Position numbers and translations under genes: made by a program. From positions 79,984,579-80,048,578 of the forward strand of contig OX393556.1 in the NCBI GenBank assembly GCA_947650365.1: a stretch of DNA of 64,000 bases, written 5' to 3'. Origin of the DNA: Chamaelirium japonicum (Eukaryota; Streptophyta; Magnoliopsida; Liliales; Melanthiaceae). Position 1 is the first letter of the stretch. Each line of letters begins with the position of its first letter. The notes beneath the pieces were generated by a model. It did not search any database. It was not told the origin of the DNA and saw only the letters and a list, made by a program, of their open reading frames with translations. This document shows positions 1 through 64,000 of the stretch, piece by piece.

Positions 1-3000
1 CGAATGAATTAGAATGGATCGTGCGAATGAATTAGAATAGATCGTATGAATGAATTTGAATGGATACATTCGTATGAATGAATTAGAATGGATCGTGCGA
101 ATGAATTAGAATGGATCGTACGAATGAATTAGAATGGATCGTATGAATGAATTAGAATGGATCGTACGAATGAATTAGAATGGATTGTACGAATGAATTC
201 GAATGGATACATTCGTGCGAATGAATTAGAATGGATCATACGAATGAGTAAGAATGGATCGTACGAATGAAATAGAATGGATTGTACGAATGAATTAGAA
301 TGGATCGTACGAATGAATTAGAAAGGATCGTACGAATGAATTAGAATGGATACATTCGTGCGAATGAATTAGAATGGATCATACGAATAAGTAAGAATGG
401 ATCGTACAAATGAAATAGAATGGATTGTACGAATGAATTAGAATGGATCGTACGAATGAATTAGAATAGATTGTATGAATGAATTAGAATGGATACATTC
501 GTGCGAATGAATTAGAATGGATCGTACAAATGAATTAGAATAGATCGTACGAATGAATTAGAATGGATCATACGAATGAATTAGAATAGATTGTGCGAAT
601 GAATTAGAATGGATCGTACGAATGGATCATACGAATGAATTAGAATGGATCGTATGAATGAATTAGCATGGATCGTGCTAATGAATTAGAATGGAACGTA
701 CGAATGAATTAGAATAGATTGTGCAAATGAATTAGAATGGATCGTATAAATAAATTTGAATGGATAAATTCGTGCGAATGAATTAGAATGGATTGTATGT
801 CGTACGATCCATTCTTACTCATTAGCACGATCCATTCTAATTCATTTGCACGATCCATTCTATTTCATTAATACGATCCATTCTAATTCATTCGTACGAC
901 GCACGATCCATTCTAATGCATTCATACGATCCAATCTAATTCATTCATACGATCCATTCTAATTCATTCGTATGATCCATTCTAATTCATTCGCATGATC
1001 CATTCTAATTCATTCGTATGATCCATTCTAATTCATTCGTATGATCCATTCTAATTTATTCGCACGATCAATTATAATTCATTCATACAATCCATTCTAA
1101 TTCTTTCACACGATCAATTCTAATTCATTCGTACGATCCATTCTAATTCATTCGTACAATCCATTCTATTTCTATCGTACGATCCATTCTTACTCATTCG
1201 TACGATCTATTCTAATTCATTCGTATGATCCATTCTAATTCATTCGTACGATCCATTCTAATTCATTCGTACAATCTATTCTATTTCATTCGTACGATCC
1301 ATTCTTATTCATTCGTACGATCCATTCTAATTCATTAGTATGATCCATTCTAATTCATTCGCACGAATGTATCCATTCTAATTCATCCGTACGATCCATT
1401 CTAATTCATTCGTACAATCCATTCTAGTTCATTCATACGATCCAATCTAATTCATAAGTACGATCCATTCTTACTCATTCGTACGAATGAATTAGAATGG
1501 ACCGTATGAATGAATTAGAATAGATCGTACGAATGAATTAGAATGGATCGTACGAATGAATTAGAATAGATTGTGCGAATGAATTAGAATGGATCGTGCG
1601 AATGAATTTGAATGGATCATACGAATGAATTAGAATGGAAACATTCGTGGGAATGAATTAGAATGGATCTTACGAATGAATTAGAATGGATCCTATGAAT
1701 GAATTAGAATGGATACATTTGTGCGAATGAATTAGAGTGCGATCCATTCTTACTCATTCGTATGATCCATTCTAATTCATTCGCACGAATGTATCCATTC
1801 TAATTCATTCGTACGATCCATTCTAATTCATTCATACGATATATTCTAATTCATTCGTAGGATCCATTCTAATTCATTCACATGATCCATTCTAATTCGT
1901 TAACACGATCCATTCTAATTTATTCGTACGACGCACGATCGATCGTATTAATAAATTAGAATGGATATATTCGTGCAAATGAATTAGAATAGATCATACG
2001 AATGAGTAAGAATGGATTGTATGAATGAATTCGAATGGATCGTATGAATGAATTAGAATAGATCGTGCGAATGAATTCGAATGGATCGTGCGAATGAAAT
2101 AGAATGGATACAAATGAATTAGAATGGATCATATGAATGAATTAGAATGGATCATATGAGTGAATTCGAATGGATCGTGCAAATGAATTAGAATGGATTG
2201 TACGAATGAATTAGAATGGATCGTGCGAATGAATTAGAATGGATCGTACAAATGAATTAGAATGGATCGTACGAATGAAATCGAATGGATCGTACAAATG
2301 AATAATAATGGATACATTCATGCGAATGAATTAGAATGGATCGTATGAATGAATTAGAATGGATCGTACGAATGAATTAGAATGGATCGTACGAATGAAT
2401 TAGAATGGATACATTCGTGCGAATGAATTAGAATAGATCATACGAATGAGTAAGAATAGATCGTACGAATGAAATAGAATGGATCATACGAAGGAATTAG
2501 AATGGATCATACGAACGAATTAGAATGGATCATATGAATGAATTAGAATGGATTGTACGAATGAATTAGAATGGATACATTCATGCGAATGAATAATAAT
2601 GGATCGTACGAATGAAATAGAATGGATCGTATAAACAAGAATGGATCGTACGAAAGAATTAGAATGGATATATTCGTGCGAATGAATTAGAATGGATCGT
2701 ACGAATGAGTAAGAATGATTCATACGAAGGAATTAGAATGGATCGTACGATGGAATTAGAATGGATACATTCGTGCGAATGAATTAGAATAGATCGTACG
2801 AATGAGTAAGAATGGATCGTACGAAGGAATTAGAATGGATCGTACGAAGGAATTAGAATGGATCATACGAATGAATTAGAATGGATCGTATGAATGAATT
2901 AGATTGGATCGTATGAATACGATCCAATCTAATTCATTCATACGATCCATTCTAATTCATTCGCAAGATCCATTCTAATTCATTCACATGATCCATTCTA

Positions 3001-6000
3001 ATTCATTCATACGATCCAATCTAATTCATTCATACGATCTATTCTAATTCATTCGCACGAATGTATCCATCTATTTCATTCGTATGATCCATTCTAATTC
3101 ATTCGCACTATCCATTCTAATTCATTCATACGATCCATTCTAATTCATTCGCACAGTCTATTCTAATTCATTCGTTACGATCCATTCTAATTCCTTCGTA
3201 CGATCCATTCTATTTCATTCCTACGATCCATTCTTACTCATTCGTACGATCCATTCTAATTCATTCGCACGAATGTATCCATTCTAATTCCTTCGTACGA
3301 TCCATTCTAATTCCTTCGTACGAATCATTCTTACTCATTCGTACGACCCATTCTAATTCATTAGCACGAATGTATCCATTCTAATTCATTCGTATGATCC
3401 ATTCTAATTCCTTCGTACGATCCATTCTAATTCATTCGTACGATCCATTCTAATTCATTCGCAAGATCCATTCTAATTCATTCGTACGATCCATTCTAAT
3501 TCATTCATACGATCCATTCTAATTCATTCATACGATCTATTCTAATTCTTTCGCACGATCCATTCTTACTCATTCGTATGATCAATTCTAATTCATTCGC
3601 ATGAATGTATCCATTCTAATTCATTCATACGATCCATTCTAATTCATTCGTACGATCCATTCTAATTCATTCGCACGAATGTATCCATTCTAATTCATTC
3701 GTACGATCCATTCTAATTCATTCGCACGATCCATTCTAATTCATTCGCACAATCTATTCTAATTCATTCGTACGATCCATTCTAATTCATTCGTACGATC
3801 TATTCTAATTCATTCGTACGATCCATTCTAATTCATTCGCACAATCTATTCTAATTCATTCGTACGATCCATTCTAATTTATTCGTACGATCTATTCTAA
3901 TTAATTCGTACGATCCATTCTAATTCTAATTAATTCATACAATCCAATCTAATTCATAAGTACGATCCATTCTTACTCATTCGTATGATCCTTTCTAATT
4001 CATTCGCACGAATGTATCCATTCTAATTCATTCGTACGATCCATTCTAATTCATTCGTACGATCCATTCTAATTCATTCGTACCATCCATTCTAATTCAT
4101 TCGTACCATCCATTCTAATTCCTTCGTGCGATCAATTCTAATTCATTCATACGATCCATTCTCATTCATTCGTACGATCCAATCTAATTCCTTCGTACAA
4201 TCCATTCTAATTCCTTCGTACGATCCATTCTAATTCCTTTGTACGACCCATTATATTTCATTCGTATGATCCATTCTAATTCCTTTGTAAGATCCATTCT
4301 AATTCATTCGTACGATCCATTCTAATTCATTCATACGATCCATTAGAATTCATTCGTACGATCAATTCTAATTCATTCGTACGATCCATTCTAATTCATT
4401 CGTACAATCCATTCTATTTCATTCGTACGATCCATTCTAATTCATTCATACGATCCATTCTAATTCATTCATACGATCCATTCTAATTTATTCGTACAAT
4501 CCATTCTATTTCATTCGTACGATCCATTCTTACTCCTTCATATCATCCATTCTAATTTATTCGTGCGATCTATTCTAATTCATTCGTACGATCCATTCTA
4601 ATTCCTTCGTATGATCCATTCTAATTTGTTCGCACAAATGTACCCATTCTAATTCATTCGTACGATCCATTCTAATTCATTCGTACGATCCATTCTAATT
4701 CCTTAGCATGATCCATGCTAATTCATTCGTACGATCCATTCTAATTCATTCGCATGATCCATTCTAATTCATTCGTATGATCCATTCTAATTCATTCGCA
4801 CGATCGTGCGAATGTATCCATTCTATTTCATTCATACAATCCATTCTAATTCATTCGCACGAATATATCCATTCTAATTCATTCGTACGATCCATTCTAA
4901 TTCATTCGCACGATCCATTCTAATTCATTCATACGATCCATTCTAATTCATTCGCACGAATGTATCCATTCTAATTCATTCATACGATCCATTCTAATTC
5001 CTTCGTACGATCCATTCTAATTCTTTCGTACGATCCATTCTAATTCCTTCGAATGTATCCATTCTAATTCATTCGTACGATCCATTCTAATTCATTAATA
5101 CGATCCATTCATACTCATTCGTACGATCCATTCTAATTCATTCGCACGAATGTATCCACTCTAATTCATTCGTACGATCCATTCTAATTCATTCATTCAT
5201 ACGATCCATTCTTATTCATTCGTACGATCCATTCTAATTCATTCGTACGATCCATTCTAATTCAATCGTACAATCCATTCTATTTCATTCGTACGATCCA
5301 TTCTTACTCATTCGTATGATACATTCTAATTCATTCGCACGAATGTATCCATTCTAATTCATTCGTACGACCCATTCTAATTCATTAATACGATCCAATC
5401 TAATTCATTCATATGATCCATTCTAATTCTTTCGCACGAATGTATCCATTCTAATTCATTCGTACGATTCATTCTTATTCATTCGTACGATCTATTCTAA
5501 TTCATTCGCACGATCCATTCTAATTCATTCGCACCATTCTAATTCATTCGTACGATCCATTCTAATTCATTCGTACGATCCATTCTAATTCATTCATACG
5601 ATGCATTCTAATTCATTCGTACAACCCATTCTAATTCTTTCACACGATCCATTCTAATTCATTCGTACGATCCATTCTAATTCATTCGTACGATCCATTT
5701 TAATTCATTCGTACAATCCATTCTATTTCATTCGTACGATCCATTCTAATTCATTTATACGATCCATTCTAATACATTCATACAATCCATTCTAATTCAT
5801 TCGCACGAATTTATCCATTCTAATTCATTCGTACGATCCATTCGAATTCACTCGCACGAATGTATCCATTCTAATTCTTTTGCACGAATGAATTAGAATG
5901 GATCGTGCGAATGAATTAGAATGGATCATACGAATTAATTAGAATGGATCGTATGAATGAATTAGAATAGATCGTACGAATGAATAAGAATGGATCGTAC

Positions 6001-9000
6001 GAATGAATGAATTAGAATGAATTAGAATGGATCGTATGAATGAATTAGAATGGATCATGCGAATGAATTCGAATGGATCATACGAATGAATTAGAATGGA
6101 TACATTCGTGCGAATGAATTAGAATGGATCGTACGAATGAATTAGAGTGGATCGTGTGAAAGAATTAGAATTGATTGTATGAATGAATTAGAATGGATCG
6201 TATGAATGAATTAGAATGGATCGTGCGAATGAATTCGAATGGATCGTGCGAATGAATTAGAATGGATCGTACGAATGAATTAGAATAGATTGTGCTCCAT
6301 TCTAATTCATTCGCACGATCCATTCTAATTCATTCGTACGATCCATTCTAATTCATTCGCACGATCCATTCTAATTCCTTTGTACAACCCATTATATTTC
6401 ATTCGTATGATCCATTCTAATTTCTTTGTACGTACGAATGAATTAGAATGGATACATTCTCATTCGTACGATCCATTCTAATTCATTCATACGATCCATT
6501 CTAATTCAATCATACGATCTATTCTAATTCATTCATACGATCCAATCTAATTCATTCATACGATCCATTCTAATTCATTCGTACAATCTATTCTAATTCA
6601 TCCGTACGATCCATTCTAATTCCTTCGTACGATCCATTCTAATTCATTCGTACGATCCATTCTAATTCATTCGTACAATCCATTCTATTTCATTCGTACG
6701 ATCCATTCTTACTCATTCATACAATCCATTCTAATTCATTCATACGATCCAATCTAATTAATTCATACGATCCATTCTAATTCATTCATATGTATCTATT
6801 CTAATTCATTCATACGATCCATTCTAATTCATTCGTACGATCCATTCTAATTCATTCGCACGATCCATTCTAATTCATTCGTATGATCCATTCTAATTCC
6901 TTCGTACGATCCATTCTACTTCATTCGTACGATCCATTCTTACTCATTCGTATGATCTATTCTAATTCATTCGCACGAATGTATCCATTCTAATTCATTC
7001 GTACATTCTATTTCATTCGTACGATCCATTCTTACTCATTAGCACGATCCATTCTCATTCATTCGTACAATCCATTCTAATTTATTCGCACGATTCAATC
7101 GTATTCACTCATACGATCCATTCTAATTCATTCGTATGATCCATTCTAATTCGTTTATATCCATTCTATTTTATTCGCACGATCCATTCGAATTCATTCG
7201 CATGATCCATTCTAATTCATTCCTACGATCCATTCTAATTCATTCATACAATCCATTCTTACTCATTCATGTGATCCATTCTAATTCATTTGCACGAATA
7301 TATCCATTCTAATTCATTCATACGATCCATTCTAATTCATTCATACGATCTATTCTAATTCTTTCGCACGAATGTATCCATTCTAATTCATTCGTATGAT
7401 CCATTCTAATTCCTTCGTTCGATCCATTCTCATTCCTCGTACGATCCATTCTAATTCCTTTGTACAACCCATTATATTTCATTCGTATGATCCATTCTAA
7501 TTCCTTTGTACGATCCAGTCTAATTCATTCGAACGATCCATTCTAATTCATTTGTACGATCCATTCTAATTCATTCGTACGATCCATTCTATTTCATTCG
7601 TACGATCCATTCTAATTCATTCGCACAAATGTATCCATTCTAATTCATTCGTACGATCCATTCTAATTCATTCGCACAATCTATTCTAATTCATTCGTAC
7701 GATCCATTCTAATTCATTCGTACGAAGGAATTAGAATGGATTGTATGAATGAATTAGAATGGATCGTATGAATGAGTAAGAATGGATCGTACGAATAAAA
7801 TAGAATGGATTGTACGAATGAATTAGAATGGATCGTACGAATGAATTAGAATGGATCGTACGAAGGAATTAGAATGGATCGTACGAATGAATTAGAATAG
7901 ATTGTACGAATGAATTAGAATGGATCATATGAATGAATTAGATTGGATCGTATGAATGAATTAGAACAGATCGTATGAATGAATTAGAATGGATCGTATG
8001 AATAAATTAGAATGGATCGTACGAATGAAATATAATGGATCGTATGAATGAATTAGAATGGATCGTGCGAATGAATTAGAATGGATCGTACGAATGAATT
8101 AGAATGGATACATTCGTGCGAATGAATTTGAATGGATCCTACGATGAGTTAGAATGGATCGTACAAATGAATTAGAATGGATCATATGAATGAATTAGAT
8201 TGGATCGTATGAATGAATTAGAATGGATCGTACGAATGAATTAGAATAGAACGTACGAATGAATTAGAATAGATCGTACGAAAAAATTAGAATGGATCGT
8301 GCAAATGAATTAGAATGGATTGTACGAATAAATTAGAATGGATCGTACGAAGGAATTAGAATGGATACATTCGTGCGAATGAATTAGAATGGATCGTACG
8401 AATGAATTAGAATGGATACATTAGTGCGAATGAATTAGAATGGATCGTATGAATGAATAAGAATGGATCGTACCTATGAATTAGAATGGATCGTACGAAT
8501 GAATTAGAATACGATCCATTCTTACTCATTAGCACGATCCATTCTAATTCATTCGTAGGACCCATTCTAATTCATTAATAAGATCCAATCTAATTCATTC
8601 ATACGATCCATTCTAATTCATTCGCACGAATATATCCATTCTAATTCATTCGTATGATCCATTCTAATTCATTCATACGACCCATTCTAATTCATTCGCA
8701 CGACGCACGCGAATGAATTAGAATGGATATATTCGTGCAAATGAATTAGAATGGATCGTATGAATGAATTAGAATGGATCGTACGAATGAATTAGAATGG
8801 ATCGTACGAGTGAAATAGAATGGGTCGTACGAATGAATTAGAATGGATACATTCGTGCGAATGAATTAGAATGGATCATATGAATGAATTAGAATGGATC
8901 GTACGTATGAATTAGAATGGATCGTACGAATGAATTAGAATGGATACACGATCCATTCTAATTCATTCATACGATCCATTCTAATTCATTCGTACAATCC

Positions 9001-12000
9001 ATTCTAATTCATTCGCACGATCTATTCTTATTCATTCGCACGAATGTATCCATTTTATTCATTCGTACGATCCATTCTAATTCATTCGTACGTGCGAATG
9101 AATTAGAATGGATCGTATGGTACGAATGAAATAGAATGGATACATTCATGCAAATGAATTAGAATGGATCGTGCGAATGAATTAGAATGGATTGTACGAA
9201 TGAATTAGAATGGATCGTATGAATGAATTAGAACGGATCATGTATCTATTCTAATTCATTCGTACGATCCATTCTAATTCATAAGTACGATCCATTCTAA
9301 TTCATTCATACGATCCATTCTAATTCATTCGCACGAATGTATCCATTCTAATTCATTCGTACGATCCATTCTATTTCATTCGTATGATCCATTCTAATTC
9401 ATTCATACGATCCATTCTAATTCGTTCGTACGATCCATTCTAATTCATTCATACGATCCATTCTAATTCATTCGCAGAAATGTAACCATTCTAATTCGTT
9501 CGTACGATCCATTCTATTTCATTCGTACGATCCATTCTAATTCATTCGTACGATCCATTCTAATTCAGTCGCACAATTCATTCTAATTCATTCGCACGAA
9601 TGTATCCGATCCATTCTAATTCATTCGTACAATCCATTCTAATTCATTCGCACGATCCATTCGAATTCACTCATACGATCCATTCTAATTCATTCGTATG
9701 ATCCATTCTAATTCATTTGTATCCATTCTATTTCATTCGCACGATCCATTCGAATTCATTCACACGATCCATTCTAATTCATTCATACGATCCATTCTAA
9801 TTCTTTCATACAATCCATTCTTACTCATTCGTATGATCCATTCTAATTTATTTGCACGAATATATCCATTCTAATTCATTCATACAATCCATTCTAATTC
9901 GTTCATATGATCTATTCTAATTCTTTCGCACGAATGTATCCATTCTAATTCCTTCATACGATCCATTCTAATTCCTTCGTACGATCCATTCTAATTCCTT
10001 CGTACGATCCATTCTAATTCCGTTGTACGACCCATTATATTTCATTCGTATGATCCATTCTAATTCCTTTGTATGATCCATTCTAATTCATTCGTACGAT
10101 CCATTCTAATTCATTCGTACGATCCATTCTAATTCATTCGTACAATCCATTCTATTTCATTCGTGCGATACATTCGAATTCACTCATACGATCCATTCTA
10201 ATTCATTCGTATGATCCATTCTAATTCATTCATACAATCCATTCTATTTCATTCGTATGATCCATTCTTACTCATTCGTATGATCCATTCAAATTCATTC
10301 GCACGAATGTATCCATTCTAATTCATTCGTACGATCCATTCTTACTCATTCGTATGATCCATTCTAATTCATTCGTACGATCCATTCTAATTCATTCGTA
10401 TGATCCATTCTAATTCATTCATACAATCCATTCTAATTCATTCATACGATCCATTCTAATTCATTCGCACGAATGTATCCATTCTAATTTATTCGTACGA
10501 TCTATTCTAATTCATTCATACGATCCATTCAAATTCATTCGCACGAATGTATCCATTCTAATTCATTCGTACGATCCATTCTAATTCATTCGTACAATCC
10601 ATTCTAATTCATTAGCACGATACATTCTAATTCATTCGTACAATCCATTCTATTTCATTCGTATGATCCATTCTAACACATTCGTGCGATCCATTCTAAT
10701 TCATTTGCACGAATATATCCATTCTAATTCCTTCGTACGATCCATTCTAATTCATACGATCCATTCTATTTCATTCGTACGCTCCATTCTTACTTATTAG
10801 CACGATCCATTCTAATTCATTCGTACAATCCATTCTAATTCATTCGCACGATCCATTCTAATTCATTCATACGATCTATTCTAATTCATTCATACGATCT
10901 ATTCTAATTCATTCATACGATCCAATCGAATTCATTCATACGATCCATTCTAATTCATTTGTACGAATGTATCCATTCTAATTCATTCATACGATCCATT
11001 TTAATTCATTCGCACGAATGTATCCATTCTAATTCATTCGTACATGTATGAATGAATTAGAATGGATCGTGCGAATAAATTAGAATGGATCGTACGAATG
11101 AATTAGAATGGATCGTACGAATGAGTTAGAATAGATACATTCGTGCGAATGAATTAGAATGGATCGTACGAATGAATTAGAATGGATCGTTCGAATGAAA
11201 TAGAATGGATCGTACGAATGATGAATTAGAATGGATCGTATGAATGAATTAGAATGGATCGTACGAATGAAATAGAATGGATTGTACGAATGAATTAGAA
11301 TGGATCATACGAATGAATTAGAATGGATCGTACGAATGAATTAGAATAGATCGTACGAATGAATTAGAATGGATCGTACGAATGAATTAGAATTGATCGT
11401 ACGAATGAATTAGAATAGATTGTGTGAATGAATTATAATGGTGCGAATGAATTAGAATGGATCGTACGAAAGAATTAGAATAGATCGTATGAATGAATTA
11501 GAATGGATTGTATGAAGGAATTAGAATGGATCGTACGAAGGAATTAGAATGGATACATTCGTGCGAAAGAATTAGAATATATCATATGAATGAATTAGAA
11601 TGGATCGTATGAATGAATTAGAATGGATATATTCATGCAAATGAATTAGAATGGATCATACGAATGAGTAAGAATGGATTGTATGAATGAATTAGAATGG
11701 ATCGTATGAATGAATTAGAATGGATCTTGCGAATGAATTCGAATGGATCGTGCGAGTGAAATAGAATGGATACAAATGAATTAGAATGGATCATACGAAT
11801 GAATTAGAATGGATCGTATGAGTGAATTCGAATGGTTCGTGCGAATGAATTAGAATGGATTGTACGAATGAATTAGAATGGATCAGATACATTCGTGCGA
11901 ATGATTTAGAATGGATCGTGCGAATGAATTAGAATGGATCGTACGAATGAATTAGAATGGATCGCACGAATGAAATAGAATAGATCGTACGAATGAATTA

Positions 12001-15000
12001 GAATGGATACATTCGTGCGAATGAATTAGAATGGATCGTGTGAATGAATTAGAATGGATCGTACGAATGAATCAGAATGGGTCGTACGAATGAATTAGAA
12101 TGGATACATTCGTGCGAATGAATTAGAATAGATTATACGAATGAGTAAGATCTAATTCTTTCGTACGATCTATTCTTATTCATTCGTACGATCCATTCTA
12201 ATTCATTCGCACGATCCATTCTAATTCATTCATACGATCCATTCTAATTCATTCATACGATCCAATCTAATTCATTCATACGATCCATTCTAATTCATTC
12301 GTATGATCCATTCTAATTCATTCGTACGATCCATTCTAATTCATTTGCACGAATGTATCCATTCTAATTCATTCGTACGATCCATTCTAATTCATTCGCA
12401 CGATCCATTCTAATTCATTCGTACGATCTATTCTATTTCATTCGTACGATCCATTCTAATTCATTCATACGATCTATTCTAATTCATTCATACGATCCAA
12501 TCTAATTTATTCATACGATCCATTCTAATTCATTCGTACAATCTATTCTAATTCATTCATACGATCCATTCTAATTCCTTCGTACGATCCATTCTATTTC
12601 ATTCGTACGATCCATTCTAATTCATTCGTACAATCGCACGATCCATTCTAATTCATCCGCACCATTCTAATTCATTCGCACAATCTATTCTAATTCATTC
12701 GTACGATCAATTCTAATTCATTCATACGATCCATTCTAATTCATTCGTACGATCTATTCTAATTCATTCATACGATGCATTCTAATTCATTCATACGATG
12801 CAATCTAATTCATAAGTACGATCCCTTCTTACTCATTCGTATGATTCATTCTAACTCATTCGCACGGATCCATTCTAATTCACGTACGATCCATTCTAAT
12901 TCCTTTGTACGACCCATTATATTTCATTCGTATGATCCATTCTAATTCCTTTGTACGATCCATTCTAATTCATTCATACGATCCATTCTAATTCATTCGC
13001 ACGATCCATTCTAATTCATTCAGACGATCCATTCTAATTCATTCATACGATCCATTCTAATTCATTCGCACGATCCATTCTAATTCAATCGTACGATCCA
13101 TTCTAATTCATTCGCACGATCCATTCTAATTCATTCGCACCATTCTAATTCATTCGCACAATCTATTCTAATTCATTCGTACGATCAATTCTAATTCATT
13201 CGTACGATCCATTCTAATTCATTCGTACGATCTATTCTAATTCATTCGTACGATCCATTCTAATTCATTCATATGATCCAATCTAATTCATAAGTACGAT
13301 CCAATCTTACTCATTCGTATGATCCATTCTAATTCATTCGCACGAATGTATCCATTCTAATTCATTCGTACGATCCATTCTAATTCATTCGTACGATCCA
13401 TTCTAATTCATTCGTACAATCCATTCTAATTCATTCATACGATCCATTCTAATTCCTTCGTACGATCCATTCTAATTCATTCATACGATCCATTCTAATT
13501 CATTCGTACAATCCATTCTAATTTTTTCACACGATCCATTCTAATTCATTCGTACGATCCATTCTAATTCAATCGTACAATCCATTCTATTTCATTCGTA
13601 CGATCCATTCTTACTCATTCGTACGATCCATTCTAATTCATTCGCACGAATGTATCCATTCTAATTCATTCGTACGATCCATTCTAATTCATTCATACGA
13701 TCCATTCTAATTCATTCATACAATCCATTCTAATTCATTCGTACAATCCATTCTATTTCATTCGTACGATCCATTCTTACTCATTCGTATGATCCATTCT
13801 AATTCATTCACACGAATGTATCCATTCTAATTCATTCGTACGATCCATTCTAATTCATTCGTACGATCCATTCTAATTCATTCATACAATCCATTCTAAT
13901 TTTTTCACACGATCCATTCTAATTCATTCGTACGATCCATTCTAATTCATTCGTACAATCCATTCTATTTCATTCGTACGATCCATTCTTACTCATTCGT
14001 TTGATCCAATCTAATTCATTCGCACGAATGTATCCATTCTAATTCATTCGTACTATCCATTCTAATTCATTCATACGATCCATTCTAATTCCTTCGTACG
14101 ATCCATTCTAATTCATTTGCATGATCCATTCTAATTCATTTATACGATCCAATCTAATTCATTCATACAATCCATTCTAATTCATTCGCATTAATGAATC
14201 CATAGAATTAGAATGGATCGTATGAATGAAATAGAATGGATTGTACGAATGAATTAGAATGGATCATACGAATGAATTAGAATGGATACATTCGTGCGAA
14301 TGAATTAGAATGTATCGTACGAATGAGTAAGAATGGATCATACGAATGAAATAGAATGGATCGTACGAATGAATTAGAATGGATCGTACGAATGAATTAG
14401 AATAGATTGTGCGAATGAATTAGAATGGATATATTCGTGCGTAGAATGGATCGTACAATCCATTCTAATTCATTCGTATACGATCCATTCTAATTCATTC
14501 GTACGATCCATTCTAATTCATTCGTACGATCCATTCTAATTCATTCGTACGATCCATTCTAATTCATTCGTACGATCCATTCTAATTCATTCATACGATC
14601 CATTCTAATTCATTCGTACGATCCATTCTAATTCACTCGTACAATCCATTCTATTTCATTCGTACGATCCATTCTTACTTATTCATATGATCCATTCTAA
14701 TTCATTCATACGATCCATTCTAATTCATTCGCACGAATGTATCCATTCTAATTGATACGTACAATCCATTCTATTGCATTCGTACGATCCACTCTTACTC
14801 ATTCGTACGATCCATTCTAATTCATTCGCACGAATGTATCCATTCTAATTCATTCGTACAATCCATTCTAATTCATTCATACAATCCATTCTAATTTTTT
14901 CACACGATCCATTTTAATTCATTCGTAAGTTCCATTCTAATTCATTCGTACAATCCATTCTATTTCATTCGTACGATCCATTCTTACTCATTCGTATGAT

Positions 15001-18000
15001 CCATTCTAATTCATTCGCACGAATGTATCCATTCAAATTCATTCGTACGATCCATTCTAATTTATTCGTACGATTCATTCTAATTCATTCATACAATCCA
15101 TTCTAATTCTTTCACACGATCCATTCTAATTCATTCGTACGATCCATTCTAATTCATTCGTACAATCCATTCTATTTCATTTGTACGATCCATTCTTACT
15201 CATTCGTATGATCCATTCTAATTCATTCGCACGAATGTATCCATTCTAATTCATTCGTACTATCCATTCTAAGTCATTCGTACGATCCAATCTAATTCCT
15301 TCGTACGAACCATTCTAATTCATTTGCCCGATCCATTCTAATTCATTTATACGATCCAATCTAATTCATTCATACAATCCATTCTAATTCATTCGCACGA
15401 ATGAATCCATTGAATTAGAATGGATCGTACGAAAGAAATAGAATGGATTGTACGAATTAATTAGAATGGATCATACGAATGAATTAGAATGGATCGTGCG
15501 AATGAATTAGAATGGATACATTTGTGCGAATGAATTAGAATGGATCGTACGAATGAGTAATAATCGATCGTACGAATGAAATAGAATGGATTGTACGAAT
15601 GAATTAGAATGGATCGTACGAATGAATTAGAATGGATCGTACGAATGAATTAGAATGGATATATTCGTGCGAATGAATTAGAATGGATCGTACGAATGAA
15701 TTGGAATGGATCGTACGAATGAATTAGAATGGATCGTATGAATGAATTAGAATGGATCGTATGAATGAATTAGAATGGATCGTACGAAGAATTAGAATGG
15801 ATCGTACAAATGAATTAGAATGGATATATTCGTGCGAATGAATTAGAATGGATCATACGAATGAGTAAGAATGGATCGTATGAATGAAATAGAATGGATT
15901 ATACGAATGAATTCGAATGGATCGTACGAATGAATTAGAATGGATCGTGTGAAAGAATTAGAATGGATTGTATGAATGAATTAGAATGGATCGTATGATT
16001 GAATTAGAATGGATCGAATGAATTAGATTACGATTCATTCTAATTCATTCGTACGATCCATTCTAATTCATTCGTATGATCCATTCTAATTCATTCATTC
16101 GCACGAATGTATCCATTCTAATTCATTCGCACGAATGTATCCATTCTAATTCATTCGTACGATCCATTCTAATTCATTCGCACAATCTATTCTAATTCAT
16201 TCGCACGATCCATTCTAATTCATTCGTATGATCTATTCTAATTCATTCGCACAATCTATTCTAATTCATTCGCACGAATGTATCCATTCTAATTCATTCA
16301 TACAATCTATTCTAATTCATTCGTACGATCCATTCTAATTCATTCGTACAATCCATTCTATTTCATTCGTACGATCCATTCTTACTCATTCGTATGATCC
16401 ATTCTAATTCATTCGCACGAATGTATCCATTCTAATTAATTCGTATGATCCATTCTAATTCATTCATACGATCTATTCTAATTCATTCGTACAATCCATT
16501 CTATTTTATTCGTACGATCCATTCTTAGTCATTCGTACAATCCATTCTATTTCATTCGTACGATCCATTCTTACTCATTCGAATGATCCATTCTAATTCA
16601 TTCGCACAATTAGAATGGATCATACGAATGAATTAGAATTGATCGTATGAGTGAATTCGAATGGATCGTGCGAATGAATTAGAATGGATTGTACGAATGA
16701 ATTAGAATGGATCGTGCTAATGAGTAAGAATGGATCGTACGAATGAAATAGAATGGATCGTACGAAGGAATTAGAATGGATACATTTGTGCGAATGAATT
16801 AGAATGGATCGTACGAATAGGTAAGAATGATTCGTACGAAGGAATTAGAATGGATCGTACGAAGGAGTTAGAATGGATACATTCGTACGAATGAATTAGA
16901 ATAGATCATACGAATGAATTAGAATGAATTAGAATGGATCGTACGAACGAATTAGAATGGATACATTCGTGCAAATGAATTAGAATAGATCGTACGAATG
17001 AATTAGAATGGATCGTATGAATGAGTAAGAATGGATCGTACGAATGAAATAGAATGGATTGTACGAATGAATTAGATTGGATCATACGAATGAATTAGAA
17101 TGGATCGTGTGAAAGAATTAGAATGGATTGTATGAATGAATTAGAATGGATCATATGAATGAATTAGATTTGATTGTACGAATGAATTAGAATGGATTGT
17201 ACGAATGAATTAGAATGGATCGTACGAATGAATTAGAATGGATATATTCGTGCGAATGAATTAGAATGGATCATACGAATGAGTAAGAATGGATCGTACG
17301 AATGAATTAGAATGGATTGTACGAATGAATTAGAATGGATCGTACGAATGAAATAGACTGGATCGTAATCTAATTCATTCATATGATCTATTCTAATGCG
17401 AATGAATTAGAATGGATCGTACGAATGAATTAGAATGGATCGTGCGTCGTACGAATGAATTAGAATGGATCGTACGAATGAATTAGAATGGATCGTACGA
17501 ATGAATTAGAATGGATACATTCGTGCGAATGAATTAGAATGGATCGTACGAATGAGTAAGAATGGATCGTACGAATGAAATAGAATGATTGTATGAATGA
17601 ATTAGAATGGATCGTGCGAATGAATTAGAATGGATCGTGCGAATGAATTAGAATGGATCGTGCGAATGAAATAGAATGGATCGTACGAATGAATTAGAAT
17701 GGATCGTACGAAGGAATTAGAATGGATACATTCGTGCGAATGAATTAGAATGGATCGTACGAATAAGTAAGAATGATTCATACGAAGGAATTAGAATGGA
17801 TCGTACGAAGGAATTAGAATGGATACATTCGTGCGAATGAATTAGAATGGATCGTACGAATGAATTAGAATGGGTACATTCCTGCGAATGAATTAGAATG
17901 GATCGTGTGAAAGAATTAGAATGGATTGTATGAATGAATTAGAATGGATCGTATGAATGAATTAGAATGGATCGTACGAATGAATTAGAATGGATCGTAT

Positions 18001-21000
18001 GAATGAATTAGAATGGATACAGTCGTGCGAATGAATTAGAATGGATCATACGAATGAGTAAGAATGGATCGTACGAATCAAATAGAATGGATTGTACGAA
18101 TGAATTAGAATAGATCGTACGAATGAATTAGAATGGATCATACGAATGAATTAGAATGGATCGTACGAATGAATTAGAATTGATACATTCGTGCGAAGGA
18201 ATTAGAATGGATCGTACGAATGAATTAGAATGAATTAGAATTGATAAATTCGTGCGTATGAATTAGAATGTATCGTACAAAGGAATTAGAATGGATCATC
18301 GTATGAATAAGTAAGAATGGATCGTACGAATGAAATAGAATGGATTGTACGAATGAATAAGAATGGATCATACGAATGAATCCATTCTAATTCATTCGTA
18401 CGATCCATTCTAATTCATTCGTACAATCCATTCTTACTCATTCGTACGATCCATTCTAATTCATTCATACAATCGATTCTAATTCTTTTGCACGAATGTA
18501 TCCATTCTAATTCATTCGTACGATCCATTCTAATTCATTCGTACGATCCATTCTAATTCATTCATACGAATGTATCCATTCTAATTTATTCATACGATCC
18601 ATTCTAATTCATTCGCACGTACGAATGAATTAGAATGGATCGTACGAATGAATTAGAATGGATCATACGAATGAGTAAGAATGGATTGTATGAATGAATT
18701 AGAATGGATCGTACGAATCAATTAGAATTGATCGTGCGAATGAATTAGAATGGATCGTAAGAATGAATTAGAATGGATACATTCGTGTGAATGAATTAGA
18801 ATGGATCATACGAATGAGTAAGAATAGATCGTACGAATGAAATATAATGGATTGTACGAATGAATTAGAATGGATCGTGCTAATGAATTAGAATGGATCG
18901 TACGAATGAATTAGAATTGATCGTACGAATGAATTAGAATGGATACATTCGTGCGAATGAAATAGAATGGATTGTACGAATGAATTAGAATGGATCGTGC
19001 TAATGAATTAGAATGGATCGTACGAATGAATTAGAATGGATCGTACGAATGAATTAGAATGGATACATTCGTGCGAATGAATTAGAATGGATCATACGAA
19101 TGAGTAAGAATAGATCGTACGAATGAAATAGAATGGATTATACGAATGAATTAGAATGGATCGTACGAATGAAATAGAATGGATCGTGTGAAAGAATTAG
19201 AATGGATTGTATGAATGAATTAGAATGGATCGTACGAATGAATTAGAATAGATTGTACGAATGAATTAGAATGGATCGTACGAATAATTTAGAATGGATA
19301 CATTCGTGCGAATGAATTAGAATGGATCATACAAATGAATTAGAATGGATCGTGCGTCGTACAAATGAAATAGAATGGATTGTACGAATGAATCAGAATG
19401 GATCGTACGAATGAAATAGAATGGATCGTAATCTAATTCATTTATACGATCCATTCTAATTCATTCGCATTAGAATGGATCGTATGAATGAATTAGATTA
19501 CGATCCATTCTATTTCATTCGTATGATCCATTCTAATTCATTAGTACAATCTATTCTATTTCATTCGTACGATCCATTCTTACTCATTCATATGATCCAT
19601 TCTAATTCATTCGCACGAATGTATCCATTTATTTCATTCGTACGATCCATTCTAATTCATTCGTACGATCCATTCTAATTCATTCGTACGATCCATTCTA
19701 ATTTATTCATACGATCCATTCTAATTCATTCATACAATCCATTCTAATTCTTTCACACGATCCATTCTAATTCATTTGTACGATCCATTGTAATTCATTC
19801 GTACAATTCATTCTATTCCATTCGTACGATCCATTCTTACTCATTCGTACGATCTATTCTAATTTATTCGTACGATCTATTCTAATTCATTTGCACTAAT
19901 GTATCCATTCTAATTCATTCGTACGATCCATTCTAATTCATTCTAATTCATTCGTACGATCCATTGTAATTCATTCATACGATCCATTCTTACTCATTCG
20001 TATTATCCATTCTAATTCATTCATATGATTCATTCTAATTTATTCATACGATCTATTCTAATTCTTTCGCACGAATGTATCCATTCTAATTCATTCGTAC
20101 AATCCATTCTATTTCATTCGTACGATCCATTCTTACTCATTCGTACGATCCATTCTAATTCATTCGTACATACGATCCATTATAATTCATTTGCACGAAT
20201 ACATTTGTACGATCCATTCTTACTCATTCGTATGATCCATTCTAATTCATTCGCACGAATGTATCCATTCTAATTCATTCGTACGATCCATTCTCATTTA
20301 TTCGCACAATCCATTCTAATTCATTCGCACGATCAATTCCGATTCATTCATACGATCCATTCTAATTCATTCGTACGATCCATTTTTACTCATTCGTATG
20401 ATCCATTCTAATTAATTCACACGAATGTATCCATTGTAATTCATTCGTATCCATTCTAATTCATTCATACGATCCATTCTAATTCATTCGTACGATCCAT
20501 TCTAATTCATTCGCACGAATGTATCCATTCTAATTCATTCGTACGATCCATTCAAATTTATTCGCACGATCCATTCGAATTCACTCATACGATCCATTCT
20601 AATTCGTTCGTACAATCCATTCTTATTCATTCCCATGAATGTATCCATTCTAATTCATTCGTACGATCCATTCTAATTTATTCGCACGATCCATTCGAAT
20701 TCACTCATACGATCCATTCTAATTCGTTCGTACGATCCATTCTTATTCATTCCCATGAATGTATCCATTCTAATTCATTCGTACGGTTAATTCTAATTCA
20801 TTCGCACGAATGTATCCATTCTAATTCATTCTTACGATCCATTCTAATTCATTCGTACGATCCATTCTAATTCACTCATACGATCTATTCTCATTCATTC
20901 GCACGAATGTATCCATTCTAATTCCTTCGTACGATCCATTCTAATTCCTTCGTACGATCTATTCTAATTCATTTATACGATCCATTCTAATTCATTCATA

Positions 21001-22421
21001 CGATCCAATCTAATTAATTCATACGATCCATTCTACGATCCATTCTAATTCATTCGTACGTTCCATTCTAATTCATTAGCACGATCCATGCTAATTCATT
21101 CGTACGATCCATTCTAATTCATTCGTACAATCCATTCTATTTCATTTGTACGATCCATTGTAATTCATTCGTACGATCCATTCTAATTCATTCGCACGAT
21201 CCATTCTAATTCATTAATACGATCCACTCTAATTCATTCATGCGACGCACGATCCATTCTAATTCATTCATACGATCCAATCTAATTCATTCATACGATC
21301 CATTCTAATTCATTCATATGATCCATTCTTATTCTTTCGCACGAATGTATCCATTCTAATTCATTCGTACGATCCATTCTAATTCATTAGCACGAAAAAA
21401 CATGATCCACTCTAATTCATTCATACGATCCATTTTTATTCATTCATACAATCCATTCTAATTCTTTCACACGATCCTTTCTAATTCATTCGTACGATCC
21501 ATTCTAATTCATTCGTACAATCCATTCTAATTCATTCGCACGATCCATCCTAATTCATTCGTACAATCCATTCCTTTCTAATTCATTCGTACGATCCATT
21601 CTAATTCATTCATACGATCCATTCTAATTCATTAGCACAATCTATTCTAATTCATTCGTTACGATCCATTCAAATTCATTTGTACGATCCATTCTAATTA
21701 ATGAATTAGAATGGATTGTACGAATGAATTAGAATGGATCGTACGAATGAATTAGAATGGATCGTACAAATGAATTAGAATAGATTGTGCGAATGAATTA
21801 GAATGGATACATTCGTGCGAATGAATTAGAATGGATCGTATGAGTGAATTAGAATGGAAATTAGAATGGATCATACGAATGAATTCGAATGGATCGTGCG
21901 AATGAAATAGAATGGATACAAATGAATTAGAATTGATCATACGAATGAATTAGAATGGATCGTATGAGTGAATTCGAATGGATCGTGCGAATGAATTAGA
22001 ATGGATTGTACGAATGAAATAGAATGGATCGTGCTAATGATTAAGAATAGATAGTACGAATGAAATAGAATGGATCGTATGAATGAGAATGGATACATTC
22101 GTGCGAATGAATTAGAATGGAGCGTACGAATGAGTAAGAATGATTCGTACGAAGGAATTAGAATGGATCGTACGAAGGAATTAGAATGGATACATTCGTG
22201 CGAATGAATTAGAATGGATCGTACGAATGAATTAGAATGGATTGTATGAATGAATTAGAATTGATCGTGCGAATGAATTAGAATGGATCGCACGAATGAA
22301 TTAGAGTGGATACATTCGTGCGAATGAATTAGAATGGATCGTATTAATGAATTAGAATGGATCGTTCGAATGAATAAGAATGGATCGTACGAAGGAATTA
22401 GAATGGATCATACGAATGAAA

Positions 22422-22451
22422 TAGAATGGATCGTACGTACGATCCATTCTA
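22422..22451. repeat. 30-bp perfect palindrome at a satellite orientation switch
   Basis: Centred on ACGT of CGTACGTACG, the two satellite orientations meet head to head with 15-bp perfect arms. After one mismatch the arms continue to pair as inverted satellite. A similar 16-bp perfect palindrome, TCATTCGTACGAATGA, lies at 1475-1490. Confidence 0.9.
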
Positions 22452-24274
22452 ATTCATTCATACAATCCATTCTAATTCTTTCACACGATCCATTCTAATT
22501 CATTCATACGATCCATTCTAATACATTAGAATGGATTAGTATGGATCGTGCGAATAAATTAGAATGGAATGGATTGTATGAATGAATTCCTTCGTACGAA
22601 TGAATTAGAATGGATCGTATGAATGAAAAAGAATGGATCGTACGAAGGAATTAGAATGGATCATACGAATGAATTAGAATGGATCGTACGAATGAAATAG
22701 AATGGATTGTACGAATGAATTAGAATGGATCGTACGAATGAATTAGAATTGATCGTGTGAAAGAATTAGAATGGATTGTATGAATGAATTAGAATGGATC
22801 GTATGAATGAATTAGAATGGATACATTCGTGCGAATGAATTAGAATGGATCGTGCGAATGAAATAGAATGGATCGTACGAATGAGTAAGAATGGATCGTA
22901 CGAATGAAATAGAATGGATCGTACGAATGAATTAGAATGGATATATTTGTGCAAATGAATTGGAATGGATCATACGAAATGAGTAAGAATGGATTGTATG
23001 AATGAATTAAAATGAATTCATTCGTACGAATGATATAGAATGGATTGTACGAATGAATTAGAATGGATCGTACAAATGAATTAGAATGGATCGTGTGAAA
23101 GAATTCGAATGGATCGTACGAATGAAATAGAATGGATACAAATGAATTAGAATGGATCATACGAATGAATTAGAATGGATCGTATGAGTTTATTCGAATG
23201 GATCGTGCGAATGAATTAGAATGGATTGTACGAATGAATTAGAATGGATCGGATACATTCGTGCGAATGAATTAGAATGGATCGTACGAATGAATTAGAA
23301 TGGATTGTGTGAAAGAATTAGAATGGATTGCATGAATGAATTAGAATGGATCTTATGAATGAATTAGAATGGACCGTACGAATGAATTAGAATGGATTGT
23401 ACGAATGAATTAGAATGGATCATGTGAAACAATTAGAATTGATCGTGCGAATGAATTAGAATGGATTGTACGAATGAATTAGAATGGATCGGATACATTC
23501 GTGCGAATGAATTAGAATGGATTGTACGAATGAATTAGAATGGATCGTGTGAAAGAATTAGAATGGATTGTATGAATGAATTAGAATGGATCGTATGAAT
23601 GAATTAGAATGGATCGTACGAATGAATTAGAATGGATTGTACGAATGAATTAGAATGGATCGTACGAATGAATTAGAATGGATACATTCGTGCGAATGAA
23701 TTAGAATGGATCATACGAATGAGTAAGAATGGATCGTATGAATGAAATAGAATGGATTGTACAAATGAATTAGAATGGATCGTACGAATGAAATAGAATA
23801 GATCGTAATCTAATTCATTCATACGATCCATTCTAATGCGAATGAATTAGAATAGATCGTATGAATGAATTAGATTACGATCCATTCTATTTCATTCTTA
23901 CGATCCATTCTAATTCATTCGTACAATCCATTCTATTTCATTCGTACGACGCACGATCCATTCTAATTCATTCGTATGATCCATTCTAATTCATTCGTAC
24001 AATCCATTCTATTTCATTCATACGACGCACGATCCATTCTAATTCATTCGTATGATCCATTCTAATTCATTCGTATGATCCATTCTAATTCATTCACACG
24101 AATGTATCCATTCTAATTCATTCGTACGATCCATTCTAATTCATTCGTACAATCCATTCTAATTTATTCGTACGATCCATTCTAATTCATTCATACGATC
24201 CATTCTAATTCATTCGTGCGTAGAATGGATCGTACGAAGTAAATTAGAATGGATCGTACGAATGAGTAAGAATG

Positions 24275-24279
24275 GATCA
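24275..24279. repeat. Left target-site duplication (GATCA)
   Basis: The five bases before the 5' LTR are GATCA and are repeated exactly after the 3' LTR at 40894-40898. Five-base duplications are usual for Ty3/gypsy integrases. Taking one copy away restores a normal satellite unit (GGATCATACGAATG), so the element landed inside the satellite. Confidence 0.93.
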
Positions 24280-24315
24280 TGTGGGTAAAAATTTTGGTAA
24301 GAAGGTTGCCAAACA

Positions 24316-24600
24316 GCGGGACCCACCGGCCCTGCCTGGTGGGCCACCGGAAACCACAGCGGGACCCACCGGCCCTGCCTGGTGGGCCACCGGAGACCAC
24401 AGCGGGACCCACCGGCACTGCCTGGTGGGCCACCGGAGACCACAGCGGGACCCACCGGCCCTACCTGGTGGGCCACCGGAGACCACAGCCGGACCTACCG
24501 ACCCTGCCTGGTGGGCCACCGAAGACAACAGCGGGACCCACCGGCCCTGCCTGGTGGGCCCCCGAAGACGGTAGCGGGGCCCGCCAGCTTTACCTGGAGG
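24316..24600 (+). repeat. 43-bp minisatellite in U3 of the 5' LTR
   Basis: Units begin GCGGGACCCACCGG at 24316, 24359, 24402, 24445, 24488 and 24531, with a diverged seventh at 24574. The spacing is exactly 43. Each unit holds CCCACC and GGTGGG ten bases apart, which can pair as a stem-loop. The block is far more GC-rich than the AT-rich satellite around it and lies directly upstream of the TATA box, where retrotransposon enhancers usually lie. The proline/glycine-rich open frames on both strands here are artefacts of the repeat. Confidence 0.92.
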
Positions 24601-24647
24601 ATCCCCAGATACTGCAGCAGAAACCGCCTTTTACCACCAGAGACTCC

Positions 24648-24655
24648 TATAAATA
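24648..24655 (+). promoter_or_regulatory. TATA box of the 5' LTR
   Basis: TATAAATA in the context CTCCTATAAATAGCAGAG is a strong plant-type TATA box, conserved at the equivalent place in all three LTRs. The element transcript would be expected to start about 30 bases downstream, near 24680. Confidence 0.82.
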
Positions 24656-25046
24656 GCAGAGCTTTCGAATGTAAATGGATCAAACTCTCAGTTCTAAAAC
24701 CAGAGCTTTGGGATTTCCAACTTCCCATCTACCATCTCTCTTTGATCTTCTTCTCTCCTTCGAAGAGATCAGAGTGTTTCTAGTGATACTCGGCCTGTCG
24801 AGATCACTTCGACATAAGTGTTAGTGAATTCGGGTTGCTCCCTATAGCACGGAGACGTAGGCTTCGGCTGAACTCCGAGATCACCTCTCGTGTCTACTCT
24901 CTAATTGCGTATCTCTTTCTATTGACATATCAAAAGGCTTCAACAGCAATCGACAGATCAAACAACGATCTTCGACGTCAACTTCAACTTCAATTGACTG
25001 GTGCTGCGAAGTCTTCGGGTCGGCACGAAGATTTTCCCCCACAGTT

Positions 25047-25063
25047 TGGCGCCGTCTGTGGGA
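25047..25063 (+). other. Primer binding site (tRNA-Asp-like start)
   Basis: TGGCGCCGTCTGTGGGA begins three bases after the LTR end. The first nine bases, TGGCGCCGT, complement the 3' end of plant tRNA-Asp. The remainder fits less well, so the tRNA is uncertain. The untranslated leader runs on to the gag ATG at 25203. Confidence 0.75.
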
Positions 25064-25202
25064 TACGATCAAAAAGTCCAACTCTCCGTTACTACTTGAT
25101 CGGTTGAACCTACAACCGATCTTGATAGTCAAACTTCCTCGCCCTCTTGGTTGATCAGACAACTGATCGGACGGCACTCTCGTTGCACCTTTCGCTCTCT
25201 GA

Positions 25203-27100
25203 ATGGCGAGGACGAAACATCAAGGTCAACCAGAAGGAAGTAACACTCAACAACAAGCTCGTCCTGAGACTCGATCAATGAGTCAAAGGCTCAACTTCGG
25301 ACAGCCCCTTGCTGTTCCTGATATAGGGGTTCGTTCAGGGAGTGGGAGATCTGTCGATCGACCTATCGCCCATCCCGCACGACAATCAGTTGGGCAAACT
25401 GCCCCCACTCCTGCTGAAGACCCTCCATCGACCTACCAAATCTCTGCAGTCAACTTCCAACTGCTCCAATTGGCAAAGCAAAATGCCACCCTCACTGCTG
25501 AGAGGGATGCTCTGAAGAAGGCAGCCTCCGAGGCTGGAATCGCTCTTCCGATCCCCTCCCCAAGTGAGAGGGTTGATCTCCCTCGACATTCAATCCACTC
25601 CGAGCAACGGAGGTCGATGGGCACTGATGCCCTCGAGAGGATTCGACGTGATCCAACTCCCTCTGCTGCCCCCTGGAAGCAGAGTGTTTGGGATCGCCTC
25701 GATGATGAGTCTTCCCAATCGTCTTCTGGCCGCAACTGCGACAAGAGGACACCTTCCAAGCTCAACATATCAAGGAAGCACCAATGAAAGGCGCTCCTTC
25801 AAAGAGCCGACTTTCCCCATCCATTCCACTTCAACGTGGACTTGGACCGGACCTTCGACATCGACTTCAACCAGCAAATACTTCAATGCCTGAGCAAGAC
25901 CTTGCGATCTTGCCTCTTGACCCACCTCTAGGTCGAGGACATGGTCGTAGGGACGGGTATTCCTCTGCCGGGCCTCTACATCGAAGCCTTTTCGAATCAA
26001 TATTCCCGAGGGGATGGAGAACTCCTATCCTCCCCAAATTCAACTGCGTCCGAGGAGATCCTACTCTCCATATCCTCGCATTCAAGCAAGCTCTAATGCC
26101 GCACGAAGAAGAAAACAATGTGCTCTGCCGCACCTTCGCAGGAAGTCTAGATGAGCCGTCTCTCGACTGGTATCATAATCTCCGAGCTGGGTCCATCACC
26201 CAGTTCGATGTTTTGGCTAAACTCTTCGTGCAGCATTATCAGCTCAATCTGAAGCCTGAGAAGAAGCTGGATTCTCTCTATCGGCTAAGGATGGGTGCTG
26301 ACGAGACTCTCCGAAGTTTCACTAGGAGGTTTCGCAACGAGCACGCTGCCCTCTCTGGAAGACATCTGGATGATGAAGCCATCATGTTGGCTTTCCAGAA
26401 CGCTCTCCGATTCGATCTACACATTTACAACGACTTCATCCGCAATCCCCCTCCTTCTCTGGGTGCAATGTTTGATCGAATCCAGAGGGAGATTGAGGTG
26501 GAAGACGATCAAGTCGCTCGGAAAGGGTGAGAAACTAAGAGAAGGCCTGCTGAAAGAGAAGCTCCTAAGTATGCTGCAAAGGCTCACCACGCTGAAGCAG
26601 CAGCCCCTCCGGCCAACAAAAGATCAAAGAATGATGGGCATCGATCTCCAACAAAGACCACTTTCACTGAGTGGAATATGTCGATCGAACAGATCCTCGA
26701 CCGCATTCAACACGAAGAATTTTTTCGAAGACCCAATCCACTTCAGCCGAACACAAAGTTCACAGCCGACAAAACTGTTTATTGTGATTTCCATCAAAGC
26801 CATGGCCATTCCACCGATCGGTGCTATCGGCTAAAGTTTCATCTCGAAGACTTACTGAGGGAAGGCCACCTCCATGAATTCACCAGAGGAGGGCAAGATC
26901 AACGTCGATCCTCTACAAAGGGGAAAGAGGCTTGCTGGATCCATCAGATCTCTTCCAACCCATCATCTCTCACCGTGAATGCCAATATCTTTGGCATTCA
27001 TGGGTCATTGCACAACCAAGCAGTGACCGGGAAAGAAGTCGATCGGCAAATTCGGCGCATCTTCCATGTTCGATCTAATGCAAATAAAGAAGATACCTGG
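25203..27100 (+). pseudogene. gag region of the retrotransposon (fossil)
   Basis: Gag builds the particle that packages the element RNA. The region opens with ATG at 25203 (MARTKHQGQPEGSN...), a hydrophilic N-terminal part. A Retrotrans_gag-type capsid domain lies at about 26021-26370 (WRTPILPKFN, then FAGSLDEPSLDWYHNL, FDVLAKLFVQHY, LRSFTRRF). A zinc-knuckle-like motif of the form C-X2-H-X4-H-X4-C (YCDFHQSHGHSTDRC) is at 26783-26824. The capsid and C/H motif pattern is typical of plant Tat gag proteins. The region is broken and cannot give a full product as it stands. Confidence 0.85.
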
Positions 27101-27179
27101 ATCGAGAAGCCCATCGAAGGTCTTGCTTGGCCATCCATAGTCTTCAACGACACTGATCTTCAAGGAGTTCATACTCCAC

Positions 27180-27480
27180 ATCGAGACCCCCTGGTTTTGA
27201 AACTCATCATCGACGGAAGCACCGTCAATCGAATCCTCATCGACACCGGGAGTTCCATCGACATTATGTTCTCAGACTGCTTCAAACGTCTGGGACATAA
27301 GTATCAAAGCCTCGACGTTGTCCCGACTGTGATTACTGGCTTCAACGGCGAACAAAGCATCACGGTGGGTGAGTCGAGATTCACTCTTGACCTCAGCCGA
27401 TAGACTCGAGTCTCGGTCAGGTTCGCAATTGTCGAAGGAGTATCCAGCTACAACGCCATCCTCGGGCGACCATTCCTCCA
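27180..27480 (+). pseudogene. Retropepsin-type aspartic protease region (fossil)
   Basis: The motif LIDTGSSIDIMF, with D-T-G at 27242-27250, is the active-site loop of retroviral-type aspartic proteases, which cut the Gag-Pol polyprotein. It lies between the gag zinc-knuckle motif and reverse transcriptase, as in Ty3/gypsy elements. Downstream residues (AIVEGVSSYNAILGRPFL-like codons) fit the C-terminal ILGR part of the fold. The region belongs to the broken sense coding region. Confidence 0.82.
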
Positions 27481-28000
27481 CCAGATCAATGCCATCTCCT
27501 CTTCTTATCATCAACTACTCAAGTTTGCAACTGGGGAAGGCATTGTCTGCATTCGAGGTGATCAGCAAGCTGGAAGGTCTTGTGAGGCTGCTGCGGCTAA
27601 GATAGATCGAAAGATCAACATTGCTCCTCCAAAGCGGCCACGAGATGAAGCTGGTCCCTCTTCTAAATAGCAATCAAAGGAGATTCCGCTGACCGAACCT
27701 CCACCAATCGAATGGGAAGCATCACCTTCAATAGAAGAAATCATCCCGATCAACATAGGCAGCGGAGATCTCCCTCGACAAACTTTCATTGGTACCGGTC
27801 TTAGCGACGCAGAAGCGCAAGACATGGTATCCTTCCTCAAGTCCAATATCGACATCTTCGCTTGGCGTTTCGAAGACATGCCTGGCATCAATCCAGATGA
27901 CGCTTGTCACCGACTTGCGATCAAAGAAGAGGTGAAGCCTGTCAAGCAAAAGCCACGCACCATTCGACCAGAGCTACAAGTTGCTGTTCAAGAAGAAATC

Positions 28001-28558
28001 ACCAAGCTACTCGCAGCAGGCTTCATCCGAGAAGTAGAGTATCCCACTTGGATCTCGAATATTGTGGCTGTTCCGAAGAAGAATGGGAAGGTCAGAGTCT
28101 GCATCGACTTCACCAATCTCAACAAGGCGTGCCCCAAAGACCCTTTTCCCATGCCAAGGATAGATAGACTCGTCGATGCCACTGCTGGCCACGAGCTATT
28201 ATCTTTCATGGATGGGTATTCTGGGTATAATCAAATTCCTCTTCACACTGATGATCAAGAGAAGACGTGTTTTGTGACTAACCGAGGTCTCTATTGCTAC
28301 AATGTCATGCCATTCGGCCTCAAGAATGCTGGTTCCACCTATCAAAGGTTAGTCACAAAAATGTTCGAAGATCAGATCGGTCGTAATATCGAAGTCTACG
28401 TCGATGATCTCCTCACCAAGATCTCCACACGAAGCAAGCATCTTTCTGATATGACAGAAACCTTTCAAGTTCTTCGAAAATATCGTATGAAGCTCAATCC
28501 AGCCAAGTGCGCTTTCAGAGTTCAATCTGGCAAATTCCTGGGTCATCTTGTGACCAGG
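28001..28558 (+). pseudogene. Reverse transcriptase domain (fossil)
   Basis: The domain copies element RNA into DNA. Recognisable blocks in order are FIREVEYPTWISNIVAVPKK, RVCIDFTNLNKACPKDPFP, the first catalytic Asp in LLSFMDGYSGYNQI, CYNVMPFGLKNAGSTYQRL, the YVDD active site at 28397-28408, and LNPAKCAF followed by GKFLGHLVTRRGIEANP. These are textbook Ty3/gypsy RT motifs, and the CPKDPFPMPRIDRL wording is typical of Tat elements. The domain itself lies in one long open stretch, but the element around it is broken. Confidence 0.95.
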
Positions 28559-28795
28559 AGGGGTATTGAAGCCAATCCCGATCAAATTCGGGCTATCCTC
28601 GATATGCCATCACCTACCAATCGAAAGGAAGTGCAGCGACTCACTGGAAGACTTGCTGCCCTCAATCGGTTCATCTCAAAGTCTTCTGACAAATGTAAAC
28701 CTCTCTTCGACAAACTACGAAAGGCGGATAGTTCAGGGTGGAGTCCGATTTGTGAAGAAGTATTTCAAAGCATCAAGAAATATCTGGTGCAAGCT

Positions 28796-29188
28796 CCTAT
28801 CTTGACGGCTCCATTTCCAAAAGAAGACTTATGGCTCTATCTCGCCGTAACTGATCAAGCAATCAGTACAGTCTTAGTTAGTAGAAGAGAAGGCATCGAG
28901 CATCCAGTCTACTATATCAGCCACACTCTTCTTCCGGCTGAAACTCGCTACTCAAAAACTGAAAAGGTCATACTGGCTTTACTCACTGCATCACGTCGTC
29001 TACAACCTTATTTCGTCTCCCACCAGATCACTGTCATCTCCGAACACCCGCTCAAAGATATTGTTGACAAAGCTGGTAGGGCCGGTCGAATGACCAAATG
29101 GGTGATCGAAATGAGTGCTCTGGGGATTCAATTCGAATCTCGCACTTCTATCAAAGGTCAAGCAGTCGCTGATTTCCTAGCTGACTTC
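28796..29188 (+). pseudogene. Gypsy-type RNase H domain (fossil)
   Basis: It follows RT directly. PILTAPFPKEDLWLYLAVTD, VYYISHTLLPAETRYSKTEK, LQPYFVSHQITVISEHPL and KGQAVADFLADF are the usual landmarks of the original Ty3/gypsy RNase H and tether. The Asp normally in the first catalytic block lies within the LYLAVTDQAIS segment. In Tat elements this domain is often degenerate because a second RNase H (29312-29689) has taken over. I cannot say from sequence whether this one was active. Confidence 0.85.
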
Positions 29189-29311
29189 CCAGTTGAAGAT
29201 CCCATCACTTGGGAAGAAGATGTCGACATGCGCTTAGAAGATGAGGACAATACTCCGATCAACCTTGCAACAAAAATTGATCCAAGTCCCGAAGCTATTG
29301 CTGCAACTCCT

Positions 29312-29689
29312 CCATGGAAGCTTTATACTGATGGAGCTTCAAGTTCGATCGGTTCGGGAACTGGGATAGTCTTAGTATCCCCCGAACTGGATCATCTACA
29401 GAAGGCCACTCTCCTAGGGTTCAACGCCACCAACAACGAAGCTGAGTACGAAGCACTCATTTTCGGACTCGAAATGGCGGAATCCCTGGGAGTAGATCGA
29501 ATCATCGTCTACAGCGACTCCCAGTTGATCATAAGGCAAATCAATGGAGAGTACACAGCTCGTGAAGAAAGAATGCAACTCTACTTGGCCTTAGTACGAC
29601 GTCTTCAACAACGTTTTACTACAACTGAGTTCGTTCAAATTCCAAGAGCAGAGAATCGTGAAGCAGATGCTCTAGCTAATGCTGCCTCC
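29312..29689 (+). pseudogene. Second, archaeal-type RNase H domain (fossil), Tat hallmark
   Basis: PWKLYTDGASSSIGSGTGIV carries the first catalytic Asp, NNEAEYEALIFGLE the Glu, IVYSDSQLIIRQINGEY the second Asp, and PRAENREADALANAAS the last Asp. This is the full D-E-D-D set of an archaeal/plant-type RNase H. Dual RNase H domains are known from the plant Tat clade and were acquired separately from the gypsy one. It lies between the gypsy RNase H and integrase with an acidic linker before it, and is the strongest single clue for lineage. Confidence 0.92.
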
Positions 29690-30034
29690 GTCCTTGGAGA
29701 CTCACTCGGAGGAAGACAAATACAAATTGATTATCAAGAAGTGCCCAAGACCATCCCCGATCAACAGATCCTTACTACTACAAAAGGATCTGGGGGTGGA
29801 GATCAACTGACATCAAACCTCACTACTACAAGTGAGCTTGAAGACTGGAGACGGTCAATTTTCGACTTCTTCAAGCATGGCAAAGTGCCAGAAGATCCAA
29901 ATCAAGCCCGAAGACTTCAAAGGAAGCTCCCATGCTACATTTTACAAGGTGGAGATTTATATTTCAAATCTCACAACGGGATGTTGCTCAAGTGCCTTGG
30001 TCCCGAGCAAGCACTGGCAATCCTGATTGATATC

Positions 30035-31078
30035 CACTCTGGAACTTGTGGGAATCATTCGGGAGGAAGATCTCTTGAAGGTAAGACAAAGCTGCAAGGT
30101 TACTACTGGCCTACTATGTCAAAAGATGCTCGACAGGTTGTTCAAAGATGCGAGCCATGCCAACGACATGCTCGAGCTATCCATCTCCCTGCAGATGAGC
30201 TTCATCAACTATCAAGTCCCTGGCCTTTCCATCAATGGGGGTTAGATTTCTTGGGTCCTTTCCCTCCAACTCCAAGCAAGAAGAAGTATCTACTGCTGGC
30301 CACAGATTACTTCACCAAATGGGTTGAAGCTGTGCCCCTCTTCCGAGAGACTGACGATGAAGTGATCAAATTCATTCGGCACAACATCTTCTCAAGGTTT
30401 GGTACACCTCAAGTTCTTGTTGCTGACAATGGAGCTCAGTTTGATTCCGACAAATTTTGAGAGTTCTGTCTGAACAACGGTATCAAGCTATTCTATTCAA
30501 CTCCAAGATATCGTCAATGCAATGGTCAAGCTGAAGCCTCAAATAGAGCTATACTTGGTATACTCAAGAAGAAACTCAATGACAAGAAAGGATTGTGGGA
30601 GCTAGTCCTACCTGAAGTTCTTTGGGGGTACCGCACAACTCCGAGAAGATCAACAGGGTTCTCACCTTTTCGTCTAACATATGGATCGGAAGCAGTACTC
30701 CCAACAGAAAATATATCAAGTACTTTGAAGACCAAAGCAGTTGAAGAAGGAATCAACGAAGAACTACGAATCAATGATCTAGACTTCTCAGAAGAACTGC
30801 GAGATCAAGCCTCCCTTCGTGTGGCCAAGTACCAACAGAAGATCAAAAGAGCCTACGATGAGAAAGTCTATAAGAGACAGTTCCCAGTGGGCAGCCTAGT
30901 TCTCAGAGCAGTTTTTTACAACACTAAAGAACACAGCAGTGGGAAGCTTGCTCCCAACTGGGAAGGTCCATATATCGTCGAATCAGTAGGAGGCAAAGGT
31001 TCTTACAGACTGATCACACCAGAAGGAGATAGATTGCCTCGAGCTTGGAATTCTAGACACCTCAAGATGTTCTATCCA
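30035..31078 (+). pseudogene. Integrase region (fossil)
   Basis: The HHCC zinc-binding N-terminal domain is visible as H-X6-H (HSGTCGNH) and C-X2-C (RCEPCQ). The catalytic core starts with PFHQWGLDFLGPFPP (first Asp), then VADNGAQF (second Asp), then the NGQAEASNR block with the Glu. The C-terminal part includes LWGYRTTPRRSTGFSPFRLTYG, FPVGSLVLR and LAPNWEGPYIV, ending in RAWNSRHLKMFYP, the standard GPY/F-type ending without a chromodomain. The region is broken. The GATCA target duplication shows that an active integrase acted when the element inserted. Confidence 0.9.
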
Positions 31079-31081
31079 TGA

Positions 31082-31795
31082 TGTAAATTCTGTGATAAAT
31101 AAAGTTCTCTTTCAAGTATTCAAATGTGCCAGTGTTCAGCTTTACAATTCAAGTTCTGAAGCAGTTTTCAAGTTATCCATATTCAAATTACCAGGTCTTT
31201 TAACAAGTTTGGGTGTTAGAGTTGCGACTCAACCCCTTACTAGCAAATGTTAAAAACTAACCATATTCAAGTTACCAGGTCTTTTAACAAGTTTGGGTGT
31301 TAGAGTTGCGACTCAACCCCTTACTAGCAAATGTTAAAAACTGGCCATATTCAAGTTACCCAGTCTTTTAACAAGTTTGGGTGTTAGAGTTGCGACTTAA
31401 CCCCTTACTGCCATATGTTAAACTGACCTTCAACTTTCAAAATTCAATTTCAATCAAATTCTATATCGTCTAACAGGTTTGGGTGTTTGAGTTGCAACTC
31501 AACCCCTCACATTCGAATGTTATACGAATTCAAGTTACAATTTTCAAGTTACAATAAGTTTGGGTAATTGAGTTACAACTCGACCCCTTACATTCAAGTG
31601 TTTGTACCTATTCAACACTCCAATGCCATTCGGGACACAACATTCAAGCGCAACATTCAAAGGCATTCAACGAGACATTCAATCTTCAAACACCAAAAAG
31701 ATATCTTCTATTATCAAAATTTGCCAAGTACAATGATGAGCTGCTACATATCAAGAGTTTACAAGTGTAAACAACAAAGAAAAGGTAGAAATACA
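31082..31795. repeat. Spacer between pol and antisense gene with 84-92-bp degenerate repeats
   Basis: About five diverged copies of a segment containing TTTGGGTGTTAGAGTTGCGA and ACCCCTTAC lie at about 31176-31600. The first three are spaced 84-85 bp (CAGGTCTTTT at 31192 and 31276, CAGTCTTTTA at 31361) and the last two are more diverged. Each has a small dyad GAGTTGCGACTC or a variant. An AATAAA at 31098-31103 follows the end of pol. The block lies where the sense pol and the antisense gene converge, so it may hold transcript ends for both, which is inference. I see no gene here. Confidence 0.8.
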
Positions 31796-32350
31796 TCAGG
31801 GCTTGGCTACGCTTGGAGCACGCGACTTTTCTCCTTCAGATTCGCCACGAGGCTTGCTCGCAACCGAAGCTTTAGAAGATCGGACACTGCTAACATGTGC
31901 CCTGAGTGCCTCTGCCGCTTTCTCGGCCGTTTCTTTGTAACTCTTGCATTCAGACAATGCATGCTCCAGTGCCTTCTTGGAAGTCTCCTCCCTGGCAGTA
32001 AAAGCAGCATGTTGAGCAGCAAGTCGTTCTTTCAGCTCCTTGATCTCGTTAGTACGACCGCAGGACACGTCCTCAACCTTAGAGAGTCGATTCTTCAAGG
32101 ATTCAAGCTCGTGACTCTGTGCCTCACAACGATCCTGCAGCCCCTTGATCTCCAGCTTCCCCTTACGAAGATCCTCGATTTTGGCCTTGAGAGAGTTTTT
32201 CTTCGAAGTCAGGAGCTCCCTCAGCCCATCTCTCTCCTCGCTCACAGCCTTCAGTTCGGCTGCCAAACGGGACACCTCAGATGCGGCCTCCCATTCTCCT
32301 GCCTTCCTAGAGAGCTTGCTTGCGATTCTCAAACAGGCTGAGTTCTGCAA
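31796..32350 (-). CDS. Antisense gene, downstream coiled-coil part
   Basis: A 184-residue open frame on the minus strand, almost wholly helical and charged (EWEAASEVSRLAAELKAVSEE, LKNRLSKVEDV, IKELKERLAAQ). It has heptad-like leucines throughout and a basic/serine-rich tail (RSSKASVASKPRGESEGEK). It reads as a long coiled coil. It follows the main antisense frame after a gap of about 270 bp and has the same orientation. It probably belongs to the same transcription unit, with the gap acting as an intron, although this is inference. No catalytic motif is seen. A structural or partner-binding role is possible, but the function is unknown. Confidence 0.65.
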   Translation of the reverse strand: MQNSACLRIASKLSRKAGEWEAASEVSRLAAELKAVSEERDGLRELLTSKKNSLKAKIEDLRKGKLEIKGLQDRCEAQSHELESLKNRLSKVEDVSCGRTNEIKELKERLAAQHAAFTAREETSKKALEHALSECKSYKETAEKAAEALRAHVSSVRSSKASVASKPRGESEGEKSRAPSVAKP

Positions 32351-32617
32351 ATGGACAAAGAGTTAGAATTATTCTGAAGACTCAATTCAAACAATTGATC
32401 AAAGCATATGCACATACCACAACTTCAAGCCGATCGAAGGCTTGTATAAAGTAGCTTCCGGAAAGTTGCAAAGCTTCCGGATCGCGTTAGTGGGATGGTT
32501 GATGTCAACATCACCCAAACTCCTTATCTTCTAAGCCGGGCCAGCAGGAGTACCGACAATCCATGCAACAGTTCAAAGTGTTATAGTATTTTCAAGCTTC
32601 AAAGACAAGGCAGTCAA

Positions 32618-34612
32618 TCAAAGCAAATTAGTACAGATACCTGAAGCCTCGACCTGAGGAGCCTTTCCCTTCCCACGGTCGGAGCTCTTACCCTTGGGGG
32701 TCGATTTCTCCTTGATGGGGGTTGGCTCTGGCAAGGGTTGGGGAGTAGCATCACCCACCCGGCTTCCTCTCTCCAAGTGAACAGGAGAGGGAACATCTCG
32801 AGGAGGTGAGGCACCCCCTTCATCCTGATGATCGTCTGACTGATCAAGCCCTGCCACCATAGCAGCTACCTCCTCAGCCAGAGATCGTGAAGGGGGTGGG
32901 GGTTGTTCAACCTCCACACCCCCACTTGTAGTTGCCCCTTCCAGACGGGGAACTTCGGGAGGTATCTGATCGAGGGGTGTAGGGTTGCTTCCAACCCCTC
33001 CACTTCCCGATATCCTGATCTTGAAGCGCAGGGGGTTCTTCTTCAGCTCCCCAAAATCGTAAGTAGGAATCACTTTAGGGCCATCGCCCGTTGCGTCCAT
33101 CACCGCCTCCATCTTACGAGCCTTTGCCTCGTCTATAAGGATCGGCTGCGAATCTTCATCAGCACCACCAGTGGGGGTGGGAGGAATTTCTTCCTCGCCA
33201 CCCCCATGTCCTTGTCCACCATCAGTGGGGGTGGGAGGAACCTCTTCCTCACCACCCCCATCTTCATCATCTCCATCTTCATCATCTTCGTCATCACCAT
33301 CATCTCCATTTCCTTCACCGCTGCCGCTGCTGTCGTTGGAATCATCGTCATCACCATCATCTCCGCCTTCTTCCTCTCTCTCTACTTCCTTTTCTTTTTC
33401 CCCTTTTTTCTCTTCTTTTTTCTTCTCCTCCTCAACTAGCACTTTCCTTTTCTTCTTTGCTGGGCCCTTCGGAATCACAAGTTTCTCCTCCGAAGGCATG
33501 CTACGCCTAGCTCCGTAAGCCTTCTTCTCAAAACGAAGCTTTCTAACAATCTTCCCTGATTGAGGGTCCTCCTCGTAATCCGAATAGATAACCTCGTTAT
33601 CTTCATATCGAAGCTTCGATCGGTGGAGGAGGTTGGCATTGCCATGTCGAACTGGGCAATTCGAGAATTGCTTCCAAGATCGAGTCCCACAGGTCAACTC
33701 CAGAAAGAGATTATCGACAGCCCCCACCTGCTCCGGAGGCCACGCAAGAGCTCCTCTTGCACAGAACATGTCTGTCTCTTCGTGCACCTTGTACCGAGGA
33801 ACCTCAGGAACTGACATTGAAGTCCAGGCACCAGACACCGACAGCGGCCAGTCCATGTAAAGTTTGTCGGAACCAATGGTATCGATGATCGGGCGGAGGG
33901 TAGAGACACCCGTTAAATAGTAGAATGGGCTATCTTTCCTCCAGGCCCATCGGTAGTGGTAGAAGAAATATCCAAACTCTATCCGGGCTTCTTCACCTTC
34001 GGGGAGGCTGGAATAGCATTCCCTCAGCTCCTTCTGGAAGTCCGACTCTACGTGACAGAAAGCGTAGATGATCCTCCAGGAGTTTCCAGTCACCTGCCCG
34101 GGATAGAGACCGGAAATGTTCAGTAACCTCGCAGCGAAGGGAGGCAGTGGAAGGCGCAATCCACAGTTGAGCTGGCCGATCGTGACGATGGTTCCCATCA
34201 CTTGCTCCTTGCTCGCGTACGAGACAAAGATTATCCGCCTGTCAATACCAAAAGCTGTTAGAATTCCCGGAAGCACTGGCCGAGCCTTTCCCTCAGTAAA
34301 GCACGCTAGCAGCTTCTGCAGTTTCTCCCTCTTCACATCTGTGAGTTTGCCACCCATGTTATACCCGAATTCCGGTTCCACCGACAGAGGTAGCTGAGGG
34401 CGGAGGACAAACTTTGCCTTGGGGATCTGCTCTGGCCTTGACGGTGCAGAAGCGAATCCCATTCCTTGGTGCCTCTTGCCCAGTTGGCCAAGCTCTATCA
34501 ATTCGGCCTTGCCTTTGCCACGGCCCTTGGAGATAGTTGTTTCCTCAACAACTTCCTTCCCCTTTCTCTTAGAAGGAACAGCACTCTTCTTCGAGCTGCC
34601 CGAAGATGCCAT
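32618..34612 (-). CDS. Antisense gene of the Tat element (aORF), main part: nuclear-looking acidic protein
   Basis: The minus-strand open frame from ATG at 34612 (MASSGSSKKSAVPSKRKGKE...) runs 664 codons. An upstream in-frame ATG at 34804 is unlikely because it lies beyond the TATA box at 34714-34720. Residues about 65-345 form a folded-looking domain (VLPGILTAFGID, LNISGLYPGQVTGNSW, FGYFFYHYRWAWRKDSPFYYLTG) like the putative gypsy-type transposon proteins often annotated in plant genomes. Residues 386-391 are KKKRKV, identical to the core of the SV40 large-T nuclear signal. An acidic run of Asp/Glu follows at about 411-458, then proline-rich repeats (PPTPT twice). Antisense genes in this position are known from Tat/Retand elements, but their role is not settled. 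The frame is open across this whole span, in contrast to the sense genes. Confidence 0.8.
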   Translation of the reverse strand: MASSGSSKKSAVPSKRKGKEVVEETTISKGRGKGKAELIELGQLGKRHQGMGFASAPSRPEQIPKAKFVLRPQLPLSVEPEFGYNMGGKLTDVKREKLQKLLACFTEGKARPVLPGILTAFGIDRRIIFVSYASKEQVMGTIVTIGQLNCGLRLPLPPFAARLLNISGLYPGQVTGNSWRIIYAFCHVESDFQKELRECYSSLPEGEEARIEFGYFFYHYRWAWRKDSPFYYLTGVSTLRPIIDTIGSDKLYMDWPLSVSGAWTSMSVPEVPRYKVHEETDMFCARGALAWPPEQVGAVDNLFLELTCGTRSWKQFSNCPVRHGNANLLHRSKLRYEDNEVIYSDYEEDPQSGKIVRKLRFEKKAYGARRSMPSEEKLVIPKGPAKKKRKVLVEEEKKKEEKKGEKEKEVEREEEGGDDGDDDDSNDSSGSGEGNGDDGDDEDDEDGDDEDGGGEEEVPPTPTDGGQGHGGGEEEIPPTPTGGADEDSQPILIDEAKARKMEAVMDATGDGPKVIPTYDFGELKKNPLRFKIRISGSGGVGSNPTPLDQIPPEVPRLEGATTSGGVEVEQPPPPSRSLAEEVAAMVAGLDQSDDHQDEGGASPPRDVPSPVHLERGSRVGDATPQPLPEPTPIKEKSTPKGKSSDRGKGKAPQVEASGICTNLL

Positions 34613-35057
34613 TTGACCGATCGAAGGGAGATGAAGAACGAGAGATGGGAAGCAAAGAATCTGGACTTCGAAAAATTCTGAAAGTGTGAGGCAAAAATGA
34701 CAGCCAGTAAAACTTATATACCCAGGATAAAAAAGGTACGCAAATCGAAAAGACACGTGTCTTCTCCATATCAAATCGCGTGTTTTTGTAGGTACACGTG
34801 GCATCCATCCGTAGCAGGCGCAAAACCAGACGAACAGTCGTGGCCAGACGAAGCGTCAGACCACCGGTCCACTTGAACCACCAGACCAAGCAAACCACCG
34901 GTCCGAGTGAACCGGACCGCCGGTTCAAAGTTACATTTAGGCAAACCGAAGATTCAGAGCAGAAAAAATCAAACTCCATCGATATTCAAGACTGCCAAAA
35001 GATCAAAGGAAAAATACAAGCTATACCACTTCCTCAAAAGTACAGGTTCAAGACTAA
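34613..35057 (-). promoter_or_regulatory. Promoter and leader of the antisense gene
   Basis: Read on the minus strand, a TATATAAG box lies at 34713-34720, about 100 bases before the ATG at 34612. Upstream of it are two CACGTG G-boxes. One is at 34754-34759 inside the 12-bp palindrome AGACACGTGTCT. The other is at 34795-34800 as ACACGTGGC on the plus strand, a classic ABRE form. They lie about 40 and 80 bases from the TATA box, usual promoter spacing. The stretch 34860-34935 is rich in CCGGT/ACCGG pieces. The 118-bp array starts at 35058. The motifs are visible; promoter activity is inferred. Confidence 0.7.
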
Positions 35058-36137
35058 CCTTGACCGGCTGATTTTAGCCGAACGGTCAAACTTGACCGTT
35101 CGGTCAAAATCAACCGATCGGTCAATTTTCTACTAGATCTGGCCAAAAACTGAGGTTTTTTGCCGATCACCCAAACCTTGACCGGCTGATTTTAGCCGAA
35201 CGGTCAAACTTGACCGTTCGGTCAAAATCAACCAATCGGTCAATTTTCTACTAGATCTGGCCAAAAACTGAGGTTCTTTGCCGATCACCCAAACCTTGAC
35301 CGGCTGATTTTAGCCGAACGGTCAAACTTGACCGTTCGGTCAAAATCAACCGATCGGTCAATTTTCTACTAGATCTGGCCAAAAACTGAGGTTTTTTGTC
35401 GATCACCCAAACCTTGACCGGCTGATTTTAGTCGAACGGTCAAACTTGACCGTTCGGTCAAAATCAACCGATCGGTCAATTTTCGACTAGATCTGGCCAA
35501 AAACTGAGGTTTTTTGCCGATCACCCAAACCTTGATCGGCTGATTTTAGCCGAACGGTCAAACTTGATCGTTCGGTCAAAATCAACCAATCGGTCAATTT
35601 TCTACTAGATCTGGCCAAAAACTGAGGTTTTTTGCCGATCACCCAAACCTTGACCGGCTGATTTTAGCCGAACGGTCAAACTTGACCGTTCGGTCAAAAT
35701 CAACCGATCGGTCAATTTTCTACTAGATCAGGCAAAAAACTGAGGTTTTTTGCCGATCACCCAAACCTTGACCGGCTGATTTTAGCCGAACGGTCAAACT
35801 TGACCGTTCGGTCAAAATCAACCGATCGGTCAATTTTCTACTAGATCAGGCGAAAAACTGAGGTTTTTTGCCGATCACCCAAACCTTGACCGGCTGAATT
35901 TAGCCGAACGGTCAAACTTGACCGTTCGGTCAAAATCAACCGATCGGTCAATTTTCTACTAGATCTGTCAAAAAACCTTGTTTTTTGACCGATCACCTGA
36001 TCCTTGACCGGTTGAAATTGACCGTTCGATCAAATTTAACCGATCGGTCAAATTTGATCGATCGGTCAAAATTGACCGTTCGGTCAAAATCAACCGATCG
36101 GTTAATTTTCCACTGGATCGGTCAAAAAAAGCATGTT
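35058..36137. repeat. 118-bp tandem array (W-box/palindrome rich), first block
   Basis: Units begin CCTTGACCGGCTG at 35058 and every 118 bases after it (35176, 35294, 35412, 35530, 35648, 35766, 35884), with a diverged ninth from 36002. Each regular unit has two TTGACC and three GGTCAA, arranged partly as the near-palindrome TTGACCGTTCGGTCAA. The last unit also has TTGACCGATCGGTCAA-like dyads. TTGACC is the core of the W-box bound by WRKY factors. Amplified tandem repeats before the 3' LTR are known from Retand elements. The block stops abruptly at GCATGTTTT, where satellite begins. Confidence 0.93.
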
Positions 36138-39117
36138 TTAATTCATTCGTACGATCCATTCTAATTCATTCGTACGATCCATTCTAATTCATTCGTACGA
36201 TCCATTCTAATTCATTCATACAATCCATTCTAATTCATTTGCACGAATATATCCATTCTAATTCATTCGTACGATCCATTCTGATTCCTTCGTACGATCC
36301 ATTCTAATTCCTTCGTACAATCCATTCTAATTCATTCGTATGATGCATTCTAATTCATTCGCACAATCTATTCTTATTCATTCGCACGAATGTATCCATT
36401 CTAATTCCTTCGTATGATCCATTCTAATTCATTCGCACGAATGTATCCATTCTAATTCATTCGTACGATCCATTCTAATTCATTCGTACGATCCGTTCTA
36501 ATTCATTCGTACGATCTATTCTAATTCATTCGTATGATCCATTCTAATTCATTCGCACGAATGTATCCATTCTAATTCATTCATACAATCTATTCTAATT
36601 CATTCGTATGATCCATTCTAATTCATTCGTAAAATCCATTCTATTTCATTCGTACGATCCATTCTTACTCATTCGTACGATCCTTTACGATCCATTCTAA
36701 TTCATTCATACGATCCAATCTAATTCATTTGTGCGAATATATCCATTCTAATTCATTCGTACGATCCATTCTATTTCATTCGTACGATCCATTCTTACTC
36801 ATTCGTATGATCCATTCTAATTCATTTGTACGATCCATTTTAATTCATTCGTACGATCCATTTTAATTCATTCGCACGATCAATTCTAATTCATTCATAC
36901 AATCCATTCTAATTCATTCGCACGATCCATTCTAATTCATTCATACGATCCAATCTAATTCATTCATACGATCCATTCTAATTCATTCGTACGATCCATT
37001 TTAATTCATTCGCACGATCAATTCTAATTCATTCATACAATCCATTCTAATTCATTCGAACGATCAATTCTAATTCATTCATACAATCCATTCTAATTCA
37101 TTCACACGATCCATTCTAATTCATTCATATGATCCATTCTAATTCATTCATACGATCCATTCTAATTCATTCGTACGATCCATTCTAATTCATTCGCACA
37201 ATCTATCCTAATTCATTCGTACGATCCATTCTAATTCCTTCGCACGATCAATTCTAATTCATTCGTAAGATCCATTCTATTTCATTCGTACGATCCATTC
37301 TTACTCGATCAACTCTAATTCATTAAAACGATCCATTCTTACTCATTCGTACGATCCATTCTAATTCATTCGTACGATCTATTCTAACTCATTAATACGA
37401 TCCAATCTAATTCATTCATACGATCCATTCTAATTCCTTCGTACGATCCATTCTAATTCTTTCACACGATCCATTCTAATTCATTCGTACGATCCATTCT
37501 AATTCATTCGCACGATCCATTCTAATTCATTCGTACGATCCATTGTATTTCTATCGTACGATCCATTATTACGATCCATTCTAATTCATTCGCTGAATCC
37601 ATTCTAATTCATTAATACGATCCATTCTAATTCATTCGTACGACGCACGATCCATTCTAATTCATTCATACGATCCAATCTAATTCATTCATACGTATCC
37701 ATTCTAATTCATTCATACGATCCATTCTAATTCATTCATACGTATCCATTCTAATTCATTCGTACGATCCATTCTAATTCATTCATACGATCCATTCTAA
37801 TTCATTCGTACGATCCATTCTAATTCATTCGTACGATCCATTCTAATTCCTTCGTACGATCCATTCTAATTCATTCATACGATCCAATCTAATTCATTCA
37901 TACGATCCATTCTAATTCATTCGCACAATCTATTCTAATTCATTCGTACGATCCATTCTAATTTATTCACACAATCTATTCTAATTCATTCATAGGATCC
38001 ATTCTAATTCATTCATACGATCCATTCTAACGTACGAATGAATTAGAATGGATCGTACGAAGGAATTAGAATGGATCGTACGAATGAATTAGAATGGATA
38101 CATTCGTATAATCCATTCTAATTCATTCGTACGATCCATTCTAATTCATTCACACGAATGTATCCATTCTAATTCAATCGTACGATCCATTCTAATTCCT
38201 TTGTACGATCCATTCTAATTCCTTCGTACGATCCATTCTAATTCATTCGTACGTTAGAGTGGATCGTGTGAATGAATTAGAATGAATCGTATGAATGAAT
38301 TAGAATAGATTGTGCGAATGAATTAGAATGGATTGTACGAATGAATTAGAATGGTGCGAATGAATTAGAATGGATCGTGCGAATGAATTAGAATGGATCG
38401 TACGAATGAATTATAATGGATCATGTACAATCCATTCTATTTCATTCGTACGATCCATTCTTACTCATTAGCATGATCCATTCTAATTCATTCGTACAAT
38501 CCATTCTAATTCATTCTCACGATCCATTCTAATTCATTCGCACCATTCTAATTCATTCGCACAATCTATTCTAATTCATTCGCACGATCCATTCTAATTC
38601 GTTCATACGATCCATTCTAATTTATTCGCACGAATATATCCATTCTAATTCATTCGTACGATCCTTTCTATTTCATTCGTACGATCCATTCTTACTCATT
38701 CGTACGATCCATTCTAATTCATTTGCACAAATATATCCATTCTAATTCATTCGTATGATCCATTCTAATTCCTTCGTACGATCCATTCTATTTCATTCGC
38801 ACGAATGTATCCGTTCTAATTCATTCGTACGATTCATTCTAATTCATTCGTACGATCCATTCTAATTCATTCGTACGATCCATTCTAATTCATTCGTACG
38901 ATCCATTCTTATTCATTCGTACGATCCATTCTAATTCATTCATACGATCCATTCTAATTCATTTGCACGAATATATCCGTTCTAATTCATTCATACGATC
39001 CATTCTAATTCCTTCGTACGATCCATTCAAATTCATTAATACGATCCAATCTAATTCATTCGTACGATCAATTCTAATTCATTAGCATGATCCATTCTAA
39101 TTCATTCGTACGATCCA
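36138..39117. repeat. Satellite block inside the element (higher-order unit, copy 1, 'satB')
   Basis: About 2.98 kb of 23-bp satellite, mostly in the GATCCATTC orientation, with flips near 38033, 38107, 38256 and 38414. It matches 46990-49923 and 57772-60723 almost base for base, including rare variants such as the C-to-G change in CCATTCTGATTCC and the CATTCGCTGAATCC unit. It is therefore not a random fragment but one member of a 10.8-kb repeated unit. Its right edge shares CCA with the 118-bp array (39115-39117). Confidence 0.92.
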
Positions 39118-40052
39118 AACCTTGACCGGCTGATTTTAGCCGAACGGTCAAACTTGACCGTTCGGTCAAAATCAACCGATCGGTCAATTTTCTACTAGAT
39201 CTGGCCAAAAACTGAGGTTTTTTGCCGATCACCCAAACCTTGACCGGCTGATTTTAGCCGAACGGTCAAACTTGACCGTTCGGTCAAAATCAACCAATCG
39301 ATCAATTTTCTACTAGATCTGGCCAAAAACTGAGGTTTTTTGCCGATCACCCAAACCTTGACCGGCTGATTTTAGCCGAAACGGTCAAACTTGACCGTTC
39401 GGTCAAAATCAACCGATCGGTCAATTTTCTACTAGATCTGGCCAAAAACTGAGGTTTTTTGCCGATCACCCAAACCTTGACCGGCTGATTTTAGCCGAAC
39501 GGTCAAACTTGACCGTTCGGTCAAAATCAACCGATCGGTCAATTTTCTACTAGATAAGGCGAAAAACTAAGGTTTTTTGCCGATCACCCAAACCTTGACC
39601 GGCTGATTTTAGCCGAACGGTCAAACTTGACCGTTCGGTCAAAATCAACCGATCGGTCAATTTTCTACTAGATCAGGCGAAAAACTGAGGTTTTTTGCCG
39701 ATCACCCAAACCTTGACCGGCTGATTTTAGCCGAACGGTCAAACTTGACCGTTCGGTCAAAATCAACCGATCGGTCAATTTTCTACTAGATCTGTCAAAA
39801 AACCTTGTTTTTTGACCGATCACCTGATCCTTGACCGGTTGAAATTGACCGTTCGGTCAAATTTAACCGATCGGTCAAATTTGACCGATCGGTCAAAATC
39901 AACCGATCGGTCAAATTTTGACCGTTCACACAATCCTTGACCGGTCGAAACTGACCGTTTGGTCAAATTTGACCGTTCGGTCAATTTTGACCGTTCGGTC
40001 AAATTTGACCGTTTGATCAAAATTGAGCGATCGGTCAAATTTGACCGATCGG
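39115..40052. repeat. 118-bp tandem array, copy-1 block
   Basis: Regular units start at 39120, 39238, 39356, 39475, 39593 and 39711, followed by a degenerate run of short TTGACCG/CGGTCAA dyads to about 40052. The third unit is 119 bp because of one extra A, and the same extra A is in the matching block at 50162-50280. This supports descent of both from one ancestor. The left edge is fused to satellite. Confidence 0.92.
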
Positions 40053-40173
40053 CCTTTTTTATACTAACATTTCGACAAGCCTCTTTATGCCTTTTCTAGA
40101 CAGGGGGTTGCTGTTTTTTGCACCAAAATCCAAGCCAGCTAAAGTAGCCTCTAGCTAACTTGGAGGGGGTAAC
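40053..40173 (+). other. Element 3' unique region with polypurine tract
   Basis: The stretch from TTTTTTATACTAACATTTCG to the 3' LTR is unique to the element. GGAGGGGG at 40162-40169, four bases before the LTR's TG, is the polypurine tract that primes plus-strand synthesis. The same stretch precedes the third LTR, with its tract at 50981-50988. Confidence 0.85.
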
Positions 40174-40893
40174 TGTGGGTGCAAATTTTGGTAAGAAGGT
40201 TGCCAAACAGCGGGACCCACCGGCCCTGCCTGGTGGGCCACCGGAGACCACAGCGGGACCCACCGGCCCTGCCTGGTGGGCCACCGGAGACCACAGCGGG
40301 ACCCACCGGCCCTGCCTGGTGGGCCACCGGAGACCACAGCAGGACCTACCGACCCTGCCTGGTGGGCCACCGAAGACAACAGCGGGACCCACCGGCCCTG
40401 CCTGGTGGGCCCCCGAAGACGGTAGCGGGGCCGCCAGCTTTACCTGGAGGATCCCCAGATACTGTAGCAGAAACCGCCTTTTACCACCAGAGACTCCTAT
40501 AAATAGCAGAGCCTTCGAATGTAAATGGATCGAACTCTCAGTTCTAAAACCAGAGCTCTGGGATTTCCATCTTCCCATCTACCATCTCTCTTTGATCTTC
40601 TTCTCTCCTTCGAAGAGATCAGAGTGTTTCTAGTGATACTCGGCCTGTCGAGATCACTTCGACATAAGTGTTAGTGAATTCGGGTTGCTCCCTATAGCAC
40701 GGAGACGTAGGCTTCGGCTGAACTCCGAGATCACCTCTCGTGTCTACTCTCTAATTGCATATCTCTTTCTATTGACATATCAAAAGGCTTCAACAGCAAT
40801 CGACAGATCAAACAACGATCTTCGACATCAACTTCAACTTCAATTGACTGGTGCTGCGAAGTCTTCGGGTCGGCACGAAGATTTTCCCCCACA
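40174..40893 (+). repeat. 3' LTR (720 bp)
   Basis: TGTGGGTGCAAATT to CCCCCACA, with six 43-bp U3 units starting at 40210, 40253, 40296, 40339, 40382 and 40425, and a TATA box at 40498-40505. It differs from the 5' LTR at about 13 positions plus one 43-bp unit. It is followed at once by GATCA and satellite. Its promoter points rightwards into satellite. Confidence 0.95.
40498..40505 (+). promoter_or_regulatory. TATA box of the 3' LTR
   Basis: TATAAATA in the same context as in the 5' LTR. A transcript started here would run through U5 and out into the satellite after 40893. Confidence 0.75.
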
Positions 40894-40898
40894 GATCA
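40894..40898. repeat. Right target-site duplication (GATCA)
   Basis: Exact match to 24275-24279. The same GATCA and following satellite recur after the third LTR at 51714, because that copy arose by duplication and not by a separate insertion. Confidence 0.93.
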
Positions 40899-43800
40899 TA
40901 CGAATGAAATAGAATGGATTGTACGTATCAATTAGAATGGATCGTACGAATGAATTAGAATGGATCGTGTGAAAGAATTAGAACGGATCATACGAATGAA
41001 TTAGAATGGATCGTATGAATGAATTAGAATGGATCGTGTGAAATGAATTAGAATGGATTGTACGAATGAAATAGAATGGATCGTGCAAATGAATTAGAAT
41101 GGATTGTACGAATGAATTAGAATGGATCGTACGAATGAATTAGAATGGATCGTGTGAAAGAATTAGAATGGATTGTATGAATGAGTTAGAATGGATCGTA
41201 TGAATGAATTAGAGATCCATTCTAATTCATTCGTACGATCTATTCTAATTCATTCGTACAATCCATTCTAATTCTTTCACACGATCCATTCTAATTCATT
41301 CCTACGATCCATTCTAATTCATTCGTACAATCCATTCTAATTCATTCGCACGATCCATTCTAATTCATTCGTACAATCCATTCCATTCTAATTCATTCGT
41401 ACGATCCATTCTAATTCACTCATACGATCCATTCTAATTCATTCATACAATCCATTCTAATTCATTCGCACGATCCATTCTAATTCATTCATACGAGCCA
41501 TTCTAATTCATTCGTACAATCCATTCTTACTCCTTCGTATGATCCATTCTAATTCATTTGCACGAATATATCCATTCTAATTCATTTATACGATCCATTC
41601 AAATTCATTCGTACTATCCATTCCAATTCATTCACACGAATGTATCCATTCTAATTCATTCCTACGATCTATTCTAATTAATTCGCACGATCCATTCTAA
41701 TTCATTCGCACGATTCATTCTAATTCATTCGCACGAATGAATCCATTCTAATTCATTCGTATGATCCTTTCTAATTCATTCGCACAATCCATTCGAATTC
41801 ACTCATACGATCCATTCTAATTCATTCGTATGATCCATTCTAATTCATTTGTATCAATTCTATTTCATTCACACGATCCATTCGAATTCATTCGCACGAT
41901 CCATTATAATTCATTCATACGATCCATTCTAATTCATTCATACAATCCATTCTAATTCTTTCACACGATCCATTCTAATTCATTCGTAGGATCCATTCTA
42001 ATTCATTCGTACAATCCATTATAATTCATTCGCACGATCGATTCTAATTCATTCGTACAATCCATTCCATTATAATTCATTCGTACGATCCATTCAAATT
42101 CGTTCATACGATCTATTCTAATTCCTTCGTACGATCCATTCTAATTCATACGATCCATTCTATTTCATTAGTACGATCCATTCAAATTCATTAGCACGAT
42201 CCATTCTAATTCATTCGCACGATCCATTCTAATTCATTCGCACGATCCATTCTAATTTATTCGTCTGATCCATTCTAATTCATTCGCACGAATGTATCCA
42301 TTCTAATTGATACGTACAATCCATTCTATTTCATTCGTACGATCCATTCTTACTCATTCGTACGATCCATTCTAATTCATTCGCACGAATGTACCCATTC
42401 TAATTCATTCGTATGATCCATTCTAATTCATTCATACGATCCATTCTAATTCATTCATACAATGCATTCTAATTCTTTCACACGATCCATTCTAATTCAT
42501 TCGTACGATCCATTCTTATTCATTCGTACAATCTATTCTATTTCATTCGTACGATCCATTATTACTCATTCGTATGATCCATTCTAATTCATTCGCACGA
42601 ATGTATCCATTCTAATTCATTCGTACGATCCATTCTAATTCATTCGTACGATCCATTCTAATTCATTCATGCGATCCATTCCAATTCATTCATACAATCC
42701 ATTCTAATTCTTTCACATGATCCATTCTAATTCATTCATACTATCCATTCTAATTCATTCATACAATCCATTCTAATTCTTTCACATGATCCATTCTAAT
42801 TCATTCATACGATCCATTCTAATTCATTCGTACAATCCATTCTATTTCATTCGTACGATCCATTCTTACTCATTCGTACGATCCATTCTAATTCATTCGT
42901 ACGATCTATTCTAATTCATTTGCACGAATGTATCCATTCTAATTCATTAGTATGATCCATTCTAATTCATTCTAATTTATTCGTATGATCCATTCTAATT
43001 CATTCGTACGAATGTATCCATTCTAATTCCTTCATACGATCCATTCTAATTCCTTCGAACGAATAATTCTTACTCATTCGTATGATCCATTCTAATTCAT
43101 TCGCACGCGAATGTATCCATTCTAATTCATTCGTACGATCCATTCTAATTCATTCGTACAATCCATTCTATTTCATTCGTACGATCCATTCTTACTCATT
43201 CGTATGATCCATTCTAATTCATTCGCACGAATGTATCCATTCTAATTCATTCATACGATCCGTACGAATGAATTAGAATGGATCGTACGAATGAATTAGA
43301 ATGGATACATTCGTGCGAATGAATTAGAATGGATCGTACGATTGAGTAAGAATGATTCGTACGAAGGCATTCTAATTCATTCGCACGATCCATTCTAATT
43401 CATTCGCACGATCCATTCTAATTCATTCATACAATCCATTCTATTTAATTCGTACGATCCATTCTAATTCATTCGCACAATCCATTCTAATTCATTAATA
43501 CGATCCATTCTAATTCATTCGTACGATCCATTCTAATTCATTTGTACAATCCATTCGAATTCATTCGTACGATCCATTTCTTTCTCATTCGTATGATCCA
43601 TTCTAATTCATTCGCACAAATGTATCCATTCTAATTCATTCATATGATCGTTCTAATTCATTCGTACGATCCATTCTAATTCATTCATATGATCCAATCT
43701 AATTCATTCATACGATCCATTCTAATTCATTCGTACGATCCATTCTAATTCATTCATACGATCCATTCTAATTCATTCATACAATTCATTCTAATTCGTA

Positions 43801-46800
43801 ATAATGGATTGTATGAATGGATCGTATGAATGAATTAGAATGGATCGTGCAAATGAATTAGAATGGATCGTATGAATGAATTAGAATGGATCGTACTTAT
43901 GAATTAGAATGGATCGTACGAATGAATTAGAATGGATCGTATGAATGAATTAGAATGGATTGTATGAATGAGTAAGAATGAATTAGAGTGGATCGTACGA
44001 AGGAATTAGAATGAATCAGAATGGATTCATTCGAATGAATTAGAATGGATCGTGTGAAAGAATTAGAATAGATTATATGAATGAATTAGAATGGATCCTA
44101 TAAATGAATTAGAATGGATCGTACGAATGAATTAGAATGGATCATACGAATGAATTAGAATGGATCGTACGAAAGAGTAAGAATGATCGTGTGAATGAAT
44201 TAGAATGGATCGTACGAATGAATTAGAATGGATCGAATGAATTAGATTACGATCCATTCTAATTCATTCGTACGATCCATTCTAATTCATTCGTATGATC
44301 CATTCTAATTCATTCATTCGCACGAATGTATCCATTCTAATTCATTCGCACGAATGTATCCATTCTAATTCATTCGAACGATCCATTCTAATTCATTCGG
44401 ACAATCTATTCTAATTCATTCGCATGTTCCATTCTAATTCATTCGTATGATCCATTCTAATTCATTCGCACAATCTATTCTAATTCATTCGCACGAATGT
44501 ATCCAATCTAATTTATTCATACGATCTATTCTAATTCATTCATACGATCCATTCTAATTCATTCGTACAATCCATTCTATTTCATTCGTACGATCCATTC
44601 TTACTCATTTGTATGATCCATTCTAATTCATTCGCAAGAATGTATCCATTCTAATTCATTCGTACGATCCATTCTAATTAATTCGTACGATCCATTCTAA
44701 TTCATTCAAACAATCCATTCTAATTCATTCGTATGATCCATTCTAATTCATTCGTACAATCCATTCTATTTCATTCGTACGATCCACTCTTACTCATTCG
44801 TACGATCCATTCTAATTCATTCGCACGAATTTATCCATTCTAATTCATTCGTACGATCCATTCTAATTCATTCATACAATCCATTCTAATTCATTCGAAC
44901 GAATGTACGATCCATTCTTACTCATTCGTACGATCCATTGTAATTCATTCGCACAATCTATTCTATTTCATTCGTACGATTCATTCTAATTCATTCGTAC
45001 GATCCATTCTAATTCATTCGTACGAATGTATCCATTCTAATTCGTACGATTCATTCTAATTCATTCGCACGAATGTTCATACAATCCATTCTAATTCATT
45101 CGCACGAATGTACGATTCATTCTTACTTATTCGTACGATGCATTCTAATTCATTCGCACGAATGTATCCATTCCAATTCATTCGTATGATCCATTCTAAT
45201 TCATTCACACGAATGTATCCATTCTAATTCATTCATACGATCCATTCTAATTCATTCGCACAATCCATTCTAATTCATTCGTACGTTCAATTCTAATTCA
45301 TTCGTACGATCAATTCTAATTCATTCATACAATCCATTCTAATTCTTTCGCACGATCCTTTCTAATTCATTCGTAGGATCGATTCTAATTGATCGTACGA
45401 AGGAATTAGATAGGATCGGATACATTCGTGCGAATGAATTAGAATGGATCGTACGAAGGAATTAGAATGGATCGTACGAAGGAATTAGAATGGATCGTGC
45501 GAATGAATTAGAATGGATCGTATGAATGAAATAGAATGGATCGTGTGAAAGAATTAGAATGGATTGTATGAATGAATTAGAATGGATCGTATGAATGAAT
45601 TAGAATGGATACATTCGTGCGAATGAATTAGAATGGATCATGCGAGTGAAATAGAATGGATCGTACGAATGAATTAGAATGGATCGTACGAATGAATTAG
45701 AATAGATTGTGCGACGAATGTATGCATTCTAATTCATTTGTACGATCCATTCTAATTCATTCATACGATCCATTCTAATTCATTCGTACGATCCATTACG
45801 AATAAATTAGAAAGGATACATTCGTGCGAATGAATTAGAATGTATCATAAGAATGAGTAAGAATGCATCGTACGATCCATTCTAATTCATTCGCATGATC
45901 CATTCTAATTCATTCGCACGATCCATTCTAATTCATTCATACGATCTATTCTAATTCTTTCGCACGAATGTATCCATTCTAATTCATTCGCACGAATGTA
46001 TCCATTCTAATTCATTCATACGATCCATTCTAATTCCTTCGTAAGATCCGATCTAATTCATTCATACGATCCATTCTAATTAATTCGTACGATCCATTCT
46101 AATTCATTCGCACGATCCATTCTAATTCATAAGTACGATCCATTCTAATTCATTCATATGATCTATTCTGATTCATTCGTACGTTCCATTCTAATTCATT
46201 AGCACGATCCATGCTAATTCATTCGTACGATCTATTCTAATTCATTCGCACGATCCATTCTAATTCATTCGCACGAATGTATCCATTCTAATTCATTCGT
46301 ACGATCCATTCTAATTCATTCGAACGATCCATTCTAATTCATTCATACGATCCATTCTAATTCATTCGTACGATCCATTCTAACTCATTCGCACGATCCA
46401 TTCTAATTCATTCATACGATCCATTCTAATTCATTCGCACGAATGTATCCATTCGAATTCATTCGTACGATCCATTCTAATTCATTCGCACGAATGTATC
46501 CATTCTAATTCCTTCGTACGATCCATTCTATTTCATTCGTACGATCCATTCTATTTCATTCGTATGATCCCATACGATCCATTCTTACTCATTCGTACGA
46601 TCCATTCTAATTCATTCGCACGAACTATTCTAATTCATTCATACGATCCATTCTAATTCATTCATACGATCTATTCTAATTCATTCGTACGATCCATTCG
46701 AATTCATTCGCACGATCCAATCTAATTCATTCATACGATCTATTCTAATTCATTCGCACGAATGTATCCATTCTAATTCATTCGTACGATCCATTCTAAT

Positions 46801-49800
46801 TCATTCGGACAAATGTATCCATTCTAATTCCTTCGTACGATCCATTCTAATTCATTCAGACAATCCATTCTAATTCATTCGCACAATCTATTCTAATTCA
46901 TTTATACGATCCATTCTAATTCTTTCGCATGAATGGATCCATTCTAATTCATTCGTATGATCCATTCTAATTCATTTGTACGAACCATTCTAATTCATTC
47001 GTACGATCCATTCTAATTCATTCGTACGATCCATTCTAATTCATTCGTACGATCCATTCTAATTCATTCATACAATCCATTCTAATTCATTTGCACGAAT
47101 ATATCCATTCTAATTCATTCGTACGATCCATTCTGATTCCTTCGTACGATCCATTCTAATTCCTTCGTACAATCTATTCTTATTCATTCGCACGAATGTA
47201 TCCATTCTAATTCCTTCGTATGATCCATTCTAATTCATTCGCACGAATGTATCCATTCTAATTCATTCGTACGATCCATTCTAATTCATTCGTACGATCC
47301 GTTCTAATTCATTCGTACGATCTATTCTAATTCATTCGTAAGATCCATTCTAATTCATTCGCACGAATGTATCCATTCTAATTCATTCATACAATCTATT
47401 CTAATTCATTCGTATGATCCATTCTAATTCATTCGTAAAATCCATTCTATTTCATTCGTACGATCCATTCTTACTCATTCGTACGATCCTTTACGATCCA
47501 TTCTAATTCATTCATACGATCCAATCTACTTCATTTGCGCGAATATATCCATTCTAATTCATTCGTACGATCCATTCTATTTCATTCGTTCGATCCATTC
47601 TTACTCATTCGTATGATCCATTCTAATTCATTTGTACGATCCATTTTAATTCATTCGTACGATCCATTTTAATTCATTCGCACGATCAATTCTAATTCAT
47701 TCATACAATCCATTCTAATTCATTCGCACGATCCATTCTAATTCATTCAAACGATCCAATCTAATTCATTCATACGATCCATTCTAATTCATTCGTACGA
47801 TCCATTTTAATTCATTCGCACGATCAATTCTAATTCATTCATACAATCCATTCTAATTCATTCGCACGATCAATTCTAATTCATTCATACAATCCATTCT
47901 AATTCATTCGCACGATCCATTCTAATTCATTCATATGATCCATTCTAATTGATTCATACGATCCATTCTAATTCATTCGTACAATCCATTATAATTCATT
48001 CGCACAATCTATCCTAATTCATTCGTACGATCCATTCTAATTCCTTCGCACGATCCATTCTAATTCATTCGTAAGATCCATTCTATTTCATTCGTACGAT
48101 CCATTCTTACTCGATCAATTCTAATTCATTAAAACGATCCATTCTTACTCATTCGTACGATCCATTCTAATTCATTCGTACGATCTATTCTAATTCATTA
48201 ATACGATCCAATCTAATTCATTCATACGATCCATTCTAATTCCTTCGTACGATCCATTCTAATTCTTTCACACGATCCATTCTAATTCATTCGTATGATC
48301 CATTCTAATTCATTCGTACGATCCATTCTAATTCATTCGTACGATCCATTGTATTTCATTCGTACGATCCATTATTACGATCCATTCTAATTCATTCGCT
48401 GAATCCATTCTAATTCATTAATACGATCCATTCTAATTCATTCGTACGACGCACGATCCATTCTAATTCATTCATACGATCCAATCTAATTCATTCATAC
48501 GTATCCATTCTAATTCATTCATACGATCCATTCTAATTCATTCATACGTATCCATTCTAATTCATTCGTACGATCCATTCTAATTCATTCATACGATCCA
48601 TTCTAATTCATTCGTACGATCCATTCTAATTCATTCGTACGATCCATTCTAATTCCTTCGTACGATCCATTATAATTCATTCATACGATCCAATCTAATT
48701 CATTCATACGATCCATTCTAATTCATTCGCACAATCTATTCTAATTCATTCGTACGATCCATTCTAATTTATTCACACAATCTATTCTTATTCATTCATA
48801 GGATCCATTCTAATTCATTCATACGATCCATTCTAACGTACGAATGAATTAGAATGGATCGTACGAAGGAATTAGGATGGATCGTACGAATGAATTAGAA
48901 TGGATACATTCGTATAATCCATTCTAATTCATTCGTACGATCCATTCTAATTCATTCGCACGAATGTATCCATTCTAATTCAATCGTACGATCCATTCTA
49001 ATTCCTTTGTACGATCCATTCTAATTCCTTCGTACGATCCATTCTAATTCATTCGTACGTTAGAGTGGATCGTGTGAATGAATTAGAATGAATCGTATGA
49101 ATGAATTAGAATAGATTGTGCGAATGAATTAGAATGGATTGTACGAATGAATTAGAATGGTGCGAATGAATTAGAATGGATCGTGCGAAAGAATTAGAAT
49201 GGATCGTACGAATGAATTATAATGGATCATGTACAATCCATTCTATTTCATTCGTACGATCCATTCTTACTCATTAGCATGATCCATTCTAATTCATTCG
49301 TACAATCCATTCTAATTCATTCTCACGATCCATTCTAATTCATTCGCACCATTCTAATTCATTCGCACAATCTATTCTAATTCATTCGCACGATCCATTC
49401 TAATTCGTTCATACTATCCATTCTAATTCATTCGCACGAATATATCCATTCTAATTCATTCGTACGATCCTTTCTATTTCATTCGTACGATCCATTCTTA
49501 CTCATTCGTACGATCCATTCTAATTCATTTGCACGAATATATCCATTCTAATTCATTCGTATGATCCATTCTAATTCCTTCGTACGATCCATTCTATTTC
49601 ATTCGCACGAATGTATCCGTTCTAATTCATTCGTACGATTCATTCTAATTTATTCGTACGATCCATTCTAATTCATTCGTACTATCCATTCTAATTCATT
49701 CGTACGATCCATTCTTATTCATTCGTACGATCCATTCTAATTCATTCATACGATCCATTCTAATTCATTTGCACGAATATATCCGTTCTAATTCATTCGT

Positions 49801-49923
49801 ACGATCCATTCTAATTCCTTCGTACGATCCATTCAAATTCATTAATACGATCCAATCTAATTCATTCGTACGATCAATTCTAATTCATTAGCATGATCCA
49901 TTCTAATTCATTCGTACGATCCA
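40894..49923. repeat. 23-bp satellite between the 3' LTR and the second array block
   Basis: The same satellite as the left block, with orientation flips near 41214, 43261, 43368, 43800, 44248, 45390, 45716, 45796, 45872, 48836, 48910 and 49060. 40894-46989 is the distal part of copy 1 and 46990-49923 the first part of copy 2 of the 10.8-kb unit. No gene or foreign sequence is visible. Confidence 0.95.
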
Positions 49924-50872
49924 AACCTTGACCGGCTGATTTTAGCCGAACAGTCAAACTTGACCGTTCGGTCAAAATCAACCGATCGGTCAATTTTCTA
50001 CTGGATCTGGCCAAAAACTGAGGTTTTTTGCCGATCACCCAAACCTTGACCGGCTGATTTTAGCCGAACGGTCAAACTTGACCGTTCGGTCAAAATCAAC
50101 CAATCGGTCAATTTTCTACTAGATCTGGCCAAAAACTGAGGTTTTTTGCCGATCACCCAAACCTTGACCGGCTGATTTTAGCCGAAACGGTCAAACTTGA
50201 CCGTTCGGTCAAAATCAACCGATCGGTCAATTTTCTACTAGATCTGGCCAAAAACTGAGGTTTTTTGCCGATCACCCAAACCTTGACCGGCTGATTTTAG
50301 CCGAACGGTCAAACTTGACCGTTCGGTCAAAATCAACCGATCGGTCAATTTTCTACTAGATCAGGCGAAAAACTGAGGTTTTTTGCCGATCACCCAAACC
50401 TTGACCGGCTGATTTTAGCCGAACGGTCAAACTTGACCGTTCGGTCAAAATCAACCGATCGGTCAATTTTCTACTAGATCAGGCGAAAAACTGAGGTTTT
50501 TTGCCGATCACCCAAACCTTGACCGGCTGATTTTAGCCGAACGGTCAAACTTGACCGTTCGGTCAAAATCAACCGATCGGTCAATTTTCTACTAGATCTG
50601 TCAAAAAACCTTGTTTTTTGACCGATCACCTGATCTTTGACCGGTTGAAATTGACCGTTCGGTCAAATTTAACCGATCGGTCAAATTTGACCGATCGGTC
50701 AAAATTGACCGTTCGGTCAAAATTGACCGTTCGGTCAAAATCAACCGATCGGTCAATTTTCCACTGGATCGGTCAAAAAAAGCATGTTTTTTGACCGATC
50801 ACACAATCCTTGACCGGTCGAAACTGACCGTTCGGTCAAAATTGACCGATCGGTCAAATTTGACCGATCGGC
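49921..50872. repeat. 118-bp tandem array, copy-2 block
   Basis: Regular units start at 49926, 50044, 50162, 50281, 50399 and 50517, then diverged dyad-rich sequence. Its tail keeps the CACTGGATCGGTC and AGCATGTTTTTT pieces also seen at the end of the first block (36110-36137) but missing from the copy-1 block. The left junction with satellite is identical to that at 39115. Confidence 0.92.
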
Positions 50873-50992
50873 CTTTTTTATACTAACATTTCGACAAGCC
50901 TCTTTATGCCTTTTCTAGACAGGGGGTTGCTGTTTTTTGCACCAAAATCCAATCCAGCTAAAGTAGCCTCTAGCTAACTTGGAGGGGGTAAC

Positions 50993-51713
50993 TGTGGGTG
51001 CAAATTTTGGTAAGAAGGTTGCCAAACAGCGGGACCCACCGGCCCTGCCTGGTGGGCCACCGGAGACCACAGCGGGACCCACCGGCCCTGCCTGGTGGGC
51101 CACCGGAGACCACAGCGGGACCCACCGGCCCTGCCTGGTGGGCCACCGGAGACCACAGCAGGACCTACCGACCCTGCCTGGTGGGCCACCGAAGACAACA
51201 GCGGGACCCACCGGCCCTGCCTGGTGGGCCCCCGAAGACGGTAGCGGGGCCCGCCAGCTTTACCTGGAGGATCCCTAGATACTGCAGTAGAAACCGCCTT
51301 TTACCACCAGAGACTCCTATAAATAGCAGAGCCTTCGAATGTAAATGGATCGAACTCTCAGTTCTAAAACCAGAGCTCTGGGATTTCCAACTTCCCATCT
51401 ACCATCTCTCTTTGATCTTCATCTCTCCTTCGAAGAGATCAGAGTGTTTCTAGTGATACTCGGCCTGTCGAGATCACTTCGACATAAGTGTTAGTGAATT
51501 CGGGTTGCTCCCTATAGCACGGAGACGTAGGTTTCGGCTGAACTCCGAGATCACCTCTCATGTCTACTCTCTAATTGCATATCTCTTTCTATTGACATAT
51601 CAAAAGGCTTCAACAGTAATCGACAGATCAAATAACGATCTTCGACGTCAACTTCAACTTCAATTGACTGGTGCTGCGAAGTCTTCGGGTCGGCACGAAG
51701 ATTTTCCCCCACA
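50993..51713 (+). repeat. Third LTR copy (721 bp), part of a duplicated element 3' end
   Basis: It has TG...CA ends, six 43-bp units (51029, 51072, 51115, 51158, 51201, 51244) and a TATA box at 51318-51325. It is preceded by the polypurine tract and 118-bp array, and followed by GATCA and the same satellite as the 3' LTR. It is therefore a copy of the 3' LTR made by segmental duplication, not a solo LTR from a new insertion. It differs from the 3' LTR at about 11 positions. Confidence 0.93.
51318..51325 (+). promoter_or_regulatory. TATA box of the third LTR
   Basis: TATAAATA, conserved, facing rightwards into the satellite after 51713. Confidence 0.72.
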
Positions 51714-54700
51714 GATCATACGAATGAAATAGAATGGATTGTACGTATCAATTAGAATGGATCGTACGAATGACTTAGAATGGATCGTGTGAAAGAATTA
51801 GAACGGATCATACGAATGAATTAGAATGGATCGTATGAATGAATTAGAATGGATCGTGTGAAATGAATTAGAATGGATTGTACGAATGAAATAGAATGGA
51901 TCGTGCAAATGAATTAGAATGGATTGTACGAATGAATTAGAATGGATCGTACGAATGAATTAGAATGGATCGTGTGAAAGAATTAGAATGGATTGTATGA
52001 ATGAGTTAGAATGGATCGTATGAATGAATTAGAGATCCATTCTAATTCATTCGTACGATCTATTCTAATTCATTCGTACAATCCATTCTAATTCTTTCAC
52101 ACGATCCATTCTAATTCATTCCTACGATCCATTCTAATTCATTCGTACAATCCATTCTAATTCATTCGCACGATCCATTCTAATTCATTCGTACAATCCA
52201 TTCCATTCTAATTCATTCGTACGATCCATTCTAATTCACTCATACGATCCATTCTAATTAATTCATACAATCCATTCTAATTCATTCGCACGATCCATTC
52301 TAATTCATTCATACGAGCCATTCTAATTCATTCGTACAATCCATTCTTACTCCTTCGTATGATCCATTCTAATTCATTTGCACGAATATATCCATTCTAA
52401 TTCATTTATACGATCCATTCAAATTCATTCGTACTATCCATTCCAATTCATTCACACGAATGTATCCATTCTAATTCATTCCTACGATCTATTCTAATTA
52501 ATTCGCACGATCCATTCTAATTCATTCGCACGATTCATTCTTATTCATTCGCACGAATGAATCCATTCTAATTCATTCGTACGATCCTTTCTAATTCATT
52601 CGCACAATCCATTCGAATTCACTCATACGATCCATTCTAATTCATTCGTATGATCCATTCTAATTCATTTGTATCCATTCTATTTCATTCGCACGATCCA
52701 TTCGAATTCATTCGCATGATCCATTCTAATTCATTCATACGATCCATTCTAATTCATTCATACAATCCATTCTAATTCTTTCACACGATCCATTCTAATT
52801 CATTCGTAGGATCCATTCTAATTCATTCGTACAATCCATTATAATTCATTCACACGATCGATTCTAATTCATTCGTACAATCCATTCCATTATAATTCAT
52901 TCGTACGATCCATTCTAATTCGTTCATACGATCTATTCTAATTCCTTCGTACGATCCATTCTAATTCATACGATCCATTCTATTTCATTAGTACGATCCA
53001 TTCTAATTCATTCGCACGATCCATTCTAATTCATTCGCACGATCCATTCTAATTCATTCGCATGATCCATTCTAATTTATTCGTACGATCCATTCTAATT
53101 CATTCGCACGAATGTATCCATTCTAATTGATACGTACAATCCATTCAATTTCATTCGTACGATCCATTCTTACTCATTTGTACGATCCATTCTAATTCAT
53201 TCGCACGAATGTACCCATTCTAATTCATTCGTACGATCCATTCTAATTCATTCATACGATCCATTCTAATTCATTCATACAATGCATTCTAATTCTTTCA
53301 CACGATCCATTCTAATTCATTCGTACGATCCATTCTTATTCATTCGTACAATCTATTCTATTTCATTCGTACGATCCATTATTACTCATTCGTATGATCC
53401 ATTCTAATTCATTCGCACGAATGAATCCATTCTAATTCATTCGTACGATCCATTCTAATTCATTCGTACGATCCATTCTAATTCATCCATGCGATCCATT
53501 CCAATTCATTCATACAATCCATTCTAATTCTTTCACACGATCCATTCTAATTCATTCATACTATCCATTCTAATTCATTCATACAATCCATTCTAATTCT
53601 TTCACATGATCCATTCTAATTCATTCGTACGATCCATTCTAATTCAATCGTACAATCCATTCTATTTCATTCGTACGATCCATTCTTACTCATTCGTACG
53701 ATCCATTCTAATTCATTCGTACGATCTATTCTAATTCATTTGCACGAATGTATCCATTCTAATTCATTAGTATGATCCATTCTAATTCATTCTAATTCAT
53801 TCGTATGATCCATTCTAATTCATTCGTACGAATGTATCCATTCTAATTCCTTCATACGATCCATTCTAATTCCTTCGAACGAATCATTCTTACTCATTCG
53901 TACGATCCAATCTAATTCATTCGCACGCGAATGTATCCATTCTAATTCATTCGTACGATCCATTCTAATTCATTTGTACAATCCATTCTATTTCATTCGT
54001 ACGATCCATTCTTACTCATTCGTATGATCCATTCTAATTCATTCGCACGAATGTATCCATTCTAATTCATTCATATGATCCGTACGAATGAATTAGAATG
54101 GATCGTACGAATGAATTAGAATGGATACATTCGTGCGAATGAATTAGAATGGATCGTACGAATGAGTAAGAATGATTCGTACGAAGGCATTCTAATTCAT
54201 TCGCATGATCCATTCTAATCCATTCGCACGATCCATTCTAATTCATTCATACAATCCATTCTATTTAATTCGTACGATCCATTCTAATTCATTCGCACAA
54301 TCCATTCTAATTCATTAATACGATCCATTCTAATTCATTCGTATGATCCATTCTAATTCATTCGTACGATCCATTCTAATTCATTCGTACAATCCATTCT
54401 AATTCATTCGTACAATCCATTCGAATTCATTCGTACGATCCATTTCTTTCTCATTCGTATGATCCATTCTAATTCATTCGCACAAATGTATCCATTCTAA
54501 TTCATTCATATGATCGTTCTAATTCATTCATATGATCGTTCTAATTCATTCATATGATCGTATGAATGAATTAGAATGGATCGTGCAAATGAATTAGAAT
54601 GGATCGTATGAATGAATTAGAATGGATCGTACTTATGAATTAGAATGGATCGTACGAATGAATTAGAATGGATCGTATGAATGAATTAGAATGGATTGTA

Positions 54701-57700
54701 TGAATGAGTAAGAATGAATTAGAATGGATCGTACGAAGGAATTAGAATGAATCAGAATGGATTCATTCGAATAAATTAGAATGGATCGTGTGAAAGAATT
54801 AGAATGGATTATATGAATGAATTAGAATGGATCGTATGAATGAATTAGAATGGATCGTACGAATGAATTAGAATGGATCATACGAATGAATTAGAATGGA
54901 TCGTACGAAAGAGTAAGAATGATCGTGCGAATGAATTAGAATGGATCGTACGAATGAATTAGAATGGATCGAATGAATTAGATTATGATCCATTCTAATT
55001 CATTCGTACGATCCATCCTAATTCATTCGTATGATCCATTCTAATTCATTCATTCGCACGAATGTATCCATTCTAATTCATTCGCACGAATGTATCCATT
55101 CTAATTCATTCGAACGATCCATTCTAATTCATTCGGACAATCTATTCTAATTCATTCGTATGTTCCATTCTAATTCATTCATATGATCCATTCTAATTCA
55201 TTCGCATAATCGATTCTAATTCATTCGCACGAATGTATCCAATCTAATTTATTCATATGATCTATTCAAATTCATTCATACGATCCATTCTAATTCATTC
55301 GTACAATCCATTCTATTTCATTCGTACGATCCATTCTTACTCATTTGTATGATCCATTCTAATTCATTCGCAAGAATGTATCCATTCTAATTCATTCGTA
55401 CGATCCATTCTAATTAATTCGTACGATCCATTCTAATTCATTCATACAATCCATTCTAATTCATTCGTATGATCCATTCTAATTCATTCGTACAATCCAT
55501 TCTATTTCATTCGTACGATCCACTCTTACTCATTCGTACGATCCATTCTAATTCATTCGCACGAATTTATCCATTCTAATTCATTCGTACGATCCATTCT
55601 AATTCATTCATACAATCCATTCTAATTCATTCGCACGAATGTACGATCCATTCTTACTCATTCGTACGATCCATTGTAATTCATTCGCACAATCTATTCT
55701 ATTTCATTCGTACGATTCATTCTAATTCATTCGTACGATCCATTCTAATTCATTCGTACGAATGTATCCATTCTAATTCGTACGATTCATTCTAATTCAT
55801 TCGCACGAATGTTCATACAATCCATTCTAATTCATTCGCACGAATGTACGATTCATTCTTACTTATTCGTACGATGCATTCTAATTCATTCGCACGAATG
55901 TATCCATTCCAATTCATTCGTATGATCCATTCTAATTCATTCGCACGAATGTATCCATTCTAATTCATTTATACGATCCATTCTAATTCATTCGCACAAT
56001 CCATTCTAATTCATTCGTACGTTCAATTCTAATTCATTCGTACGATCAATTCTAATTCATTCATACAATCCATTCTAATTCTTTCGCACGATCCTTTCTA
56101 ATTCATTCGTAGGATCGATTCTAATTGATCGTACGAAGGAATTAGATAGGATCGGATTCATTCGTGCGAATGAATTAGAATGGATTGTACGAAGGAATTA
56201 AAATGGATCGTACGAAGGAATTAGAATGGATCGTACGAAGGAATTAGAATGGATCGTGCGAATGAATTAGAATGGATCGTATGAATGAAATAGAATGGAT
56301 CGTGTGAAAGAATTAGAATGGATTGTATGAATGAATTAGAATGGATCGTATGAATGAATTAGAATGGATACATTCGTGCGAATGAATTAGAATGGATCGT
56401 GCGAGTGAAATAGAATGGATCGTACGAATGAATTAGAATGGACCGTACGAATGAATTAGAATAGATTGTGCGACGAATGTATGCATTCTAATTCATTTGT
56501 ACGATCCATTCTAATTCATTCATACGATCCATTCTAATTCATTCGTACGATCCATTACGAATAAATTAGAAAGGATACATTCGTGCGAATGAATTAGAAT
56601 GTATCATACGAATGAGTAAGAATGCATCGTACGATCCATTCTAATTCATTCGCATGATCCATTCTAATTCATTCGCACGATCCATTCTAATTCATTCATA
56701 CGATCTATTCTAATTCTTTCGCACGAATGTATCCATTCTAATTCATTCGCACGAATGTATCCATTCTAATTCATTCGTACGATCCATTCTAATTCTTTCG
56801 TAAGATCCGATCTAATTCATTCATACGATCCATTCTAATTAATTCGTACGATCCATTCTAATTCATTCGCACGATCCATTCTAATTCATAAGTACGATCC
56901 ATTCTAATTCATTCATACGATCTATTCTGATTCATTCGTACGTTCCATTCTAATTCATTAGCACGATCCATGCTAATTCATTCGTACGATCCATTCTAAT
57001 TCATTCGCACGATCCATTCTAATTCATTCGCACGAATGTATCCATTCTAATTCATTCGTACGATCCATTCTAATTCATTCGAACGATCCATTCTAATTCA
57101 TTCATACGATCCATTCTAATTCATTCGTACGATCCATTCTAACTCATTCGCACGATCCATTCTAATTCATTCATACGATCCATTCTAATTCATTCGCACG
57201 AATGTATCCATTCTAATTCATTCGTACGATCCATTCTAATTCATTCGCACGAATGTATCCATTCTAATTCCTTCGTACGATCCATTCTATTTCATTCGTA
57301 CGATCCATTCTATTTCATTCGTATGATCCCATACGATCCATTCTTACTCATTCGTACGATCCATTCTAATTCATTCGCACGATCTATTCTAATTCATTCA
57401 TACGATCCATTCTAATTCATTCATACGATCTATTCTAATTCATTCGTACGATCCATTCGAATTCATTCGCACGATCCAATCTAATTCATTCATACGATCT
57501 ATTCTAATTCATTCGCACGAATGTATCCATTCTAATTCATTCGTACGATCCATTCTAATTCATTCGGACAAATGTATCCATTCTAATTCCTTCGTACGAT
57601 CCATTCTAATTCATTCAGACAATCCATTCTAATTCATTCGCACAATCTATTCTAATTCATTTATACGATCCATTCTAATTCTTTCGCATGAATGGATCCA

Positions 57701-60700
57701 TTCTAATTCATTCGTATGATCCATTCTAATTCATTTGTACGAACCATTCTAATTCATTCGTACGATCCATTCTAATTCATTCGTACGATCTATTCTAATT
57801 CATTCGTACGATCCATTCTAATTCATTCGTACGATCCATTCTAATTCATTCATACAATCCATTCTAATTCATTGGCACGAATATATCCATTCTAATTCAT
57901 TCGTACGATCCATTCTGATTCCTTCGTACGATCCATTCTAATTCCTTCGTACAATCCATTCTAATTCATTCGTACGATGCATTCTAATTCATTCGCACAA
58001 TCTATTCTTATTCATTCGCACGAATGTATCCATTCTAATTCCTTCGTATGATCCATTCTAATTCATTCGCACGAATGTATCCATTCTAATTCATTCGTAC
58101 GATCCATTATAATTCATTCGTACGATCCGTTCTAATTCATTCGTACGATCTATTCTAATTCATTCGTACGATCCATTCTAATTCATTCGCACGAATGTAT
58201 CCATTCTAATTCATTCATACAATCTATTTTTATTCATTCGTATGATCCATTCTAATTCATTCGTAAAATCCATTCTATTTCATTCGTACGATCCATTCTT
58301 ACTCATTCGTACGATCCTTTACGATCCATTCTAATTCATTCATACGATCCAATCTAATTCATTTGCACGAATATATCCATTCTAATTCATTCGTACGATC
58401 CATTCTATTTCATTCGTACGACCCATTCTTACTCATTCGTATGATCCATTCTAATTCATTTGTACGATCCATTTTAATTCATTCGTACGATCCATTTTAA
58501 TTCATTCGCACGATCAATTCTAATTCATTCATACAATCCATTCTAATTCATTCGCACGATCCATTCTAATTCATTCATACGATCCAATCTAATTCATTCA
58601 TACGATCCATTCTAATTCATTCGTACGATCCATTTTAATTCATTCGCACGATCAATTCTAATTCATTCATACAATCCATTCTAATTCATTCGCACGATCA
58701 ATTCTAATTCATTCATACAATCCATTCTAATTCATTCACACGATCCATTCTAATTCATTCATATGATCCATTCTAATTCATTCATACGATCCATTCTAAT
58801 TCATTCGTACGATCCATTCTAATTCATTCGCACAATCTATCCTAATTCATTCGTAAGATCCATTCTAATTCCTTCGCACGATCCATTCTAATTCATTCGT
58901 AAGATCCATTCTATTTCATTCGTACGATCCATTCTTACTCGATCAATTCTAATTCATTAAAATGATCCATTCTTACTCATTCGTACGATCCATTCTAATT
59001 CATTCGTACGATCTATTCTAATTCATTAATACGATCCAATCTAATTCATTCATACGATCCATTCTAATTCCTTCGTACGATCCATTCTAATTCTTTCACA
59101 CGATCCATTCTAATTCATTCGTACGATCCATTCTAATTCATTCGCACGATCCATTCTAATTCATTCGTACGATCCATTGTATTTCATTCGTACGATCCAT
59201 TATTACGATCCATTCAAATTCATTCGCTGAATCTATTCTAATTCATTAATACGATCCATTCTAATTCATTCGTACGACGCACGATCCATTCTAATTCATT
59301 CATACGATCCAATCTAATTCATTCATACGTATCCATTCTAATTCATTCATACGATCCATTCTAATTCATTCATACGTATCTATTCTAATTCATTCGTACG
59401 ATCCATTCTAATTCATTCATACGATCCATTCTAATTCATTCGTACGATCCATTCTAATTCATTCGTACGATCCATTCTAATTCCTTCGTACGATCCATTC
59501 TAATTCATTCATACGATCCAATCTAATTCATTCATACGATCCATTCTAATTCATTCGCACAATCTATTCTAATTCATTCGTACGATCCATTCTAATTTAT
59601 TCACACAATCTATTCTAATTCATTCATAGGATCCATTCTAATTCATTCATACGATCCATTCTAACGTACGAATGAATTAGAATGGATCGTACGAAGGAAT
59701 TAGAATGGATCGTACGAATGAATTAGAATGGATACATTCGTATAATCCATTCTAATTCATTCGTACGATCCATTCTAATTCATTCGCACGAATGTATCCA
59801 TTCTAATTCAATCGTACGATCCATTCTAATTCCTTTGTACGATCCATTCTAATTCCTTCGTACGATCCATTCTAATTCATTCGTACGTTAGAGTGGATCG
59901 TGTGAATGAATTAGAATGAATCGTATGAATGAATTAGAATAGATTGTGCGAATGAATTAGAATGGATTGTACGAATGAATTAGAATGGTGCGAATGAATT
60001 AGAATGGATCGTGCGAATGAATTAGAATGGATCGTACGAATGAATTATAATGGATCATGTACAATGCATTCTATTTCATTCGTACGATCCATTCTTACTC
60101 ATTAGCATGATCCATTCTAATTCATTCGTACAATCCATTCTAATTCATTCTCACGATCCATTCTAATTCATTCGCACCATTCTAATTCATTCGCACAATC
60201 TATTCTAATTCATTCGCACGATCCATTCTAATTCGTTCATACGATCCATTCTAATTCATTCGCACGAATATATCCATTCTAATTCATTCGTACGATCCTT
60301 TCTATTTCATTCGTACGATCCATTCTTACTCATTCGTACGATCCATTCTAATTCATTTGCATGAATATATCCATTCTAATTCATTCGTATGATCCATTCT
60401 AATTCCTTCGTATGATTCATTCTATTTCATTCGTACGATTCATTCTAATTCATTCGTACGACCCATTCTAATTCATTCGTACGATCCATTCCAATTCATT
60501 CGTATGATCCATTCTTATTCATTCGTACGATCCATTCTAATTCATTCATACGATCCATTCTAATTCATTTGCACGAATATATCCGTTCTAATTCATTCGT
60601 ACGATCCATTCTAATTCCTTCGTACGATCCATTCATATTCATTAATACGATCCAATCTAATTCATTCGTACGATCAATTCTAATTCATTAGCATGATCCA

Positions 60701-63700
60701 TTCTAATTCATTCGTACGATCCATTCTATTTCATTCGTACGATTCATTATTACGATCCATTCTAATTCATTCGTACGATCCATTCTAACTCATTCGCACA
60801 ATCTATTCTAATTCATTCGTACGATCCATTCTAATTCATTAGCACGATCCATTCTAATTCATTCATATAATCCATTCTAATTCATTCGCACAATCTATTC
60901 TAATTCATTAGCACGATCCATTCTAATTCATTAGCACGATCCATGCTAATTCATTCGCACGAACCATTCTAATTCATTCATGCGATCCATTCTAATTCAT
61001 TCATACGATCTATTCTAATTCTTTCGCACGAATGTATCCATTCTAATTCATTCATACGATCCAATCTAATTCATTCGTACGATCCATTCTAATTCATTCG
61101 TACGATCCATTCTAATTCCTTCATACGATCCATTCTAATTCATTCGCATGAATGGATCGTGCGAATGAGTAAGAATAAATCATATGAATCTAATAGAATG
61201 TACGATATATTCTAATTCATTCGTACGATCCATTCTAATTCATTCGTATGATTCATTCTAATTCATTCGCACGAATGTATCCATTATAATTCATTCGTAC
61301 AATCCATTCTAATTCATTCGTACAATCCATTCTATTTCATTCGTACGATCCATTCTTACTCATTCGTATGATCCATTCTAATTCATTCGTACGATCCATT
61401 CTAATTCCTTCGTACGAATGTATCCACTCTAATTCATTAGCACGATCCATTCTAATTCATTCGCACGATCCATTCTAATTCCTTCGTACGATCCATTCTA
61501 ATTCCTTCGTACGATCCATTCTAATTCATTCATACGATCCATTCTAATTCATTCGTACGATCCATTATAATTCATTCGTACGATCCATTCTAATTCATTC
61601 GTATAATCCACTATAATTCATTCGCACGATCCATTCGAATTCATTCATACAATCCACTCTAATTCATTCGTACGATCCACTCTAATTCATTCGCACGATC
61701 CATTCTAATTCATTTATACGATCCATTCTATTTCATTCGTACGATCCATTCTAATTCATTCGTACAATCCACTCTAATTCATTCGTACAATCCACTCTAA
61801 TTCATTCGTAGGATCCATTCTAATTCCTTCGTACGATCCATTCTAATTCCTTCGTACGATCCATTCTAATTGATACGTAAATCCATTCTATTTCATTCGA
61901 ACGATCCATTCTTACTCATTCTTACGATCCATTCTAATTCTTTCGCACGAATGTATCCACTCTAATTCATTTGTACGATCCATTCTAATTCATTCTTATG
62001 ATCCATTCTAATTCATTCGCACGAATGTATCCATTCTAATTCATTCATATGATCCATTCTAATTCATTCGCACTATCCATTCGAATTCACTCATACGATC
62101 TATTCATTTTCATTCTTACGATCCATTCTAATTCATTCCCACGATCCATTCTAATTCATTCATATGATCCATTCTAATTCATTCGTACGATCCATTCTAA
62201 TTCATTCGCACGATCCATTCTAATTCATTCATACGATCCATTCTAATTCATTCCTATAATCTATTCTAATTCTTCACACGAATGTATCCATTCTAATTCA
62301 TTCGTACGATCCAATCTAATTCATTCGCACGATCGATTCTAATTCATTCATACAATCCATTCTAATTCATTCGTACGATCCATTCTAATTCATTCGCACA
62401 ATCTATTCTAATTCATTCATACGATCCATTCTAATTCATTCGTACGATCCATTCTAATTCATTAATACGATCCAATCTAATTCATTCATACGATCCATTC
62501 TAATTCCTTCGTACGATCCATTCTAATTCATACAATCCATTCTATTTCTTTCATACGATCCATTCTAATTCATTCGTACGATCCATTCTAATTCATTCGC
62601 ATGAATGTATCCATTATAATTCATTCGTACGATCCATTGTAATTCATTCGTACGATCCATTCTAATTCATTCATACGATCCATTCTAATTCATTCGCACG
62701 AATGTATCCATTCTAATTCATTCGTACGATCCATTCTAATTCATTCGCACGATCCATTCTAATTCATTCATACATTCCATTCTAATTCTTTCACACAATC
62801 CATTCTAATTCATTTGTACGATGCATTCTATTTCATTCGTACGATCCATTCTAATTCATTCGTACGATCCATTCTAATTCATTCGCACGATCCATTCTAA
62901 TTCATTCGTACGATCCATTCTAATTCATTCGTACGATCCAATCTAATTCATTCGTACGATCCATTCTAATTCATTCGTACGATCTATTCTAATTCATTCG
63001 CACGATCCATTCTAATTCATTCATACGATCCATTCTAATTCATTCATACGATCCATTCTAATTCATTCGTACGATCCATTCTAATTCATTCGCACGATCT
63101 ATTCTAATTCATTCGTACGATCCATTCTAATTCATTCATACGATCCATTCTAATTCCATCGTACGATCCATTCTAATTCCTTAGTACGATCCATTCTAAT
63201 TCATTCGTATGATCCCTTCTAATTCATTCGTACGATCCATTCTAATTCCTTCGTACAATCAATTCTAATTCATACGATCCATTCTATTTCATTCATACGA
63301 TCCATTCTAATTCATTCTCACGATCCAATCTAATTCATTCATAAGATCCATTTTAATTCATTCGCACAATCTATTCTAATTCATTCATACGATCCATTCT
63401 AATTCATTCGTACGATCCATTCAAATTCATTCGCACGATCCATTCTAATTCATTCGCATGAATGTATCCATTCTAATTCATTCGTATGTATCCATTCTAA
63501 TTCATTCGTACGATCCATTCTATTTCATTCATACGATCCATTCTTACTCATTCATACGATTCATTCTAATTCATAAGTACGATCCATTCTAATTCATTTG
63601 CACGATCCATTCTAATTCAGTCGTACGATCCATTCTAATTCAGTCGCACAATCTATTCTATTTCATTCGTACGATCCATTCTAATTCATTCGTACGATCC

Positions 63701-64000
63701 ATTCTAATTCATTCGTACGATCCATTCTAATTCATTCGCACGATCCATTCTAATTCATTCATACGATCCATTCTAAGTCATTCGTACGATCCATTCTAAT
63801 TCATTCGCACGATCCATTCTAATTCATAATTACAATCTATTCTAATTCATTCATACGATCCATTCTAATTCATTCGTACAATCCATTCTATTTTGTTCGT
63901 ATGATCCATTCTTACTCATTCGTACGATCCATTCTAATTCATTCGTACGATCCATTCTAATTCATTCGCACGAATGTATCCATCCTTTGCACGAATGGAT
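51714..64000. repeat. 23-bp satellite array, right block
   Basis: 51714-57771 repeats 40894-46989. 57772-60723 repeats the two other satB blocks, and beyond it the array goes on in ordinary satellite to the window end, mostly in the GATCCATTC orientation. From about 60724 to 64000 only two short flips are visible, near 61150-61200 and at the last bases. No gene is visible. Confidence 0.95.
57772..60723. repeat. 10.8-kb higher-order repeat, partial copy 3 (satB only)
   Basis: Matches 36138-39117 and 46990-49923, including the CATTCGCTGAATC unit and the GTTAGAGTGGATCGTGTG flip. At GATCCA (60719-60724), copies 1 and 2 switch to the 118-bp array, but this copy goes on as GATCCATTCTATTTC satellite. 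It most likely shows the sequence before the satellite/array junction formed. Confidence 0.85.

Follow-up and report, generated by a model that had tools for sequence, protein, structure and literature searches.

The window, by which we mean the whole 64-kb stretch of DNA analysed, holds an LTR retrotransposon set in 23-bp satellite DNA, and the end of this element recurs together with satellite in tandem. The satellite occupies four stretches (1-24279, 36139-39117, 40894-49923, and 51714-64000). The first ends in GATCA (24275-24279), the left copy of a 5-bp target-site duplication, which is followed on the plus strand, like all features below unless stated otherwise, by a 5′ LTR of 764 bp (24280-25043; TGTGGG...CCCACA), an internal region with interrupted reading frames (25044-35055) and an array of 118-bp units (35056-36139), here called the parental array. 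Farther right lie unit 1 (39118-49923; 10,806 bp), with a 3′ LTR of 720 bp at 40174-40893, and unit 2 (49924-60723; 10,800 bp), with a 3′ LTR of 721 bp at 50993-51713. Both are built in the same order from an array of six 118-bp units, a PPT, the LTR, GATCA and 9.0 kb of 23-bp satellite, and unit 2 passes with no visible break into the satellite beyond 60723. The parental array and the satellite block at 36139-39117 are the left part and the end, respectively, of a further copy, copy 0.

The retrotransposon and its insertion

The internal region encodes gag (Retrotrans_gag), RT, RNase H, RVT_3, and integrase in frames interrupted by stops, which were searched for domains as separate pieces. 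One stop-free frame carries RVT_1 (134-292), RT_RNaseH_2 (357-455), RVT_3 (562-672), Integrase_H2C2 (782-834), and rve (852-927). RVT_3, which we take to be the archaeal-type RNase H and a marker of Tat elements, thus adds a second RNase H-like domain, placed after RT-RNase H and before integrase, and the 118-bp array at 35056-36139 provides tandem repeats in the 3′ untranslated region, behind the coding sequence. TTTGGCGCCGTCTGTGGGA, starting one base beyond the 5′ LTR, is PBS-like and is presumed here to be the PBS, and a purine-rich stretch before TGTGGGT, GGAGGGGGTAAC, was recognised by eye as the PPT. The available text on Ogre elements gives the same domain list, RT-RH-RVT_3-INT, and names tandem repeats in the 3′ untranslated region as a feature of the Tat lineage (PMC7004042). 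By its predicted domains and repeats the element is classed as Ty3/gypsy of Tat type, and this copy looks decayed, because its frames are broken by stop codons. An 84-bp tandem repeat (2.9 copies, 31177-31422) lies immediately past the last pol frame. Two open frames on the opposite strand, measured from stop to stop, span 745 aa (32618-34855, minus) and 188 aa (31796-32362, minus); the longer matches PF04195 (Transposase_28, "putative gypsy type transposon"; E 1.9e-6).

An identical GATCA precedes the 5′ LTR and follows each 3′ LTR. The initial annotation had seen the same GATCA-plus-satellite flank behind both 3′ LTRs, which is correct, and this shared flank rules out the independent insertion of two elements. 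GATCA occurs at 65 of the 35,900 satellite positions counted, and random pairs of satellite 5-mers are identical in 1.5% of 200,000 draws. When the flanks are joined with GATCA counted once, the restored site scores 65.0, compared with a mean of 65.5 at 1,000 uncut places and of 50.2 for random cut pairs, 14% of which (2,000 pairs) reach 65.0; the score lends mild support to a single insertion. In our reading, a single insertion event gave rise to the element with its two 3′ LTRs. The element's 3′ end had been described as captured into the satellite repeat. It was not carried off from its element, since the parent (24280-36139), with GATCA in front, is attached directly on the left.

The tandem unit and its borders

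Self-BLAST of the window is dominated by a single long match, between 36136-49923 and 46942-60723, at 95.07% over 13,936 columns including 302 gap columns. A stricter self-comparison splits it into runs at 98-99%, among them 36297-39915 against 47103-50721 (98.76% across 3,619 columns) and 40006-43614 against 50825-54433 (98.37%). The pair stands far above the satellite background, since the other 59 among the 60 longest self-BLAST pairs listed reach only 78.6-84.7%; the copies are thus much more alike than other satellite stretches, as is expected of a higher-order repeat. The self-alignment that the initial annotation had proposed therefore bears out its claim that the 118-bp array, PPT and LTR occur twice in tandem with fixed lengths of satellite, and the duplication is confirmed as real.

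The borders of the repeated unit follow from its junctions. One satellite block is present in three copies, which end at 39117, 49923, and 60723. The first two switch into the 118-bp array (boundaries 39117/39118 and 49923/49924) through an identical junction, GATCCA/AACC, at 39112-39121 and 49918-49927, with the surrounding string TACGATCCAAACCTTGACC; scanning both strands of the window finds this motif at exactly these two places. The third stays in satellite register at 60723, where the sequence reads GATCCA/TTC. At the other edge, the parental array passes uninterrupted into the element. The left edge is thus native to the element, the right edge is native to the satellite, and the sequence between the copies is novel, so that the arrangement is a tandem duplication: direct adjacent copies share one novel junction sequence and their outer ends continue natively, the left one within copy 0, which is deleted further on. 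The natural unit is 118-bp array, PPT, LTR and about 9.0 kb of satellite, and about 83-84% of it is satellite. The initial annotation had instead drawn units at 36138-46989 and 46990-57771, in the order satellite, array, LTR, satellite. These coordinates are correct in themselves and wrong in phase, because they begin at a join that is present once. The proposed third, satellite-only part (57772-60723) is the tail of unit 2 and no third partial unit; it was made to stop at the point where only the other copies change.

That single join, GCATGTTTTAATTCATTCG, brings array and satellite together at 36138-36139 with a 1-bp overlap (T). Except for a 19-column gap and isolated changes, the parental array tracks its counterpart in unit 2 as far as GGTCAAAAAAAGCATGTTTT (36120-36139; 50771-50790). 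Past this point, the sequence at 36139 switches to satellite matching 57773 onward (36139-38804 against 57773-60438: 98.9%, ungapped, 2,666 bp), and about 6,980 bp are absent relative to unit 2 (50791-57772). The most plausible reading is that a parental copy of the unit lost about 6.98 kb here, which would account both for a match that exceeds one unit and for the apparent third satellite-only part.

The three 118-bp arrays differ in a manner that bears on the order of the copies. The parental array comprises eight units and a degenerate tail, in which it is truncated, and those of units 1 and 2 comprise six each. In both of the latter the spacing is 118, 118, 119, 118, and 118, as the third 118-bp unit of each contains an extra A; this base, reported initially as common to both arrays, is indeed so and occurs in 0 of the 8 parental units. 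The variants GATCAGGC and CTGTC of parental 118-bp units 6-7 and 8 recur in units 4-5 and 6 of the copies, and the fourth of unit 1 reads GATAAGGC. The first 118-bp unit of unit 1 is identical to the first parental one and has one difference from the third, and the distances between 118-bp units would also fit copies that start at the first parental unit and lack two middle ones. Further rearrangement separates the array tail of unit 1 from that of unit 2. Growth of the 118-bp array itself into a satellite was considered and rejected, as the window holds only 8, 6, and 6 units, with no expansion of a short array into a long one of the kind by which satellites arise from retrotransposon 3′ untranslated regions.

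Divergence and order of events

Between units 1 and 2, 159 of 10,649 aligned bases are mismatched (1.49%) and the alignment has 19 gap events; the overall divergence of the copies is about 1.0-1.5%. Compared in 1-kb segments, three are at 4.5-5.2%, one is at 2.9%, and the other ten are at 0.5-1.7%; the high values fall where homology ends, where there are indels, or in the rearranged array tail. A count at fixed offset gives 76 of 3,181 over 40434-43614 (a similar count gives 66 of 2,721), and gapped alignments are lower, at 1.6% with 2 gap columns over 40006-43614 and at 9 and 17 per 1,000 over 41138-43137. We take the excess at fixed offset for shifted register, and the figure is left out of the estimates. 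The three satellite blocks are roughly equidistant, differing at 25, 26, and 30 positions of a clean 2,405-bp stretch (1.0-1.25%); whole blocks are 1.7, 1.15, and 1.9% apart, which is higher because these figures include the start of the second block, where a few hundred bases are rearranged. Since the blocks are equally diverged, the satellite gives no order for the steps after insertion.

The 5′ LTR differs from the two 3′ LTRs at 11 of 720 and 15 of 721 positions, and the 3′ LTRs differ from each other at 10 of 720, with overlapping confidence limits. In a MAFFT alignment, both 3′ LTRs are set apart from the 5′ LTR by nine common substitutions and by one 43-bp repeat fewer (six copies at 24313-24569, five each at 40207-40420 and 51026-51239); pairwise alignments place the 43-bp gap differently and give one common substitution fewer. 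Private changes amount to three substitutions and a 1-bp deletion in unit 1 and seven substitutions in unit 2. The duplication postdates the insertion, because the flanks behind the 3′ LTRs are shared. A long delay between the two events cannot be shown from LTR counts this small, whose confidence limits overlap.

A history of one insertion, a tandem duplication by end joining, a third copy gained by exchange or conversion, and a separate deletion is in our judgement the probable one. A Tat-type element would have inserted once into a minus-strand stretch of the 23-bp satellite, with GATCA, as read from the sequence, as its 5-bp target duplication. A break would then have been repaired by end joining of satellite at GATCCA/TTC, now at 60723, to the AACC that starts a 118-bp unit. 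The product, array, PPT, LTR and 9 kb of satellite in tandem, is observed directly, and end joining is the presumed route. CCA is found at 60723, at both junctions and at the internal boundaries between 118-bp units, and is absent before the first one (CTAACC). A 3-bp CCA overlap may have been available for end joining if the left break fell at an internal boundary, and none if it fell at the first unit, a start with which the distances between 118-bp units are also compatible. A third copy could subsequently have arisen from these two by unequal exchange or gene conversion, with the same junction copied along; this step is proposed because the junction is present twice and the extra A occurs in units 1 and 2 and not in the parental array. 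The restriction of this A to units 1 and 2 suggests that exchange enlarged an earlier state with two copies. In a separate step, the first copy presumably lost about 6.98 kb, comprising the array tail, PPT, LTR, and the first part of the satellite, so that the parental array came to abut satellite at 36138. The duplication would then be a by-product of satellite turnover, and the sequence bears no sign of a cellular function.

Three other explanations were weighed. A single replication-based event, in which template switching produced the backward jumps along with the skip at 36138, is in keeping with the nearly equal divergence of the three satellite blocks (25, 26, and 30 in 2,405) and with the little or no overlap at both types of join. 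It would nevertheless need the identical backward junction twice, to the base, for which exchange copying an existing junction is simpler, and the extra A in both units but not in the parental array suggests a second, later step; we regard such an event as unlikely. An assembly artefact, such as an end-to-end fusion of two haplotypes, has to be considered for a repeat region judged from the sequence of the window itself. However, a false end-to-end join yields one novel junction and here the same junction occurs twice, the units differ at 159 of 10,649 aligned bases, and a further, different join is present at 36138, which makes an artefact very improbable. Finally, the idea that the element already held satellite within its 3′ region (array, satellite, array) on insertion takes up the fact that satellite does sit inside the element's array between GATCA at 24275 and GATCA at 40894, but it leaves unexplained why this block should repeat, at 98.9%, the stretch 57773-60438, which in the present sequence lies some 17 kb rightward of 40893 and keeps the register of the satellite after it; the idea hardly deserves credence.

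Related systems and the wider satellite

In the centromere satellites of Arabidopsis, parts of ATHILA retrotransposons have multiplied after insertion along with flanking satellite, and the present locus is similar in that retrotransposon parts have multiplied together with the satellite next to them. A close precedent is the 22.7-kb adjacent tandem segmental duplication in the centromeric repeats of maize CEN10, which likewise starts inside a retrotransposon; in the accessible part of its description, the same few bases (a 5-base match) stand at the outer ends and at the junction, and the duplication is attributed to alternative end joining (PMC4806543). As far as that text goes, the maize case differs in involving CR elements, a larger segment and the longer match, whereas here the element is of Tat type, the unit is 10.8 kb, the match is at most three bases, one end lies in a 23-bp satellite, and another copy, part of which is deleted, is present as well (PMC4806543). 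Sobo of Solanum bulbocastanum is quoted as likewise combining LTR-retrotransposon sequence with a satellite or genomic tandem repeat in a compound unit several kb long, and as spanning about 360 kb, in contrast to the two full copies and one deleted copy found here (PMC3648361, PMC8091179). Ogre, of the Tat lineage, gives rise to satellites from tandem repeats in its 3′ untranslated region and is also found inserted in expanded satellite arrays, according to the sections available (PMC7004042). The element described here resembles Ogre in its type and in the short tandem array downstream of its coding region; unlike in the Ogre-derived satellites covered there, the 118-bp array is unexpanded (8, 6, and 6 units) and merely carried along in a larger duplication (PMC7004042). 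The maize repeats CRM1TR and CRM4TR, derived from the LTR-UTR part of a centromeric retrotransposon, are in the portion consulted wholly element-derived, whereas the unit here is about 83-84% satellite (PMC3648361).

A literature search with access to few subscription journals found no paper naming a 23-bp satellite of such a kind, and a text search of the same coverage found none of six 18-21-letter fragments of the 23-bp, 118-bp and 43-bp units in print. The text seen of PMC10804481 and PMC11106260 likewise has no bearing on the event. The initial annotation did not recognise the unit. This holds for the combination of parts, which was not found described in the literature searched, and not for the type of event, which is ordinary and in print in the accessible texts (PMC4806543; Sobo in PMC3648361, PMC8091179). 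Its interest lies in being a clean case, with readable junctions, of a retrotransposon end entering satellite DNA via tandem segmental duplication, and in an apparently fractional higher-order repeat, matching over 13.8 kb at 10.8-kb spacing, that is better read as three copies, one of which carries a deletion. Of the original description as a 10.8-kb satellite higher-order repeat, the tandem copies stand, and of amplification the window itself shows nothing: it contains two full copies and one partly deleted copy, and nothing in its 64 kb points beyond a local tandem segmental duplication. If the unit were amplified, it would show a compound satellite like Sobo early in its formation. It seems very improbable that the 10.8-kb unit has seeded a compound satellite that is spreading, with many more copies elsewhere in the array and an LTR with its promoter every 10.8 kb, from which transcription could run into the 23-bp satellite.

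Strand changes are very frequent in the 23-bp satellite, with 69 switches in a Viterbi reading in which copies within the duplicated units are counted separately, and with 66 orientation runs by simple monomer matching. Some types of join recur; with duplicated copies included, there are, for example, six minus-to-plus joins at phases 8/20 and five plus-to-minus joins at 17/2. A satellite palindrome at 8709-9475, centred near 9092, is 92.0-93.6% self-complementary over 778 and 716 columns, and left of the element two inverted copies (19309-19801 and 23504-23997), 3.7 kb apart, agree at 96% over 494 columns. Older satellite duplications, at 92-93%, join 15809-16607 to 44034-44826 and (from 15830) to 54786-55562, and join 13140-13649 and 13723-14187 to 42296-42904 and 53116-53724. 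They exceed the general satellite background and tie the left array to the satellite within the duplicated unit.
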